From assembly GCF_000243135.2 (NCBI RefSeq), contig NC_019903.1:3386001-3450000 (forward strand): a DNA stretch of 64,000 nucleotides, read 5' to 3'. Shown here in pieces: positions 1-64,000 of this stretch. Origin of the DNA: Desulfitobacterium dichloroeliminans LMG P-21439. GTDB lineage: Bacteria > Bacillota > Desulfitobacteriia > Desulfitobacteriales > Desulfitobacteriaceae. The notes under the pieces were generated by a model that was not told the DNA's origin, did not search any database, and saw only the letters and a list, made by a program, of their open reading frames with translations. Each line of letters begins with the position of its first letter. Positions within the stretch are counted from its first letter, which is position 1. A program made the position numbers and the translations under genes.

Positions 1-399
1 CAAAAAACGTCCTGTTCCAGCGGCGCATTTATCGTTCATCAGGAAGTTAATGGGCTTACCCTTATGAATCTGGATCACCTTACTATCCTGCCCGCCAATA
101 TCAATAATTCCTTGAATATCGGGCATCAGATGCACTCCGCCTAAAGCATGACAGGTAATCTCCGTTATCGTATGATCCGCAAAATCAATGGCTTCCCGAC
201 CGTATCCCGTGGCTGCAATACTGAGTTCTGCGCTGTCTAGGTCATTTCTTCCCTTCAAAATCCCCATGCTTTCCTCTGCAGAAGCCTGGGGATTCCACCC
301 GGTTCTTATGACCAGAGCATCAATAATCCTGCCCTCGGACATCAGCACGGATTTACAGGTTGTTGAACCTGAATCTATACCGATAAAGAATCTTTTCAT
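1..399 (-). CDS. ATPase activator of a 2-hydroxyacyl-CoA dehydratase-type enzyme, partial
   Basis: The first 133 codons are visible; the rest lies beyond the window edge. The N-terminus MKRFFIGIDSGSTTCKSVLM is the ASKHA-fold phosphate-binding loop of the BadF/BadG/HgdC activators. It is followed by ATGYGRE and DIGGQDSKV, and the visible part ends at NDKCAAGTGRF, which holds a Cys that ligates the [4Fe-4S] cluster bridging the dimer in this family. Such activators use ATP hydrolysis to push an electron into a partner iron-sulfur protein at very low potential. The start codon overlaps the stop of the upstream partner gene by 4 bp (ATGA), so the two are translationally coupled and almost certainly a pair. 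Confidence 0.9.
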   Translation of the reverse strand, partial: MKRFFIGIDSGSTTCKSVLMSEGRIIDALVIRTGWNPQASAEESMGILKGRNDLDSAELSIAATGYGREAIDFADHTITEITCHALGGVHLMPDIQGIIDIGGQDSKVIQIHKGKPINFLMNDKCAAGTGRFL

Positions 400-1550
400 G
401 AAAGCATTTCGATAAACGCAGCTAGCCTGGTTTTGAGCTGAGCAACGTCTGAAGTAGAGTAATCGGTCTCCATGCTGATAAAGGGCATATCTTCCTTCTT
501 CAGGTGCTTTCTAATTATGGTTGTCTCCAGATTGTAGGTATGGCAGGCTTGGAGAGTCATTTCCACAACCCCATCCACCTTGAATTCCTTGACAAGACGG
601 GACAGCAGCTCCAGGCGGTTATTATTCGGGGTCATAACAGAGCAGCCGATCTGCAGATACCGGTCGGCAATAGCTCGGTATGGATCGATAGTTTCGTCCA
701 CCAGACGCTCGATAGGCTTGATTCCGATACAGTTTTCATAAGCCACGACCACGCCACCAGATTCCTCGATAGCTTTGACGATCTTCTCGGTGACTCCAGC
801 CAGAGGACAGCCAGTAATCAAGATTCTCTTGGCGGACCCAGAGACATTCTCGACTCCATTGGCCTGATCCGCCTTTATTTTATCAATGATGTCTCTGATC
901 TCCTGGATCTTGGCCTCCTGGTCAAATTTAAACTGAGAGCCGTAGAGGACTTTAAGCTGCTCCGCACCCGTAATCGGAGGTGGGCAAGCTTTGCTGAGCT
1001 CATAGAATTCTTTTAAAACTTTACGTTCCTCATTTTTTATCTTAATTGCCTTTTTGATATTCTCATCGGTGATGGTCACTCCGAAATCCTGCTCGATTCT
1101 TTCCTTGAGGCGCAGAACTTCCTTATACCATAGTTCTTTGGAAGCTTCATCATTTTGAGTCTGAGGAAGCTGCATAACATGGAGGTTTTTGATTTCCTCT
1201 AAAAGCTCGTACATTTTCTTCTTGCCATCACAAGTGGTTTCACCAATCATCAGATCGGAAAAATACATGTAAGGACATTTATCGGTGATGGCAAAGCCAT
1301 AACTGGATTTGACTAAGGGACAAAGATTCCGAGGCAGTACTTTTTCTGCTTCAGGTATAGTTTCGTCACTAAAGGCACAAAGTCCGATGGGCACAGCTCC
1401 CGCAGCTAGAATGAGCTCCAACGGGGCATAGGTGCAGAATACTCCTGCCACTTTTTTGCCCTGCTCTTTTAAATTCTTGACCGCAATAAAGCCCTGCTTC
1501 CGCGCATCCCCAAAGCTATCAAATTGGCTTGGTAGCTGAATCTCACTCAT
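396..1550 (-). CDS. 2-hydroxyacyl-CoA dehydratase D-component family protein (double-cubane cluster protein / YjiM-like)
   Basis: 384 aa, counted from ATG 1550 (AAAGGCGG eight bases upstream); a longer reading from 1592 has no ribosome-binding site. The sequence fits the HgdB/FldB/BcrC family, with scattered conserved cysteines (VFCTY, NLCPL, DKCPY, TTCDG, GCPLAG, YENCIG, QACHTYN). True dehydratases have two such subunits side by side. Here there is one subunit plus one activator, the arrangement of E. coli yjiM-yjiL and of the Carboxydothermus double-cubane [Fe8S9] protein, which reduces small molecules such as acetylene. A role as a homodimeric ATP-dependent reductase is therefore more likely than acyl-CoA dehydration; the physiological substrate is unknown. 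Confidence 0.8.
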   Translation of the reverse strand: MSEIQLPSQFDSFGDARKQGFIAVKNLKEQGKKVAGVFCTYAPLELILAAGAVPIGLCAFSDETIPEAEKVLPRNLCPLVKSSYGFAITDKCPYMYFSDLMIGETTCDGKKKMYELLEEIKNLHVMQLPQTQNDEASKELWYKEVLRLKERIEQDFGVTITDENIKKAIKIKNEERKVLKEFYELSKACPPPITGAEQLKVLYGSQFKFDQEAKIQEIRDIIDKIKADQANGVENVSGSAKRILITGCPLAGVTEKIVKAIEESGGVVVAYENCIGIKPIERLVDETIDPYRAIADRYLQIGCSVMTPNNNRLELLSRLVKEFKVDGVVEMTLQACHTYNLETTIIRKHLKKEDMPFISMETDYSTSDVAQLKTRLAAFIEMLS

Positions 1551-1718
1551 TTTCGGACCGCCTTTCAATAAATAATTTATTTTTTTCTTCACTACTTTAT
1601 AATAGGGCGGTAACTTTTTTTACACAAATAGGGATTATTGATAGACGTCGTGGTATCTATATCAAATGCTTATCAATACCCCGTATGGACTCTTATCAAC
1701 TCTATTTAAATCCCAAAA

Positions 1719-1758
1719 AAGATGGACTTCCGAGCCTCACAGCTCAAAAGTCCATCTT
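1719..1758 (-). terminator. Rho-independent terminator of the dmsABC-type operon
   Basis: AAGATGGACTT and AAGTCCATCTT form an 11-bp stem. Read on the minus strand the stem is followed by a run of six T, directly after the dmsC-like stop codon. Confidence 0.85.
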
Positions 1759-1784
1759 AAGGGGGTAATAAAAGATTTAGTTTT

Positions 1785-2654
1785 TTAGGTTCCAATCATC
1801 GGAGATACACCCATAGCATAGAAGAGATAGCGTCCGAGGAGTTCTCCAGCGATCACTAAGGCTAACGCTAGATAAACAGTACCCGCAGCAAGAGGTTTAC
1901 CTTGAGATCCTTTATTGAGGGCTACTACCAATAACACTGCGCCCACTACAGAAAGGATTCCTCGACCTGCAAGCACACCCATGCTTCCGGTTAAGATTTG
2001 AGCAGAAGCTTCTGCTGTACTTCCCCCTCCCTTTAAACCAGAGATAAAGACGGGAAGATAAGCTAGTGGTAAAACTATTGCAGCTGCAGCGAGGTATGAC
2101 ATGTTCTTTAAGCTTTTTAAGAGATCCCCTGAGGATCCTTTAAATCCGTAAACGATAACACCAGTCGCACCTAACACACCCATGGCTAAGGTAGCACCAA
2201 AGAAGGCAATATAGGTGTTCGCATCATCCCAAGCAGGGCGAATGGAGGAACTGTATATACTTGCCATGCTGAACACTGCCGCTAAACCAGCAAGGACAGC
2301 AATCCATCCTAGAGCATTGCTTTCCTTACCCTTGCGAGATAACCACCAAAAGGCGAACCAGAGCACGAGGAATCCACCGGCCGTCAGGATCTCCCGGCTC
2401 AGCCAGGAGGATCCGAGGTTGAAGATGGAGCGTGGAGCTCCTAGGGGGTCCCCTAAGTGGAACACGGAGAAGAGTAGCGCGAGTACTGTGAGGGGACCTA
2501 CTATAGTAAATCCACCGTTGATGGCTTTAGAGACCTGGGAATCGCGGCTGCCCACGCTGGCTTTAACCAGCATAAGGACGATAAACATACCGATAGCTAG
2601 CTGACAGAGTAAGGTAAAGGTCATTAAGGGCCATTCTTCAGCAAAGATGTGCAT
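1785..2654 (-). CDS. DmsC-type membrane anchor of a DMSO reductase-family enzyme
   Basis: 289 aa with about eight hydrophobic transmembrane stretches, beginning MHIFAEEWPLMTFTLLCQLA. This matches the DmsC anchor family: a menaquinol-oxidising membrane subunit with no cofactor of its own that holds the catalytic and iron-sulfur subunits on the outer face. The pattern 'EWPLMTFTLLCQLAIGMF' near the N-terminus and the repeated G/A-rich helices are typical. Translation starts at ATG 2654 behind AAGGAGG, two bases after the stop of the ferredoxin subunit. It is the last gene of the operon torD-dmsA-dmsB-dmsC and is followed by a terminator. Confidence 0.88.
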   Translation of the reverse strand: MHIFAEEWPLMTFTLLCQLAIGMFIVLMLVKASVGSRDSQVSKAINGGFTIVGPLTVLALLFSVFHLGDPLGAPRSIFNLGSSWLSREILTAGGFLVLWFAFWWLSRKGKESNALGWIAVLAGLAAVFSMASIYSSSIRPAWDDANTYIAFFGATLAMGVLGATGVIVYGFKGSSGDLLKSLKNMSYLAAAAIVLPLAYLPVFISGLKGGGSTAEASAQILTGSMGVLAGRGILSVVGAVLLVVALNKGSQGKPLAAGTVYLALALVIAGELLGRYLFYAMGVSPMIGT

Positions 2655-2656
2655 AG

Positions 2657-3205
2657 TTACGCCTCCTTAACCTTAATTACGATATTTGGCATAGTTGCAT
2701 TGGAACTAGGAAGCGCGGGGGCATCGGCATTCTGACCATATTTCTGACGGAGCTCGTCAATATCACCATAATCTAAGCATCTCATAACACAAGAATCCAC
2801 ACAGGCAGGGTTTTCCCCTTTAGCCAATAGGTCAGCACACATGTCGCATTTACCAATCTTGCCGACCTCCTCCTTGTATTGAGGAGCGCCGTAAGGGCAG
2901 GACCAGGTGCAAAGGCGGCAGCCGATACACTTATCATAGTGATGAATAACGAGGCCATCCTCTTTACGTTTCTCAAGAGCACCGGTAGGGCAGTTAGCGA
3001 CGCACTTCGGTTCATCACAATGATTACAGCTCATGGAGATATGGAGACGACGGGGGTTCGGGTACTTGCCCGTCTCTACATCATAGACCTTCCGGTAGAG
3101 AACACCGATTTCTAGATCATTCTTATCTTTACAGGCTACTTGACAGCCTTTGCATCCGATGCAGGTGGTTTGGTCATAGTAAAATCCTTTTTGTGCCAAG
3201 GTCAC
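2657..3205 (-). CDS. DmsB-type four-cluster ferredoxin subunit
   Basis: 182 aa containing four cysteine clusters in the order expected of DmsB/PhsB/NrfC subunits: CIGCKGCQVACK, CNHCDEPKCVANCP, CIGCRLCTWSCP, and CDMCADLLAKGENPACVDSC. It carries electrons from the quinol-oxidising anchor to the molybdopterin subunit. The start is GTG 3205, very close to AAAGGAG, or TTG 3199, which has better spacing (9 bases); the difference is two residues. It lies between the catalytic subunit (10-bp gap) and the anchor gene (2-bp gap). It has no Tat signal of its own and is presumably co-exported with the catalytic subunit. Confidence 0.92.
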   Translation of the reverse strand: MTLAQKGFYYDQTTCIGCKGCQVACKDKNDLEIGVLYRKVYDVETGKYPNPRRLHISMSCNHCDEPKCVANCPTGALEKRKEDGLVIHHYDKCIGCRLCTWSCPYGAPQYKEEVGKIGKCDMCADLLAKGENPACVDSCVMRCLDYGDIDELRQKYGQNADAPALPSSNATMPNIVIKVKEA

Positions 3206-3215
3206 TCACTCCTTT

Positions 3216-5795
3216 CTATAAAACGATCCGTTGTGGCCATTTGACGTCTTCTGTTAAGGGCTCTCCATCCCATTTTTCCACTTGGCAGATGGTGGAGTTC
3301 CAAGCACCAATCCCTTGTCCAGTAGGAATAGGACCGGTCAGAATATTGTCAGAGCCTGCTTTATCCACTTGGGTCTTCTCATCGATCTCCACCCATGCTC
3401 CATGAGGCAAACCAACAACCCCTGGGGCAATCCATTCAACCACATGGGCAGGACGCAGGGTCTTTCCATGCTTGCTGGAAATCAGCACAGTATCTCCTTC
3501 TTTGATGCCTCTCTCTTCTGCATCCTTAGCAGCCAAGAATACTGGATTTGGCCAGGCTTCTCTCAGCCAGGTAACGTTATCGAAAATACTGTGAGAGCGT
3601 CTCAAATAGTGAGGATTGATGACTTGGAGTGGGAAATCACCTTTAGTTTTATTTTTGAAATCCTTAAAGGTTGCTTCATAGCCTTCTTGAGCCGGATTAT
3701 AGGTGGGAATGGGGCGGATTTCAGTGAATCCTTTACCGTTAACGAAGTCTACTAACGCTTGGCAGTGGATCTCTAACTTGCCGCTGGCTGTTTTTAGCGG
3801 ATTCGCTACAGGATCCTTAACAAAGCTCTCATAGGCGATAAATCCTAGGTTATCCCCTGGTTTACGCTCAACTTGGTACATTCCCTTGGTCTTCAGTTCT
3901 TGGTAAGATATTCGACCTTGTTGAGGAGTTCCCTTCGCGCCGATTTCCTGAATATCTGCCTCAGTCAAGGTGACTAAAGGCTCCATGGTCTTGCCATCAG
4001 CAGCGACGACCTTTGCTCCCGATACTTGGTTATAGAACATTTGCTTTTCGTCGATGGGTAGAATCTTGTTAGCATCCAATCCCATCTTTTCAGCTAATTC
4101 ATAGGCGATACGAATATCACTCTTAGCTTCATACAGGGGGTCTGTCATTTGACGCCAGAAAATCAAGGTCTCTCGATTAGAGAAGCCTCCGAATCCACCG
4201 ATCTTTTCCCATTCTGTAGTTACAGGGAGCACCACGTCAGCGAACTTACTATTCGTGGTTAAGAAATGACTGGTGGAAAGAACAAACTCCACATGACGAT
4301 GGGCTTCGATTCCTTTGGTTTGTCCAGAACGAGTTTGGAGATGGGCTTCTGGACCATGGTATATCATTTGGATATTGACATCACGGACATCATTTTTTCC
4401 AGCGACATACTTACCATCGAGGATAGCCAGCCACATTTCATTATCGTTGATGGTTTCTTTAATGGGGTTGGGAACAGGGGGTAATCCATTGCCTCCAGCT
4501 GTAACCAGCCAAGTTCCACCATTAGCGGTAGAATAGTGGCAGCTTACTCCGGTCATCGCTCCGGATTTACCGATGTTACCTGTCATAGCTCCAAAGGTCA
4601 TAAACATGTGCGGCCAAGAGTCGGAGTTATGAGTACGAGCAGGACCCCAAGCAGTTAATAGGGCCACACGCTCAGTCTTAGCAATCCTTAGAGCCAATTC
4701 ACGAATCTTATCAGCTGATATACCACAAAGTTCTGCCGCCCATTCGGCTGTTTTAGGAATATTGTCATAGGTACCGAGAACATAATCCTTGAAGTTCTCC
4801 TTAGGGTCGGCACCTTCAGGCATATGATCAGTGTCAAAGCCAACAGTATATTTATTCAAGAAATCCCAGTCAATCAGAGGATTCGTGGTAGGATTATCTT
4901 CTACGAGGAGAGTATGGGCCATTCCTAAGAACAGGGCGTGGTCTGTAGTGGGCATAATGGGAAGCCAGTCGGCATCCAGTAATTCCACTGTATCGGAATA
5001 AATGGGATCGAGGAAAACGAATTCCGCTCCCGCCTTTTTCGCTTGGAGATAATGGTAGGTTGGATTACCAGCAGCACTCCAGGAAGAGTTACCTCCGACG
5101 ATCACGACCAGCTGTGAATTACGCAGATCCATTCGGTCATTGATGCTTTGCTCAAAGAAGCCTTCGGCCATACCGAACTTTTCAGGACCCCAACGCCAGG
5201 AACCCCAAGAACTGGTTCCCCAAGAACCGATATAACCACCCGCTAAGTTGAGCACTCGACCGAAGTCCCCTGCATTAGAGGCAAAGATACTGCGGTTTCC
5301 ATATTGATCCTTAATGCGGTTAATTTCACTGGCGACGATTTCATAGGCCTCATCCCAAGAAATACGAACCCACTCATCTTTACCACGCAGTTCCTTTTTG
5401 CCGCCGCCTGGCTCCCAATTCTTCCGCTTCATGGGATATTTAAGGCGATCAGCACCAAAGACTTGCATACGCTGGGAACGGCCACGGTTACATCCTCTTT
5501 GCTGAGGATAATCCGGTGTATCCTGGTGAGTATCATCTGTCTTTTGACGAACCACGACGCCCTCTACCACATAGGCCTTGTTTGAGCAACGACCTCCACA
5601 GTTATGCCAGCAGGCGACAGGTACCCATTCCCCTTCTTTTCCAGCCAAATGAGCCGAAGCTGTGGTGGAATCTACAGACGTCAGTCCGCACCCAGTCAAA
5701 GTAACTGCTGCTCCAGCTGTCACAGTTGCTGTCAATCCCAAAAACTTTCTTCTGTTCATGGTGTAATTTTTTGCTTTTTCAATGAGATTAGCCAC
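3216..5795 (-). CDS. Tat-exported molybdopterin oxidoreductase catalytic subunit (DmsA-type)
   Basis: 859 aa from GTG 5795. The open frame extends to 5822, but only the GTG has a perfect GGAGGTG eight bases upstream, and this start also removes an 11-bp overlap with torD. The protein begins with a twin-arginine signal (MNRRKFLGLTATVTAGAA, residues 13-30 of this start) and then the [4Fe-4S] motif CWHNCGGRC...RGCNRG. The long body carries bis-MGD-binding segments (e.g. VVIVGGNSSWSAAGNP, LLTAWGPARTHNSDS) and a C-terminal molydop-binding domain. This is the DMSO/polysulfide/thiosulfate reductase superfamily. The substrate cannot be read from sequence; the DmsC-type anchor makes a reductase at the outer membrane face likely. 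Confidence 0.88.
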   Translation of the reverse strand: MANLIEKAKNYTMNRRKFLGLTATVTAGAAVTLTGCGLTSVDSTTASAHLAGKEGEWVPVACWHNCGGRCSNKAYVVEGVVVRQKTDDTHQDTPDYPQQRGCNRGRSQRMQVFGADRLKYPMKRKNWEPGGGKKELRGKDEWVRISWDEAYEIVASEINRIKDQYGNRSIFASNAGDFGRVLNLAGGYIGSWGTSSWGSWRWGPEKFGMAEGFFEQSINDRMDLRNSQLVVIVGGNSSWSAAGNPTYHYLQAKKAGAEFVFLDPIYSDTVELLDADWLPIMPTTDHALFLGMAHTLLVEDNPTTNPLIDWDFLNKYTVGFDTDHMPEGADPKENFKDYVLGTYDNIPKTAEWAAELCGISADKIRELALRIAKTERVALLTAWGPARTHNSDSWPHMFMTFGAMTGNIGKSGAMTGVSCHYSTANGGTWLVTAGGNGLPPVPNPIKETINDNEMWLAILDGKYVAGKNDVRDVNIQMIYHGPEAHLQTRSGQTKGIEAHRHVEFVLSTSHFLTTNSKFADVVLPVTTEWEKIGGFGGFSNRETLIFWRQMTDPLYEAKSDIRIAYELAEKMGLDANKILPIDEKQMFYNQVSGAKVVAADGKTMEPLVTLTEADIQEIGAKGTPQQGRISYQELKTKGMYQVERKPGDNLGFIAYESFVKDPVANPLKTASGKLEIHCQALVDFVNGKGFTEIRPIPTYNPAQEGYEATFKDFKNKTKGDFPLQVINPHYLRRSHSIFDNVTWLREAWPNPVFLAAKDAEERGIKEGDTVLISSKHGKTLRPAHVVEWIAPGVVGLPHGAWVEIDEKTQVDKAGSDNILTGPIPTGQGIGAWNSTICQVEKWDGEPLTEDVKWPQRIVL

Positions 5796-5811
5796 CTTTT
5801 TCACCTCCAAA

Positions 5812-6513
5812 TTATTTAACACATCGAGTTATATCCAAAAGCTCCCCCAGAGCCTCTAGATCCAAGGCGAGATATCCTTTTAGAATCTTGGCGATTCCAG
5901 GATAAAAACTGAACTTGGCACTTTCATTTATTCTTAAGGTCAACTCTGGAACCCACTTCAATAGATGGTTTTCTAAAAAGTCCTTTTGATCTGAAAAAAT
6001 CTCTTCTAACTCATCCAGCTTTTCCTCAGCCATAACACCCTTTGAGCGTACCGTCAGCTGATACATAAAATCCAGTTCCAAGCCAAGATGGTCGTCTGCT
6101 TCCTGCATAAAATGCTTGGGTAGAAGATGATACTTCAGATAGTCTCGTCTGACCTGGAGGGTTTGCTCTTGAAAAAGCAGCCGCTCCTTGTGCAGATAGG
6201 CAGATTCCCATAAGGGAGCCGGCAATCGATCTGGACCGATAAACATACGGGTATAGTCCCCGTGTAAGGAATCAAGAACCTCTGAACTTGTTAAGTCCTT
6301 CTCTTGCATAAAGGCTAGAAGTTGGTTCACTCCCTGAGCAATCTCTTCATGATCCTCTTGGAATGGAAAGCTCTCAAAATGACCACCCTCCTTGAGAAAA
6401 GAAAGAAATTCAGGGTTCGGTTCTTGGAGAAAAGCCCTTCTTAGAAAATCATAGAGGAAGATTCGCGTATCGAGTAAAGGTTCAATCTGTGTTATTGAGT
6501 TTTCTTTAATCAT
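5812..6513 (-). CDS. TorD/DmsD-family molybdoenzyme maturation chaperone
   Basis: 233 aa, all-helical. The family signature is seen in 'PLWESAYLHKERLLFQ' and in 'EADDHLGLELDFMYQL' (the E-x-D-H-x-x-x-E/L-D-F motif). Such chaperones bind the Tat signal of the cognate catalytic subunit and hold the apoenzyme for cofactor insertion. The gene is first in the operon, 16 bp before dmsA, which supports a dedicated partner role. Start ATG 6513 has AAAGGCGG upstream. About 40 bp further upstream is a perfect inverted repeat (6554-6573) that may be an operator. Confidence 0.9.
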   Translation of the reverse strand: MIKENSITQIEPLLDTRIFLYDFLRRAFLQEPNPEFLSFLKEGGHFESFPFQEDHEEIAQGVNQLLAFMQEKDLTSSEVLDSLHGDYTRMFIGPDRLPAPLWESAYLHKERLLFQEQTLQVRRDYLKYHLLPKHFMQEADDHLGLELDFMYQLTVRSKGVMAEEKLDELEEIFSDQKDFLENHLLKWVPELTLRINESAKFSFYPGIAKILKGYLALDLEALGELLDITRCVK

Positions 6514-6553
6514 TTTTTACACCGCCTTTACAAACTCATTATTTCACAAACCC

Positions 6554-6573
6554 TTTTGTACAGTGTTACAAAA
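6554..6573. promoter_or_regulatory. Inverted repeat TTTTGTA-N6-TACAAAA upstream of the torD-dmsABC operon
   Basis: Seven-base perfect arms with a six-base spacer, 41 bp before the torD start. The symmetry and length suit a dimeric helix-turn-helix regulator. The half-site differs from the FNR (TTGAT) and CprK dehalobox (TTAAT) consensus sequences, so the regulator is unknown. Confidence 0.5.
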
Positions 6574-6677
6574 AATGCAGGTGTATATTTGTATATTGGA
6601 GACTCTATTTAGAATGATTTTAACTGTAGTGGAGGAAACAGGCACCAAAGCTATACTTTGTGACAGTAAAATAAAAA

Positions 6678-6716
6678 CAGCAGCTATTTCAGTGTTTACA
6701 CTTTAAATAGCTGCTG
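6678..6716 (-). terminator. Rho-independent terminator after the second molybdoenzyme operon
   Basis: CAGCAGCTATTT pairs with AAATAGCTGCTG. On the minus strand it is followed by TTTTTATTTTA, 11 bp after the ferredoxin stop codon. Confidence 0.85.
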
Positions 6717-6727
6717 CACAATCGGTT

Positions 6728-7282
6728 CTAGTTCTTGAGCCAATACCTTTTCTTTTCTTTGGGAGGATAAAAACGAATGGAGGGCTTCGTCAATCGAATG
6801 TCCGGAAAACCTTCAACAGTAGAAACTGTCTTTTTACCTAGGCTATTACTTACATCTAACATTTGCAAGGCACCTGTGGGGCATGCTGTCACACAGGCGG
6901 GATGTAGACCTTGTTTTTGCCGATCGATACAGTAATTGCATTTACTGGTTCGATTGGCTACAGGGTCAAATTGCGGAGCATCATACGGACACGCTGCTAC
7001 GCAGGTCTGACAGCCTGCACAGCGGTTGGAGTCGATCAGAACGATGCCGTCTCTTCTTTTAACATAGGCATTCTCCGGGCAGACACGAAAACACTCGGGG
7101 CTGGAGCAGTGATTGCAGGAAATGGAAAGATACGATCCTGACCCCTCTCCATTTTCGCTGACTCGGCGCCAAGATACTCCACTGGCTGTTTTGTTTTCAT
7201 TCTTACAAGCCAGTACACAGGAATGACAACCGATGCAACGATCCACGTTAAAGAGAAAGCCTTTGGCACTAATTTGGGTCAT
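6728..7282 (-). CDS. Four-cluster ferredoxin subunit of a cytoplasmic molybdopterin oxidoreductase
   Basis: 184 aa from ATG 7282, with GAGGTG upstream; the start overlaps the stop of the catalytic gene as ATGA, so translation is coupled. Four cysteine clusters are present: CIGCHSCVLACK, CNHCSSPECFRVCP, CAGCQTCVAACP, and CNYCIDRQKQGLHPACVTAC. The frame is open to 7303 but lacks a better ribosome-binding site there. No membrane anchor follows; a terminator does. The pair may therefore hand electrons to or from a soluble partner, or use an anchor encoded elsewhere. Confidence 0.9.
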   Translation of the reverse strand: MTQISAKGFLFNVDRCIGCHSCVLACKNENKTASGVSWRRVSENGEGSGSYLSISCNHCSSPECFRVCPENAYVKRRDGIVLIDSNRCAGCQTCVAACPYDAPQFDPVANRTSKCNYCIDRQKQGLHPACVTACPTGALQMLDVSNSLGKKTVSTVEGFPDIRLTKPSIRFYPPKEKKRYWLKN

Positions 7283-9318
7283 TTCTTTTTCACCTCTACC
7301 CAAGAATCGTAAAAGGCTGCCCCTCGTGCGCCAGCCGTACGAATCCCCATATCTGTGCTTTGTCCGGCTAATAGTTGGTTCGTCGAATCCCCTTGGGTCA
7401 TCACCACAAGTCCCGTAGGGAGGTAGGGATTGATCTTCACTTTCCTAAAGCAGGAACCACGGTCATTGAAGACAATCACATGATCCTTTTCCTTGAGCTC
7501 TCGCTGTTCAGCATCCTGAGGGTTGAGCTCCACCCTAGTCGTCTTTTGTCCAATATCCAACCAGGTAAGCACTCGATATTGAGAATGAAGTCTGAGTAAA
7601 CTCTGAGGGGTAAGTAAACGCAAAGGATAAGGGGATGTAATCTTCTGTTCTTGAAAACGCACCAAAGCCGGTAATTGGCTTTTCTTGGCATCCCCAGACA
7701 TGAGTTGGAATTTACCCGATTCCGTTGAGTAGCTTTGTTTGTTGTCAGTGGTTTTATCCAGTTTGAGTTTGCGCGGTCCTTGAAGCAAATCCTCCCAGCT
7801 GTCGATCTCTAACTGGTTAAGTGCTTCCGGTGTTAACTCCCCCTTAATCCAATCTAGGGCTGTGAGCAGATAAGGAAAGCTAGAGAAGTTTGGCCTGTGA
7901 TCATTGAGGACCTGGGTGAGGTTACGGGCAATTTCCAAATCGCTTCGAGCTTCATAATAAGGGGATATGGCCTTTTGGTTCAGGGCAATCCATTGGTGCC
8001 AGTAACTACTCTGCAGGTCATACTCCTCAAAAGGAGTCGCTGCCGGCAAGACAAGATCCGCTTCTGCCGTGGTCTCATTCATAAACAAGTCAACTACCAC
8101 AATAAGCTCTAACTGTTTAAAAAGCTTCTGCCAGTGTTGCAGATTTTGTGCTTGGCTGAGAGGATTATGGCTAGCAATCCAAAGAAGTTTAAGGGGTGGG
8201 TCTTTTAAGGCTAAGGCCTCTTGCGCAAAGTGATTAATATCAAGACTTCGTTCTACAATATCCTTTTCCCCTTGCGGTCTTGTAAAATTCTTTATGGTCT
8301 CCGGGAATAGCTTCGGGAAGTTAGAATAATAGAGTCCTCCACCCTCATGATGCTGGTTTTTGGTCAAGGCTACTAAGGCATCAATTCCTCTGACCGTTTG
8401 TCCGCCGTTGGAATAGCGCTGTAGGCCATACCCCACCCAAGTAGCACAAGGAGACTGTAGATAAAGTTCAGCTAGGTCCCGAATTCCTTCTAGAGGCACC
8501 CCAGTAACAAGGCTAGCTTCTTCAAGGGAAACCTCTTCCTTGAGATAGCTTTGAAAAGCCTCCCAACCATGAAGATTTTCTTCAATATAATCCTGATCCA
8601 GCTGTCCCTGTTCCTGGAGATATTTCAAAACTGCCATGGCTAGAAGTCCATCTGTACCCGGGCGAATCTGAAGATAGATGTCTCCTTGAGCTGCCGTCGG
8701 GGTAAATAGGGGGTCAATCACTAAGAGTTTCGCCCCTTTATCCCGAGCACGATTAATGAAATTCCATTGATGAACGGCCGTCCGGGCAGGGTTTACACCC
8801 CATAGAACAATAGCTTTTGCATTGACCATCTCCTCAGGATCACGGAGTTGGGTTTTGCCACGATTATAATGAAGACCATCTTCTCCAGCTGCCAGGCAAA
8901 AATCACCATGGGTCTTCGTATGGGATCCCAGTCCTCTAAACATGCCTTCTGTCGCTTGGTGGAGGATCCCAATGTTTCCAGTAAATTTATTATAACCACA
9001 AGCTAAATTGGAACCGTATAAATCATGGAGATCGATCATTTTCGAAGCAATCATCTCCAGGGCTTCACTCCAGCTTATCCGTTGCCAGTTCCCTGATCCT
9101 CTGGGAAACTGTCTCAAGGGATATTTTAAACGCTGTGGACTATAGACGTATTCGGTATAAGCATACCCTTTGGCGCAAAGTCGCCCTTGGGTATAACCGT
9201 GCATGGGATTCCCCTCAACTTTTATCAGCTTTCCATTCTCCACAGTGGATAGTATCCCACAGGTCTCATAACAATTGCGAGGGCAGACATTTTGGAAGAT
9301 CTGTAAATCGTCGCTGAT
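7279..9318 (-). CDS. Molybdopterin oxidoreductase catalytic subunit without Tat signal; non-canonical start inferred
   Basis: The frame from the first GTG (9243) gives 654 aa but cuts off the conserved N-terminal iron-sulfur motif. Reading on upstream in the same frame gives VCPRNCYETCGILSTVENGK, which with GRLCAKG downstream completes the four Cys ligands. Between the in-frame TAA (9328-9330) and the first Cys there is no ATG, GTG or TTG. AAGGAG at 9324-9329 stands five bases before ATC 9318 and two before ATT 9321, so I place the start at 9318 (679 aa). The rest is normal: bis-MGD-binding domains and a C-terminal molydop-binding domain ending at FYDSWVEVKKK. There is no twin-arginine leader, so it should be cytoplasmic. 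Substrate unknown. Confidence 0.75.
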   Translation of the reverse strand: MSDDLQIFQNVCPRNCYETCGILSTVENGKLIKVEGNPMHGYTQGRLCAKGYAYTEYVYSPQRLKYPLRQFPRGSGNWQRISWSEALEMIASKMIDLHDLYGSNLACGYNKFTGNIGILHQATEGMFRGLGSHTKTHGDFCLAAGEDGLHYNRGKTQLRDPEEMVNAKAIVLWGVNPARTAVHQWNFINRARDKGAKLLVIDPLFTPTAAQGDIYLQIRPGTDGLLAMAVLKYLQEQGQLDQDYIEENLHGWEAFQSYLKEEVSLEEASLVTGVPLEGIRDLAELYLQSPCATWVGYGLQRYSNGGQTVRGIDALVALTKNQHHEGGGLYYSNFPKLFPETIKNFTRPQGEKDIVERSLDINHFAQEALALKDPPLKLLWIASHNPLSQAQNLQHWQKLFKQLELIVVVDLFMNETTAEADLVLPAATPFEEYDLQSSYWHQWIALNQKAISPYYEARSDLEIARNLTQVLNDHRPNFSSFPYLLTALDWIKGELTPEALNQLEIDSWEDLLQGPRKLKLDKTTDNKQSYSTESGKFQLMSGDAKKSQLPALVRFQEQKITSPYPLRLLTPQSLLRLHSQYRVLTWLDIGQKTTRVELNPQDAEQRELKEKDHVIVFNDRGSCFRKVKINPYLPTGLVVMTQGDSTNQLLAGQSTDMGIRTAGARGAAFYDSWVEVKKK

Positions 9319-10541
9319 AATTTCTCCTTAAAACCAATCAGATGCTTGATTTTGAAAGCAATAATCAAGGCTACGATGATGTCAAAATCCTCAAGATTAA
9401 CGTCTAAAATCTCCTCGATGCGCTTTAGTCGATAGCGCAGGGAGTTAGGATGGAGAAAAAGGGCAGTGGCCGTGGCTTTTAAGTCGCAATGATGAGATAG
9501 ATAATTTTCTAGGGTTTCTACTAATTCGTTTTTTTGCTTATCCTGAGCTTCCAAGTCCGCTAAGATCTCCCGATAAAATTCTAGAAGTTCCTGCTTGTCG
9601 TGGTTGTAAAGAATTCTTTCGACGCCCAGATCACGGAAATACGTCATATTTCCTTTGCCCTTGAGCAAGACACTGAGCTTCACGGCTACCTTAGCCTCTT
9701 GATAGCTTCGAAACAACTCGGTGGGCTGATCGTATTTCCTCCCTGTGCCGACTCGAACTCTGCGTGATACAATACGCTCGTCAACCTGAGCCAACACTTG
9801 GTTAATAATCATATTGATAAACGCCTTGTCATCGCGGCGCTTTTTTTCTTCAATAGGCAGGGCTAAAATAACTTCTTCGTTTTTCTTCATTAGAATAACT
9901 GATCGATCTAAGGGTTGAACGATAGACTGGATGATATCATAAAGGCTCGATACCAAATAATGATCTTCGGAATAGGCCTCATAATCCTCTAGTTCGAAAA
10001 CCGTGACCACATAGGGCTGGGCAAAATCCCAACCCCATAGTCTTGCTCTTGAGATAATATCTTCATTATCCTCCATATTTCCATAAAACAGATCGAAGAG
10101 AAAAGCATCTTGGTAATGACGACCGGTTTCCAGTAGTTCTTCTTGCTTTTGCATCTCGATAACATAGAGGTTCCGAGCCTGATGAGTAAGGACTTTTAAC
10201 CGATGATCGTCATCCGTGCCCGGATTGCAAATAAACAGAAAACCCAAGCGTTTAGAGTCATGGCTTAGTTCGAGGGCAAGAGCCTCTAGCCCTTCCTCAC
10301 CTGCCAGGATCAGAACTCGTCCAGGTACGGGAGGATTAAGTGCTAAGACATCTAAGCTATCCCCTGGCTTCAAGCTTTCATTGGATAAAGTGGAATGGAG
10401 AACACGATAGGAAGGGTTAGTGATGATTACCCCTTTTTCAATGAAGTTCGAGAGACTTTCCACTAGTTCTTTAAGTCCACCGCCAGTAACCAGTGTGGTT
10501 AGAAGCTTATTTTGCAGCTGTAAGGATTCTTCAATATACAT
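9225..10541 (-). CDS. PucR/CdaR-type transcriptional regulator
   Basis: 438 aa from ATG 10541, behind a strong GGAGGAGG; the frame is open to 10583 without a site. The N-terminal region is sensor-like, the middle resembles the degenerate GGDEF-like domain of CdaR proteins, and the C-terminus has the PucR helix-turn-helix (YLSHHCDLKATATALFLHPN followed by SLRYRLKRIEEIL). The natural family end is near KIKHLIGF. The reading frame continues another 34 residues into the molybdoenzyme gene on the same strand, which looks like read-through. Adding one T to the TTTT at 9330-9333 would give LIGF-stop just before the AAGGAG site, so a one-base loss or sequencing error is possible. It probably controls the downstream molybdoenzyme pair. 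Confidence 0.8.
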   Translation of the reverse strand: MYIEESLQLQNKLLTTLVTGGGLKELVESLSNFIEKGVIITNPSYRVLHSTLSNESLKPGDSLDVLALNPPVPGRVLILAGEEGLEALALELSHDSKRLGFLFICNPGTDDDHRLKVLTHQARNLYVIEMQKQEELLETGRHYQDAFLFDLFYGNMEDNEDIISRARLWGWDFAQPYVVTVFELEDYEAYSEDHYLVSSLYDIIQSIVQPLDRSVILMKKNEEVILALPIEEKKRRDDKAFINMIINQVLAQVDERIVSRRVRVGTGRKYDQPTELFRSYQEAKVAVKLSVLLKGKGNMTYFRDLGVERILYNHDKQELLEFYREILADLEAQDKQKNELVETLENYLSHHCDLKATATALFLHPNSLRYRLKRIEEILDVNLEDFDIIVALIIAFKIKHLIGFKEKLSATIYRSSKMSALAIVMRPVGYYPLWRMES

Positions 10542-10641
10542 CGTCTTATCCTCCTCCTTCCCGGTAATTTGGTCTATTGTCATATATTATACCTTTCTAT
10601 GGACAGGATTCAAAACATACACACCTTTAGTTCATCATGAA

Positions 10642-10689
10642 AAAAGGAGGGGTTACAACTACTCTATGAGCGGTTGCGCCTCTCCTTTT
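10642..10689 (-). terminator. Terminator of the serC-serA-DUF1015 operon
   Basis: AAAAGGAG and CTCCTTTT form the base, with further GG/CC and GCAAC/GTTG pairing inside. A T run follows on the minus strand. Confidence 0.75.
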
Positions 10690-10761
10690 AGGATACACCA
10701 CTTTGTATCTTTAATATGTGTTTTAAATCACTCACCCTAAGGGGACTTTTGTGGTTGTTCT

Positions 10762-12000
10762 CTACTCTAGTTCGTGGATAAATAGTCCACTTCTCAACTT
10801 TGGTTCAAACCAGGTGGATTTGGGGGGCATCAATAAACCTGCATCCGAGATAGTAAAAAGCTCTTGGATGGAAGTCGGATATAAGGAAAAGGCACACTTC
10901 ATATCACTGTTCGCTCTTTTCTCAAGTTCTTTCAATCCTCGGATTCCACCCACGAAGTCAATGCGTTTATCTGTTCGTATGTCTATAATCTGAAGAATCG
11001 GCTTTAATAGATGATTTTGCAGGAAAGATACGTCGAGCGCTTCTACAGGATCCGCCGACCGGATCTCTTCTCGAGCCGTCAGTTTATACCAGGTTCCCTC
11101 TAAATACAGTCCAAAGTTCCCTTTTACGTTGGGCTTATAAGGAGTGTCCCCTAGCTCTTCCAGCAAAAAGGGCTTGCTAAGCCTTTCTAAAAACTCAGCC
11201 TTAGTCAAACCGTTAAGGTCTTTGACCACTCGATTGTAGTCTAAAATCATCAGCTGATCATGAGGAAAGAGTACTGAAAGGAAGAAATTAAATTCCTCTT
11301 CACCGGTATAGGCGGGATTTTCAGCACGACGTTTAAGGCCGACCTTGACTGCTGAAGCGGTCCGATGATGACCATCCGCAATATAGATGCTTTCGATCCC
11401 AGCAAAGCTGGTAGCGATAATCTCTATATCCCGCTCCTCTGAGATAATCCAGACGATATGCTTGACTCCATCTACTGCTGTGAAATCGTAGAGAGGCTTT
11501 TCTTTTTTCACCCTCTCCGTCACTTCATTGATTCTTGCCTGAGAACGGTAAGCCAAAAAGATTGGCCCAGTCTGTGCATTACAAACATCCACATGATTAA
11601 TCCGATCCTGTTCTTTATCTTCACGGGTTAATTCATGCTTTTTGATAACATCATTAAGATAATCATCAATAGCTGCACACCCTACTAGCCCAGTCTGAGC
11701 CCTCCCATTCATGGTCAGCTCATAAATATAGTAGCAGGGTTTTTCTTCTCTGATGAGGATCCCCTCTTCAGTCATTGCCTGCAGGATATCTTTGGCTTTC
11801 TGATACACCTGAGGATCATAAGGATTAAAATCCTCAGGGAATTGTGTCTCAGCTCTGTCCACCTTCAAAAAGGAGAGCGGTTCCTTCTTTACTTCCTCGA
11901 GAGCTTCCTCTCGATTGTAAACATCATAAGGGAGGGCGGCTACTTTGCTCGCTACATCTTCCCTTGGTCTTAGAGCTTGAAAGGGTCTAATCCTTGCCAC
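10762..12000 (-). CDS. DUF1015 family protein in the serine biosynthesis operon
   Basis: 412 aa from GTG 12000, which has GGAGGG seven bases upstream; an upstream extension to 12117 has no ribosome-binding site and is unlike the family. It begins VARIRPFQALRPREDVASKV, as in other DUF1015 proteins (about 410 aa). IADGHHRTASA in the middle is the family hallmark and resembles the DGHHR/DGQHR motif of the ParB/sulfiredoxin-fold enzymes. It follows serC and serA on the same strand. The usual serB phosphoserine phosphatase is not in this operon, so a role in phosphoserine or serine phosphate transfer is plausible but inferred. One archaeal ParB-fold relative is a serine kinase. Confidence 0.8.
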   Translation of the reverse strand: MARIRPFQALRPREDVASKVAALPYDVYNREEALEEVKKEPLSFLKVDRAETQFPEDFNPYDPQVYQKAKDILQAMTEEGILIREEKPCYYIYELTMNGRAQTGLVGCAAIDDYLNDVIKKHELTREDKEQDRINHVDVCNAQTGPIFLAYRSQARINEVTERVKKEKPLYDFTAVDGVKHIVWIISEERDIEIIATSFAGIESIYIADGHHRTASAVKVGLKRRAENPAYTGEEEFNFFLSVLFPHDQLMILDYNRVVKDLNGLTKAEFLERLSKPFLLEELGDTPYKPNVKGNFGLYLEGTWYKLTAREEIRSADPVEALDVSFLQNHLLKPILQIIDIRTDKRIDFVGGIRGLKELEKRANSDMKCAFSLYPTSIQELFTISDAGLLMPPKSTWFEPKLRSGLFIHELE

Positions 12001-12049
12001 ATTATTTCCCTCCTCTAGGGACAGGAGTTCACTCCTTGGCCCCTTGAAT

Positions 12050-12117
12050 ATTAACCTGTCATTCTGAGCGCTGGTGAAGAATCTTACTGCTACAGAAAGA
12101 TTCTTCACCTTGTTCAC
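12050..12117. repeat. REP-like palindromic element between DUF1015 and serA
   Basis: The element carries TGTCATTCTGAGCG and then GGTGAAGAATCTT (12073-12085), which pairs with AAGATTCTTCACC (12097-12109); it closes with GATGACA. The TCATTCTGAGCG...GAAGAATCTT pattern is a dispersed palindrome in many Clostridia. Here it could also form an mRNA hairpin between the two genes. Confidence 0.55.
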
Positions 12118-12149
12118 GATGACAATGAATAACTTGCTTAGTTGATGAC

Positions 12150-13313
12150 TTACTCGATGACGCGAACTCTAAGTACTCCTTCTATTTCTCTGAGCTTCGT
12201 AATCATCTCTGGACTAGCTGGGCTTTCAATATCGATGAGGGTGTAGGCATAGCCGCCTTTACTCTTGTTCATGAGATCGGAGATGTTGACATTTTCCTTC
12301 GCTAAGGTTGAGGTAAATTGGCCCAACATATTGGGAATGTTTTTGTGATTGATGGCAATCCGGGCTGCTTGGTTGCAGATCCCCATATCACAGTTAGGAT
12401 AGTTAACAGAGTTTTTGATATTTCCTTTCTCAAGATAGTTCATCATTTGCTCTACGGCCATCACAGCACAATTCTCTTCTGATTCTGCTGTGGATGCTCC
12501 TAGGTGAGGGATGGCAATGACGCCTTCTGTCCCGCAGACCTTGGGATTGGGGAAGTCCGTAACATATTTGGCGACTTTACCTGTCTTGAGGGCTTCTATC
12601 AACATATCCTCTTCAACCAAAGTATCCCGGGAGAAATTCAGGAGGACAACTCCATCCTTCATTTGTTCGAAGGCGTTTTTATTGAACATACCCTTCGTGG
12701 AATCCGATAAAGGAACATGGACAGTGATAAAATCACATTCCCTGAAGATATCATCTACAGATTTGATGGGTTTAATAAACTTAGAGAGCTTCCAAGCATG
12801 TTCCACAGAAATAAAGGGATCATAGCCATAGACTTCCATCTCCAGTTTATTAGCAGCATTGGCGACGAGAATTCCGACAGCGCCTAGGCCAATGACCCCC
12901 AGCTTCTTGCCCTTGATTTCGCTGCCGACAAACTTGGCCTTGTTCTTTTCCACGAGGTTGGCCACATCGGGATCCGCCTGACAGGAGGTTACCCAGTTTA
13001 CTCCACCGATAAGATTACGGGCCGCCATAATCATGGTGGCTAAAACCATCTCTTTTACACCATTAGCGTTGGCGCCTGGGGTATTAAATACGACGATCCC
13101 TTTTTCGGCACATTTCTCTAGGGGAATATTATTGACTCCAGCCCCTGCCCTCGCAATGGCTTCGATGGTGTTGGGTAGATCCATGTCATGCATTTTAGCA
13201 CTGCGCACAATAATTCCATTAGCATCCTCGTGACGATCGACATTCACGTAATGATCGGTAAAAAGGCCTAAGCCGGTTTCCGAAATTTTATTTAAGCAAT
13301 TGATTTTATACAT
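12150..13313 (-). CDS. serA: D-3-phosphoglycerate dehydrogenase
   Basis: 387 aa. It oxidises 3-phosphoglycerate with NAD as the first step of serine synthesis. The NAD-binding glycine motif is at GVIGLGAVGILVANAA. The D-2-hydroxyacid dehydrogenase catalytic residues appear in the conserved blocks VLLNFSRD (Arg) and IPHLGASTAESEENC (His, C-terminal). The last 70 residues form an ACT domain (NVSDLMNKSKGGYAYTLIDI region) that may bind serine, making it a short-type SerA. It lies between serC and DUF1015 in an operon headed by a T-box leader, so expression should rise when tRNA-Ser is uncharged. Confidence 0.93.
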   Translation of the reverse strand: MYKINCLNKISETGLGLFTDHYVNVDRHEDANGIIVRSAKMHDMDLPNTIEAIARAGAGVNNIPLEKCAEKGIVVFNTPGANANGVKEMVLATMIMAARNLIGGVNWVTSCQADPDVANLVEKNKAKFVGSEIKGKKLGVIGLGAVGILVANAANKLEMEVYGYDPFISVEHAWKLSKFIKPIKSVDDIFRECDFITVHVPLSDSTKGMFNKNAFEQMKDGVVLLNFSRDTLVEEDMLIEALKTGKVAKYVTDFPNPKVCGTEGVIAIPHLGASTAESEENCAVMAVEQMMNYLEKGNIKNSVNYPNCDMGICNQAARIAINHKNIPNMLGQFTSTLAKENVNISDLMNKSKGGYAYTLIDIESPASPEMITKLREIEGVLRVRVIE

Positions 13314-13399
13314 ATGAACACTCCTCTTCTTTCGGAACGACGGGGTCGTTCCCTACATAAATTATCACTTGTTTTTCAGAACGACACAGGGGACATTCT

Positions 13400-14482
13400 T
13401 TACTTGTTTTCTGCTTCGAATCTTTTCATAAAGTCGACCAGAGTTTGGACTCCTGCGATAGGCATGGCGTTATAGATACTGGCTCTCATTCCTCCGACTG
13501 TGCGGTAACCCTTAAGGTTTTCTAAGCCTGCGGCCTTCGCTTCCTTGATGAATTTAGCGTCCAATTCCTCAGAGCCGGTCACGAAAGGAACATTCATTAA
13601 GGAGCGGTCCTTCTTGACTACTGTGCCCTTAAACATAGTACTGGTATCCAGGTAGTCGTAAAGGATGGCTGCCTTTTCCTCGTTGATCTTTTTCATGGCT
13701 TCCAGTCCGCCGAGCTTTTTGAGCCACTTGAACACTTTGCCGCAAATATAGATACCATAAACCGGTGGAGTGTTGTAGGCCGAGTTATTGTCTACATGCA
13801 CTTTGTACTTCAGCATAGTGGGGGTTCCGGCTAAAACATCCTCGGTGATTAAATCCTCTCGGATAATTACAATCACGACCCCAGCTGGTCCTACGTTCTT
13901 TTGGGCCCCAGCAAAAATCAGGCCATATTTCGTAACATCGATGGGTTCGGATAGAAAATCCGAGGACATATCGGTTACTAAGGGTTTGCCTCCCACCTCG
14001 GGGAGCTCGTTGAACTTGGTGCCAAAGATGGTATTGTTGTGGCAGATATAGACATAATCGGCATCCTCAGAAAACTCTAGATTTTTAAGATCGGGGATAT
14101 AGCTATAGTTTTGATCTTCAGAAGAAGCGACAACCTTGATCTTGCCATAGAGCTTGCCTTCGCCGATGGCTTTCTTGGCCCATTGCCCGGTATTGAGATG
14201 ATCGGCAACTCGATTTTTCATAAGATTCATGGGGATCATAGCAAACTGCTGGGATGCTCCCCCTTGAAGAAAGAGGATCTTATAATTATTGGGAACCTGG
14301 AGTAGATCCCTCAAATCCTGTTCTGCTTCCTGCATCATTCCCTCGATGGTCTTAGAACGATGGCTCATTTCCATAACGGACATACCTGTTCCCTGGTAAT
14401 TTAACATTTCTGTGGCTGCTTCTTGAAGCACCTCTTGGGGCAGAACAGCAGGGCCTGCGGAAAAATTGTAAACTTTTTTCAT
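13400..14482 (-). CDS. serC: Phosphoserine aminotransferase
   Basis: 360 aa, the usual length. It converts 3-phosphohydroxypyruvate to phosphoserine using glutamate and PLP. The N-terminus MKKVYNFSAGPAVLPQEVLQ is diagnostic of SerC, and the PLP lysine lies in GLIFAGAQKNVGPAGV. The C-terminus has the substrate-binding GYRTVGGMRASIYNAM. Start ATG 14482 has AAGGGGG upstream. First gene of serC-serA-DUF1015, directly downstream of the tandem T-box region. Confidence 0.95.
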   Translation of the reverse strand: MKKVYNFSAGPAVLPQEVLQEAATEMLNYQGTGMSVMEMSHRSKTIEGMMQEAEQDLRDLLQVPNNYKILFLQGGASQQFAMIPMNLMKNRVADHLNTGQWAKKAIGEGKLYGKIKVVASSEDQNYSYIPDLKNLEFSEDADYVYICHNNTIFGTKFNELPEVGGKPLVTDMSSDFLSEPIDVTKYGLIFAGAQKNVGPAGVVIVIIREDLITEDVLAGTPTMLKYKVHVDNNSAYNTPPVYGIYICGKVFKWLKKLGGLEAMKKINEEKAAILYDYLDTSTMFKGTVVKKDRSLMNVPFVTGSEELDAKFIKEAKAAGLENLKGYRTVGGMRASIYNAMPIAGVQTLVDFMKRFEAENK

Positions 14483-14550
14483 TTTGAAATATCCCCCTTA
14501 AATATAAATAATTATAACAGTTAACATATATTGGGTAATCAGAAATAAAC

Positions 14551-14690
14551 AAAACCCACCCCAGCATTGGGGCGGGTTTTCCGCGGTGCCACCCAAGTTC
14601 TAGCCGATCACGATACATAGGAATTATCTCAACCACCTTCTTCTTCCAAAATAAGAAGAAGCTATGGTAGTGCATTGCGGAAAATAAATA
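14551..14690 (-). promoter_or_regulatory. Second T-box module of a tandem leader, without recognisable Stem I
   Basis: The T-box sequence GGGTGGCACCGCGG (revcomp of 14581-14594) stands just before a strong terminator hairpin (14551-14580: AAAACCCGCCCC...GGGGTGGGTTTT). Only about 90 nt separate it from the terminator of the first T-box. That stretch holds a CTTCTTC/GAAGAAG hairpin but no AGAGA or specifier-loop signature. It therefore looks like an antiterminator/terminator unit that has lost its codon-reading domain. Confidence 0.75.
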
Positions 14691-14691
14691 A

Positions 14692-14925
14692 AACCTCTCG
14701 TCCCTAATTAGGGACGAGAGGTTACTCCCGCGTTGCCACCCATGTTGCCGTATACGGCCAACTTATGTCCGCGATATCGGGCGGAACCCGTCACAATTCA
14801 TCATTGGCCACTCCGGGATGGAATCCACTGGCTTCATAGACTGACTTGCACCACCCGTCAGCTCTCTTCACCTAATCAGCGTAGGACGTCCGTTCATCGT
14901 GTTCAACTATAGATTAACGTTGTTA
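14692..14925 (-). promoter_or_regulatory. T-box riboswitch (serine type) upstream of serC
   Basis: A complete T-box leader. Stem I contains AGGTGAAGAGAGCTGACGG and the distal-loop sequence GGGTGGTGCAAG. The specifier region GGATTCCATCC gives UCC (Ser) at 14822-14820. The T-box GGGTGGCAACGCGGG is at 14741-14727, and the terminator hairpin is a 32-nt palindrome at 14692-14723 followed by a T-rich run. Uncharged tRNA-Ser should stabilise the antiterminator and turn on serC-serA. The specifier codon is my reading of the pattern; the T-box itself is clear. Confidence 0.9.
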
Positions 14926-14927
14926 TG

Positions 14928-14956
14928 ATTCTAATCTATTACACTTCGGCTGTCAA
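14928..14956 (-). promoter_or_regulatory. Sigma-A-type promoter of the ser operon
   Basis: TTGACA (14956-14951) and TAGAAT (14933-14928) on the minus strand are separated by exactly 17 bp, placing the transcript start just before T-box Stem I. Confidence 0.85.
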
Positions 14957-15029
14957 GACTTATTTCGCAAAGTTTTTGCAAAAAACTAGTCTGGGTGGAG
15001 TAGCTTACATACATCCGCGACCTTCGGGC

Positions 15030-15078
15030 GTGATCTCCTGAAACCATTCACCGGATGGTTTCTTTATCGGAGAATCAC
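15030..15078. repeat. Long imperfect hairpin downstream of the HD-domain gene
   Basis: GTGAT/ATCAC, CTCC/GGAG and GAAACCAT/ATGGTTTC pair in nested order. It may be a terminator or mRNA-end structure for the HD gene, although no clear T run follows. Confidence 0.45.
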
Positions 15079-15106
15079 GTGCTCAGGCGCTCCAGGGCCA
15101 GCGTAC

Positions 15107-15709
15107 TTATTTCCCAGCTTCTTGTGCTGCCTCTACATTGCCTTCTAAACCGATTGCCACCGCGATGTTGCGCATTCCTTTGATGGTCTCTTCGATAATC
15201 TCCTCGAGATCTTTACCGAGGCGATTGGCTCCCTCCTCGATGACTTCCCGATTGACATTCTCCGCAAAGCTCTTTTGCTTCCATTTCTTTTTTACGGATT
15301 TGGTGGTTAAATCATGGATACTTTTGCTGGGGCGAAGCAAGGCTGTTGCCGAGATCAGACCGGTCAGTTCGTCAATGGTGAAGAGAACCTTCTCAACATT
15401 TTCCCGGGGTTCCACATGATGGACTAGGCCATAGCCATGGCTTTCGATGGCTCGGATGAATTCATCGCTTAATTCTTTGGGGGTGAGTATTTCTCTCGTT
15501 TTGCGACAGTGTTGATCGGGGTACATCTCATAATCAATATCGTGGAGGAGGCCAATATTACCCCAAATATTCGGATCCTCTAGATAGAGGGTAGCAAAAT
15601 GACGCATCACTGCTTCTACCGTCAGTGAGTGACGCAATAGGGTTTCACTTTTCACATATTCATTAAGAAGCTGCCAAGCGGCCTCCCGGTCCTGCGCGTA
15701 GTTAGACAT
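15107..15709 (-). CDS. HD domain (HDIG-type) phosphohydrolase
   Basis: 200 aa. The N-terminal part reads LLRHSLTVEAVMRHFA followed by LLHDIDYEMYPDQH, giving the H...HD...D metal ligands of the HD superfamily. A conserved segment 'HGYGLVHHVEP' and a 'TGLISATALLRPSK' block place it in the group of short HD hydrolases that often accompany tRNA or nucleotide metabolism genes. Substrate unknown. Start ATG 15709, with AAGAAGGATGC just upstream. It appears to be a single-gene unit between the ser and met leaders, with no visible dedicated regulator. Confidence 0.8.
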   Translation of the reverse strand: MSNYAQDREAAWQLLNEYVKSETLLRHSLTVEAVMRHFATLYLEDPNIWGNIGLLHDIDYEMYPDQHCRKTREILTPKELSDEFIRAIESHGYGLVHHVEPRENVEKVLFTIDELTGLISATALLRPSKSIHDLTTKSVKKKWKQKSFAENVNREVIEEGANRLGKDLEEIIEETIKGMRNIAVAIGLEGNVEAAQEAGK

Positions 15710-15807
15710 TTTTGCATCCTTCTTTCTTGTTTAATTTACCTAGTAAATTTTTTTATTTAATAAGGGAATTTTTGACCCTTGCCCCGATTATACTATCTTT
15801 TTTTCCT

Positions 15808-16725
15808 TTACTTTATTTCGTCCAAGTTAAAGGGAGTTTCTTGGTAGACATAATAGTTCAGCCAATTGGCGAAGAGTAAATTGGAGTGGCCTCGCCACTT
15901 GACGGTGGGCTGCTTGGTTGGGTCATCTCCAGGATAATAATTAAAAGGGACATTGATGGTTAGTCCCTGGGCCACATCACGGTCATACTCAGATTTCAAG
16001 GTGTGGGGGTCATATTCAGAATGACCAGTTGCAAAAATCTGCCGTCCGCCCTTGGTCCCAACTAAATACACCCCTGATTCCTCAGACTCTGAAAGGATTT
16101 CCAGCTCGGGTATCTTTAAGATATCTTCTTTTCTGACTTCCGTATGCCGGGAATGGGGCACATAAAACAGATCGTCAAAGCCTCTGAGCAAACGGACATC
16201 CCGACGATTGAGGGTGTGAGGGAATACCCCGAACATTTTCCCCTGTAAAGGATATTTGGGCACCCCAAAAAAGTGGTAAAGCCCAGCCTGCGCTCCCCAG
16301 CATATAAATAGTGTCGAAAACACATTGTGTCTACTCCAATCCATTATCTTTTGGAGCTCCGGCCAGAAATCTACTTCTTCAAAAGACATTTGCTCGATGG
16401 GCGCCCCAGTAATAATCATCCCGTCAAATTTTTTGTCCTTAATCCCATCGAAGGTCTGATAATACTTAATCAAATATTCCTCTGGTGTATTCTTAGTTAG
16501 GTGGGTCTCCGGATAGAGTAGAGTAATATCCACTTGTAACGGAGAATTCCCCAGCAAGCGAAGAATCTGAGTTTCTGTGACAATCTTATTAGGCATGAGG
16601 TTAAGAATCACAATACTCAGAGGGCGAATATCTTGGTGTTCGGCGCGACCCTCTTCCATAATAAAAACATCTTCTTTGGTAAGTATTTCAGCAGCAGGTA
16701 GGCCATCGGGCACATTAATTGGCAT
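15808..16725 (-). CDS. metA: Homoserine O-acetyltransferase, MetA family
   Basis: 305 aa, full length for MetA (HTS family, glutamine amidotransferase-like fold). The catalytic Cys lies in [17 protein letters not shown], and His/Glu in [13 protein letters not shown]. In the acyl-CoA-discriminating stretch after ITGAP, the residue here is Glu ([14 protein letters not shown]), as in Bacillus enzymes that use acetyl-CoA. Succinyl-CoA-using E. coli MetA has Gly there. O-acetylhomoserine is therefore the expected product, for methionine synthesis by sulfhydrylation. It is preceded by a SAM-I riboswitch, so high SAM should terminate transcription. Confidence 0.93.
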
Positions 16726-16773
16726 GTCATTCTCTCCTTCAAGCGTTTCAACACATAAGTCCTATAACTAAAG

Positions 16774-16920
16774 ACCCTCTTTACAAGAAAGAGGGTGCGG
16801 GTTTCCAGTTCCTCTCTCATCTATCAATGGCTCCATCGCAGGAATTAGCACCGCTGTATTCTAGGGAATACCGGTTGCTGGGCTTCATTGGGCCAGTCCC
16901 TCCACCACTCTTGATAAGAT
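16774..16920 (-). promoter_or_regulatory. SAM-I (S-box) riboswitch with terminator, controlling metA
   Basis: On the minus strand the leader begins CTTATCAAGAGTGGTGGAGG, continues GGCCCAATGAAGCCCAGCAACC, and has GGTGCTAATTCC further on. These are the P1, P2 and P3/J3-4 hallmarks of the S-box. A terminator hairpin, ACCCTCTTT/AAAGAGGGT (16774-16796), follows. SAM binding is expected to favour the terminator. Confidence 0.95.
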
Positions 16921-16963
16921 CTTGGATTGTATTTAATTCGAGGCAGTCAACGCTATAGAAATT

Positions 16964-16992
16964 ATATTATTACATCTCATTGTTTATGTCAA
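16964..16992 (-). promoter_or_regulatory. Promoter upstream of the S-box leader
   Basis: TTGACA (16992-16987), 17 bp, then TAATAT (16969-16964) on the minus strand, about 45 bp before the riboswitch. The -35 is perfect and the -10 matches four of six positions. Confidence 0.6.
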
Positions 16993-17068
16993 CTGATATA
17001 TAACAATATCCTTAGTTTTCAGTAAACAGTACAAGGTGTCGACCCCATGGAGCATAACGGTATGGCTT

Positions 17069-17095
17069 AAAAAATGGGACCTGATCCCATTTTTT
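17069..17095. terminator. Hairpin terminator overlapping the exonuclease III stop codon
   Basis: AAAAAATGGGA and TCCCATTTTTT form an 11-bp stem with T runs on both strands. Its edge overlaps the TAA of the gene. Confidence 0.8.
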
Positions 17096-17846
17096 AGAAA
17101 ATCTCTAAACCCACGGGGCAATGATCGGAACCCAAGATTTCTGAGTAAATCACAGCATCCCTAAGTTGGTCCTTGAGACTTTCCGAAACGCAAAAATAGT
17201 CAATACGCCACCCTGCATTATTGGCCCGCGCATTAAACATGTAGGACCACCAGGTATACGCCTCAGTCTTATCTGGGTAGAAATAACGGAAAGTATCGAT
17301 AAAACCCTTCTTCAGAAGCTCGCCAAATTTGGCACGTTCTTCATCAGAGAAACCAGCGTTTTTGCGGTTGGTTTTGGGGTTCTTGAGATCGATCTCCGTA
17401 TGGGCCATATTAAGGTCTCCACAAAAGATGACAGGCTTCGCCTGCTCCAAATTCTTGAGGAAACTGAGGAATTCCTCCTCCCAGGTCATTCGGTACTCCA
17501 GACGAGCCAGCCCCCTTTGAGAGTTGGGCGTATACACCGTGACCAGATAGAAACCTTCGAATTCTAGGGTAATCACTCTGCCCTCTTGATCATGCTCTTC
17601 TTTGCCTATTCCATAAGTGACCTTCAAGGGCTCCTGTTTTGTAAACACGGCAGTACCTGAGTAGCCTTTCTTCTGAGCATAATTCCAGTACTGATGATAC
17701 CCCTCCAGCTGAAAAGGAATCTGGTCTGCTTGAATCTTTGTTTCTTGAAGGCAAAAAATATCCGCCTGTTCTTTTTCAAAGAAGTCCATGAAGCCCTTGT
17801 TCAGGCAAGCTCGGATGCCATTGACATTCCATGAAATTAGTTTCAT
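17094..17846 (-). CDS. xth: Exodeoxyribonuclease III (AP endonuclease)
   Basis: 250 aa from ATG 17846 behind GGAGAGAAGTGGG; an upstream extension would overlap the pepP-like gene. This is the EEP-fold DNA repair enzyme acting at abasic sites and 3' ends. [13 protein letters not shown] carries the metal-binding Asn, IFCLQETKI the catalytic Glu, [12 protein letters not shown] the Asp/Asn pair, and [12 protein letters not shown] the C-terminal Asp-His. Intact and of normal length. It is 19 bp downstream of the aminopeptidase gene and probably cotranscribed with it. Confidence 0.94.
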
Positions 17847-17865
17847 CCCACTTCTCTCCTCTATA

Positions 17866-19647
17866 TTAGTGCTGCTTAGTCCCAATCTCTTGAGCTAACC
17901 AAGCCTTTTCTTCATCATTTAAATACGGTTCCAGTTTGGCATAAACCATTTTATTATAGTCAGCGAGCCACATTTTTTCCTCAGCAGTAAGCAATTCTTG
18001 ATCCACACCCGCAATGTCAATAGGGCAATAGGTCAGGGCCTCGAACCGCATAAATTGACCAGATTCGGTCTCTTCATCCTTAACGACCACCATCATATTC
18101 TCGGTGCGAATGCCGAATTTTCCTTCCTTGTAAATACCGGGTTCATTGGTTAAAATCATGCCTTCTTCAAGCTTTACGGTGTTGGGCGTTTGGCTCAGTC
18201 TTTGAGGACCTTCATGGACATTTAAGAACATCCCCACTCCATGACCAGTACCGCATTTATAATCAAGACCATATTTCCAGATAGGTTGTCTGGCCAAAAC
18301 ATCGAGATTCGAGCCTGTGGCGCCATGGAGGAATTTCACAGCAGCTAAGGCAATATGCCCCTTTAACACCAGGGTATAATCCCTTTTCTCTTCCTCCGTC
18401 AGGGGTCCTAAAACAAGGGTACGGGTGATATCTGTGGTCCCGCCCAAGTATTGACCACCTGAATCCACGAGAAGAAATCCTTCTTGGTTCAAGGTATAGG
18501 CGCTATCAGGAGTGGCTTTATAATGCATCATAGCCCCGTGATCCTTGTGTCCGGCGATAGTATCGAAGCTGAGCCCGACACATTCTTTGTTCTCTCTTCG
18601 CAGATTATCTAGGTAATCTCCAGCTGTAAACTCGGTCATGTTTTCTTTACCCAAGTTGGTTTTGAGCCATTTGATGAATTTAACCATGGCAACTCCATCT
18701 TGGATAGAGCTCGTCCGTAGATTCTTCAGTTCAGTTTTATTTTTAATTGCTTTGAGTAGGGTGGTAGGATTTGTTCCTTCCACCTTTTTCGTTGCGGAAG
18801 GGATAGCATGATAAAGGACAGCGTTGAGCGACTCAGGATCAAAGAGGACGGAATCTTCAGCTTGCAACCCTTCCAGGAGCTCAACAATGGCTGTATACTT
18901 TGTAATCCGGATCCCTTCCCCCTCCAGCTCTGCTTTCATGGTGCTGGAAACTTTGGTTTCATCAATACATAAATAACAAGCATCTTGAGTGACTAAGACA
19001 TGAGCGATTGTCACTGGGTTATTCGGCACATCATCACCCCGGATATTTAGAAGCCAGGCGATGTCATCTAAAGCGGTGAGCACATGAACATTGGCGCCCT
19101 TATCCTTCATCTGTTCACGAAGGTTATCTAGCTTTTCCCCACGGGAACGACCTGCATATTTTAGGTCATAGATAAATGCATCTGTGGTAGGTAATGTCGG
19201 GCGATCCTGCCATAATTCCCCGATTAAATCGCGATTGAACTTTAAGGAAATTTGTCCTTGGTATTCCTTTTCCAGATCTTGAACCTGTTTAGCGGAAAAG
19301 ACATGTCCATCAAAGCCCACGGAGGCTCCCGCCGGCAAAAGATCCTTTAACCATTCTGAATAACTAGGGACCCGAGGATCTGCCCCACGGAACAAACGGA
19401 TTCCGGAATTTTGGAGTTGTTTTTCGGCTTGAATGTAATAACGGCCATCTGTCCAAAGACCTGCATCCTTTAAGGTAACCACTACTGTGCCTGCGGAACC
19501 GGTAAAGCCCGAGATCCACTGGCGGCATTTGAAATGCTCCGCTACATATTCACTGAGATGAGAGTCGGCGCTCGGCACAATATAGGCGTCCATCTGATTA
19601 TCTTGCATAAGTTTTCTTAGTTTTGCGATACGTTCTTGCACTATCAT
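17866..19647 (-). CDS. Xaa-Pro aminopeptidase (M24B)
   Basis: 593 aa, the long three-domain form: two creatinase-N-like domains (starting [20 protein letters not shown]), then the M24 pita-bread catalytic domain from about residue 310. Metal ligands are seen in [18 protein letters not shown] (two Asp), [14 protein letters not shown] (His), [19 protein letters not shown] (two Glu). A C-terminal extension of about 60 residues, typical of the eukaryotic-like APP1 group, follows. It should release N-terminal residues before proline in the cytoplasm. There is no signal peptide. Confidence 0.9.
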
Positions 19648-19754
19648 TATATTCCCTCATTTTCAATTGTTATTTCTGGTTTATTCTTGAGCATAGTTAA
19701 GCTAATACCTAATCAAGTAATTGAATTGAAAATAAATTAATTGTCAAGTTATTA

Positions 19755-20012
19755 TCAAGAGTCACTATTGATTTGCTGATAGGTTGTTCCCTTCTCAGTG
19801 GTTATCGCCAGGTATATCTCCCCATAATGGATTTCATTTTCTAACAAATGACCCTGAGCGGCTTGGGCATCAGTTACCCTTAAAGCAATACCACAACCGG
19901 CCTTGATGCTTGAGGGTATCGGCATGATACCCACTGAGAAACCTCCTTGTTGCAGGGATTTCTCAGCCAAAATAGCCATATGAGTGTTGGGGAATGTTAC
20001 GATATAGAGCAC
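19755..20012 (-). CDS. DUF3343 protein (putative Se/S carrier)
   Basis: 85 aa. It shows the DUF3343 pattern of 'FPNTHMAILAEKSL' early and 'SSIKAGCGIALRV' in the middle; the central GCG Cys is the presumed reactive residue. In many anaerobes this small protein sits with selD, yedF and a cysteine desulfurase, as here. It is proposed to carry selenium or sulfur, but the biochemistry is not established. It lies 10 bp after yedF on the same strand. Confidence 0.85.
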   Translation of the reverse strand: MLYIVTFPNTHMAILAEKSLQQGGFSVGIMPIPSSIKAGCGIALRVTDAQAAQGHLLENEIHYGEIYLAITTEKGTTYQQINSDS

Positions 20013-20022
20013 ATAATACCCC

Positions 20023-20616
20023 CTAAATATTAATCAACCGCTTCGCTCCGGCCATGATAGTCACGATGCTGTACATATTGGCAATTTCACCAACCCCTAG
20101 CTTATCGGAGATGCCATAATAGTTGGTGCAGGTACCGCAAGTTTGAATGTTGGTACCTTGTTCAGCCATAGCCATCAGGTCTTCCAAGCTATTCGAGACA
20201 CTACTGGTCAGATGGGCTCCCGAATTAAAGAAAAGTAGATGAGTGGGTGGCGGAGTCAGTTCTCTCAAAGAAAAAATAAAACTTTTCAGGAGGATTCGCC
20301 CGAGCTCCTCGCTGCCCTCTCCCATAGTATCCCGCCCGATGGCGACGACTAATCCAGAGTCCTCTGTTGCGAGGTCATTCTCCAGCACACAGCCTTCACC
20401 AGCTACAATCGTCACCTCAATGACGCCATTTTCTTTTTGAGCGAATTCACTTTGCAGACCCATTTCTGAGGCCATCTTTTGAAGGTTTTGGCGCGCTATA
20501 TCGTTATCGACGAGTATTTCGATAACTCCCCCCTCTTCACCTAATCCTTCGATAGCCTTTTTGGCACGGATTACGGGAATAGGGCATACTTGTCCTAAAG
20601 CATCAATGGTTGCCAT
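20023..20616 (-). CDS. yedF: Sulfurtransferase-like selenium metabolism protein YedF
   Basis: 197 aa in two parts. Residues 1-75 are a TusA/SirA-like domain with the CPxP motif (GQVCPIPVIRAKKAI), the reactive Cys in this family. Residues 95-197 are DsrE/F-like, with a conserved CGTCTNYYGI cysteine segment. Clusters with selD mark this family as part of selenium trafficking. It lies between selD (57-bp gap) and DUF3343 (10-bp gap), with a clear AGGAGG site before the ATG. Confidence 0.9.
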   Translation of the reverse strand: MATIDALGQVCPIPVIRAKKAIEGLGEEGGVIEILVDNDIARQNLQKMASEMGLQSEFAQKENGVIEVTIVAGEGCVLENDLATEDSGLVVAIGRDTMGEGSEELGRILLKSFIFSLRELTPPPTHLLFFNSGAHLTSSVSNSLEDLMAMAEQGTNIQTCGTCTNYYGISDKLGVGEIANMYSIVTIMAGAKRLINI

Positions 20617-20673
20617 TATTATTTCCTCCTATCACTTGGGTTTTCCCTTATCTTGATATGTCTGCTGATTTTC

Positions 20674-21696
20674 TCACCTGAGGATGATGGGCAAATCGTG
20701 GCGCGGTAAAACTTCTCCAATGATCCTGGCTTGAGGTTCTACCTCCTTAATAGCACTTAAGGCATCTCCCCCACAGGCTTTCGGTACACTGAACAGTAAA
20801 CCACCGGAAGTCTGAGGATCAAGCATTAATTCCTGTAAAGGAAAAGATGTCTTGCCAAAGTCCACAGCACCCTCCATAAAATTACGATTGCGCTGACCGG
20901 CGGCAGTTAGTAGAAAACCTTCTGCGTAAGTAAAGGCTTGGGGTATATAAGGTAGCTGAGAGGGATAGAGGACGACTGATGTTTCTTTTCCTGCCATTTC
21001 CTGGGCATGGGCAAGCAAGCCAAACCCGGTAATATCCGTACAGGCGTGAACAGGGAAATGATGCATTTTTTCAGCCGCATATTTGTTAAGTCGTTGCATG
21101 GAGGTAAGGGCAGCTTCGATAGCCTCAGGTTCTGCCATTTCCCCCCGCAAGGCAGCCATGATGATGCCAACTCCTATAGGTTTGGTGAGTATCAGTTGAT
21201 CCCCTGGTTGGGGAGTATTGTTCTTCCATATCTCGTGCGGATTGAGACGCCCGGTGACTGCTAAGCCGTATTTCGGCTCTCGATCGTAAATGGAATGTCC
21301 TCCGCAAAGGACCACTCCGGCCTCTTGAAGTTTTTCTGCTCCACCTGCTAGAATCTCTCCTAAAGCTTGAAGCTCCTCCCTTTCCGGATAACAGACAATA
21401 TTGAGGGCAAAAAGAGGGGACCCTCCCATAGCATAAACGTCGCTTAACGCATTAGCCGCTGCAATCCTGCCAAAAGTTCGCGGATCCTCCACCATGGGTG
21501 TAAAGAAATCCACCGTAGAAACAATAGCTGTATCTTCACTCATTTGATAAACTGCAGCATCGTCAGAGGCATCAAACCCCACTAGGAGATTTGGATTATG
21601 AAAGGTAGGTAACGCCGATAGAACTTTCGATAGCTCACCGGGGCCTATCTTTGCTCCGCAGCCACCCGTAGTACAGCTTGATAAAAACGATTTCAT
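20674..21696 (-). CDS. selD: Selenide, water dikinase (selenophosphate synthase), Cys form
   Basis: 340 aa from ATG 21696; the frame extends to a TTG at 21720, but AAAGGGG lies between the two. It makes selenophosphate from selenide and ATP. The N-terminal flexible segment reads TTGGCGAKIGPGEL, so the catalytic position is Cys rather than selenocysteine. ATP-binding segments include DDAAVYQM and LCGGHSIYDREPKYGLAVTG; PQTSGGLLFSV is near the C-terminus. It heads the unit selD-yedF-DUF3343 and is divergent from the cysteine desulfurase gene. Confidence 0.94.
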   Translation of the reverse strand: MKSFLSSCTTGGCGAKIGPGELSKVLSALPTFHNPNLLVGFDASDDAAVYQMSEDTAIVSTVDFFTPMVEDPRTFGRIAAANALSDVYAMGGSPLFALNIVCYPEREELQALGEILAGGAEKLQEAGVVLCGGHSIYDREPKYGLAVTGRLNPHEIWKNNTPQPGDQLILTKPIGVGIIMAALRGEMAEPEAIEAALTSMQRLNKYAAEKMHHFPVHACTDITGFGLLAHAQEMAGKETSVVLYPSQLPYIPQAFTYAEGFLLTAAGQRNRNFMEGAVDFGKTSFPLQELMLDPQTSGGLLFSVPKACGGDALSAIKEVEPQARIIGEVLPRHDLPIILR

Positions 21697-22038
21697 CTTT
21701 TTTGGTTCCCCTTTCAACAACTGACCTATAAGAAATTTGCTATTCTTTATGTTGTTATTCTTTATTTTTCTATTATATATGCTATTGCCATTTACATGCT
21801 ATGACGTTGATATTCTGTACTCATTCTACAAATATTCCACAAGCTATTTGGGGATTCCTTCGTAGCTAAAAGAATAACGATTCTATCATAACGCTTTTTC
21901 TTAAGTTATACTATAATTGTATTAATTGTTGCACTTTTCAACTCCGTAGACAAGTGATTCTTACTGTTTAGAAATAACGACTACCTTTGTCGGTACTATT
22001 ACCCACTAATTTTAGCATTTCATATAGTGGAGGAAATT
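21697..22038. other. AT-rich divergent intergenic region between selD and the cysteine desulfurase
   Basis: 342 bp with no open frame of interest. It contains the promoters for both directions by position, and a TATAAT-like box is visible near 21909. I see no riboswitch fold and no clear operator. Confidence 0.5.
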
Positions 22039-23142
22039 ATGATTTATCTCGATAACGCTGCCACAACATTAATAAAACCTGCCGAAGTCAAAGAGGCGGT
22101 TATACAAGCTATGAATACTTTAGGCAATGCTTCCAGGGGAGCTCATCCTCCTGCCTTAAATGCTCTGCGCACCTTAATGGAGGCCAGGATGGAGCTTGCC
22201 GACTTTTTCGGTCTTCAAGACCCCTTGAGGGTTATCTTTACTGCCAATGCCACTGCTGCTTTAAACCTCGCCATCGGCAGCATCCAGGGACATATTGTGA
22301 CTTCGGCAGCAGATCACAATTCCGTGTTACGACCTGTTTATCGGCAGGGGAACTATACTGTGGTCCCCAGTGATGAGAGAGGGCGCATCCCTGTGGATCA
22401 GATAGCCGCTGCCCTCCGCCCGGATACAGAAGCAGTTGTTATGACCCATGCCTCCAATGTGACCGGAAATGTTTTTGATATCGAAGCCATCGGCGAGTTA
22501 TGTGCTGATCGTGGCGTTCGTTTTATCGTCGATGCCTCGCAAAGTGCAGGGCTTTTGCCCGTCCGAATGCATAAAACAATCTCAGCTCTGTGCTTCACCG
22601 GCCATAAATCTCTTTACGGGCCCCAAGGTACGGGTGGACTTTGTCTTGGGGAAGGTTTTCAACCCTCCTCCTTGTTGGTTGGAGGAAGCGGGCACCATAC
22701 CTTCGACCCCCGTCATCCGGAAGAGCTACCCGATGCCTTAGAGGCCGGCACACAAAATGTTCATGGGATTGCCGGGCTTCTAGCCGGGGTACGATACATC
22801 CGTTCCACAGGTCTCATGGCTATTCATCAGCAGGCAGATGCGTTGGCCCGCACCTTTGCCCAAGCAGTGGTCAACTTGCCTAAGGTCACCGTCTATGGAG
22901 ATTTAGAAGCACCGGTCCGTGTGCCTATTGTCTCTCTCAACATTGAAGGTCATGACTGTGCCCAAGTAGCCAGTCTTCTTTACGAAAACTATAGGATCTG
23001 TGTTCGAGCCGGCGCTCACTGCTCCCCACTCATTCACAAGAAATTTGACCTTGATGGATCAATTCGTTTCTCCTTTTCACATTTTAACACCCTGAAAGAG
23101 ACCGAGCTCGCTATTGAGGCTGTCCGGGAGTTAGCGAAGTAA
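22039..23142 (+). CDS. Cysteine desulfurase (class V aminotransferase, selD-linked type)
   Basis: 367 aa from ATG 22039, with GGAGG directly upstream; the GTG at 22027 overlaps that site. MIYLDNAATT is the family start. The PLP Lys is in FTGHKSLYGPQGTGGL, and the catalytic Cys in RAGAHCSPLIHK near the C-terminus. It releases sulfur (or selenium, from selenocysteine) as a protein persulfide or perselenide. Placed head-to-head with selD-yedF-DUF3343, it most likely supplies selenium to that set. A long hairpin terminator follows. Confidence 0.9.
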   Translation: MIYLDNAATTLIKPAEVKEAVIQAMNTLGNASRGAHPPALNALRTLMEARMELADFFGLQDPLRVIFTANATAALNLAIGSIQGHIVTSAADHNSVLRPVYRQGNYTVVPSDERGRIPVDQIAAALRPDTEAVVMTHASNVTGNVFDIEAIGELCADRGVRFIVDASQSAGLLPVRMHKTISALCFTGHKSLYGPQGTGGLCLGEGFQPSSLLVGGSGHHTFDPRHPEELPDALEAGTQNVHGIAGLLAGVRYIRSTGLMAIHQQADALARTFAQAVVNLPKVTVYGDLEAPVRVPIVSLNIEGHDCAQVASLLYENYRICVRAGAHCSPLIHKKFDLDGSIRFSFSHFNTLKETELAIEAVRELAK

Positions 23143-23209
23143 GAAAATACCGATTATCTATTGGGCCATCAATACAAACATGATGATGGCCGCAGAAGTG
23201 GAATAGGAT

Positions 23210-23262
23210 ACAGTAGAAATGCGGCCCTTCAGATTTAATCTGAAGGGCCGCATTTCTACTGT
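23210..23262. terminator. Bidirectional terminator between convergent genes
   Basis: A near-perfect 26-bp-arm hairpin, ACAGTAGAAATGCGGCCCTT.../...AAGGGCCGCATTTCTACTGT, lies between the cysteine desulfurase (+) and the chemoreceptor (-) stop codons. Confidence 0.8.
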
Positions 23263-23283
23263 TGTCAACTTATAACTCGTTTC

Positions 23284-24483
23284 CTAAAAGCTAAAGGCAA
23301 CAAACTCACTGGTAAGCTGTTCACTGATTCGTGTCACACGGGTAAGCGCCTCAGAAATGGACTTGGCCTCCGTCTGATTGATTGTGGAACTTGCCAGGAT
23401 CTTGTTAATAATCTCATCCATTTGCGTAATTTCGCTAGCTAGGAATTTCAGCAACGGCACGGTGCGGTTATTGGTCTGTTTAATATTCGTTACCTGCTGC
23501 TGGATAAATTGAATGGACTGTTTACTTTTATCAGCTAACTTTTTAACTTCGTCGGCGACTACAGCAAATCCTCTCCCGGCATCTCCGGCACGAGCCGCCT
23601 CAATAGCTGCATTGAGGGCCAGCAAATTGGTTTGGTCAGATATCATCTTTATGGTATCGATAAGTTCTTCAATTTTTTGGGCATTTATATTGAGTTCTTT
23701 CGTGATTTCCATGGTCTCATCAATACGATTCACTTGTTTTTTTACTTGGTTGTCCGCTTCCAAAATCCCCACATTCGTCTCTGCCAGAAAATCAACGATA
23801 CCCTCCATCGAACTCGTAACCTCTTCTATATGTGCATTTAAGTCAAAGCTTATACTTTGAGTATTGAAAAGAATCTGGTTAAAGTTAAATTCGACTACCT
23901 TCTCTGTTAGGTGCAGAATATCTTCGGGTTTTATAGTTCGATTGAATTCAATGACAGAGACCTTATTTCTGTCAAAATATCCCCCATATTTGGTCCAAAG
24001 GATATCCCGATTCCCTACAAAGCCATGCATCCCAACGATGTAATCGGCAGCTTGTAAGATTCCCCTAATCTGGGTATCATCCATTTCAGCATAGGGTGCT
24101 ATTTGATATCGAACATGATTGACTTCATGTTCTAGAAGATATTTCTCTATCACCTTACCTTGGGAAGAATTATTATTGAAAATTACTACATTGGAGCCTT
24201 CGGGAACTCGAGCAAGTCTGATGTAAAGCATTTCTTCCGGGATGAGTTCCAGAGGAAAAATCTTCTCCCTCTTCACGTACTTTGAGGCTTCCTCTACTCT
24301 CGTGGGAAGAGCGATATAGAGATCGTCGTTTAAGACGGTGGGCATTTCCTTAATCGAATACCGCTGTTTCATTTCGACCTTATGCCCAAAATAAATTGAC
24401 ACTACCCGATGTAATTCATCAGCGACCGCTTGGGAGCTTCCGATGGTTGAGATTTTCATTAAGGTTGTATTCATGATGATCAT
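23284..24483 (-). CDS. Soluble methyl-accepting chemotaxis-type receptor with unfamiliar sensor domain
   Basis: 399 aa, with no transmembrane helix. The C-terminal half has the receptor signalling hairpin ([20 protein letters not shown], then [20 protein letters not shown]), but it is short: only about 180 residues of coiled coil, close to the minimal signalling module. Residues 1-200 form an alpha/beta sensor I do not recognise ([30 protein letters not shown]); its look is that of a periplasmic-binding or PrpR-N-like Rossmann domain. Two ATG starts lie nine bases apart (24483, 24474), and AAGGAG suits the second somewhat better. No other chemotaxis gene is nearby. Confidence 0.82.
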
Positions 24484-24634
24484 AGCTCCTTTATGTGAAA
24501 GTGCCTACATATGTTATAGTTATCACAATTTGACATCTTTTGCACAATTCCTCTATTTTTAACCATCCGAATTCTTAATGTCATCATTAAGGATATTGCA
24601 GGATAAACAACTTCGCCAACTCATCCATCTGTAA

Positions 24635-24679
24635 AGATAAACAGTTTCTGCCCGGTCAAAGGACAGAAACTGTTTATCT
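24635..24679 (-). terminator. Terminator after the DUF2284 gene
   Basis: AGATAAACAGTTTCTG pairs perfectly with CAGAAACTGTTTATCT, immediately downstream of the stop codon. Confidence 0.75.
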
Positions 24680-25228
24680 CTAAATCAAGATGAGACTTAC
24701 GCAAGACATGGTGTTCTTACCGTTATTATAAGGTATTCCGCATCCCTTTAGTAAAGTCGTTACATCGATTCCATAGGACTCGATCGAGGCAATAGCAGCA
24801 TCCGGGGAGCGACATTCTTCGTCATCCAGCATAGAGCATCGTTCACAGACAGTACACGGACCTACATTGAGCGGCAGGAAGTCTTTAAAAAGACCTACTT
24901 CCCTAAGCTGAGTTATAACAGCCTGCAATAGTTTGGTATGCTCAGCCATCCCGGCTTGCATTCCTTCAAAATCGAAGGAATCCTCCAGCTGGAACACCTT
25001 CTGGAACACTATACCCTGTTGATAGTGGAGGGCCTTCTCTCGGAGTTCTCCAAAATCCCCCACAGCGGGGGGGCACATCCAGTTTTTCTTATAGTTGCCG
25101 CAGACATTTTGCTCACATTGCTTTCTGAAGTCGACATTAAAGGGAATATCTTGGGTGTCAATAGGTGCGCAATGATCTACCCCGAGGCCTTTTATGAAGG
25201 ATATTAAGTCCATGATCTCTGGATTCAT
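24680..25228 (-). CDS. DUF2284 metal-binding protein linked to corrinoid methyltransferases
   Basis: 182 aa from ATG 25228 with GAGGG upstream; the longer frame to 25336 runs back into the preceding gene. It is rich in cysteines in the DUF2284 pattern: 'CEQNVCGNYKKNWMCPPAVG', then CTVCERCSMLDDEECRSP near the C-terminus, which could hold one or two iron-sulfur clusters. It is the last gene of the methyltransferase cluster (70 bp after the UroD-like gene). By position it could serve corrinoid redox maintenance or electron delivery, but this is inference. Confidence 0.75.
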   Translation of the reverse strand: MNPEIMDLISFIKGLGVDHCAPIDTQDIPFNVDFRKQCEQNVCGNYKKNWMCPPAVGDFGELREKALHYQQGIVFQKVFQLEDSFDFEGMQAGMAEHTKLLQAVITQLREVGLFKDFLPLNVGPCTVCERCSMLDDEECRSPDAAIASIESYGIDVTTLLKGCGIPYNNGKNTMSCVSLILI

Positions 25229-25298
25229 ATTTTCATCCCTCTTCCCAGAAAAACAGGGCCTCCGAAGGCTAGCTCCGAAGGCTTTGTTAATTTTAATT

Positions 25299-26276
25299 CT
25301 AGAACACTTTTTTACTAAGTTTATCGATCTCTTCACTTACGCAATCATAAACGCCGGGGAAGGAGCTAAATCCCAGACCTTGGGTTAGGCAGGGGATAAA
25401 ATAGTGCTTCCCACAATTGGTGCAGGCTCTTTCCACTTCTCTGGCAGCAATTTCCCGTGTCCAGGTAGGGAAGTCAACGACACCACTGTCGATATCGCCC
25501 ATAAAGCTGATCTTCCCGCCATATTTTTTGATAAGCTCAGGAGTGTTGTTAGTAGTCATGACCCCTTGCCAAATATCAACGCCCATTTCAATCATGAACG
25601 GTACGAAGGTTGCGGCATAGCAATCGCTGTGATGAACCAGCAGTTCAACCCCATGTTGCTTGTAATAGCTATAGATTTTCTTGTAAGCCGGAAGATAGAA
25701 TTCTTCAAACATCGCCGGGGAAATGAAGGTGCTCTTTTGGCTGCCCCAATCATCATGGTGGAAGAGGGCATCAGGTTTGAGACGACGGCAAATGACTTCT
25801 GCTAGCTTTAATTCATATTCTGTAAGATAGTCAATCAGCTCATGCATGTATTCCGGCTCTTCATATAAGGCCATCAAAGCATCTTCCATGCTCATCAAGT
25901 GGTGGCACATTTCAAAAACGCCAGGCGCAACAAAGGCGGTAACGAATTGCTCATTGCGGTCGATTCTGTTGGCGTGTTCAACGGCAGCTGCCCATGCCTC
26001 ATCTGTGTCTAGAACCTCGGGAGCCTTAACTTGTTCTCTCCACTTCGTGATATCTTTAAGAACTTTATGCTCTTCATCATGGACAGGGAACTGACCGATT
26101 TGGCCTTCGGGCCATCTAAAGGTGATACCCCAACCCGTCTTGATTTCGCCTCCGGGAGGAGCCATGAAATCAACTGGGTTTTCCAAGATGATGTCCATAA
26201 ACTCATACTGATTGACAAAACGATCCGGATTGCCGCCGCGAATGGTTTCTAATAGGTTTTGCTTTTTGGTTAACAT
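25299..26276 (-). CDS. UroD-superfamily methyltransferase (methyltransferase I of a corrinoid system)
   Basis: 325 aa with the uroporphyrinogen decarboxylase fold used by MtaA/MtbA/CmuA and by O-demethylase methyltransferases I. The zinc-type region 'VELLVHHSDCYAATFVPFMI' contains the His-x-Cys pair, and ACTNCGKHYFIPCL near the end carries further cysteines. It should move a methyl group from a substrate (a phenyl methyl ether or similar compound) to the adjacent corrinoid protein. In Desulfitobacterium, O-demethylase operons have this same gene set of methyltransferase I, corrinoid protein and methyltransferase II. The substrate is not readable from sequence. Confidence 0.82.
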   Translation of the reverse strand: MLTKKQNLLETIRGGNPDRFVNQYEFMDIILENPVDFMAPPGGEIKTGWGITFRWPEGQIGQFPVHDEEHKVLKDITKWREQVKAPEVLDTDEAWAAAVEHANRIDRNEQFVTAFVAPGVFEMCHHLMSMEDALMALYEEPEYMHELIDYLTEYELKLAEVICRRLKPDALFHHDDWGSQKSTFISPAMFEEFYLPAYKKIYSYYKQHGVELLVHHSDCYAATFVPFMIEMGVDIWQGVMTTNNTPELIKKYGGKISFMGDIDSGVVDFPTWTREIAAREVERACTNCGKHYFIPCLTQGLGFSSFPGVYDCVSEEIDKLSKKVF

Positions 26277-26328
26277 GAAAATCCGCCTCCCTATTCTTTT
26301 TGTCCCGATTATAAATTCATTTACGCTA

Positions 26329-26961
26329 TTATGCGCTTACTAATTCTTTCGCTTTTACAGCGGCTCCACCTGCATCGGCAGCGAAGCCATCGGCGCCGAT
26401 TGTCTCGGCCATCTCTTGGCTAACGGGCGCACCGCCAACTATTACCTTGATGCCGGAAAGGCCACTGCTTTTGAGCAGATTGACTGTTTCCTTCATTGCA
26501 GGCATCGTGGTGGTCAAGAGACCGGAGCAAGCTACAAGTTTAACATTGTCATTTTCTTTGGCGGCATTGACAAACTTCTCGGCAGATACATCCACACCGA
26601 GATCCACAACAGTAAAGCCCACGCTTTCCAACATCATAGCCACTAGATTCTTACCGATATCGTGGAGGTCTCCGGCGACAGTTCCAATAACACATGTACC
26701 TAAAGATCTAGCGCTTTCGCCCGTGAGAAGTGGTCTAAGGACATCCACACCCTTCGACATCGACTTGGCTGCCATGAGCATTTCCGGCACGAACAGTTCT
26801 CCGGAGGAGAATTTATCTCCTACGACGCCCATGGATTCAATCATACCTTCAAGAATATCTCCAGCTGCATTACCTTCATCTAGAGCTTCTTGAACCAGAC
26901 CCGGTACGAGTTTCGCTTTACCCGCTTCTACCATAGCTTTGACTTCTGCGATTTTTGACAT
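26329..26961 (-). CDS. Corrinoid (B12-binding) methyl-carrier protein
   Basis: 210 aa: an N-terminal helical cap (residues 1-85) followed by the cobalamin domain. DLHDIGKNLV at about residue 105 is the DxHxxG motif supplying the lower-ligand His to cobalt, and SGL and GGAP segments follow in the standard order. The protein shuttles the methyl group between methyltransferases I and II. It lies between their genes, with a strong AAGGAGG before its ATG. No ATP-dependent activator (RamA/OdmC type) is in the cluster, so reactivation of Co(II) must rely on a gene elsewhere. Confidence 0.93.
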   Translation of the reverse strand: MSKIAEVKAMVEAGKAKLVPGLVQEALDEGNAAGDILEGMIESMGVVGDKFSSGELFVPEMLMAAKSMSKGVDVLRPLLTGESARSLGTCVIGTVAGDLHDIGKNLVAMMLESVGFTVVDLGVDVSAEKFVNAAKENDNVKLVACSGLLTTTMPAMKETVNLLKSSGLSGIKVIVGGAPVSQEMAETIGADGFAADAGGAAVKAKELVSA

Positions 26962-26991
26962 ATTAATTCCTCCTTGTTTTTAATCCTTATG

Positions 26992-27795
26992 TTATTTTTT
27001 TACGCCAAATTTACCTTCCCGATAGGCTCCAATGTATTCCATGCAGTATTCATCTTGACCGAGAAGAGCTTCGGTCGCAAAAATCATGCCCATTAAATCC
27101 TCTTTAGTCGGATCAACAATGGCACTATCCATTCCTGCAGTCATGGCCATGACGATAAAAGCCTGATTCACTAATCTCCGCACAGGGAGATTGAAGGAAA
27201 TATTGCTAGCTCCCCCAGTGATATGGATTTGGGGATACTGTTTCTTGATTTCTTTCAAGACCTCCATAATAGCTAAGATACCGTCTTCTGAAGTACAGAG
27301 CATTTGCACCAAAGGATCGATATGCAAGCGATCAGGAGCAATAGCGTATTGCTTTGCTTTATCCATAATAGCTGCAAAAACCTCCAAGCGCTTAGCGGCA
27401 TCTTGAGGAATTCCCGTATCATCATTCAGTAGTGCTACACATTCCCATTTCGTATCCGCAATTAATGGGAAAATCAATTCAATCTTATTGCCCTCCATGG
27501 ACACGGAATTAATCAATCCCGGCTTGTTACAATACTTTATGGCTTCGGCGATGATATGAGCGTTGGGGCTGTCTATGGAAATGGCGACATCCGACACCTC
27601 TTGGACCAGATCGATCAGCCACTTCATAGTTTCAAGTTCGATATCGTTATCTACCGAGGCGCAAACATCAAGATAGTCAACACCTGCTTCAGTCTGCACT
27701 TTGGCTAGATTGCGAATAAAATCCGCATCTTTGGCAGCAATAGCCTTTGCTACGGATGGAATCGCTCCATTGATTTTCTCGCCTATAAGTATCAT
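26992..27795 (-). CDS. Methyltetrahydrofolate:corrinoid methyltransferase (methyltransferase II, MeTr type)
   Basis: 267 aa from ATG 27795 behind AGGAGG. This is a pterin-binding TIM barrel of the AcsE/MeTr family: MILIGEKINGAIPSVAKAI at the start, VDYLDVCAS, ISIDSPN, NSVSMEG and ITGGASNISFNLP for the pterin pocket. It transfers the methyl group from the methylated corrinoid protein to tetrahydrofolate, feeding the Wood-Ljungdahl methyl branch. First gene of the cluster. Upstream (27796-28000) there is AT-rich sequence with no clear sigma-54 site. Confidence 0.9.
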   Translation of the reverse strand: MILIGEKINGAIPSVAKAIAAKDADFIRNLAKVQTEAGVDYLDVCASVDNDIELETMKWLIDLVQEVSDVAISIDSPNAHIIAEAIKYCNKPGLINSVSMEGNKIELIFPLIADTKWECVALLNDDTGIPQDAAKRLEVFAAIMDKAKQYAIAPDRLHIDPLVQMLCTSEDGILAIMEVLKEIKKQYPQIHITGGASNISFNLPVRRLVNQAFIVMAMTAGMDSAIVDPTKEDLMGMIFATEALLGQDEYCMEYIGAYREGKFGVKK

Positions 27796-27999
27796 GCGTA
27801 TCAACCTCCTAATCTCATTCTTGACTACATATGCTTGGTTGTCTATACAACTTCACCCTATATATTCGCCGTCTCACTCAAATAACCCTTTTCAAATTTT
27901 ACGAATTTAGTAGTATTTTATAACTATATTTCTCTATAATTCGACAATTTTACTATCGCCCCTCTTTTACCTTCGAGAATAATTGACAACAAAGCCCAG

Positions 28000-28045
28000 T
28001 TAGAGAAAAGCAGCCTCAGTAAATTACGAAGCTGCTTTTCTCTAA
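28000..28045 (-). terminator. Terminator after uspA
   Basis: TTAGAGAAAAGCAGC and GCTGCTTTTCTCTAA form a 15-bp stem, about 40 bp after the UspA stop. Confidence 0.7.
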
Positions 28046-28085
28046 TATGCCTTTATTGGTAACTTATATGTAATTCTGACTCTAA

Positions 28086-28511
28086 TTACCTTACGACTAG
28101 AGCGGTACAATGGGCATGTGTCAGGACTTTCTGGCTAACACTGCCAATAAAGAACCGAGATACGGCATTCATGCCACGACTTCCAATAATAATTTCAGTA
28201 GCTCCCATTTTCTCCGCTTCTTCACAAATGACCTCTGCCGGGTCACCTGTTTTTATCTCGGCTTTAACCTCAACACCGGAATCTGCGAATTTGGCGATTC
28301 CTTGAGCGATAATCGCTTCCGCTTCTGAACTTAGCTCCTTCTCCATTTCGGCTGCATCAAAAACAACTCTGCTTGGATAGGATGTGACCGTTTCCCGCAC
28401 ATGAAGAATCTTTACCGAGCCATTGTTGCTTTTTGCCATCGCTATGGCGTAGTCAGCTGCTTTCAAAGCGTTTTCCGAACCGTCGAAAGCGAGTAAAATC
28501 TTCTTAAGCAA
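28086..28511 (-). CDS. Universal stress protein (UspA family)
   Basis: 141 aa from TTG 28511, which has GGGGGTG seven bases upstream; an extension to 28595 is unlike the family and lacks a site. The family starts with KKILLAFDGSENALKAADYA. The ATP-binding motif G-2x-G-9x-G-S appears as IIGSRGMNAVSRFFIGSVSQ, followed by a final VLTHAHCTALVV. It is therefore an ATP-binding type of Usp. No operon partners are seen. The role is general stress; the specific function is unknown. Confidence 0.9.
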   Translation of the reverse strand: MLKKILLAFDGSENALKAADYAIAMAKSNNGSVKILHVRETVTSYPSRVVFDAAEMEKELSSEAEAIIAQGIAKFADSGVEVKAEIKTGDPAEVICEEAEKMGATEIIIGSRGMNAVSRFFIGSVSQKVLTHAHCTALVVR

Positions 28512-28629
28512 CTTGTCACCCCCTTTTTTTATATCTAAGAGTCTTTGGTCAAGCTGGGCTCTCGTTTGAATATACCATATATTTTCATTAATCAAAATAT
28601 AAAAAACAAAAGTTACCCTTAAATATAAA

Positions 28630-28661
28630 AAGCCTTCCCGGAACTAACTCCAGGAAGGCTT
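28630..28661 (-). terminator. Terminator after the zinc-ribbon gene
   Basis: AAGCCTTCC and GGAAGGCTT pair, followed by TTTTTATATTT on the minus strand. Confidence 0.85.
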
Positions 28662-28672
28662 CTGTTAAACAA

Positions 28673-28978
28673 TTACCAATTGTTACGTGTGCGTGGTTGG
28701 AAACAATCACGGCAATATACAGGCTTGTCACCAGAAGGTTGGAAAGGTACTGTGGTATCTTTTCCACAACTAGCACAAACAGCAGGGAACATTTCACGTT
28801 GTGGACGTGAAGAATATCCGCCGTTACCTCTAGATTGTTGCTTTCTAGCTGCACGGCAAGATGGGCAACGTCCGGGTTCGTTGGTGAAACCTTTTTCTGC
28901 ATAGAATTCTTGCTCGGAAGCGGAGAAAACGAAATCTACTCCACAGTCTTTACAGGATAAAACTTTGTCTTCAAACAT
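28673..28978 (-). CDS. Small zinc-ribbon protein
   Basis: 101 aa from ATG 28978 behind GGAGG. Four CxxC pairs make two or more zinc knuckles: CKDCG, CPSCRAARKQQ, CASCGKDTTVPF, CRDCF. The arrangement is that of the 'probable zinc-ribbon' family that is common next to cold-shock genes in Clostridia. The central GGYSSRPQRE segment is Gly/Arg-rich and may bind nucleic acid. The function is not known. It is a single-gene unit with a long, structured leader (28979-29085) and a strong terminator. Confidence 0.82.
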   Translation of the reverse strand: MFEDKVLSCKDCGVDFVFSASEQEFYAEKGFTNEPGRCPSCRAARKQQSRGNGGYSSRPQREMFPAVCASCGKDTTVPFQPSGDKPVYCRDCFQPRTRNNW

Positions 28979-29085
28979 TAAAAAAACCTCCAAAATCGTA
29001 TTACCCGCCACCTGGGGAAGTCTTCAGTCTTCCTGGAGCTTTAGGCAACAGGGAAGGTTTTTCGTAATTCCACAATATTAACGAG
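28979..29085 (-). promoter_or_regulatory. Structured 5' leader of the zinc-ribbon gene, possible riboswitch
   Basis: On the minus strand ATTAC...GTAAT encloses GCCTAAAGCTCCAGG, a GGAAG/CTTCC hairpin and then CCAGGTGGCGGG. The order partly recalls the second half of the c-di-GMP-I (GEMM) aptamer (GCAAAGC-CAGG...CCAGGTTGCCG), but the first half does not fit well. It is best treated as an unidentified structured leader. Confidence 0.4.
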
Positions 29086-29276
29086 TTACCTAATTGTAAC
29101 TTCAATTCACAAATTTGTCAAACTTTTCTTTAGATAATAAGGCCATGCACAGATTGATGAGAGGGCTTTCCAACAGAAACAATAGGGAATAGGAAAGCAT
29201 GGATATGGACAGGTGCAAAACCCGCCTTCTTTTAGTAATATTAAGGTAACAAAAGACACTTAAAGGAGAGATTAAG

Positions 29277-29840
29277 GTGGCTAAACTCTATTTCCATTTT
29301 GGGGCCATGGGAAGTTCCAAAACTGCCAATGCTTTGTTGGTGTACCATAATTATATTGACAAAGGCCAAAAGGCATTGATTGCTAAGCCTGTCATTGAAA
29401 CACGGGATGGAGATCTCATAAAATCCCGTAGTGGTTTAGCCGGACCCTGTATCACCTTAGAAGCACTGATTGAAATGCCTTTTGAGGCTTTAAAAGAATA
29501 TGACTGTATTATTATAGATGAAATCCAGTTTGCTAAGGAGCAGCAGATTGAATTTCTCGCCGATATCGTTGATACCCTGCACATTCCAGTCATGTGTTAT
29601 GGCTTGCGAACCGATTTCCGAGGATTTTTATTTGAAGGAAGCCGACGCATGTTTGAACTCGCCGATAAAATCATTGAAATTAAGACAGTCTGTTGGTGCG
29701 GACGAAAGGCAACCCATAATGCCCGCTATAACGAATATGGAATCATACGAGAGGGAGACCAAATTGATTTAGGGGCCGATGAGAAATATATATCCTTATG
29801 CCGTAAACATCATCAGCAAGGCCTGGTTAGAAAGCCGTAA
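29277..29840 (+). CDS. tdk: Thymidine kinase (type II)
   Basis: 187 aa from GTG 29277, with AAGGAG upstream. The P-loop is FHFGAMGSSKTANAL, Walker B IIIDEIQF, the lasso segment follows, and the zinc site is CWCGRKATHNARY...LCRKHHQ, giving four ligands CxC...CxxH as in type II enzymes. It phosphorylates thymidine for salvage. It is a single-gene unit, convergent with the PhnA gene. Confidence 0.93.
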   Translation: MAKLYFHFGAMGSSKTANALLVYHNYIDKGQKALIAKPVIETRDGDLIKSRSGLAGPCITLEALIEMPFEALKEYDCIIIDEIQFAKEQQIEFLADIVDTLHIPVMCYGLRTDFRGFLFEGSRRMFELADKIIEIKTVCWCGRKATHNARYNEYGIIREGDQIDLGADEKYISLCRKHHQQGLVRKP

Positions 29841-29927
29841 TCCATAGACACAAAAGGGGCGTGGCAAAACAGCTTTTTCAAGTAATTTGCGGCGCCTCCT
29901 ATTGTATTGCTTATCGCACTGCCCATT

Positions 29928-30269
29928 TTATACCTTCTTAACAAATTCAGATTTCAACTGCATGGCTCCAAACCCATCGATTTTGCAATCAATATCATGG
30001 TCCCCATCAATCAAGCGTATGTTCCTTACTTTTGTACCGATCTTTATGGATGATGAACTTCCTTTTACCTTAAGATCCTTAATTATCGCGACCGTGTCAC
30101 CGTCATTTAAGACATTGCCATAGGCATCTTTAACACTCTTGTTATCTTCAAGACTCTCGGCGCTGGATTCTGAGGTCCACTCATAAGCACATTCCGGGCA
30201 AACAAAACCACTTCCATCTGCGTAAGTATAAGCCGAGTTACATTTTGGACAATTTGGAAAATCAACCAT
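29928..30269 (-). CDS. PhnA/YjdM-family zinc-ribbon protein
   Basis: 113 aa. The N-terminal zinc ribbon [13 protein letters not shown]...[10 protein letters not shown] is followed by the PhnA domain with its SH3-like '[23 protein letters not shown]' region. The family was once linked to phosphonate use by gene position, but it is not a phosphonoacetate hydrolase and its role is unclear. Complete and of normal length. Convergent with tdk; no operon partners. Confidence 0.9.
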
Positions 30270-30467
30270 TAAGCCACGCCTCCTCTTTGGGTACAGTCTA
30301 AACGAAAATTAACCTAATTGCAAAAATGCCAGCCACGGTAGCACCATGATACAAATCCCCAAAAAATACCGTACTATTTATCTGAACCTTCATTCTACTA
30401 CGTTGTCGTATCATAATGAGCATGTTATATTAATGTAAAGTTAATTAATCTTATACTAAATACTATT

Positions 30468-30671
30468 TTGAAGGTACATATTGTGAAGTATAAAGAAGCT
30501 TTCATCGTTCTCGTACCCGATTCTGATCCTACCCATAATAAAAGCACGATTGGCACTGAATCCTATACCGCTCATACAGTTCTTGTCCAGAATATTGATC
30601 AGGCTCTCGCTGAATGTAAGAGTCTAGTAGAGCAAGAAGGCATCAATGCCTTTGTCCTCTGTCCGGGCTGA
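30468..30671 (+). pseudogene. Truncated DUF6506 protein gene, cut by an IS21 remnant
   Basis: 67 aa survive, starting at TTG 30468 (AAGGTACATATTGTG gives GTG 30483 as an alternative). The reading 'FIVLVPDSDPTHNKSTI...GINAFVLCPG' matches the first two thirds of DUF6506 proteins, which continue with CPGFxH and about 35 more residues. The frame instead hits TGA exactly where the istB-like sequence begins, so the tail was lost to the insertion. Confidence 0.7.
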
Positions 30672-31413
30672 CGCAAAGGAAGCCGTAGTCGATATCTACT
30701 GTAAGCAGCTTAAACTTCCTGGCCTTAAGGCCCATTTTAGGGATTTAGCCCGGGATGCCATGGCTCAAAACCAAACACCTACTTCCTTTTTAGCCGCAGC
30801 CTTAGCTAAAGAAGTTGAGGTTCGTGCACAGAAACGATTATCCACACGTTTAAAGCAATCTCGAATTCAAGAGGTAAAGACCATTGAAGGGTTTGACTTT
30901 ACTAGTATTCCTAAAGTCCCCAAACATAAGATTGTTTCCCTGTCCGAATGCAAATTCATCCAAGAGCGAGAAAACGTCATATGTGTAGGACAATCGGGCA
31001 CAGGAAAATCCCATATTGCCACTGCCATTGGTATTTCTGCAATTCAGCAGGGCTACAGGGTGCGATTTGTTAAAGTGAGCGATCTCCTTCAGGAACTATT
31101 GAAAGCTGAGAGTGAGTATAGATTACCTCGTTATCTCAAGACCTGGAACAAATTTGACCTTGTTATCCTCGATGAACTAGGCTACATAAACCTTGGCGCG
31201 GACAGTCCTTTGCTCTTCCAATTCTGCTCTGAACGCTATGAGAGTGGTAGCCTGATCATAACCACAAACCTAGAATTTGGCCGTTGGGGGGAGGTATTTG
31301 GTGACAATGCCCTAACCATAGCTTTACTTGACCGGATAACTCACCATGCCCATGTTATCCCTTTCATTGGTGAGTCCTATAGGTTCAAGCAGAGCAAGAA
31401 AAAAGGGAACTAA
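30669..31413 (+). pseudogene. istB: IS21-family helper ATPase IstB, start codon lost
   Basis: About 247 codons of IstB remain (DAKEAVVDIYCKQLKLPGLK onward). Walker A is CVGQSGTGKSHIATAIG, Walker B VILDELGYI, and the sensor region SLIITTNLEFGRWGEVFGD is intact. The frame is open from 30646, but the first eight residues are read from DUF6506 DNA in another frame, so the native start is gone. Without IstA it cannot act as a transposition helper. Confidence 0.8.
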
Positions 31414-31492
31414 CGATAATATTAACCAAAGTTAACCGCCTGGAGGGTGGTCAATTTTTTGGCAGTCATGGTGGTCAACTTTTCGCTTGACA
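30669..31492 (+). mobile_element. IS21-family remnant (istB and one terminus only)
   Basis: istB is followed by the terminal region GGTGGTCAATTTTTTGG...GTGGTCAACTTTTCGCTTGACA (about 31446-31492). Such repeated TGGTCAA units with a CGCTTGACA end are typical of IS21 termini. istA and the other terminus are absent, so the element is one-ended and immobile. Confidence 0.75.
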
Positions 31493-31553
31493 CTACTATC
31501 CCGTACACGTAGTGACTACATTGTACAGGATTTAATTATTGAGATGCCGGTTT

Positions 31554-31641
31554 TGGCCGGATGTTGCAAGAACAGTGGCCGGATGTGATAGGAGCCCTGG
31601 CCATATGTCACAGGATTATTGGTCAGATGCCGCAAGAATAC
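31554..31641 (+). repeat. Four tandem 22-bp repeats, probable terminus of a lost insertion sequence
   Basis: TGGCCGGATG, TGGCCGGATG, TGGCCATATG and TGGTCAGATG start at 31554, 31576, 31598 and 31620, exactly 22 bp apart. Each is followed by a degenerate TNNCAGGAANNN tail. This is the pattern of transposase-binding repeats at the end of an IS21-like element whose body has been deleted. Confidence 0.7.
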
Positions 31642-31747
31642 TCATTAAGGTTTATCACTTAGGCGTTCTAAAAATATTTAAAGCCTTGAGGTATACTTAT
31701 TTATGCACCTCAAGACTTTCGATTTCATTATGTTTTAAACTAGTGGG

Positions 31748-31765
31748 TTTATTTGGTGTAGGCGA
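31748..31765 (+). repeat. ssrA-like att remnant A
   Basis: TTTATTTGGTGTAGGCGA differs from the ssrA 3' end (42795-42812) at one of 18 positions and has the same orientation. About 50 bp around it also resembles repeat B at 36046. Confidence 0.6.
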
Positions 31766-31947
31766 AACGTACCCATCCAAACCCTCAACTGAATAATCCG
31801 GGCTAGAATGAGCCACTGTTCAAAGTGGCTCAACTACCTCCGGAATAGCGGCTCTCGTGAACCGTAATATTCATCAACTAAGGGCGCAAATAGGAATTAT
31901 TGTTTATGACTGTAAAAAAACCATACCGAATCTTACTAGTACCAAGT

Positions 31948-32418
31948 TTATTTTTTCTTTATTAAATAATCCTCATAACCCGAATCAAGTCTGTATTTAG
32001 TTACCTCTATAATCTCTTCAACTTTTTTATGATCCCTTCTCTTTCCTATGAGCTTAAGTAGTAATTCCTCCATTTTCTTCAAAGCGTAAATATCAGCTTC
32101 CTTTTCCCTGTTAATGATTTCATCTTGTTGGATTGTAATTCGAGTAAAAGGATCACTGAAATGCTTATTTATAACGTGACCTGACTCATGGAAAAATAAA
32201 TATAGATCCTCGAATTTAATTATTTCTCGTATATCAACACAAGCCAAGCACTTTGAAGTTCTTTCGTCTATCCATACTTCTGCATGTCCATCCTGTCCGG
32301 GTCTAGCCTTTACAAACATCACTCCATCTACCACATTATTTAGCTCATTAAGAACCTCTTCAATTGCTTCTTTAAACTTTACCTTTGCTTTAACATGGTT
32401 TAATTCAAAGTAATCCAT
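31948..32418 (-). CDS. ImmA/IrrE-like zinc metallopeptidase
   Basis: 156 aa. LYLFFHESGHVINKHF holds the HExxH zinc motif (His-Glu-Ser-Gly-His), and EKEADIYALKKM about 25 residues later supplies the third ligand, as in ImmA/IrrE proteins. Members cleave or sense repressors of mobile elements, or act as toxin-like partners. No adjacent repressor gene is seen; it may instead belong with the nuclease-methylase pair upstream (289-bp gap). ATG 32418 has AAAGGGGAT upstream. The C-terminus is lysine-rich and there is no signal peptide. Confidence 0.75.
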   Translation of the reverse strand: MDYFELNHVKAKVKFKEAIEEVLNELNNVVDGVMFVKARPGQDGHAEVWIDERTSKCLACVDIREIIKFEDLYLFFHESGHVINKHFSDPFTRITIQQDEIINREKEADIYALKKMEELLLKLIGKRRDHKKVEEIIEVTKYRLDSGYEDYLIKKK

Positions 32419-32707
32419 ACTTCATATCCCCTTTTTTGTTAGAAATAAACTTTAAGCTAACAACTTGACATGGAGTAAAAAAAGTGTGAATTATAGAGTG
32501 AAGGAGACTTTCTATACTATTTCGAACCCATGTTTTGGATTATACGCACAAACGAATATAAATGGACGAGCGAAGCAAACTTTCAGGATAGTTCGACACA
32601 TCGTCACTCTCCCTTAGGGCAGTCATCGCCAAAAATTACTACTTTATTGAGATCGGAATTCCCAGGCAAACAATCCATATCTTTTAACTTATTACACCTT
32701 TGAGCTA

Positions 32708-35014
32708 TTAGGTATCCCCTTGACTATTAGTTAAGAGCCATTTGTAGATACCGTTAATAAAATCATACTCATCTTTTGTTACACTATAATTTGCTTTTAT
32801 AAGCTTATTACTAATAGTAAATAGGCGATTAATCCATTCGGTTTTGGCTTCTTTACCGCCATGAACTTTAACTTCTTCTGGTCGAGTGATGATATTGTCG
32901 AAAATCTCAGACCAGTTTCTCCCGTTTATTACTATCTCCCGACAATCATTTAGATTTACGCAATCCCAAATGCTTATTGCTTCAGAACTTAGACCAGAAG
33001 CAATATTCTCATATGTTTGTTCATCAGCTTCTTTCTTAGCTTTAAGATAAACCAATTTAGGCAGACCAACTATAAGCCATTTCTCACCTCGGGCCTTTTC
33101 GAGGTGATGAGCAACTATGTCTTTTACTATCTTTTCTATTTCTATTAAATACTTTCGAGAAGATTCATTATATGTTTTAGCCTCATCCTCCCAGTATCTT
33201 TTAAGTCCCTCTGGGTTAAAGTCTGCTCGCTGATCAGATATTGCTTTTTGAAATGTACGCCAAAACTTTGTATCTGCACCTCCACCAAATACGCTCTTAA
33301 GTTCCTTCCTCTGTTCTATGCTGAGGTTTATGAAAAAGTCAACTAGTGGGTCTAGGTAATATCTTACCTCATCAACAAGCTTAGAGGTTTTGTCTATTTT
33401 AGGAAACATTTGATGTGCTTCAACCAAATGATTTACAATATCATTAATTACTCTTATAACACCTTGGATACCTCTATTGATTGTAAGAATACCACTGTTG
33501 CTTTCTCCTTTTTCCCACTCATTTTCAAGGAGAGATTTTACGTACTTCAAACACTCTTCAAGAAAAGGATAAAAGATATCTAGAGTGTCCTGATTTGTAC
33601 CAACATCGAATGTGCCATCCTTTATAATAATATTCTTTTTACCAAAGGTTGAAAAAAACTGGCACTTTTTCAGTGCTGCTTGAATAGCTTGCACAGTTAT
33701 ACATTTTATAGATGCTTTTTCATCTTCACCTATTGCAACTCGCCCAAGGAGAGGAGAGGTTTCTTCCTCTCCAAGCATCTGTGCGATTTTTGATCTTAAA
33801 GCTTGCCTCTGCTCATTATAATCAGTAGAATCCCAAAACATATCACTATTTAATGTAACTCTTAGTGATTTAGATACCGCTTTCTGATTCTCGTTAATAT
33901 CCATGAAGAGCTTTATCTGTTCTTTGCGGTCAAGGTCAACAAATGCTACCACCGGAATTGAATTTGTGGATGCGTATCGAGAATCTGAATACCCATATAG
34001 ACGATGCTGACCGTCAATAATATAGGCAGAACGATACTTTTTGGGCAAATGTAATATTCCCAACTTAGATAATGATCCCTCAACTCTTGTTGGTGAGATA
34101 TCAAATTGCACATCTTTTCCACCAGTATCGATACTAATAATTAACGAATTGGGGAAATACCCTTCACTATCCACGAAGTTTTTTATATCTTTTAGCCTTT
34201 TTTTCTTTATTAAACGCTGATATGTAGGCATCATATTCTTGTTTGCTTCATTCCTATGTAGCACATAACTAATCTTCAGAAGTTTTTCTGGTTCAATAGA
34301 GAATGAATAATATGTATAACCACCCATTTTTCCCTGAATGGCTGGAATCTTGTTCTCCATATTCTTAATCTCTTGATTTGCAAACAAGTTCCCAAGCAAT
34401 TGATATCTTGCACTAGTGCCAATATGTTTAACAAGTTCGATATAATAATCCACAACAGCGTTGCTGAAATAAGCAATATTCCACTCATTAAGCTTGTTCA
34501 AATCCGCTCTACTCATTATATAATTGTGCGTAGCCCAAATGAATTTAACTTTTCTGCCCGGAAATTCCTTTAGAACCTCCTTACGCAAGCCATCCATTTG
34601 ACCATAAAAAGCCTCTATAGGCTTTTTAAACGCTCCATCTTTTACTGTTTCGGACGCTTTGCATTCTATAATAATTACCGTTTCTTCATCAGCTGCAAAA
34701 ATATCAATTTGCTGAGTGATATCTGGATTTTGAAAGTCATATTGCATTTTAAATGAACGGTCTCTGTTCATATCTGTGAATCCTAGATTCGCAAAAAGCA
34801 TCCATACCCTATCTTCAAATACCTCGTCAAAGCGTTTATCCTTCTTAACACCTACGTATTTTGGATCTTTATAGGACTTAAATTCAGTCCATCCTTCTTC
34901 TATGAGTTCTGGGAGCGCAATTTGACGTTCTTTTCTTGTTATATAAGTCTTACACCTTTCCTGTTTCGCAGTCAAAAGCTCTTTTCCACTGACAATTTTC
35001 CCCCAGTCTGTCAT
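32708..35014 (-). CDS. PD-(D/E)xK nuclease-like + DGQHR (ParB/DndB-like) domain protein
   Basis: 768 aa. Residues about 60-190 look like a PD-(D/E)xK restriction fold: E64 or E67, D104 in QQIDIFAA, then E117-C-K119 in VIIIECKA. Residues 240-450 carry the DGQHR family hallmarks: IIDGQHRLYGYS (D334-R338) and LFMDINENQKAVSKSL about 40 residues on. DndB of the phosphorothioation systems and other modification-linked proteins share this module. The C-terminal 300 residues are helical with no recognised domain. It starts one base after the methylase stop, so both are made together. A restriction or modification-sensing role is inferred; the catalytic residues look intact. Confidence 0.7.
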   Translation of the reverse strand: MTDWGKIVSGKELLTAKQERCKTYITRKERQIALPELIEEGWTEFKSYKDPKYVGVKKDKRFDEVFEDRVWMLFANLGFTDMNRDRSFKMQYDFQNPDITQQIDIFAADEETVIIIECKASETVKDGAFKKPIEAFYGQMDGLRKEVLKEFPGRKVKFIWATHNYIMSRADLNKLNEWNIAYFSNAVVDYYIELVKHIGTSARYQLLGNLFANQEIKNMENKIPAIQGKMGGYTYYSFSIEPEKLLKISYVLHRNEANKNMMPTYQRLIKKKRLKDIKNFVDSEGYFPNSLIISIDTGGKDVQFDISPTRVEGSLSKLGILHLPKKYRSAYIIDGQHRLYGYSDSRYASTNSIPVVAFVDLDRKEQIKLFMDINENQKAVSKSLRVTLNSDMFWDSTDYNEQRQALRSKIAQMLGEEETSPLLGRVAIGEDEKASIKCITVQAIQAALKKCQFFSTFGKKNIIIKDGTFDVGTNQDTLDIFYPFLEECLKYVKSLLENEWEKGESNSGILTINRGIQGVIRVINDIVNHLVEAHQMFPKIDKTSKLVDEVRYYLDPLVDFFINLSIEQRKELKSVFGGGADTKFWRTFQKAISDQRADFNPEGLKRYWEDEAKTYNESSRKYLIEIEKIVKDIVAHHLEKARGEKWLIVGLPKLVYLKAKKEADEQTYENIASGLSSEAISIWDCVNLNDCREIVINGRNWSEIFDNIITRPEEVKVHGGKEAKTEWINRLFTISNKLIKANYSVTKDEYDFINGIYKWLLTNSQGDT

Positions 35015-35015
35015 A

Positions 35016-35849
35016 TTATCGCACCCCTTCTGTTATATTAGTAAATATATACTCTGTGACCAAACCACGTTTAGAATTGATACCTCCAATTAGGCTGTTC
35101 CGTTCAAGCTTAAAAAGCTGATCGCCTTTATTAAAGATTTCAAATACTGTTTTATGGGCTGCATTTGTTAGTATATAAAATGCGTTTTTATCTTTTATAA
35201 CATCAATAAAGTCGCTCAATCGCTTTTGGTCATCTATTGAGAAGAGCGTTTTGTTATACTCAATAAATCCATTATTATTATGCGATACTGTATAGGGGGG
35301 GTCTAGAAAAACCAGATCTCCGCTTTTTATCATATCTACATAGTGAGTAAAATCTCCAGCGGCTATATTAGCATTTTGTAATGCATAACTAGCTGTAATT
35401 AGTTTGTCTGTATTGATTTTAAGTTTTTCCCTAAATCCATATGGAACGTTATATTTACCTTTTTTATTTACCCTGTATAATCCGTTATAAGATGTCTGAT
35501 TAAGAAATATAAATCTTGCAGCCTTCTCAAAAGCATTCTCTGGCTCGCTAGCACGCAATTGATAATAAAACTGCTCTGTGTTCTGGTATTTTAACAACAA
35601 ATCAATAACAGAATAAGGATCTTCTTTTACCGCTAAATATGTTTCAATTAGCTCATTATTGATATCGCATAGAAAGGACTTATTCTTAGGTTGGTATGAA
35701 AAAAACAATGCCCCACCACCAAGAAATGGCTCATGATAATTATTAAAGACACTATTGCTTAATATTTGTCTTAAATACTCCAGCAACCACTTCTTACCAC
35801 CAGCCCACCTTAAAAAAGGGCCTGACTGGATTTTTTTAGAATCAGCCAT
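35016..35849 (-). CDS. Dam-type adenine-N6 DNA methyltransferase (D12 class)
   Basis: 277 aa, full length. FLRWAGGKKWLL near residue 13 is the class alpha start motif, FLGGGALFF is the SAM-binding motif, and VFLDPPYTVSH is the DPPY catalytic motif. The order motif X-I-IV is that of Dam/DpnM enzymes. The target may be GATC but is not shown by sequence. First gene of a two-gene unit with the nuclease-like protein; AT-rich sequence (about 35% GC) contrasts with the flanking chromosome and suggests transfer. It protects host DNA if its partner cuts unmodified DNA, which is inference. Confidence 0.88.
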   Translation of the reverse strand: MADSKKIQSGPFLRWAGGKKWLLEYLRQILSNSVFNNYHEPFLGGGALFFSYQPKNKSFLCDINNELIETYLAVKEDPYSVIDLLLKYQNTEQFYYQLRASEPENAFEKAARFIFLNQTSYNGLYRVNKKGKYNVPYGFREKLKINTDKLITASYALQNANIAAGDFTHYVDMIKSGDLVFLDPPYTVSHNNNGFIEYNKTLFSIDDQKRLSDFIDVIKDKNAFYILTNAAHKTVFEIFNKGDQLFKLERNSLIGGINSKRGLVTEYIFTNITEGVR

Positions 35850-36053
35850 TTTGATATCTCCTTATTGAATTAGATAAATAATGTCGAAATAGCAAATGTT
35901 ATATATTTCTACAAAAGATTATATTTTCCTCCAATTCAAAAGGATAATGCTATCTAGTCTTTTAATAAACAAAAAACGAAAGAATAATAATTCGCTAAAA
36001 TGACAAATTTATACTTCTATTTATTATAAAACTTATTAAGGAAAACCAGTCGG

Positions 36054-36071
36054 TTTGTTTGGCGGGGGCGA
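36054..36071 (+). repeat. ssrA-like att remnant B
   Basis: TTTGTTTGGCGGGGGCGA matches the ssrA 3' end at 15 of 18 positions, same orientation. Over about 50 bp it also aligns with remnant A (shared ACNTACC-ATCCA and CCC-CAA). Confidence 0.5.
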
Positions 36072-36194
36072 GACATACCTATCCAGCCCCACAAGTTTTC
36101 TAAATCAATTAAGTGAGCTTTTGTCCTCTAGCCACATAGCGAGTGGATGTTTCGCACACTACGTGTGCTCTACTGGCTGAAACCCCTAAATAAA

Positions 36195-36221
36195 TACCAC
36201 CGCTTATAATAAGCGGTGGTA
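36195..36221. repeat. 27-nt perfect hairpin
   Basis: TACCACCGCTTA and TAAGCGGTGGTA are separated by three bases. No T run follows, so it may be a recombination or transposon end structure rather than a terminator. Confidence 0.5.
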
Positions 36222-36640
36222 TAAGTATTATCCTCTTGGTGGAAATTGGTCATTACCGTAGGAATCTAAACCCACCAAAAATAGCTAAGAACATTACAAA
36301 GTTCAAGGAGCCAAGCGTACTGCAAAGCCCCTTCGTTAAAATGTATTAAGTTATCCAAGCCTGCTAATTAAAACGTACTCAATTCGATTTGTAATTTACT
36401 TTTACATGCTTTCAGCTAGCTAGAACCTTTTTTGCCTCTGTGTTTACTCTCTAAGCCACAGCCATGCATGATAATGGAATAGTGAACTGACACTAATGGG
36501 TGCAGTTCACCTAAGGTGAGCATAGCAAATATATGGTACCTCAAGGCTTTCATTATGTATCTCCACCTAATATTCGAGGGTTTGATTGTCTAATGAATCA
36601 ACTATTGATACAATTTTACGATGCATCTCCGCTCTAAGAA

Positions 36641-36686
36641 GGGGGGTGCATCTGCTTTAAAGGGGGTGCAAAATCCAAGGGGTGCG
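36641..36686 (+). repeat. GGGTGCA repeat array, module 2 left side
   Basis: GGGGTGCATCTGC, GGGGTGCAAAATC and GGGGTGCGTG stand about 20 and 16 bp apart. Similar units occur at 42618-42690, at the other edge of the module. Confidence 0.5.
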
Positions 36687-36717
36687 TGTGTTGGTGGTGT
36701 TCAACCCAGAAAAGGAT

Positions 36718-39700
36718 TTATACAGGCTGATTCTTCCCATACTCAAGCAACTTGCGTTTCCAAGCGGGCATATTTTCAACATTTTCTTGCTCATCTGCTA
36801 CCAAGGATAAACGCCGAAACTTCTGTTGCCTGGAACCAGTTTCTCTTTGCTCCTTCACTGTTGCAAACAAAATTGCACCTTCAACAGGCCGATTCTCCGC
36901 TGAATAATCATCTCCCAATTCATTAACATGAATGCTACCATCTTGATTATGATAATCCACAAGCTTAACTTGGGTATAGAAATCAACATTACGAATAACC
37001 CGGCATTTTACGCGCATCCCAACTTGAAGTTCTACAGGACTATTCGTTGTTTCAGATTCAACATTATAACCACTTTCAACAACACTTTGATCATAAGCAC
37101 GTAATCCATCATAGCTAAAGCCCACTCCAAAAGAAACTAATTTGCCGATGTCCTCAGAATCAAAGCGTTGTTTTGCTCTAGAAGGATTGAAAAACACCTC
37201 CATGTTGTGAGAACTCAATGTTGCATTCCCGGGATTCTTGTAGTTTATAATCCTCCCAGTTAGTCTTTCAAGGTTAACTGCATTGTCCTCACGAATCTGC
37301 TTAGCTGAATACTTCCGCAAACGTCCCAACCCTTTTCCCTCTCCTAGCCATTCGAATACTTGTCTGTTATTGTAGCGGTGTTCAGCCTTTTGTTTTAATT
37401 CGGTTTGCAGAAAGGGAATGTCTGCCTCAGCACGAGATGCCCCCTCAATTGCTTTAATACAGATTAAAATAAAATAATAATAGTAGGCTTCAACACTACC
37501 CGTCGTCGCTTTCCACACAGAAAGATTGCTAATAGCTTCATCTAACAGTAATTCTGGATCCTTTGACGAGCAATACCTTACAGTATCAAACCAAATACGT
37601 ATATTGGCGGCATTATTTGGATCTTCTCTGATGTTTTCTACCATCAGTGCCATAATATCATCAATATCCTTTGATGATGCCACATCGTAACCTCTTTTTC
37701 GCAATTGAGATTGTTTAGCACGTGCTAAAAAACGCCTTACTTGGGTAATTTCCGAAGTTTTTGCTTGTTGTAAAAATTTCTCCCACATTAATACGGTTTT
37801 ATCCAGTTCTCCTACTAGGTTATCTAATTTCGCCTGTAGTGTGCTACGAGAAAAATCGCTATCATCCTCGACAGATCTCAATGCATCCATAAGAGATAAC
37901 GCTTCATCAAGGTACCACATATACCATTCGCCCTGATTGTTCCGAATGAATTCGACAGAATCATCATCTTTAGAGATTGACTTCCCAATATCAACAATGT
38001 CAATGCATAGGTCAATAGCTGAAACGTATCCTGGGACCTGATTATTTAATAAGCGCGTCGTTTTGAACATATCGAGCGCTTCATTTGCCGCATTTTTAAT
38101 TCGCTCTACCCATATTTGTGCATTCTTAGTTTCGTCATATTCGTGGCACTCAAATATTTTTCGTTTATACTCGTCCTTGATTTGTCTGCTTATATTCACG
38201 CCGCAAATATGATATAGCAAAGGATCTGTACAATTAAGGCTTTCTGAAAGACTAATGGCATCTTTAGCAAGACGAATTCCCTCTAGATAATTTTTCTCGA
38301 CCAGTGTATAAAAACGAGCAAGGTGAGCAACAAAATGGGGTTCATCAGGATATGTGTCAACAAGAGTTTTAAATATTATCCCTACCCCATTCTCTCCATC
38401 TTGAGTGCTCGGCATCATACTTTTAACAATAGAAATTAACGGGGAAAACTTATCTTGAATAATCTCTGTTTTATCCTTTAAAATAAAAAGATTTTTCATT
38501 ACATCAAGCGTTGTGTCATAATCCACTACTGAATTAGTCTTCGAAATTTGAATAAACTCGATAAGATAGCGTATTAAATTATTCGCCTTAGCTGCTTGAT
38601 GCAAAACACTGCCGTCGGGTCCCTCATAAACAGTTTGTTCAATGATTTCGTCCGCAAATAATGGATGTCTAAGGCAATAACTTCTGCTACTGTCGGTTGA
38701 CTTGAGTATCAATAAGTCGTTGAATGGGCTGTCTTTTTTAAAGAAAGTATCCTTATCTTCCTCTTCATCAAAAGTTATCAGATGTCTCGGAAAAAAGGAT
38801 TCGTTTATAGGGCGATTAGCATATTTGTCTGCTATCGATAGATAAATTAGTATCTTTTTCTGTTCATTATTCATACTTTTCAAGAACGTGCGAATATAAG
38901 GTTTAATACCTACAAAATTTTCTTCGAAGGTATAAAGTGCCATAAAAAACGGAGATCTTTCTGATATTCTCGAGGGCGAATGGCATATATCGTCGATTAT
39001 GGCTAACGTTTCCTGCGAGGCAAAAGGTTCTAATCGTTTTTTCATTTCCAAGCACTCATAATCGTTGAGGCTACTTAAAAAAACGCTTTGATAGGCATTT
39101 CTATCATTGGATCTTCTTCTACGTATATAAACTATTACAAAAGGAAAGGCCAGTGGTTTTAATTCATTAGCAAATGCGTTAACTTGATCCTGCGTAAGCA
39201 TACTAGAATCAATAACTACAATAATTGTCGTTCTTAGCAAATTATATAAGTTATTCACCTGTTTAGCCGTAGTTTCTTTTGTATATTGCTTCAGCATGCA
39301 GATGGGATAGTCAAGACGCATACTATATGCCATAGTCCTCGCAAAAGTGCTTCCACCAATTCCTGGTTCATGTATGACATGGAAAATACCGTACGAGTCA
39401 TCTAATCCATATATAAGCTTCTTCAATTTTGTGGCGGTTTCATTTCGGGAAATTGCAAAACCAAATTTTGCGCCGTACCAACTTAGGGGGACCCTACCTT
39501 GATAGAATAGCTCGGAATATTCATCGCCTTCAAAATCCCCATTGTTTTCAGCCACGTCGTTATGTACAAGGTCAAAATGGTTGAACAGACCAGGGACAAC
39601 CGATACCAGCGTGCCGTTTTTAGCAGGCATCATGCACGAATAAGTCGAGTTTAGAATTTTAAAAATACTTGAATTTGCTAAAATGCTGTTGGCAAGTTCG

Positions 39701-40800
39701 GCTGCAGAAAGCTGAAGTGGCTTAATGACATATGGCTCCCCAAACTCAGAATAGCTGGCTGGTGAAGAAAGTATTAAAAATTGAACGTTTTCTTCATACA
39801 CTTGATCTAACGCCTCTATGACCTTCTTTACTTTTCTAATCGAAGAACTAAGAATAACCACCTTGATTGGCTTCTCAAAAACCGCATGATATCTTTGAAA
39901 GGCTAGATACAACTTAGAGCCATACCTTTGCCCCCATTTCCGAAAATCCTCTTCACCAACCACTGTCGCGGGCAAATCCACCAAACCATTAAGATAAAAC
40001 CAATATGGGGTAGGGCTAAAACAATTGAATTCCGTCCGTTCAGGATTATGTGGATCAAACTTTAATGCTTGAAGCTTATGTTCGTGATGATAAGCCGCCG
40101 CCAGCCCATTTTGTTCAGAGGCTCTATCAAAGTCCAAAACTTGGGCCCACTTAATATGTGTAATTGCCCTTTTTTGCGAATCTGTCAAATCTGATAACGC
40201 ATCAGTAACAAGCACATAATTCCAACGCCCATTTCCCTGAAAAAAATCCGTTTCCTCAAATAGATTATTGACTTCCATAGAAAAAGCAGACCCTTCTGAA
40301 GAATCCAATTCAAGTTGTGCGTCAGGATCGACATACGCAAGAATAAACCTTTTCACTTCTGGAAGTACCAAGCGAAATGAGTTTTCTTGAGTGTTACTAA
40401 GTTCGTGTTTATGTCTATTAGTTATGCTAAAAGCGTTTCTATTTATAATCTCATAATCAATAGAAATATTATGTAAATGGGGATCTTGTTTACCTAGCAT
40501 CTCAATTAGATCAGGTCTTTGCATGTTTTCGATGCTCTTCTTATTGTTTTGAAACTCTGACCAATTTATCTGCCCGTTATTATAAGCTTCCTTATTAATT
40601 AACACAAGGTAGCGTTTCAATGCAGCTTCGAAAACTTGATACAATGAGGTACCTGCTTGGTTGAGAAGAGATAATGTCTTGTAGGAAGCATCTTCTGAAT
40701 CTCTTCTGCTGTAAGCATTAAATAATTCTACACTTTGGTTATAATAGAATACGATTTTATTTTTATCCATGTAGTTGCTGTTCAAAGTCGATCTCCCCAT
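36718..40800 (-). CDS. SAMD9-like STAND NTPase, giant predicted defence protein
   Basis: 1360 aa from ATG 40800 (AAAAGGGG upstream). Residues 1-160 are helical (possible HEPN-like effector around RHKHE). Residues 190-370 are Rossmann/SIR2-like, with IKWAQVLDFDRASEQNGL. The P-loop lies at about 475-487 as HEPGIGGSTFART, where the usual Lys is replaced (GxGGST); IIVVIDSS near 530 fits Walker B. A winged-helix-like and a TPR-rich region follow (about 640-1150). Two OB/cold-shock-like domains come last (from LTGRIINYKNPG about 1190, then GMRVKCRVIRNVDFYTQVKL). This order and the atypical GG[ST]T P-loop match published descriptions of animal SAMD9/SAMD9L and their bacterial relatives. It stands alone in an island. 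Defence by abortive infection is inferred. Confidence 0.6.
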   Translation of the reverse strand: MGRSTLNSNYMDKNKIVFYYNQSVELFNAYSRRDSEDASYKTLSLLNQAGTSLYQVFEAALKRYLVLINKEAYNNGQINWSEFQNNKKSIENMQRPDLIEMLGKQDPHLHNISIDYEIINRNAFSITNRHKHELSNTQENSFRLVLPEVKRFILAYVDPDAQLELDSSEGSAFSMEVNNLFEETDFFQGNGRWNYVLVTDALSDLTDSQKRAITHIKWAQVLDFDRASEQNGLAAAYHHEHKLQALKFDPHNPERTEFNCFSPTPYWFYLNGLVDLPATVVGEEDFRKWGQRYGSKLYLAFQRYHAVFEKPIKVVILSSSIRKVKKVIEALDQVYEENVQFLILSSPASYSEFGEPYVIKPLQLSAAELANSILANSSIFKILNSTYSCMMPAKNGTLVSVVPGLFNHFDLVHNDVAENNGDFEGDEYSELFYQGRVPLSWYGAKFGFAISRNETATKLKKLIYGLDDSYGIFHVIHEPGIGGSTFARTMAYSMRLDYPICMLKQYTKETTAKQVNNLYNLLRTTIIVVIDSSMLTQDQVNAFANELKPLAFPFVIVYIRRRRSNDRNAYQSVFLSSLNDYECLEMKKRLEPFASQETLAIIDDICHSPSRISERSPFFMALYTFEENFVGIKPYIRTFLKSMNNEQKKILIYLSIADKYANRPINESFFPRHLITFDEEEDKDTFFKKDSPFNDLLILKSTDSSRSYCLRHPLFADEIIEQTVYEGPDGSVLHQAAKANNLIRYLIEFIQISKTNSVVDYDTTLDVMKNLFILKDKTEIIQDKFSPLISIVKSMMPSTQDGENGVGIIFKTLVDTYPDEPHFVAHLARFYTLVEKNYLEGIRLAKDAISLSESLNCTDPLLYHICGVNISRQIKDEYKRKIFECHEYDETKNAQIWVERIKNAANEALDMFKTTRLLNNQVPGYVSAIDLCIDIVDIGKSISKDDDSVEFIRNNQGEWYMWYLDEALSLMDALRSVEDDSDFSRSTLQAKLDNLVGELDKTVLMWEKFLQQAKTSEITQVRRFLARAKQSQLRKRGYDVASSKDIDDIMALMVENIREDPNNAANIRIWFDTVRYCSSKDPELLLDEAISNLSVWKATTGSVEAYYYYFILICIKAIEGASRAEADIPFLQTELKQKAEHRYNNRQVFEWLGEGKGLGRLRKYSAKQIREDNAVNLERLTGRIINYKNPGNATLSSHNMEVFFNPSRAKQRFDSEDIGKLVSFGVGFSYDGLRAYDQSVVESGYNVESETTNSPVELQVGMRVKCRVIRNVDFYTQVKLVDYHNQDGSIHVNELGDDYSAENRPVEGAILFATVKEQRETGSRQQKFRRLSLVADEQENVENMPAWKRKLLEYGKNQPV

Positions 40801-41026
40801 GCAGTACCCCTTTTCTTTATAAGATTTTGCACTAGCTATTAAAATAAAGATACCACATACTGATGGATAATTCTACCTATATTAAGATTAAGACACCTAG
40901 TAGGACTTCTACCTTACCACTTCACTATCGACCTTTTGTCTTAATTATACCTTGCACGCTACTCCGTCCCGTCCTTCCACCTAAAATGACATCGACCCGG
41001 ATTGTATGATAACAAATCGACTGCAC

Positions 41027-41150
41027 CATACCAAAGTCTTTCATCAAAGTCTAGTAAATCTAATCTTTCCATAGCTTTTTATCAAGAAAGGGGTCCATCT
41101 GCTCTCTTTTTACCTTAGGGCACGGCTTAATTCTTCGCTCTTCCTCAGGC
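41027..41150 (-). pseudogene. Decayed fragment of a second large serine recombinase
   Basis: The + strand stretch CATACCAAAGTCTTTCATCA and ATCAAGAAAGGGGTCCATCT plus CTTTTTACCTTAGGGCACGG align base by base, with small indels, to 41453-41560 of the neighbouring recombinase gene. It encodes the same C-terminal coiled-coil and end segment but is frameshifted, so an earlier integration left it behind. Confidence 0.65.
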
Positions 41151-41312
41151 TGTGTTTATGTAAGTGACTTTTATCACTCTAAACGAGCGCTTCAGCAAGG
41201 GATTTATATGGTTTTGCTGATAAGAACCCCCACCCAAGCAAAACTTAGTTTTGCTAGACATATACTTCTGACCTACGTCAGCCAGTTATGATTACCATGT
41301 GTAACAAAAGAA

Positions 41313-41348
41313 AACCCACAGAGCAGCATTTTTGCCACCCTGTGGGTT
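41313..41348 (-). terminator. Terminator of the recombinase gene
   Basis: AACCCACAG pairs with CTGTGGGTT and is followed by TTCTTTTG on the minus strand. Confidence 0.7.
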
Positions 41349-41364
41349 AATTTCGTTCACTATC

Positions 41365-42576
41365 TTATGCTGTTATCACTGTCCCATCCCGGAAGGTATA
41401 CTTAATACCTCCAGAAGCATCTACTGTTACTTTCTCAATCACCGCATACCAAAGTCCTTCATCAAATTCTGTCAAAATAGAATCCTGCCGTAGCACCATA
41501 TCAAGAAAGGCATCCAACTGCTCCCTTTTTACCTTACGGGCACAGCTCAATTCTTCGTTCTTCTCAAGCCTACCTCTGACTTTCTCATAGCGTGCCACCA
41601 GCTCCTTATACCTTTGCAGGTATTCGACTTGGTCTTGACCTCTCTGAGCGTTTTCCTCCACACACTGCCGAATTAACCCGGTAACCACTTCAATCTCCCG
41701 TTGCAGTTCCACGGCTTCAGCTTCTAAAGCAGCAGTATCGGTCAGTACCTTCTTCAGCATTTTACAATTTTCCCCAATCTCCTCTTTGTTTGTTATCAGT
41801 TGGTTAAAGGCACTCAGGAATAATTGCTTTAAATTAGCTTCATCAATATGCGGTGTTTTACATTTATCAGAGCCTTTAAATTTGTGGTTGCATCGCCAGA
41901 TGGTGCGACGGTATTTGCTCGTGGAATGCCACACCTTGGAGCCATAAAAATTGCCGCAATCACCGCAGATGATTTTGCTTGAGAAGCAGTTAGCTCCGCT
42001 GTGGCACTTACCACCTTCTTTTCGGCGTTTCATCTCAAACTGAACCATATCAAATGCATCTGGCTGGATAATTGCCGGGTGACTATTTTCCACATAATAC
42101 TGAGGAATCTCCCCTTCATTAACCTTCTTCTTCTTGGTAAGGAAGTCAACAGTGAAAGTTTTTTGAAGCACCGCGTCGCCCTTATACTTTTCGTTGGTGA
42201 GGATACTTTCTACCGTACTAACCGGCCATTTTGCTCTCCCTGATGGCGTGGGAATATCACTTTCCGTGAGGTGTTTAGCAATTCCTGATGGGGTTTTCCC
42301 TTCAAGAAATAGCTTATAAATCAATCGGACCGTCACAGCCTCCGACTCCACAATTCTGGGTAGCCCATCCTCCCCCTTTTCATAACCTAGGAATTGTCGG
42401 TAGGGCAAGCTGACCTTACCATCAGAAAATCGTTTCCTTTGTCCCCAAGTAATATTTTCAGAAATACTGCGACTCTCTTCCTGGGCTAAGCTCGACATAA
42501 TGGTGATCAGCAGTTCACCCTTACTGTCTAAGGTATAAATGTTTTCCTTTTCAAAATATACCCTAACACCTTTTTT
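41365..42576 (-). pseudogene. Large serine recombinase lacking its catalytic domain
   Basis: An uninterrupted frame of 377 aa runs from ATG 42498 and extends upstream without an ATG to an in-frame TAG at 42577-42579. The extension reads GVRVYFEKENIYTLDSKGEL and then LLITIMSSLAQEESRSIS, which is the end of the resolvase domain. The ~110 residues carrying the catalytic Ser are missing. What remains is the recombinase domain (PSGIAKHLTESDIPTPSGRA), a zinc beta-ribbon (CGDCGNFYGSK...WRCNHKFKGSDKC) and a coiled coil. It cannot catalyse integration. It is the probable former integrase of module 2, cut by the repeat-bearing DNA at 42600. Confidence 0.8.
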
Positions 42577-42617
42577 CTAAGCCGTCGTATGGGAGTTTTT
42601 TGAAGCTACTTTATACC

Positions 42618-42690
42618 TTTTAACGATGCCTATACTTTTTAACGAAAGGTAGAATTCGCCCTCAAGGGGGTGCATCTTTTAACGAAAAGG
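42618..42690 (+). repeat. TTTTAACGA / GGGTGC repeat array next to the truncated recombinase
   Basis: TAACGA units occur at 42621, 42640 and 42680, i.e. steps of about 20 and 40 bp; GGGGGTGCATCTTTTAACGA and AAAAGGGTGC lie between and after. It resembles the array at 36641-36686 and looks like an IS21-type terminus. Confidence 0.5.
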
Positions 42691-42747
42691 GTGCTAAAAC
42701 CCAAAAAGCACCTCTCAAACGATGCCTTCTCTCTCCTAAAAATGCCG

Positions 42748-42769
42748 AAAAGCCCAGCATTGCTGGGCT
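42748..42769 (-). terminator. Terminator of ssrA
   Basis: AGCCCAGCA and TGCTGGGCT pair, followed by TTTTC on the minus strand, about 32 bp beyond the tmRNA CCA end. Confidence 0.75.
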
Positions 42770-42794
42770 CCTTAATTGTATCAATTGTTGAGTT

Positions 42795-42812
42795 TTTATT
42801 TGGTGGAGGCGA
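42795..42812 (+). repeat. ssrA 3'-end attachment sequence (intact, att C)
   Basis: TTTATTTGGTGGAGGCGA covers the CCA end and acceptor stem of tmRNA plus six bases outside. It is the parent of the degenerate copies at 31748 and 36054. Confidence 0.6.
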
Positions 42813-43150
42813 GGGGAATTGCACCCCTGTATCGAAGAGCTGCCACAAAAGCGTCTACGCGTGTATCCTTCTCTTTAAACTTCGCCTCTTGGTCTCCAGA
42901 AGGCAGGATCCTTCCAAGGCTATCTCGATAATCTTAGCTAATGACTCCGAGAATTGTCATTAGAGCAGTCCTACTAATTTGACACCCTGACCCTTCATCG
43001 TAGGCCTTGAAGGCAGGATGCTAGAGCACTTAGGCTGCTAGAGCGTAATTATTGTTGTTAACTATTAAGGTCCACCGTTTAACGAGACCAGGTGGAATCT
43101 CGACGCGCAACTCTTGCCACCGCTTCCCCGAGCGAGTCTAAAACGCCCCC
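42801..43150 (-). ncRNA. ssrA: tmRNA
   Basis: 350 nt. The 5' end GGGGGCG pairs with CGCCTCC before the 3' ACCA (42804-42801), and the T-arm loop sequence GGGGTGCAATTCCCC is present. The tag frame reads AAC AAC AAT AAT TAC GCT CTA GCA GCC TAA (43059-43030), i.e. NNNNYALAA-stop, probably preceded by a GTT resume codon. It rescues stalled ribosomes with SmpB. The gene is intact despite insertions beside its 3' end. A TATACT -10-like box lies upstream. Confidence 0.95.
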
Positions 43151-43373
43151 TTGTTTAATGTTACATACATAGTATATCAGTTTTTAATATAAAATAAAGC
43201 GGTACATCTTTCAAATTCTAGTTTTTAATTAGGCTTTATTGATATTAATTCCATTGTAAATTATAGACCATTGTCCACTCCTGTGTTAGGATGATTTTGA
43301 AGAGTTCTACTGTTGGCAAAACAGGTGAACAGTCCCCTTATTAAAAAACTCTAAATAAACTTTGGAGGCTGAA

Positions 43374-44681
43374 ATGAAGCAGGATATGATTATATTATTA
43401 GATCTAGGTAGCCGAAATAATTCCGCTATTGCTAGGGGGATTCGTGATCTTGGTGTATATAGTGAGATTCACCCACACGATATTACACTGGAGCAACTTT
43501 CCCGACTGCCAAACATTAAAGGTATTATTATTAATGGAGGGACCAATAATCACATCGATGGGGTAAAGATCGACGTTGATCATAGAATCTATAAATCTGG
43601 TTTACCTATTATGGTGGTTAATCATGAGCCGGCAGAAGGCGAACACATCATCGCAAATTGGCCGGAAAATGACCAAGAAATAAGTAAAGTTTTGCGTTCC
43701 TTTGTCTTTAATACCTGCGAAGCAGTACCCAATTGGAATATGAAAAACTTCATAGAAGATCAAGTAGAGCTAATAAAAAGACAGGTGGGTGACAAAAAGG
43801 TTTTACTCGCCTTATCCGGTGGCGTAGATAGCTCAGTGGTGGCCGCTTTGCTACTTAAAGCTATTGGCAAAAAGTTAGTGTGCGTGCACGTCAACCACGG
43901 GCTGATGCGCAAGGGTGAATCAGAAGGTGTCCTTGAAGTATTTAAGAATCAAATGGATGCCAACCTCGTCTATGTTGATGCTAGCGAACGCTTCTTGAAC
44001 AAGTTAGCAGGCGTTGCCGATCCGGAGGAAAAACGCAAAATCATTGGTGCTGAATTTATTCGCGTCTTTGAAGAGGAAGCACGGAAGTTGGAAGGCATTG
44101 AATTCCTTGCTCAAGGTACCATTTATCCGGATATAGTAGAAAGTGGTACAAAAACCGCCAGCGTTGTAAAATCCCATCATAATGTCGGTGGATTACCTGA
44201 TGATCTTCAGTTTTCCTTAGTAGAGCCTTTATATCATCTCTTTAAGGATGAAGTCAGAGCCTGCGGTATTGAGCTGGGCCTGCCCGCAACCATGGTCTAT
44301 AGGCAACCTTTCCCTGGACCTGGCCTCGGCGTACGTTGTCTCGGTGCTATCAATAAAATACGTCTAGAGGCAGTAAGAGAATCCGATGCGATTTTAAGAG
44401 AAGAATTTGAGATTGCCGGTTTAGACAAAAAGGTCTGGCAATACTTTACTATCGTTCCCGACTTTAAGTCAGTGGGTGTCAAGGATCATGCGCGAAGTTA
44501 TGAATATCCTGTTATTATTCGAGCCATCAATACCATTGATGCCATGACTGCCAGCATCGAACCGATTGACTGGCCTATTCTTCTAAAAATTACGGATCGC
44601 ATTTTAAAAGAAGTTCCCTATATTAATCGAGTTTGCTATGATTTAAGTCCGAAACCTTGCGCCACCATCGAGTGGGAGTAA
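43374..44681 (+). CDS. guaA: GMP synthase with degenerate amidotransferase domain
   Basis: 435 aa from ATG 43374 behind GGAGG. Residues about 140-435 are a normal GMP synthase: PP-loop ATP-pyrophosphatase motif LLALSGGVDSSVVAALLL, then AQGTIYPDIVESG, PFPGPGLGVRCLG, and the C-terminal dimerisation domain ending in PPKPCATIEWE-like SPKPCATIEWE. The N-terminal part is only about 138 residues, against about 210 in ordinary GuaA, and lacks the catalytic GxCxG(x)Q Cys and the usual His/Glu; NHEPAEGE stands where an EYG-like segment is normal. It probably uses free ammonia or a separate glutaminase. No purine-riboswitch fold is seen upstream. Confidence 0.88.
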   Translation: MKQDMIILLDLGSRNNSAIARGIRDLGVYSEIHPHDITLEQLSRLPNIKGIIINGGTNNHIDGVKIDVDHRIYKSGLPIMVVNHEPAEGEHIIANWPENDQEISKVLRSFVFNTCEAVPNWNMKNFIEDQVELIKRQVGDKKVLLALSGGVDSSVVAALLLKAIGKKLVCVHVNHGLMRKGESEGVLEVFKNQMDANLVYVDASERFLNKLAGVADPEEKRKIIGAEFIRVFEEEARKLEGIEFLAQGTIYPDIVESGTKTASVVKSHHNVGGLPDDLQFSLVEPLYHLFKDEVRACGIELGLPATMVYRQPFPGPGLGVRCLGAINKIRLEAVRESDAILREEFEIAGLDKKVWQYFTIVPDFKSVGVKDHARSYEYPVIIRAINTIDAMTASIEPIDWPILLKITDRILKEVPYINRVCYDLSPKPCATIEWE

Positions 44682-44692
44682 TAAGGGAATCA

Positions 44693-44742
44693 AACAGGAG
44701 CGGCCATACCCCAGAGGTGGGTGTGATCCGCTCCTGTTTTTT
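44693..44742 (+). terminator. Terminator of guaA
   Basis: AACAGGAGCGG pairs with CCGCTCCTGTT, and TTTTTT follows. Confidence 0.9.
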
Positions 44743-44752
44743 CAATGATCTC

Positions 44753-45568
44753 TTAACTAAACAGCTCCGGTTCCCTGCGGAGAGTACAGGCTGCTTCCAA
44801 CTCATGCTTATGGTTTAGATAACCCGCATCATCAAAATACTTAGCCTCTACCGGGCACTTCTTCACACATGCGCAGCATTTGATACAGGGTCCGGTTATG
44901 CGGGAGACATCCTCAAGGTCGATGGATCCCATCGGACACAGTTGGGCGCAAAGCTTGCAGTCGATACAGGAGCTGCTGGTTTGTGGGGTAATTTTACGAA
45001 AATCAAAGGGATTGCCCTCTTTGTCCTTTGCTACATAATAAGGGCGGTAGGGCTTCATCCCTTTTACCTGGAGATCTACGAAGGATAGTTCAGCATTCAT
45101 TTTGCTATAGATCTGGCGGGCAAATTCGCTAACCACAGCCATATCCTTGTCATCAGGACGGCCTTGGGCGAGTTCCTTAGAGAAGGAATGTTCGCCGACA
45201 AAGGCTCCTGCAGAAATCACAACAAAGTCGTTAGCCTCCATGATATCCTTAAGCTCGATCAAAGCATCATCATAGTTTCTATTGCCGTAGACAACCACCG
45301 AAATTCCCAAGGCTCCCTGGCCGGTCACCGTATTCAGATATTTTAACAAGACGTTAGGTACCCTCCCAGCGATAACCGGAACCCCCACGATGACGAGATC
45401 GTCTTTAGTGTAGGAAACTGCCTGTTTTCTCGCTTCGGGGAAGGTAAAATCCTTTTCATTAAGCGAAATCTCCCCGTCCAGCTTCGCCAGCTCTTCAGCA
45501 ATTCCCCTGACAATTTTTCGGGTGGTGCCGGTTCCGCTGAAAAACATTGCCGTAATTCTTTTTTTCAT
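44753..45568 (-). CDS. EFR1-type flavodoxin-ferredoxin protein
   Basis: 271 aa from ATG 45568 (GGGGG six bases upstream; two further in-frame ATG codons lie just before). The N-terminal flavodoxin fold has the FMN phosphate loop FFSGTGTTRKIVRGIA. The C-terminal part has two [4Fe-4S] motifs, CIDCKLCAQLCPMGSIDL and CIKCCACVKKCPVEAKYF. Fusion of flavodoxin and ferredoxin in this order is the EFR1 family, predicted to bridge one- and two-electron carriers in anaerobes. Substrate and partner are unknown. A single-gene unit, convergent with guaA. Confidence 0.88.
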   Translation of the reverse strand: MKKRITAMFFSGTGTTRKIVRGIAEELAKLDGEISLNEKDFTFPEARKQAVSYTKDDLVIVGVPVIAGRVPNVLLKYLNTVTGQGALGISVVVYGNRNYDDALIELKDIMEANDFVVISAGAFVGEHSFSKELAQGRPDDKDMAVVSEFARQIYSKMNAELSFVDLQVKGMKPYRPYYVAKDKEGNPFDFRKITPQTSSSCIDCKLCAQLCPMGSIDLEDVSRITGPCIKCCACVKKCPVEAKYFDDAGYLNHKHELEAACTLRREPELFS

Positions 45569-45906
45569 CCCCATCCCCCTCATTATCTCCTTTATCTATA
45601 ACCACATTATACTACTTATCTGGTCCTCTATTGGACCTTTTATTAAATATTCCGAAAATAATTAACACATTCTTATATGCCCTCAACTGCTGGTCTTAAT
45701 AATGCCATTGTTAAATGTATCGTTCATCAATAAACAGGAAAAGGGTCTAGACATACACTCAGGGCGATGTGACAGAATACAATGCTATATGGAGTTTGCG
45801 GCAAACACTTAAAGGCATGATTATGACGCTTAAAAAGAATTGCTTCATTGTTATATTGGTATATCGGTACATCAATCAATTATGATTTCTGAAAGGGTTG
45901 AGTTAA
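45569..45906. other. Intergenic region between EFR1 and the cupin gene
   Basis: 338 bp, AT-rich, holding the divergent promoters. A TATAAT box for EFR1 lies on the minus strand at 45611-45606. I see nothing else recognisable. Confidence 0.5.
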
Positions 45907-46356
45907 ATGTATAATGGTTATAACCCCAACGGCCCTCTTTTTCCTCCTTCAAGGGACTGCGGACCACATCCATTTGTTGTGAATATTGAACAAGCCACGT
46001 TGCAAAATAACACGTTCCGCACTGCCTTGTGGACCGGATCTCACCTGCAGCTTACCTTGATGAGTATCAATGTGGGGGATAGCATAGGCTTGGAAATTCA
46101 TCCTGCTGTTGATCAATTTCTTCGCATCGAACAAGGTCAAGGCCTTGTTATGATGGGAGACAGTGCAGATAGACTTTATTACCAGCAAAGAGTGGGCGAC
46201 GATTATGCTATAGTTATACCGGCGGGTAAATGGCACAATGTGATCAATACGGGTCGTGTACCTCTTAAATTGTACTCTATTTATGCACCACCTCAACATC
46301 CGCACGGCACTGTTCATACAACAAAAAGGGATGCTGATGAGCATCACACGTACTAA
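45907..46356 (+). CDS. Cupin-domain protein
   Basis: 149 aa. It shows the two cupin motifs: G(X)5HxH-type 'IGLEIHPAVDQFLRIEQGQG' and G(X)5PxG(X)2H(X)3N 'VIPAGKWHNVINTG'. The second His is in KWHNV, and His/Glu of motif 1 in HPAVDQF(x)E-like order. The N-terminal 40 residues (MYNGYNPNGPLFPPS) are Pro/Asn-rich and the tail is His-rich (HPHGTVHTTK...EHHTY), giving extra metal-binding capacity. Cupins of this size are common in spore-forming Clostridia. The function cannot be given. Start ATG with AAAGGG upstream. Confidence 0.85.
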   Translation: MYNGYNPNGPLFPPSRDCGPHPFVVNIEQATLQNNTFRTALWTGSHLQLTLMSINVGDSIGLEIHPAVDQFLRIEQGQGLVMMGDSADRLYYQQRVGDDYAIVIPAGKWHNVINTGRVPLKLYSIYAPPQHPHGTVHTTKRDADEHHTY

Positions 46357-46419
46357 CTAACTAACCACCCAACCAACTAACTATTAACTAATTAACTTAC
46401 CACTAGAACAACGTTCTTT

Positions 46420-46471
46420 CCAAGCAAAAAAGATCACTGCAGAAGCTTCTGCAGTGATCTTTTTTGCTTGG
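46420..46471. terminator. Perfect 52-bp palindrome, bidirectional terminator
   Basis: CCAAGCAAAAAAGATCACTG... is an exact 26-bp inverted repeat with T runs on both strands. It lies between the convergent cupin (+) and the helical protein gene (-). Confidence 0.85.
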
Positions 46472-46488
46472 ATGAGGCTATGAGAGGA

Positions 46489-46827
46489 CTATTGATTTTT
46501 ACGGAATAAACCCTCTATCTTATCTTTATATTCTTCTGCTTTATCTTCGATTCTATCAGCAATTTTCTCAGCTTTCGCTTCGGCAACATCTTTCCATTCC
46601 TCTGCACGGTCCGCGATATTTTCCAGCTTGTTTTCCAGGGAATCCTTAATCCCATCAGTTCGGGCGGCGATACCTTCCGCTTTATCTTCTACTAAATCTC
46701 TTACTTCATTTACTTTTGATTTAACCTTATCACTTTCGAGAAATTCTTCAGCTTTGCGGACAGTCTCATTGATAGTTCCCTTGGCTGTATCCATTGCTTT
46801 ATTTAGATTGCTTTTTAGGTTATCCAT
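46489..46827 (-). CDS. Charged helical (LEA/YtxH-like) protein
   Basis: 112 aa, almost wholly alpha-helical and made of degenerate 11-residue charged repeats such as DRAEEWKDVAEAKAEKIADR and KAEEYKDKIEG. It is rich in K, E, A and D, has no Cys, and ends with FRKNQ. No signal peptide or membrane helix is visible. It resembles apolipoprotein/LEA-type stress proteins and the YtxH group. A membrane- or protein-protective role is inferred only from composition. ATG 46827 follows AGCGAGTGG-type weak spacing; the start is reasonable because the repeats begin soon after it. Confidence 0.7.
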   Translation of the reverse strand: MDNLKSNLNKAMDTAKGTINETVRKAEEFLESDKVKSKVNEVRDLVEDKAEGIAARTDGIKDSLENKLENIADRAEEWKDVAEAKAEKIADRIEDKAEEYKDKIEGLFRKNQ

Positions 46828-46939
46828 GCTTAATCCACTCGCTTTCTATGTTATCTTATTAAATTACTTATATATATTCCATCTTTTCTCAATTATAGCA
46901 TGAGTTATTAAAGTAACAAAGAACAAAAAAATTTAATGC

Positions 46940-46987
46940 TTGACCATGTGACACACCTGTCATATTATTGAGGTGACAAGAGTGTCA
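46940..46987 (+). promoter_or_regulatory. Promoter with twin operators for the tetR-efflux operon
   Basis: TTGACC (46940-46945), 17 bp, TATTAT (46963-46968). TGACACACCTGTCA (46949-46962) fills the spacer and TGACAAGAGTGTCA (46974-46987) lies just downstream, over the expected start. Both are TGACA-N4-TGTCA; their centres are exactly 25 bp apart. Confidence 0.75.
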
Positions 46988-47065
46988 TATTTTAAACCAT
47001 ACGTCATACAAAGTATAAGGATTGGATATAGGCTATGAATTCAGAAGGAAAGGAGAGGTCTAATC

Positions 47066-47722
47066 TTGCCTAATCAGACCTTCTTCAACCTCCCTGAAGA
47101 GAAAAGGGAGCGGATCACTGAGGCTGCCATCCGTGAGTTTTCGGCATATCCTTTTGCTCAAGTGAGCATCGCTCGGATTATTGAACAGGCGGGGATTCCA
47201 CGTGGTAGCTTTTATCAATACTTTAAAAACCTTAAGGATTTGTATAAGTATATTTTTAAACTGGCGATAGAAAAAAAACTTCGGTATTTTGAGGATAAGA
47301 TTCCTGAACTGCATGGTGATTCCTTCGACTTTTTCAAGACCCTGCGCAAACTTTTTGTGGTGGGCATCGAGTTTGCCCAAGAACATCCTGAGCTTTTAGC
47401 TCTGGGCGATCGATTTATCAAGGATATCAATCTACAGCTGCGGGAGGAAGTGCTGGCTGAGCAAAATTCCAAATCCCTTAATATTTATGGCGAAATGCTG
47501 CGTAAAGGCTATGAGCTGGGACAGCTTGACCCAGCTATGGATTTCACGGCTGCCCTGCTAATGATGCAAGCCTTAAACATAGCTTTTACTGATGCCTATC
47601 TTTCCCTTAGCCTAAACAGCCAAGGATCGATTTTAGAAGATAGCCGTTACCAAGATCTGATCGATAAGATGCTCTACCTTTTAGCTCATGGTTTAGAAAA
47701 GCGAGTCATTAGCAATGAGTAG
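47066..47722 (+). CDS. TetR-family transcriptional repressor
   Basis: 218 aa from TTG 47066, with AAGGAGAGG upstream. The N-terminal DNA-binding domain is classic (RERITEAAIREFSAYPFAQV, then IARIIEQAGIPRGSFYQYFK). The long C-terminal ligand domain is of the uncharacterised TetR_C type. It is first in an operon with an ABC transporter and membrane-fusion protein and lies downstream of twin palindromes, so autorepression and control of efflux by an unknown inducer are likely. Confidence 0.9.
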   Translation: MPNQTFFNLPEEKRERITEAAIREFSAYPFAQVSIARIIEQAGIPRGSFYQYFKNLKDLYKYIFKLAIEKKLRYFEDKIPELHGDSFDFFKTLRKLFVVGIEFAQEHPELLALGDRFIKDINLQLREEVLAEQNSKSLNIYGEMLRKGYELGQLDPAMDFTAALLMMQALNIAFTDAYLSLSLNSQGSILEDSRYQDLIDKMLYLLAHGLEKRVISNE

Positions 47723-47764
47723 TGGATGATTGTTTTGAATCAGCATCATTGAGGAGGAAGCTTT

Positions 47765-48469
47765 ATGGCAGTACTGCTGGAAGGTAAAGAAATCCGTAAG
47801 GTTTACCAAACCGGGGAGATCGAGCTAGAAGTCCTGAAAGGGCTTAATTTTCAAATCATGGCCGGAGAATTCATTGTTATCCTTGGGCAGAGCGGATCAG
47901 GTAAAACAACCCTTCTCAATATCATTGGTGGCATGACCCCTCCTACTTCCGGTGAGCTGTACTACCAAGATCAGCCTCTCCATGAGATGAATGATAAGGG
48001 ATTAACCCTTTATCGTCGCAATGCAGTTGGCTTTGTTTTTCAACATTATAATCTTATGCCCAACCTAACAGCTGCGGAAAATGTGAAGCTTGCCGCTGAA
48101 ATTGCCGAAGATCCTCTGACTGTGGAAGAGGTATTGCGGGATGTGGGTTTGGTGGCCTGGTCGGAACATTTCCCATCCCAACTTTCCGGTGGACAGCAGC
48201 AACGGGTGGCTATTGCCAGGGCTATCGTCAAAAACCCTGCTTTGCTCCTTTGTGATGAGCCGACTGGGGCCCTCGACATCGAGACGGGGATCCAAGTCCT
48301 AAAAGCCTTGCTTAGACTCAATCAAGAATACCATAAAACTATTCTTATTATTACCCATAATTCTGAGATCTCAAAAATGGCTCACCGGGTATTCTATCTT
48401 AAGGATGGCAGACTTGACAGTATCCATGTCAATGACCACCCCCTGCCACCGGAGGAGTTGCAATGGTAG
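47765..48469 (+). CDS. ABC transporter ATP-binding protein (MacB/LolD type)
   Basis: 234 aa. Walker A is ILGQSGSGKTTLLNIIGG, the signature LSGGQQQRVAIARA, Walker B LLCDEPTGALD; the H-loop is IITHN. Of the MacB/LolD/FtsE-type that drive mechanotransmission rather than transport through the membrane. It overlaps the permease start by 7 bp, confirming one complex with the downstream permease and fusion protein. Confidence 0.93.
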   Translation: MAVLLEGKEIRKVYQTGEIELEVLKGLNFQIMAGEFIVILGQSGSGKTTLLNIIGGMTPPTSGELYYQDQPLHEMNDKGLTLYRRNAVGFVFQHYNLMPNLTAAENVKLAAEIAEDPLTVEEVLRDVGLVAWSEHFPSQLSGGQQQRVAIARAIVKNPALLLCDEPTGALDIETGIQVLKALLRLNQEYHKTILIITHNSEISKMAHRVFYLKDGRLDSIHVNDHPLPPEELQW

Positions 48470-50841
48470 TGCTGCGCAAAAAGCTTATTCGGGAAATTAA
48501 AGCGAACCTAGGGGTTTATCTTGCCTGCATCGTTGTTATTATGATCGGCTTACTCACCTATACCTCGATGTCTATCGCTGTAGAGAATCTTGAGCGAGCC
48601 CAGAACCATTTCTATGCCGAAACCCACTTCGCCGATGGTTTTATAAAGGTCAATGGTTACCCAGAGGGCAAAGTAACGAATCTGGCGAATCTAGAGGGGA
48701 TCGACAGGGTTGAAGGTCGGATTGTCAAGGATGCTAGGCTTTTTAGCGAAGAGACGGAAGGCAATCGTTATTTACGTCTGGTCTCCATGAATTTTACGAA
48801 TGGTCCGGATCTGAACCAGGCTCAGCTCTTTAGTGGTCAATGGCCGGAAGAAGGAAAAATGGAAATCCTCGTCGATCCTAAGTTTATCGCCGCCAATTCC
48901 CTAGCCTTAGGTGACACCTTAACCTTGATTCTTGAAGGGAAGCGTTCCAGCTTTACCGTGGTCGGAACTGCCCAGAGCCCGGAGTTTATCTATGCCATGC
49001 GTTCCGCTCAAGAACTCTACCCTGACCCCGCAACCTTTGGTATTGCCTATGTCCCCCAAAGCTCACTGAGTGCTATAGTCAAAGAGGCCGGACAGGTTAA
49101 TGATATTGCCTTTACCTTAGAACCGGGGGCAAGCTTCGAGGATAGTAAGTTGCTGTTGGAGAAATCACTGAAGCCTTATGGGTTGCAAAGTATCTTTCCT
49201 CGCAAAGACCAGACTAGCCACGCTATACTGGAAAGCGAGTTAAGCTCCTTGCGCAGTACGGCTAAAGCCTTGCCTTTAGTCTTTCTGGCGGTGGCCAGTA
49301 TCATTCTCTACACCATGCTGAGACGACTCATCGAGCAACAAAGAATGAACATCGGCAACTTAAAGGCCTTCGGCTTTACGAATCGTGAGATCATCCTCCA
49401 CTACTTATCCTATCCACTTTTTATCGGGGGGGTTGGAGGACTCTTGGGCGGATTAGCCGGCATCGCTCTTTCCTTTCCACTCATCACACTCTACGAAGAG
49501 TTTTTTGCCTTACCGGGTCTAGAAAGTCATTTCTCGTGGAAATATCTTTTTCTAGGATTAGCTCTTTCCCTCGTCTTTAGCCTTCTCAGCGGTCTAAAGA
49601 GCAGCTTGGATATCCTTCGCTTAGAACCTGCCGAAGCCATGCGCCCAGCCGCTCCCAGGGATTCAGGCAAAACTCCCATAGAAAGATTCACTTGGTTATG
49701 GAACAATCTAACTTCCCAGAGTCAGATGGGGATTCGCAATGTTTTCCGCTCCCCCATGCGAAGTATTTTTACCGTAGTCGGTATGGCGGTGATATTTAGC
49801 CTGATGGCAGTTTCTTGGTCCATGGATAACATGATTGATAAACTAACGACGTTTCAATTCCAACAGGTTCAAACCTATGATGTCAAGGTTTCCCTCAACA
49901 GGCCCGAGTCTTCCCGCTCCCTACAATATGCACTAGCTCATGAGCCCGGAGTCACCCACCTCGAACCTCTCTTGGAGATTCCCGCCACCCTGCAAAATCA
50001 ATGGTATAAAAAAGAAGTGGCAGTGCTTGGCATTAACCAAGATTCGACTTTGTATAATGTGCTCAATCAGAAGGGGGAAAAAGTCCCGATCCCTCAAGAC
50101 GGGATCCTGCTCTCGGAACGCTTAGCGCGGCTCCTCCAAGTGCAGGTCGGGGATGCAATCCAGGTCGAAAGCCCACTGCGCCGCCAGATCAATAGCGATC
50201 AAAAAGAACAACTGATCGTGCGTGGGGTGATTCCCCAATACGTCGGTCTCAACGCCTTTATGGAGATCGGTGCACTGGCAGATCTTCTGCAACAAGGAGA
50301 TATCGCTACCTCCATGCTCATACAGATGGATGCTCAGGAGGTTTCCGCTCTTAAAAGCAGGTACCGGGATGCCGAGCGAGTAGGCAACATTGAATCCTCC
50401 CAAGAAAGCGCTGCCAAAATCGAAGAGTTGATGGGTTCCTATGGCTTTACCATCTATTTTCTGGCCGTCATTGCTGGTTTTGCTGGTTTCGCACTAATCT
50501 ATAATTCCAGCATTATCTCACTCTCCGAACGGCAAAGGGAGCTGGCTTCTTTACGAGTGCTTGGTTTGACTGCCAAAGAGGCCCTCCAAGTGATAACCTC
50601 CGAACAATGGTTGTTAACTCTGTTTGGCGTACTCTTGGGCATCCCCCTTTCCTTTGGTCTTTTAGAAGCTATGGCCCAATCCATGAGCACCGATCTCTAC
50701 TCCATACCCACGGAGATCCCTCCTTCGGCTCTCCTCGGGGCGGTGATGGGTACTGCTATCTCCGTATGGATTGCCCAGACCCGTACGTATAATAAAATTA
50801 AAAAGTTACCTTTTGTAGAGGTTTTAGCGACGAAGGAGTAA
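48463..50841 (+). CDS. FtsX-type ABC transporter permease (duplicated)
   Basis: 792 aa with an N-terminal membrane helix (YLACIVVIMIGLLTYTSMSIA), a large extracytoplasmic domain (residues 45-260), three helices (about 265-400), a second extracytoplasmic domain, and three C-terminal helices. The two FtsX domains read ALPLVFLAVASIILYTMLRR and FLAVIAGFAGFALIYNSS. A double-FtsX permease works as a single subunit or homodimer, together with the ATPase. It ends 16 bp before the fusion protein. Probably exports a drug, peptide or lipid. Confidence 0.9.
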   Translation: MVVLRKKLIREIKANLGVYLACIVVIMIGLLTYTSMSIAVENLERAQNHFYAETHFADGFIKVNGYPEGKVTNLANLEGIDRVEGRIVKDARLFSEETEGNRYLRLVSMNFTNGPDLNQAQLFSGQWPEEGKMEILVDPKFIAANSLALGDTLTLILEGKRSSFTVVGTAQSPEFIYAMRSAQELYPDPATFGIAYVPQSSLSAIVKEAGQVNDIAFTLEPGASFEDSKLLLEKSLKPYGLQSIFPRKDQTSHAILESELSSLRSTAKALPLVFLAVASIILYTMLRRLIEQQRMNIGNLKAFGFTNREIILHYLSYPLFIGGVGGLLGGLAGIALSFPLITLYEEFFALPGLESHFSWKYLFLGLALSLVFSLLSGLKSSLDILRLEPAEAMRPAAPRDSGKTPIERFTWLWNNLTSQSQMGIRNVFRSPMRSIFTVVGMAVIFSLMAVSWSMDNMIDKLTTFQFQQVQTYDVKVSLNRPESSRSLQYALAHEPGVTHLEPLLEIPATLQNQWYKKEVAVLGINQDSTLYNVLNQKGEKVPIPQDGILLSERLARLLQVQVGDAIQVESPLRRQINSDQKEQLIVRGVIPQYVGLNAFMEIGALADLLQQGDIATSMLIQMDAQEVSALKSRYRDAERVGNIESSQESAAKIEELMGSYGFTIYFLAVIAGFAGFALIYNSSIISLSERQRELASLRVLGLTAKEALQVITSEQWLLTLFGVLLGIPLSFGLLEAMAQSMSTDLYSIPTEIPPSALLGAVMGTAISVWIAQTRTYNKIKKLPFVEVLATKE

Positions 50842-50857
50842 AAAAGGAGGTATCCCA

Positions 50858-52198
50858 ATGTCAGTTGAACGCCCGTCCCTCTTAAAAAAACTACCGTTTC
50901 CCTCTTTTCCTTTTAAGAAAAAAGCTGATAAGGGAACAACGAAAGCAAGTTCCAAGAAAACGAAGCAAAAGAAGATGCTCATCTATGGAATCATTGCCCT
51001 TCTTATTCTTTCCGCTGTGGTGGTTTCGCGTTTGAAGCCACTTGAAGGAGCAGTTATGACCCTTCAGCCCCAAGAATTTATCAAGGGTTTTACGGAGGAG
51101 GGACAAGTTTTAGCTGCCAAGGAATGGCCTCTGTATAATGCAGTGAATGCCAAGGTCGCTCTAATCTCGGTTCAGAACGGGGATCAGGTAAGGAAAGGGC
51201 AGGTTCTTCTAGAGCTGAATACCCAGGATATACGTTATCAGCTGGATGCTTTAAAAGCGCAGCGTAAAAGCGTGGAAGGACAACGCCTCCAAGCCCATAG
51301 CAATCCGTATCCGGCCTTGATTCAGCAGCAAAATCTTCTGATTACCCAAGCAGAAAAAGACCATTTGGCTCAGCAAGAAAATCTTACCCGTAGCAAGTCT
51401 CTTTATGAAGCTGGAGCTCTTTCCCTTGTTCAATATGAAGACGCCCAGCGGCAAGCGGAAAGGGCCCAGAATTTCCTGACGCAACAGAAGACCGCCTTGG
51501 AATTAATCTATGAACAGCACCAGCCTCAACAAGGCACCGAACAGTTTTACGGCGGTCAAATAGAAGCCCTTGATGCCCAAATCGCCCAGATCGAAAATCA
51601 AATTGTCCTTGCCCAAGTGACGGCTCCCGCCGATGGCTTGATTAAGGACTTGAACCTGAAGCAGGGAGAATGGGTTACCTCTGGGCAGCTTTTGCTGAAT
51701 CTTTTCCAAAACTCTTCTTATAAGGTAGAGAGCTATGTTTTAGCTAGCGAGGCTTCTGCGATCAAGCCGGGAGACACTGTGGAAACCATACAGGATAGTA
51801 GCCTAGAGGATCTGATCTTGACGGGACAGATCGAAAGCATCGAGCCTTCGGCGGTAGAACGCATTTCTCCCTTAGGACTTAAGGAGAATCGGGTAAAGGC
51901 GAGCATCCTTCTGCACAGTGACACACCTCTAATTATCGGCAGTACTCTGGATGTAAATTTCACAACCCATCAAGAGTCTGCTCAAATCGTAGTCCCCAAA
52001 ACAGTCCTTTTTCCTTACGGTGAGGAAGAGGCGGTTTGGGTAGTTCGTGCAGGAGTAGCCCACATTCAGCCCGTAGTTAAAGGTATGGAAAACAACCGAG
52101 AAGTCATTATACTGGAAGGGCTCATCGCCGGTGATCAACTTCTATTAGAAAATGACTTACCTGGCCTTAAGGAAGGAAAGAAAATTAAGTCCTTATAA
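50858..52198 (+). CDS. HlyD/MacA-type membrane-fusion protein
   Basis: 446 aa. A cytoplasmic lysine-rich N-terminus (residues 1-43) is followed by one membrane helix (MLIYGIIALLILSAVVVS), then a biotinyl-lipoyl-like half (VALISVQNGDQVRKGQVLLE), a coiled-coil hairpin (about 130-240), the second lipoyl half (VTAPADGLIKDLNLKQGEW), a beta-barrel and a membrane-proximal domain. The order is that of MacA/HlyD proteins. In a monoderm it would channel substrate from the FtsX permease across the wall. Last gene of the operon before a terminator. Confidence 0.9.
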   Translation: MSVERPSLLKKLPFPSFPFKKKADKGTTKASSKKTKQKKMLIYGIIALLILSAVVVSRLKPLEGAVMTLQPQEFIKGFTEEGQVLAAKEWPLYNAVNAKVALISVQNGDQVRKGQVLLELNTQDIRYQLDALKAQRKSVEGQRLQAHSNPYPALIQQQNLLITQAEKDHLAQQENLTRSKSLYEAGALSLVQYEDAQRQAERAQNFLTQQKTALELIYEQHQPQQGTEQFYGGQIEALDAQIAQIENQIVLAQVTAPADGLIKDLNLKQGEWVTSGQLLLNLFQNSSYKVESYVLASEASAIKPGDTVETIQDSSLEDLILTGQIESIEPSAVERISPLGLKENRVKASILLHSDTPLIIGSTLDVNFTTHQESAQIVVPKTVLFPYGEEEAVWVVRAGVAHIQPVVKGMENNREVIILEGLIAGDQLLLENDLPGLKEGKKIKSL

Positions 52199-52247
52199 GG
52201 TATCAAGCCACACTAGGAGCTGAAAAATCATCCTCTTTATGTAAATC

Positions 52248-52300
52248 GCCCGCAGAGTCTCTTCCTAATGAAGGGACACCGCGGGCTTTTTTCTTTTTTC
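52248..52300 (+). terminator. Terminator of the tetR-efflux operon
   Basis: GCCCGC...GCGGGC stem with more pairing inside, followed by TTTTTTCTTTTTT. Confidence 0.9.
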
Positions 52301-52325
52301 TACAACAGGCTATCTATCATAAAAG

Positions 52326-53903
52326 TTATTCTGCTTTTAGTCCTGCCAAGAGAGTCGCTTTTGCTGATAGCGGATGATTACTTAGAGTAAAGACAAAAAC
52401 ATCTTCTTGGGCATCATAAGCTGAAAGATACCAGTCTAAGTGGCGAAGAGCGTTGTTCTCCATCAGCGAGTGCCAGGTCCCCTTTTCTAGATCATAATAG
52501 CTAAGCCTAGCTGTTTTTAGGTTATAGCTTTCATCCAAAACTGTTTCCAAGGCATATAATTTACGGTCGTCCCCTTTGAAGTACCTTATGTACTTGTCTT
52601 TAGGAGCATCCTTCACGAGATAGGTTTCTTGAGCAGTCTGGATATTCCTTATGACTGGGTTGTCATACTCTGCATAAGAGGGGCCATTACTGTAAATATG
52701 GGTATTATCAAACCATTTGATATAGTTGGTCTCTTCTTGATCCGCTAGAAAAAAGCGATGATCAGAACCGGACACCTCTATGGTCCCCGTCCCTACTAAC
52801 CACTCATAGCCAAACATCCTATATAAGATGTGACTAGAATCCGGTGAAAATACTGGACCACGTGGCGCTTGTGTATCCATTCCATGAGGATCTGATCCGA
52901 TCTGGGAAGGAACAATGAGCTTGCCGTTTTCGAAATTGCCATCATAGACGGTGATGCCCTTCTTGCCGGCAAGGACGATGGTCTTCCCATCCGGAGTAAT
53001 ATCTATGTCATTTGGAGTCAATTCTTGCTCTGGGTAGGGCATTTCTTTGATGGTCTTAAAGTCTTCCCGGTTGACAATCAGTATTTCCTCTTGAAGCATT
53101 ACGGCCATTCGATTCTCTTCAAGTAGCTTAACCCGTATCGGTAGATACTCTTCCTTAGTGGAAATCCCCGTATAAAAATCGGAACCTGTAATCAAGTCGT
53201 GAACATAGGCACGGATTTCTAGGTCGTTTCTAAAAACAATCAGGTTTTTCCCTTGACCCAAGTTCAAGATTTGGATGGCATTCTCAAATCCATCTTTTTG
53301 GGCCTGTTCAGTTTGGAGGTAAAAAAGCGACGGCTCGCTGGGTTGAGTCTGACCAGGCTGCCATAAGGGATAATCAATCTGGCGTATTTGGGCCAGAGTC
53401 TTACCCTCTAAATTTCGATAGTTTCTTTTCTCTTGGGCGATTTCCTGTGCAGGGTAGGTTACTCCCCCCACAATCTTATCCTCGTGGAAATAAACTTCCG
53501 CAACTTGCTGGTTTTCAATATTAAAAGTAACGACCCTTAGCGCAACCGAGCCATAACCTATTTTTTCAGAAGCTTTCTGCAGCGAATCGTTAAGGAACGC
53601 GTCAAGGAGTTGGATTTCAGGTCTATTCGCTAGATTATCCCAAGTAATCGTTCTTTCATCACCCGCAGCGGCTTGAGTCACCGGTTCAAGGGGAATTATT
53701 CCGTAGTTCAGGAGATAGTCTTTAGTCTCTTGGATTTTCCCTTCATAAATCTTGTCCTCTTCTACCGGATTTTTATCGCCTTTCTGCTCGTTTCCACTAG
53801 GCTGTTGTTGACCGCAAGCAGCTAAAGAGAGGGTTAAGATACATGCCATAAGAAGCAAAAGAACGTCTTTTACTATCATAGATTTTTCGCGACTCCTCTG
53901 CAT
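52326..53903 (-). CDS. Secreted lipoprotein, beta-propeller-like
   Basis: 525 aa from ATG 53903 behind AGGAGG. A lipoprotein signal is present: MIVKDVLLLLMACILTLSLA then the lipobox LAAC. After a Gln/Pro-rich linker, the central part shows WD/TolB-like repeats, e.g. DIDITPDGKTIVLAGKKGI and GPVFSPDSSHILYRMFG, so a beta-propeller is likely from about residue 210 on. Residues 60-190 resemble GerMN-like or other small extracytoplasmic domains. The function is unknown. It is separated from glpK by 66 bp on the same strand and could be cotranscribed. Confidence 0.75.
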   Translation of the reverse strand: MQRSREKSMIVKDVLLLLMACILTLSLAACGQQQPSGNEQKGDKNPVEEDKIYEGKIQETKDYLLNYGIIPLEPVTQAAAGDERTITWDNLANRPEIQLLDAFLNDSLQKASEKIGYGSVALRVVTFNIENQQVAEVYFHEDKIVGGVTYPAQEIAQEKRNYRNLEGKTLAQIRQIDYPLWQPGQTQPSEPSLFYLQTEQAQKDGFENAIQILNLGQGKNLIVFRNDLEIRAYVHDLITGSDFYTGISTKEEYLPIRVKLLEENRMAVMLQEEILIVNREDFKTIKEMPYPEQELTPNDIDITPDGKTIVLAGKKGITVYDGNFENGKLIVPSQIGSDPHGMDTQAPRGPVFSPDSSHILYRMFGYEWLVGTGTIEVSGSDHRFFLADQEETNYIKWFDNTHIYSNGPSYAEYDNPVIRNIQTAQETYLVKDAPKDKYIRYFKGDDRKLYALETVLDESYNLKTARLSYYDLEKGTWHSLMENNALRHLDWYLSAYDAQEDVFVFTLSNHPLSAKATLLAGLKAE

Positions 53904-53969
53904 AAAGGTTTCCTCCTTTACTTTGGACCAGAACCCAAAAGCCCTATCCGTTTCTTTTTATAGTGTCGT

Positions 53970-55463
<1,494 letters not shown>

Positions 55464-55541
55464 TCACAGCCGGTAGTTTTCCAGTTTCTTCTTCCTTTAT
55501 ATCATGAGCAGCGGTGTTTTAAAAGAGCATTCTCTCCTTAG

Positions 55542-55576
55542 CCCAAGTAAGGAGGGCAAAGCCCTCCTTACTTGGG
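55542..55576. repeat. Perfect 16-bp-arm hairpin downstream of the cyclase-like gene
   Basis: CCCAAGTAAGGAGGGC, AAA, then its exact complement. No T run on the minus strand; a weak terminator or a REP-type element. GGGACCTGTCCC lies beside it. Confidence 0.55.
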
Positions 55577-55604
55577 TGAATCAGGGACCTGTCCCCTTGA
55601 CTCA

Positions 55605-57182
55605 CTATTTCACTTTTGCAAACAATTGTTCATATCGACTTAAGGCACGTATGGCTGTCAGTACAGCGGTGATAGGCTCTTCATAGTCCCATCCTTTAGC
55701 ATAGATCGCCTTATATGAAGGTTTAAAAGAACCCATAAGATTTTGAGAGTTGATTAGATTGAGGATTCCTTTATCAAGGACTTCCTTGGGAACCGCCCTT
55801 CCATAGCGCAAGAGGCCGGACAAAGCTAACCCTGTCTCCGCAGCAGAACCCCAACCACCATCTTCTCCTTGGGATTGTAGGATAAAGTTGATGGCCTTTT
55901 GCCTCGCCCCCCAAATATCCCGTGTCAGATAGAGTTGTTGCCAGTTAAATTTCCACTTATCAAAAAGTTCGAGTGCCTGGGCTGTACAGTAGACTGGCCC
56001 TTCATACCAAGAGGAGGGAAAGGCTCCTTTTACGTCCTGCTGAGATAATAACCAACTAAGCCCGCGGTAAATGGCTCCCTCTTGAGATCTTGCTCGTTGC
56101 CATAAAGCCTCTAAAGCATGAATCGTTACATCGGCGCTTGGAATATACACAGGAAAATCTGAGGTAATCTGAGGTGGTGTCCCTTGAAAGCTAGGAAAGG
56201 TGCTCCAGCTGCCATCAGCATTTTGCATCTTTTTAAGCAACTGAATTCCTGAAGGGTTTTCTACCCCTACTTGATGGAGGCCGATTAAGGCTACTGCCGT
56301 GTCGTCCAAATCTGGATGAGTATAGGGAGGGGTGCTGCCATAGCTTCCATCTGTATTCTGGGCCTTCTTTAGCCAAGCAACGCCTCGTTCTAACCAGGGA
56401 TTTTCTTCTAAACTTTCTGCTGTTTCTGCGGTGATGCCGATAGCCCAGCCCATGGCCCAGTTCTTAAGTTGATCAAAGGCAGGCCATCCTCCGTTGGCAT
56501 ACTGCTTACGCAAAAGCCAGCGACCAGCTTTTTGACAGGGCTCTGAATACCCTTTCAAACGCATAATTGCAAGTACGGCTAGACTGGTACCAATAATATC
56601 CTCAGACCATGAGCCATCCGGCATTTGGGTACTGAGGAGATACTGTATTCCTACCCTTAGTCCTTCTTGAGATTCTGTGGCAAGAAGTGACGCTGCTACT
56701 ACAACCGGTCGGCCATAGATCGGCAATTTGGCTAAAACCTTCTCTTCTAGAATATTGGGAATCACAATCTCTTCAGGAGTCGGCCCTTCCAGACCGGGCA
56801 CTACCCTCTGCCCTAAAGTTAAAATCATTTGAGAGAATTGCCTTGCCTGAGATAAAATCTGGAGCTTGGCCATCCATCCCCCTTGGCTCCCTTGCAGGGC
56901 TAATCTGGCAATCTTGGTTATCTCTTCATCGGGTTGACTGTCGGGGACCTTCCCCCAGCCTCCTCTGTTATTCTGCCATAACCACTGTATACCTCGCTGT
57001 TGAGCACCTTTGAATTCTCGCCCCAAGGCTAGCAAAGCTAATGAAGCTAGCGCCGTTGCCCCTGGACTAAGAGAGACGCCATGGTGTTGATCTAGCTTAT
57101 CCGCTAAAATCTGCTCCACACCTTCAGATACATAACGCGTAGCTTTATCTAAAGATTCCCTTAAATTCTTGTCAAAATGCAA
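55605..57182 (-). CDS. Squalene-hopene cyclase-like (class II terpene cyclase family) protein, short form
   Basis: 525 aa from TTG 57182, whose GGAGGTGA site stands six bases upstream (the frame extends to 57200 without one). The class II acid motif DxDD is present as HPDLDDTAVALIGL (residue ~291), and QxxxGxW-type repeats recur (MQNADGSWST, TQMPDGSWSED, QGEDGGWGS). It is about 100 residues shorter than squalene-hopene or sporulenol cyclases. A prenyl chain or polycyclic terpene role is likely. No prenyl-synthase gene is adjacent, so the substrate is unknown. Confidence 0.8.
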   Translation of the reverse strand: MHFDKNLRESLDKATRYVSEGVEQILADKLDQHHGVSLSPGATALASLALLALGREFKGAQQRGIQWLWQNNRGGWGKVPDSQPDEEITKIARLALQGSQGGWMAKLQILSQARQFSQMILTLGQRVVPGLEGPTPEEIVIPNILEEKVLAKLPIYGRPVVVAASLLATESQEGLRVGIQYLLSTQMPDGSWSEDIIGTSLAVLAIMRLKGYSEPCQKAGRWLLRKQYANGGWPAFDQLKNWAMGWAIGITAETAESLEENPWLERGVAWLKKAQNTDGSYGSTPPYTHPDLDDTAVALIGLHQVGVENPSGIQLLKKMQNADGSWSTFPSFQGTPPQITSDFPVYIPSADVTIHALEALWQRARSQEGAIYRGLSWLLSQQDVKGAFPSSWYEGPVYCTAQALELFDKWKFNWQQLYLTRDIWGARQKAINFILQSQGEDGGWGSAAETGLALSGLLRYGRAVPKEVLDKGILNLINSQNLMGSFKPSYKAIYAKGWDYEEPITAVLTAIRALSRYEQLFAKVK

Positions 57183-57244
57183 TCGATCACCTCCATCCAT
57201 CTCTTCATCCTATGCTATAAAACAGTTTATGTTAGGAAATAACA

Positions 57245-57270
57245 AAACAGGAGGCTACTACCTCCTGTTT
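57245..57270 (-). terminator. Terminator after the DUF3793 gene
   Basis: AAACAGGAGG and CCTCCTGTTT form a 10-bp stem with TTTTGTT following on the minus strand. Confidence 0.85.
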
Positions 57271-57283
57271 GTTACTTGTCTTC

Positions 57284-57868
57284 TTATATACCAACCGACA
57301 TAACTGTTTCGATTACTTTTTCCCGTTCTTTATCATAGGCATTAAAGGTCTGAAGAGCTTTCTCGATATCTCGATAAACTTTCCAGTACTTACTGGCAAG
57401 ACAAGGTTCCCCTTTGTCTTCCATAAAAGTAATGACATCTTTCAAAGGATAACCGAGAAATAGACCTAACTCATGAGGACAGCTTATTTGATAACGTTTT
57501 TCTAGCATAACTAGATCATCCTCTAAAGCTTTAGTCCCATTATAGCCCAGCCCCTGCAGGAATTTTCTATTTTCCCTGCCAGATAAATACTCGACTAAAA
57601 CCTCGTCTTTGTAAAACAGGACAAATATTCGATCCCTTTTCTGCCAAAGTTCATAGTATCTGATTCCTAAGGGAGCACATACCTCATCCTTATAGTATTC
57701 CCAAAGCGCATAGGTATTGCGTTTGAGATTGGTAAACGCCATTAAGGTCGATGGTTTTATCCCAGCTATAGTCGGGGCAGCGTAATACTTTATCTTATAC
57801 AGAAGAAACTCTTTATCATTAAGTTCATCGAGTACTTGAAAGAATTCCATAATTGATCGGCTACCCAT
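57284..57868 (-). CDS. DUF3793 family protein
   Basis: 194 aa from ATG 57868, with GGAGG ten bases upstream; an extension to 57928 lacks a site. The family hallmark CPHELGLFLGYPLKDVITFM is present, and the N-terminal segment contains YYAAPTIAGIKPSTLMAF, also conserved. DUF3793 genes in Clostridia commonly sit near iron or molybdoenzyme genes, but no function is known. Here the neighbours are a cyclase-like gene and a dead torD. Confidence 0.82.
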   Translation of the reverse strand: MGSRSIMEFFQVLDELNDKEFLLYKIKYYAAPTIAGIKPSTLMAFTNLKRNTYALWEYYKDEVCAPLGIRYYELWQKRDRIFVLFYKDEVLVEYLSGRENRKFLQGLGYNGTKALEDDLVMLEKRYQISCPHELGLFLGYPLKDVITFMEDKGEPCLASKYWKVYRDIEKALQTFNAYDKEREKVIETVMSVGI

Positions 57869-58005
57869 AAAGCCTTCCTCCATTGCCAAGTTCGTATATA
57901 TCCATTTTGCCCGCGCAGCTGATTGCACATTCCTATCCTAAGCTAAAGCGACTTAAACAAGAAAAGGAACCCCCATATATAGAGATTCCTTGTGTTCGTA
58001 CAAAC

Positions 58006-58357
58006 CTATTGTGTATGATATTCTAGGATCCTTTTAAATTCCTCAAAACTTCCCTTTTCAAAGTACTCCTAAGCCAGTTGTGATAAATGAGCCATGAAGT
58101 CCAGTTTTAAGCCGATATGGTCATCGGCCTCATGAGGATAGTTTGAAGGCAAGAATTTGTATTTCAGATAAGCCCGACGGACATTCATTTCCATTGCTTC
58201 AGCCAGCGCACTTAAAACCTTAAAGTGCCTATCAAAGAGGTTTTCGTCCTCCTGAAGCAAAAGCTGTAGAGACTCTCGGGTGTGTGAGTTGGCAACCCTT
58301 AGTATTTCTACTTGGGGTTCTCCATCGAAAATTGTCTTGTTACACTTAATCGTTACT
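58006..58357 (-). pseudogene. torD-like chaperone gene, broken
   Basis: The frame reads IFDGEPQVEILRVANSHTRE at its start, then YLKYKFLPSNYPHEADDHIG and LKLDFMAHLSQLA before TAG at 58071-58069. Past this stop the same frame goes on with EYFEKGSFEEFKRILEYHTQ to another stop. The TorD motif EADDHIGLKLDF is unmistakable. Both the N-terminal third and the C-terminal end are missing, and the TAG is a nonsense change. A tandem ACTTAATCGTT repeat (58344-58365) marks the upstream boundary. Confidence 0.75.
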
Positions 58358-58427
58358 TAATCGTTACTTTTGTTCTCTTCTCTAGGTTATATGTTATACT
58401 TCATGTTGCAGGGGCTTAGACCCGCTT

Positions 58428-59129
58428 TTACTTCTTATCACCAAACTTATACCCAATACCCCAGACAGTTTGTAGGTACTTGGGCTTTGAGGGCTCATCC
58501 TCAATCTTTTCTCGTATCTTACGGATAAAGACAGCGATGCCGGTCAATTCACCCACATAATCTTCACCCCAAACATACGTTAGCAGCTGCTCCCGAGTAA
58601 AGACCTCCCCCGGGTGACTGGCCATATAAGCAAGAATCTTAAATTCCTTCGGTGTCAGTTCTATACGTTTGTCTTTTAATCTTGCTTCATATCGGTTAAA
58701 AAAAACCTCTAAGTCTCCCAATCTAGCGCTTTCCTTTTTCTCAACATCACCGCTTGCTCCTATTGGATGATCTCTTCGGCGGAGAAGCGCTTCGATTCGT
58801 AAAGATAACTCTAGAGAACTAAAGGGTTTGACAAGATAATCATCAGCTCCCGCTTTAAAGCCTACGCTTTTGTCCACAATATCCCCTTTGGCAGACAAAA
58901 TTATGATGGGGACATTACTTCCCCCCGCACGAAGCTTAGCACAGACATCAAACCCATTCATTTTCGGCATCATGACATCCAAAATCACCAGATCTGGCTG
59001 TTCTTCCTCAAAAACCTTTATAGCCTCAACACCATCGAATGCGTAGCAAAAATCATAGCCATCATCTGTGACAATGTGTTCGACCACAATACGAATGCTC
59101 TCTTCATCATCGGCCAACATAATCTTCAT
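58428..59129 (-). CDS. OmpR-family response regulator
   Basis: 233 aa. Receiver domain: phosphoacceptor Asp in LVILDVMMPKMNGFDV, Asp pair DDEE at the start, the Thr/Ser and Lys in IIILSAKGD and DDYLVKPFSS. The C-terminal winged-helix domain has the PKEFKILAYMASHPGEVFTR motif and the end WGIGYKFGDKK. It lies 54 bp after the sensor kinase on the same strand; the pair likely regulates one of the nearby molybdoenzyme operons. Confidence 0.93.
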   Translation of the reverse strand: MKIMLADDEESIRIVVEHIVTDDGYDFCYAFDGVEAIKVFEEEQPDLVILDVMMPKMNGFDVCAKLRAGGSNVPIIILSAKGDIVDKSVGFKAGADDYLVKPFSSLELSLRIEALLRRRDHPIGASGDVEKKESARLGDLEVFFNRYEARLKDKRIELTPKEFKILAYMASHPGEVFTREQLLTYVWGEDYVGELTGIAVFIRKIREKIEDEPSKPKYLQTVWGIGYKFGDKK

Positions 59130-59183
59130 CTAATTCCCTCCCTCGTCTGACAGGTGAAACCTCTTAAATTTACTCAAATAGAC

Positions 59184-60878
59184 TCAAAAATCCATCTTAC
59201 ACAAGTTTCCTTTATCTTCTCCTGCGGGAATTCCTACAGCAAACAAGCTGCCTTGCCCACATTCACTGACTACTTTAATCCAACCCCCGTGGAGTTCAGC
59301 TAGCTCCTTGGCCAAAGCTAACCCTAAACCGCTTCCGCTATACTGTCTATGAATAGAAGAATCACCCTGAACAAACTTGTCAAAGATATAGGGCAGGTCC
59401 TCTTTACGGATGCCAATTCCATTATCCTGAACGTTAATAAGGACTTCATTTTTGTCTAGATCATAGTTCACCCTAACTTCAATTTTCCCACCAGTTGGGG
59501 TGAATTTTATAGCATTGCTAACTAAATTCTCGACAATCCGTCGTAAACTTTCTCGATCCCCCTCAATGACAGGGACATCCGAACTGACAAGGCTTGAGAA
59601 ACTTATCCCCTTTTTCTCGATCAAGGGCTCAATGACACTTTCCACCGCATTAATCACGTCCACTAGATCTATTGGTTCTAGAACCAATTCTTTTCTTCCC
59701 GCTTCTATACGTGCCATGTCTAATATGTTGTTAATCATACTGAGAAGAACCAAACTATTACTTTTAATTTCCTGAACCATCTTCTGTTCTTTGTCTGCTA
59801 TAGAGGTCTTACCCCGCTCAAGCACTTCTGCAAAAGCAATTATTGAAGTCAGAGGCGTTCTCAATTCATGACTGACGATAGCTAGGAAGTCAGATTTATA
59901 CTGGTTATCCTCACGCAAGCGACGATTGGCTTCTTCAAGTTGAAGTCGCTGGGACTCTAAAACATCCATAGCTCGTGCCAAATCCTCTGTTCTTAGTCCT
60001 ACCTTTTTTTCTAGGTCATCGTAAAGATTTTGTAGTTCTCCCGTCATAACCTCAAAATGATCGGCTAAATCTCTAATTTCCGCTTGCGCTTCGATATCGT
60101 TTAAATCAACCCTTAAATTCCCCATTCTAACATGTTCTATTGCTTCTTTTAATTGGCTCAAAGGTTTTGTTACCAGTTTAGACATGGCATAATAGATGAG
60201 CATCACGAGAAGCAACGTCAGCAGAGAAATATAGGCTACTTGCTTAATGACATTCGATTGAATATTTTCAGTATACATATCTATAGGCATCACGATACTA
60301 ACAATACCCGCTAGGTCACCTGTTCTCCAACCTTCCTTGGGATAGCCTAAGATATCAAGCTCACCCTTAGGGTCGCCGTGACATTCCAAACAGTTTTCTT
60401 CAATCCGCATAGGAGCAGTGTAGCGAAAGGTATTTTCTCCGTCATACTCACTTATTTTGTAAAATTCCATAACTTCATCATCTGCAGAAAACTGGTTTAA
60501 AGCCTCTAATTCAAATTCGTCAGGAACATCAGCCTTATTACGGGGGTTAAAGTGAGTATAACGAATAGTGTAGCCGGTCTTTCTCCCAAACAATTTCCCT
60601 ATACTTTTACCAACTATAGAGCAGTGTAGCTTTTTAAAATTGTACTCACCATTGGCATCGTAATTAATCAGGTCTTGATTGATAACCATGAACTCCCACA
60701 CAGCATCCATTTGCTGAGATAGAACATATGCTTTTTCATGCATCTCGCGTTCTGCTTGGTTTTCTTGGGTTATGCCAATCCAAACCACATTCAATAGGAG
60801 TGAAACAGCCAAAATACCGACAAATAATATGATAAATCGAGTTCTTATCCTCGTATCCTTAAACTTCAGCCCAATCAC
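59184..60878 (-). CDS. Sensor histidine kinase with a heme-binding DUF3365 sensor domain
   Basis: 564 aa. One N-terminal helix (IILFVGILAVSLLLNVVWI), an extracytoplasmic DUF3365/Tll0287-like domain (about 40-210) with CLECHGDPKG (CxxCH c-type heme motif), a second helix (AYISLLTLLLVMLIYYA), HAMP, coiled coil, HisKA with FLAIVSHELRTPLTSII (His), and HATPase with N box (ENLVSNAIKFTP), G1 (VQDNGIGIRKE) and G2 (GSGLGLALAKELAEL). The heme may sense redox, O2, NO or CO. The start is not sure: GTG 60878 has poor spacing to its own AGGGGG. Confidence 0.92.
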   Translation of the reverse strand: MIGLKFKDTRIRTRFIILFVGILAVSLLLNVVWIGITQENQAEREMHEKAYVLSQQMDAVWEFMVINQDLINYDANGEYNFKKLHCSIVGKSIGKLFGRKTGYTIRYTHFNPRNKADVPDEFELEALNQFSADDEVMEFYKISEYDGENTFRYTAPMRIEENCLECHGDPKGELDILGYPKEGWRTGDLAGIVSIVMPIDMYTENIQSNVIKQVAYISLLTLLLVMLIYYAMSKLVTKPLSQLKEAIEHVRMGNLRVDLNDIEAQAEIRDLADHFEVMTGELQNLYDDLEKKVGLRTEDLARAMDVLESQRLQLEEANRRLREDNQYKSDFLAIVSHELRTPLTSIIAFAEVLERGKTSIADKEQKMVQEIKSNSLVLLSMINNILDMARIEAGRKELVLEPIDLVDVINAVESVIEPLIEKKGISFSSLVSSDVPVIEGDRESLRRIVENLVSNAIKFTPTGGKIEVRVNYDLDKNEVLINVQDNGIGIRKEDLPYIFDKFVQGDSSIHRQYSGSGLGLALAKELAELHGGWIKVVSECGQGSLFAVGIPAGEDKGNLCKMDF

Positions 60879-61001
60879 CCCCTACTGTCCAACACATGCT
60901 TACAGTATAGCATTTATTCCGTGCTCTATAGGATAAGATTATTCTTCCAGCCTTCTTCGTGCCAAGTGATTGTCACGTCTTGTCTGTGGCAACGTAAAAT
61001 G

Positions 61002-61041
61002 GCGAAAGAGTCATCTTCATCAGACGACCTCTTTCGCTTTT
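61002..61041 (-). terminator. Terminator of the third molybdoenzyme operon
   Basis: GCGAAAGAG and CTCTTTCGC pair around further TC/GA matches, beyond the torD stop on the minus strand. Confidence 0.65.
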
Positions 61042-61076
61042 AAACCCTGTACTTCCTCGATACTAGAAAGATCAGA

Positions 61077-61757
61077 TTAAGTTGTTTCTTCATTCATTTC
61101 TTCTAACAGTTCTAAGTCCCAGAGAAGCACTCCCCAGATTAACTCTATTAACCCAGGATAGAAACCAATTGAACCATGCAAGCTTGCATCCTTGGAAAAA
61201 TCAGCAATCCAAGTCAAGGGGTGATCCTTTATAAAGCTGATCTGACTCTCAATTACTGCTTTCGTAGAGGTCTCTTCACTATCCGAGGTTAAAGCCTCGC
61301 ATAACCGATCACCTGCCGAGGCTAGAAAAATCAATTCTAATCCCATGTGATCTTCCGGCATCCTATGTTTAAACTTGAATTCAAATCCATTTTGCCGAAA
61401 TAGCTCTCTGACTTGCAAGGTGGGTCCACCAAAAACTAACTTTTCCGGAGTACGGTATACTGATTCCCAAGGAGGAGCTTTGGGTTGACCAGGCCCCAAG
61501 AAAAGGTCAGTGTATTCGAAGTGTATTTCTTGAATGGCTTGGGAAGCTGATAATCTTTCTAACTCTTCTGTACATCGAATTAACTTATTCAAGCCATTCT
61601 GCATTTGTAAATTAGCAGCGTCCAGGGGGAATTCCAGCCAGAACTGTCCTCGGATAATTTCCTCATTATCTATTTGTATAGGCTCCAATAAGCAATTACC
61701 TAAAAAACTATAGAGTCTAGACCGCAAGCTGCATACCTCTTCCCAAGAAACAGCCAT
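61077..61757 (-). CDS. TorD-family molybdoenzyme maturation chaperone
   Basis: 226 aa with PPWESVYRTPEKLVFGGPTL and EDHMGLELIFLA, both typical of the TorD family. It is four bases after the NrfD-like gene, with GGAGG nine bases before ATG 61757, as the last gene of the operon (catalytic subunit - ferredoxin - NrfD - TorD). Dedicated to the upstream catalytic subunit by position. Its sequence differs strongly from the TorD at 5812, in line with a separate partner. Confidence 0.9.
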   Translation of the reverse strand: MAVSWEEVCSLRSRLYSFLGNCLLEPIQIDNEEIIRGQFWLEFPLDAANLQMQNGLNKLIRCTEELERLSASQAIQEIHFEYTDLFLGPGQPKAPPWESVYRTPEKLVFGGPTLQVRELFRQNGFEFKFKHRMPEDHMGLELIFLASAGDRLCEALTSDSEETSTKAVIESQISFIKDHPLTWIADFSKDASLHGSIGFYPGLIELIWGVLLWDLELLEEMNEETT

Positions 61758-61761
61758 GATA

Positions 61762-62997
61762 TTACTTACCTCCTTGTAAGCTACCTGTCATGTTTACCTT
61801 TTTTTGCATCGGATTGCTCTTAGGGTCAACCATAAACTTTCGAACTAAGACCGCATACAAAATTACTCCAAATGAGCTAATCCCTACGAATATTAGACCC
61901 TCAAAGATGCTTGGGAAATAGACCCCTTTCGTAGCCCATATATTGGGTATAACGATTGAATCTACACTTTCAGCGAATTCTCCAAGTGTCACTCCTAAGT
62001 GACCAGGAACCAGCGGGAAGGCAAAAGATGAGAAAAGCAACCAAACCCGTTTAAAGAACACGCCAATCACAACTAGAATAGAGGCTAGTAACACAAGTTT
62101 ATGATTAGCACGGTTCTTGGCAAAGACCAAAATCAGGAATGGAATAACTATACCCAAAAGAATTTGCCCCCAGAAGAAAGGTGCCAAAGAACCACTTAAA
62201 AGATTGGACAGGGCGGCTGCTACATTTTCCTCTCCGGGGAAAGCGAAGGTCAGGATTTCGCAACCAACAAAAAATGCATCTACTGCTACAAATACTGCAA
62301 GCAGCCCGGCTAGGCTAGTAAACAATTTTTCTTCCACTTTATACACATCGAATTTCTTCAAGATCCAAAGAACAATGAGAAGAAGAGCTAATCCGGAGTC
62401 TAAAGCAGAGGCTACAAATAAGGGGGCCATTAAGGCACTGTGCCAGGCGACCCGTGCAATCTGCAAGCCAAATATCCACGCCGTAACTGAATGCACAAGT
62501 ATTGCCACAGGCAAGGCAATTCGAGAGATGACCGCAATTTTACCCTCATCAGGATTAGGGCGCGTCATAAAATACAAGTATACGATAGAAACGAATAAGT
62601 ATAATCCAATCACAACCACGTCCCAAATTAAGGGGGAGTTGAACTGCGGAGATAAAATAAGGTTAAGGAATCTTTGAGGTTTTCCAAGATCGATAACGAT
62701 AAACAAGAGGGCTACAATGATGCATACCGTGGAGAGAATTACGGCCGGTATGGCCACTTTTTTAAATGAAGGAATATTAAAAACGGTGGCTGATGAGGAT
62801 ACGATCAATCCTCCCGCAGATAATCCGACAAAAAACATGAAGGCAGTAATATAGAGGCCCCAAGAGACGATATTACGCATGCCTGTTACAATCAGGCCAT
62901 TAGACAACTGGTAGATCCATGCTCCGAAACCAACAAGGGCAAGGAAAGACAAAATCCCGAGCCAAACTGGGTAGTGTCGTTCGGTTTTACTTGTCAT
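61762..62997 (-). CDS. NrfD/PsrC-type membrane anchor
   Basis: 411 aa with about ten transmembrane segments, starting after HYPVWLGILSFLALVGFGAW. The NrfD family pattern is seen in GLYITAFMFFVGLSAGGLIVSS and in the Gly/Pro-rich loops GKPQRFLNLILSPQFNSPLIWD. It exchanges electrons with menaquinone and holds the periplasmic or outer-face subunits. A polysulfide-, tetrathionate- or nitrite-type reductase would be normal with such an anchor. Start ATG 62997 behind GAGGAGG. Confidence 0.92.
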   Translation of the reverse strand: MTSKTERHYPVWLGILSFLALVGFGAWIYQLSNGLIVTGMRNIVSWGLYITAFMFFVGLSAGGLIVSSSATVFNIPSFKKVAIPAVILSTVCIIVALLFIVIDLGKPQRFLNLILSPQFNSPLIWDVVVIGLYLFVSIVYLYFMTRPNPDEGKIAVISRIALPVAILVHSVTAWIFGLQIARVAWHSALMAPLFVASALDSGLALLLIVLWILKKFDVYKVEEKLFTSLAGLLAVFVAVDAFFVGCEILTFAFPGEENVAAALSNLLSGSLAPFFWGQILLGIVIPFLILVFAKNRANHKLVLLASILVVIGVFFKRVWLLFSSFAFPLVPGHLGVTLGEFAESVDSIVIPNIWATKGVYFPSIFEGLIFVGISSFGVILYAVLVRKFMVDPKSNPMQKKVNMTGSLQGGK

Positions 62998-63009
62998 TTT
63001 AATCCTCCT

Positions 63010-63621
63010 CTATTTCAAATAATAGACTTGGGGCTTTGTGCCCATATGTGGAAGTAACTGATAGGAATTTTTTTCTCGAATGAGGTTGGAAACCTCGCTA
63101 TCCGGGTCATCCAAATCACCGAATTTCCGTGCCTTAGCAGGGCAAACCACTACACACATCGGCTCAAGACCCTGATCAGTCCGCTCGCTACACATGGAAC
63201 ATTTCTCTACAACCCCTATCGGTCGGGACGTGGCATCTCCGTAATTAAAATCCGGTTGGCGCACAGGATCCTGCCAATTAAATACTCGAACATTGTAAGG
63301 GCAGGCAGCCATACAATATCGACATCCAATGCACATATCGTAATCAATCAAGACCCTGCCGTCATCACTCTTATAGGTTGCACCTACGGGGCAAACTTTT
63401 AAACAAGCAGGATTTTCACAATGCTGGCAGGCCATAGGTAACCAGTTCTTGGTAAGATTAGGAAACTCCCCTTGAGCACAATCCAGCCCGACTTCTCCTT
63501 CGGTGAGAACCCGATTCCATAACATTCCCATCGGCACATTGTTTTGCGCTTTGCAGGCGACTGAACAAGTATGACACCCAATACAGCGACTCTGGTCGAT
63601 TGTCATTCCCAATTTAGTCAT
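63010..63621 (-). CDS. Four-cluster ferredoxin subunit (PhsB/NrfC-type)
   Basis: 203 aa with four cysteine clusters: CIGCHTCSVACK, CQHCENPACLKVCP, CIGCRYCMAACP, CSMCSERTDQGLEPMCVVVC. It joins catalytic subunit to anchor. Four bases after the catalytic stop, with GAGGAG before ATG 63621. Longer spacing in cluster three to four (FNWQDPVRQPDFNYGDATS) is typical of NrfD-linked, rather than DmsC-linked, subunits. Confidence 0.92.
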   Translation of the reverse strand: MTKLGMTIDQSRCIGCHTCSVACKAQNNVPMGMLWNRVLTEGEVGLDCAQGEFPNLTKNWLPMACQHCENPACLKVCPVGATYKSDDGRVLIDYDMCIGCRYCMAACPYNVRVFNWQDPVRQPDFNYGDATSRPIGVVEKCSMCSERTDQGLEPMCVVVCPAKARKFGDLDDPDSEVSNLIREKNSYQLLPHMGTKPQVYYLK

Positions 63622-63625
63622 ACTA

Positions 63626-64000
63626 TCACTCCTCTACCCTTTTTACTTCTACCAGTGTATCTAACAAAGCAATATGTGGTCCGAAAATTAATTTATTACC
63701 TCTAGGATTGATATTAGGGTTTAATAGTTCCTGTAGATCCCCTTTTTTGAAATAACGGGACCACCAGCCTTCACTTATTTGAACCATCCCTGGACGCATA
63801 TCATTAGCTAACTGGCATCTACATTGGAAACTTCCACGATCGTTAAACACTTCAACAAAATCCTTATCACTTAATCCCCGGGCTTGGGCATCTTTAGGGT
63901 TTATTCTAACCAATGGTTCAGCATTGATTTGCAATAGCCAACGGGCATTAGAATAAGTGGAATGGGCACGGAAACGAGTATGAGGTGTACCTAGTGCTAG
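63626..64000 (-). CDS. Molybdopterin oxidoreductase catalytic subunit, C-terminal part
   Basis: Only the C-terminal 124 codons are in the window; the frame is open to its end. The molydop-binding domain is seen in LGTPHTRFRAHSTYSNARWL (ends 63930 region), EPLVRINPKDAQARGLSDKD and VEVFNDRGSF, and the protein ends VDTLVEVKRVEE-like as LLDTLVEVKRVEE. Family membership is clear, but the substrate and any Tat signal lie outside the window. Confidence 0.88.
   Translation of the reverse strand, partial: LALGTPHTRFRAHSTYSNARWLLQINAEPLVRINPKDAQARGLSDKDFVEVFNDRGSFQCRCQLANDMRPGMVQISEGWWSRYFKKGDLQELLNPNINPRGNKLIFGPHIALLDTLVEVKRVEE

Follow-up and report, generated by a model that had tools for sequence, protein, structure and literature searches.

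Does a gene for a Dam-type DNA methylase, followed after a single base by a gene that joins a nuclease-like part to a DGQHR domain, constitute a restriction-modification system, and what would such a system recognise? The question is raised by a locus of Desulfitobacterium dichloroeliminans LMG P-21439, found in a stretch of 64,000 nucleotides (NC_019903.1, positions 3,386,001 to 3,450,000) that was analysed as a whole and is termed here the window. Sequence and comparison show that a dedicated Dam/DpnM-type methylase is coupled to a protein composed of PD-(D/E)xK, DGQHR and HEPN-like parts. Given its recurrence in several phyla and in dormant viruses, the pair is very likely an unnamed system of defence that separates self from foreign DNA, in the absence of any data on a phage phenotype. 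That it works as a compact restriction-modification-like unit, built of an m6A mark, a nucleotide-driven DGQHR switch and an attached nuclease, is the reading favoured below by a modest margin; the chemistry, the polarity and the recognition site are all inferred.

The features of the locus are collected in Table 1. The preliminary description of the locus, made before any comparison, had given the two open reading frames, their coordinates and the one-base gap, all of which held in full, and the residues it had singled out (D104, E117, K119, D334-R338 and the DINENQK stretch, 372-378) were confirmed as given. The single base, 35015, lies between the methylase stop codon TAA (35018-35016) and the ATG of the fusion gene (35014-35012). 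A Shine-Dalgarno-like AAGGAG, read from the sequence, precedes the methylase start, and since the corresponding stretch of the fusion gene lies within the 3′-terminal part of the methylase gene, translation of the two is likely to be coupled, an inference drawn from sequence alone. A chance reading frame or an artefact is excluded, as homologues, almost all of them full length and at 37-70% identity, keep the identical gene order across several phyla.

Table 1. Features of the methylase-fusion locus (positions in the window; strand relative to the window)
Feature	Position	Strand	Basis
Dam/DpnM-type adenine-N6 DNA methyltransferase (modification gene, 277 aa)	35016..35849	-	NCBIfam dam, 2dpm match, clade membership
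Fusion effector, PD-(D/E)xK - DGQHR - HEPN-like (768 aa)	32708..35014	-	profiles and structure models
PD-(D/E)xK nuclease domain (predicted), residues 62-195	34430..34831	-	AlphaFold2 model and fold matches
Predicted catalytic triad D104 / E117 / K119	34658..34705	-	conservation across 70 homologues
DGQHR (ParB/Srx-type NTPase) domain, residues 225-527	33434..34342	-	TIGR03187; ParB-CDP fold 6sdk
QR motif (Q266 R267)	34214..34219	-	conserved 70/70
DGQHR motif D334-R338	34001..34015	-	conserved 70/70; FxxxN partner motif is F370-N374
Swt1-like HEPN domain (predicted), C-terminal, residues 613-768	32711..33178	-	PF18731 in homologues; fold of model
Degraded HEPN motif S735-N-K-L-I-K740	32795..32812	-	RN-xxx-H at that place in half of homologues
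Shine-Dalgarno-like GAAGGGG within methylase 3′ end	35019..35030	-	about 9 nt before fusion ATG

The methylase belongs to the Dam family (NCBIfam dam, TIGR00571, 198.6 bits against a cut-off of 114.85) and also passes Pfam MethyltransfD12 (PF02086, 146.7 bits against 22). It carries the D183PPY motif, the glycine-rich SAM motif FLGGG and the Dam/DpnM signature NGLYRVN...YNVP (N122, R126, P136), and the nearest solved structure is DpnM (2dpm, E 1.6e-49). When 55 typical partner methylases, that of the window included, were placed in one tree with 29 control Dam methylases from related genomes, the partners formed a single clade (SH-aLRT 99) into which none of the controls fell, so that the clade is specific to fusion-bearing loci. 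Besides this main clade (T1), the partners comprise a divergent type found in clostridial loci that are closely related (T2), a DpnM-like type, a type whose gene lies downstream and accompanies DUF7226, and F8, a further D12 family. As all Dam-family partner types inspected retain the DpnM/Dam recognition signature, NG[LI]YR.N...[FY]N[VT]P, the target is predicted to be GATC or some other site built around GAT, a prediction that for both the methylation and the site rests on the signature alone.

The preliminary description had suggested a survey of homologous neighbourhoods for a dam-like partner, and would have been refuted had homologues of the fusion occurred mostly without one. For this survey 84,980 species genomes were scanned; 321 relatives were reported, and the 80 best, almost all of which are full length, were kept, spanning Bacillota, Bacteroidota, Actinomycetota, Spirochaetota and other groups. 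Three of the 80 loci lie so close to the end of a contig that their upstream DNA could not be used, which leaves 77 assessable, and a D12-class methylase was found within about 4 kb of the fusion in every one of these 77. It is directly adjacent and on the same strand in 71 (70 within 300 bp, plus L043 when a frameshift is allowed for). Three loci are ordered methylase, DpnII endonuclease, fusion; PtuA/PtuB-like genes intervene in L082; in L083 a DpnII-type set lies on the strand opposite to the fusion; and the Dam-like methylase of L077, some 4 kb away, may be a coincidence. The independent cases are somewhat fewer than 77, because a few loci are near-duplicates. No such methylase was seen in 23 control loci with short DGQHR proteins, most of them having only about 1.5 kb of flank. 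The refuting outcome was thus not borne out, and an orphan Dam methylase beside an unrelated gene is ruled out by the pairing at all 77 loci and the exclusive methylase clade. Linkage of cognate methylase and nuclease genes, as in type II restriction-modification, is shown; cutting of the unmethylated site is inferred.

Viral genomes provide another view of the pairing. In IMG/VR, scanning of viral contigs with a single protein gave no match, and an alignment-based scan found the pair: a partner-type methylase at more than 50% identity occurs in only two contigs, each of which has the fusion alongside, so both genes are able to move together as a cassette. In one contig the pair lies between terminase and replication genes, in the other it adjoins terminase and major-head genes and its methylase is frameshifted; portal genes are also among the head and packaging neighbours.

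What does the fusion protein consist of? Comparison of its sequence with solved structures gave no convincing match and a Pfam scan gave none to the DpnII family, and the assignment of the N-terminus rests on an AlphaFold2 model built from 68 homologues (mean pLDDT 87.9). Residues 62-195 of the model adopt the PD-(D/E)xK fold, with AF1548 as the top match (Z 12.2, rmsd 2.3 over 118 residues) followed by Can2/Card1 (Z 9-10), Nt.BspD6I (8.4), EndoMS (8.2) and FokI (7.1). Among 70 aligned homologues D104 is conserved in 62 and E117 in 55, while position 119 is lysine in 51 and arginine in 9. The N-terminal domain is thereby predicted, by fold and by active-site residues, to belong to the PD-(D/E)xK nuclease superfamily; nuclease activity itself is inferred. 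The PD-(D/E)xK-like N-terminus claimed in the preliminary description therefore held, its D-ExK triad being kept in most homologues, and the second outcome that would have refuted it, the lack of a nuclease fold there, did not materialise.

The DGQHR module, which the same description had recognised, was upheld as well, as the fusion passes the NCBIfam DGQHR cut-off (TIGR03187, 179.2 bits against 58.85) and covers the whole model (1-276 of 276); it also passes Pfam DndB (72.4 bits against 29.1). Residues 227-378 form a ParB/Srx fold, matched by CDP-bound ParB (6sdk, Z 8.1), and DGQHR, QR and FxxxN are invariant in all 70 homologues. No separate target-recognition domain is evident in the fusion. 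Such a region was also sought by comparing fusions that accompany T1 and T2 methylases, and no local dip was seen, identity declining evenly along the protein; the two methylase types share one recognition signature.

The C-terminal domain had been overlooked in the preliminary description. HEPN_Swt1 (PF18731) matches the C-termini of 31 of 61 homologues (best E 1.1e-6), and a Pfam scan of the window's own C-terminus gave no match. Modelled alone this part reached pLDDT 92.3, and it resembles Csm6 (Z 8.0) and a HEPN toxin (Z 5.8), scores that are weak on their own for a helical bundle. From the fold and the family matches in homologues, a Swt1-like HEPN domain is predicted. An R-x4-H motif stands at the HEPN site in half of the 70 aligned homologues. 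The catalytic R-x4-6-H is missing from the window protein (S735...K740), and since the motif reads SNKLIK in the window's clade, the HEPN domain of this copy is predicted to be non-catalytic.

With the triad counted as intact when it reads D/E, D/E/Q, K/R and the HEPN site when it reads R-x4-H, 27 of the 70 homologues (the window's among them) keep only the nuclease site, 26 keep both, nine keep only the HEPN site and eight neither, so that at least one effector site is intact in 62; the nuclease triad is kept in 53 and lost in 17. When the tree is built only from the DGQHR core, nine changes of the nuclease label and two of the HEPN label are required. The eight homologues with neither site form a single clade (SH-aLRT 96), made up of clostridial loci with the DISARM genes drmA and drmB and a NERD-helicase gene directly upstream (L023-L031/L061), and in every loss of the triad outside this clade the HEPN motif is kept. 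Compared with typical homologues the DISARM-linked proteins are only 0.26-0.47 identical over residues 97-144 and about 0.8 identical over the DGQHR core. As it represents one evolutionary event, the association with DISARM is suggestive and not a statistical proof. This pattern is read here, by inference from sequence comparison, as a conserved switch with exchangeable effectors: sites are lost piecemeal, and completely only beside DISARM genes, which suggests that sensing is the conserved function. The preliminary description had also proposed that the DGQHR part could read the methylation state and thereby gate the nuclease; this remains an inference, better supported than before because DGQHR alone is invariant while effector sites come and go.

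Variants within other systems had likewise escaped the preliminary description. Four homologous loci hold a DpnII-type set, that is DpnM-like, DpnII and DpnA-like genes together with the fusion; the DpnII of L057 matches PF04556 (E 1.7e-94) and the other DpnII copies cluster with it. In two loci the fusion is accompanied by a D12 methylase and PtuA/PtuB-like genes. The window methylase is of the same Dam/DpnM family and has the same signature as that of the DpnII/MboI systems (DpnM, DpnA, DpnII), and in one clostridial clade the pair directly follows drmA/drmB of DISARM (drmA, drmB, methylase). The genome of the window, however, has no DpnII match and no DrmA match and does not meet the DISARM criteria, so the fusion is the only visible effector beside its methylase. 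DpnII and DISARM, the two partner systems found, both attack unmethylated DNA.

How does the pair relate to systems already described? SspE, GmrSD and BrxU, all on the DUF262 branch, are known to follow the logic of a DGQxR switch coupled to a nuclease (PMC4619093, PMC10952713); in SspE a DGQQR GTPase is stimulated by sensing of the DNA mark and licenses the fused nuclease (PMC13251355). The fusion resembles these proteins in joining a ParB/Srx-type nucleotide switch to a nuclease and in being tied to DNA modification. It differs in belonging to the DndB/DGQHR branch, whereas theirs is DUF262 with a DUF1524 HNH, in placing a PD-(D/E)xK domain at the N-terminus and HEPN after it where they have a C-terminal HNH, and in its predicted mark, m6A from a dedicated methylase. 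Membership in GmrSD is ruled out (Pfam GmrSD_N 15.4 bits against a cut-off of 33.2, no HNH match). DndB of Dnd phosphorothioation and DpdB of the 7-deazaguanine system Dpd share the DGQHR domain TIGR03187 with the fusion, which has two effector domains beyond them. DpdB is its top PADLOC match (E 2.1e-25); an ordinary DndB or DpdB is ruled out by the equivalog cut-offs (44.6 of 328 bits and 82.3 of 300), and no dnd or dpd genes were found among the open reading frames around the pair or in Pfam and PADLOC scans of the neighbours. Proteins of the DGQHR/DndB type adjoin many DNA-modification systems and their role is disputed, being described as repressor, NTPase or nuclease. Since DGQHR here shares a chain with two effector domains and adjoins a methylase whose mark can be mapped, the question of what DGQHR reads becomes a direct experiment.

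A partial precedent exists in a list from 2013, where a Swt1-like HEPN fused to ParB was recorded for Saro_3948 of Novosphingobium (Anantharaman et al., PMC3710099). Protein P0003 of plasmid pNL1, which is probably the same entry, is a full-length homologue of the fusion (33% identical). The relevant passages of that paper mention no dedicated methylase partner, no PD-(D/E)xK part and no pattern of effector loss, and the Novosphingobium locus, unlike the window pair, is a radical-SAM cluster without a methylase. Homologues on Alphaproteobacterial plasmids (Novosphingobium pNL1, Agrobacterium/Rhizobium) have no methylase nearby; genes for a further DGQHR protein, a radical-SAM protein, two GHKL-type ATPases and a PIN-like protein are found instead, the triad aligns as DER and DET, and R-x4-H is kept. 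It is possible that they rely on another modification. The claim of the preliminary description that no named system has exactly this pair held within the databases and open papers searched, REBASE and subscription journals not included, while the ParB-HEPN precedent had been missed. Within the same scope, three features appear to be new: a Dam-type methylase as dedicated partner, the arrangement in three domains and the pattern of effector loss.

In the favoured model the methylase would mark host sites with m6A, probably at GATC or another GAT-core site. The DGQHR domain would, by analogy, bind DNA and a nucleotide and read the methylation state, with nucleotide binding or hydrolysis acting as a switch, as proposed by comparison with the DGQQR domains of SspE, GmrSD and BrxU. 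Unmarked incoming DNA would set the switch so that the N-terminal nuclease is freed, and in homologues with an intact R-x4-H the RNase might be freed too, as a second-line or abortive action; of the two effectors in the window copy, the DNase alone is predicted to have catalytic activity. Two observations favour polarity toward unmethylated DNA: a full-length fusion without a methylase was not found among the 77 loci, and DpnII and DISARM act on unmethylated DNA. Several points count against this restriction-like reading. The scarcity of GATC in the 64-kb window is only mild (observed/expected 0.83), the genome encodes additional D12 methylases, the HEPN step is absent from the window copy, and no target-recognition domain is evident. 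In four loci a DpnII enzyme is already present, so that the fusion would be redundant there as a plain restriction enzyme, and the related DGQHR protein DndB has a known regulatory role, which means that sensing does not have to imply gating of a nuclease. If the favoured model is nevertheless true, a compact two-gene cassette of this kind is carried by phages themselves.

The rival that survives best is a mark-licensed effector of the SspE type, in which binding of host m6A would cause nucleotide hydrolysis and the nuclease would then attack unmarked DNA, so that the methylase is needed for activity and not only for protection. This remains possible. Among DGQxR NTPases that are fused to a nuclease, the closest one whose mechanism has been worked out is SspE (PMC13251355); GmrSD and BrxU, which share the fold, require modified DNA (PMC10952713); and the fusion has no visible separate target-recognition domain. 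On the other hand, a fusion harmless on its own would be expected to leave orphans, yet none without a methylase occurs in the 77 loci; SspE has HNH and DUF262 and not PD-(D/E)xK and DGQHR; and both partner systems, DpnII and DISARM, target unmarked DNA. Less well supported, and judged unlikely, is a guard or abortive-infection module resembling PrrC, where the fusion would monitor the methylase or a partner restriction system and cut host DNA or RNA upon failure of methylation, leading to death or arrest. In its favour, the HEPN motif is intact in half of the homologues, four loci have the fusion next to a DpnII system and two have it together with PtuA/PtuB-like genes and a D12 methylase, and restriction-linked HEPN domains were proposed as a second line (PMC3710099). 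Against it, the window copy lost the HEPN motif yet retains the DNase site, no other restriction enzyme to be guarded was seen in the window or in the two-gene loci inspected, and the two-gene cassette is found in prophages. In a purely regulatory pair, the DGQHR protein would control an orphan Dam methylase in the manner of DndB, and the nuclease part would be merely structural. This reading could draw on the description of DndB as repressing its own operon in a nucleotide-dependent way (PMC4507180; PMC12704722) and on the triad missing from 17 of 70 homologues, and is very unlikely given that the triad is retained in 53, the window included, and that losses outside the DISARM-linked clade leave the HEPN motif as one effector site.

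Beyond the favoured restriction-like model one may ask if the pair is representative of a widespread unnamed class of defence, in which an invariant DGQHR nucleotide switch reads adenine methylation and two exchangeable effectors, a DNase and a HEPN RNase, can be lost separately. This bolder reading is put forward tentatively, the balance being against it. If true, a single methylation sensor could play three parts: that of a restriction enzyme, that of an abortive RNase and, where neither effector is active any longer, that of telling self from non-self for a DISARM-like machine.

The setting of the pair is compatible with an acquired defence island, which can only be called a possibility. 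No direct repeats that would mark island ends around the tmRNA gene were found in the window, and an Rfam scan around the pair returned the tmRNA only. G+C content is 32-40% between 32 and 41 kb, compared with mostly 41-46% in the DNA to its left and right; this region is bounded by an IS21-type istB gene and by a serine-recombinase fragment next to the tmRNA gene, and it also holds a large STAND-like NTPase gene.

The gene for a STAND-like NTPase that adjoins the pair formed by the Dam-type methylase gene and the fusion gene (PD-(D/E)xK, DGQHR and HEPN-like) is likely a second defence gene, and its product is similar to the HEPN-STAND-TPR-S1 architecture, one of those listed by Anantharaman et al. 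(2013; PMC3710099). By eye, the C-terminus of this NTPase has an S1-like appearance. The HESGH protein gave a weak NCBIfam match to the phage exclusion protein Lit, and no full istA adjoining istB was seen in the ORF list of the window. Islands commonly insert at tmRNA genes; no flanking repeats were found at the tmRNA/recombinase site in a search limited to the window.

Features of the window and of loci in other replicons
Feature	Replicon	Coordinates	Strand	Remark
istB ATPase gene	window	30646-31413	+	IS21-type
156-aa protein, HESGH zincin-like motif	window	31948-32418	-	ImmA/IrrE-like by eye
STAND-like NTPase, 1360 aa	window	36718-40800	-	Pfam nSTAND_NTPase7 E 3.4e-4, under cut-off
Serine recombinase ORF	window	41365-42498	-	adjoins tmRNA gene; no match to N-terminal catalytic domain
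tmRNA gene	window	42801-43150	-	Rfam match; missed by ARAGORN
L006, locus of fusion homologue without methylase	pNL1	7983-18055
L007, locus of fusion homologue without methylase	Agrobacterium plasmid	4185-14573
L184	Zymomonas mobilis ZM4 plasmid pZZM405	1130-4792		short DGQHR protein, 440-aa protein, Dam-family methylase in one row
L009	Acinetobacter plasmid pTR3_4	427-4303		N6_N4 methylase in a row with a NotI-like endonuclease, a short DGQHR protein and an unknown protein
L010	Pseudomonas phage PfAC19	5974-7953		DGQHR gene, then unknown gene

The row on pZZM405 represents a DGQHR plus Dam pairing parallel to that of the window; its methylase is 40.5% identical to the window's, and its 440-aa protein has no Pfam match. 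PfAC19 is a filamentous Pf-type phage, in which the two genes are apparent cargo.

At the two loci without methylase (L006 and L007), the homologue neighbours another DGQHR protein, which is short. Also beside it are a radical-SAM protein, a pair of GHKL-type ATPases and one PIN-like protein. This gene set, conserved across two orders, could possibly constitute a different DNA-modification system.

In DISARM-like loci with drmA, drmB and NERD-helicase (L023-L031, L061), a Dam-type methylase and an effector-degraded fusion copy lie immediately behind these three genes. At L082 and L084, the fusion is linked to PtuA/PtuB-like (Septu) genes and to a D12 methylase of another type, F8.
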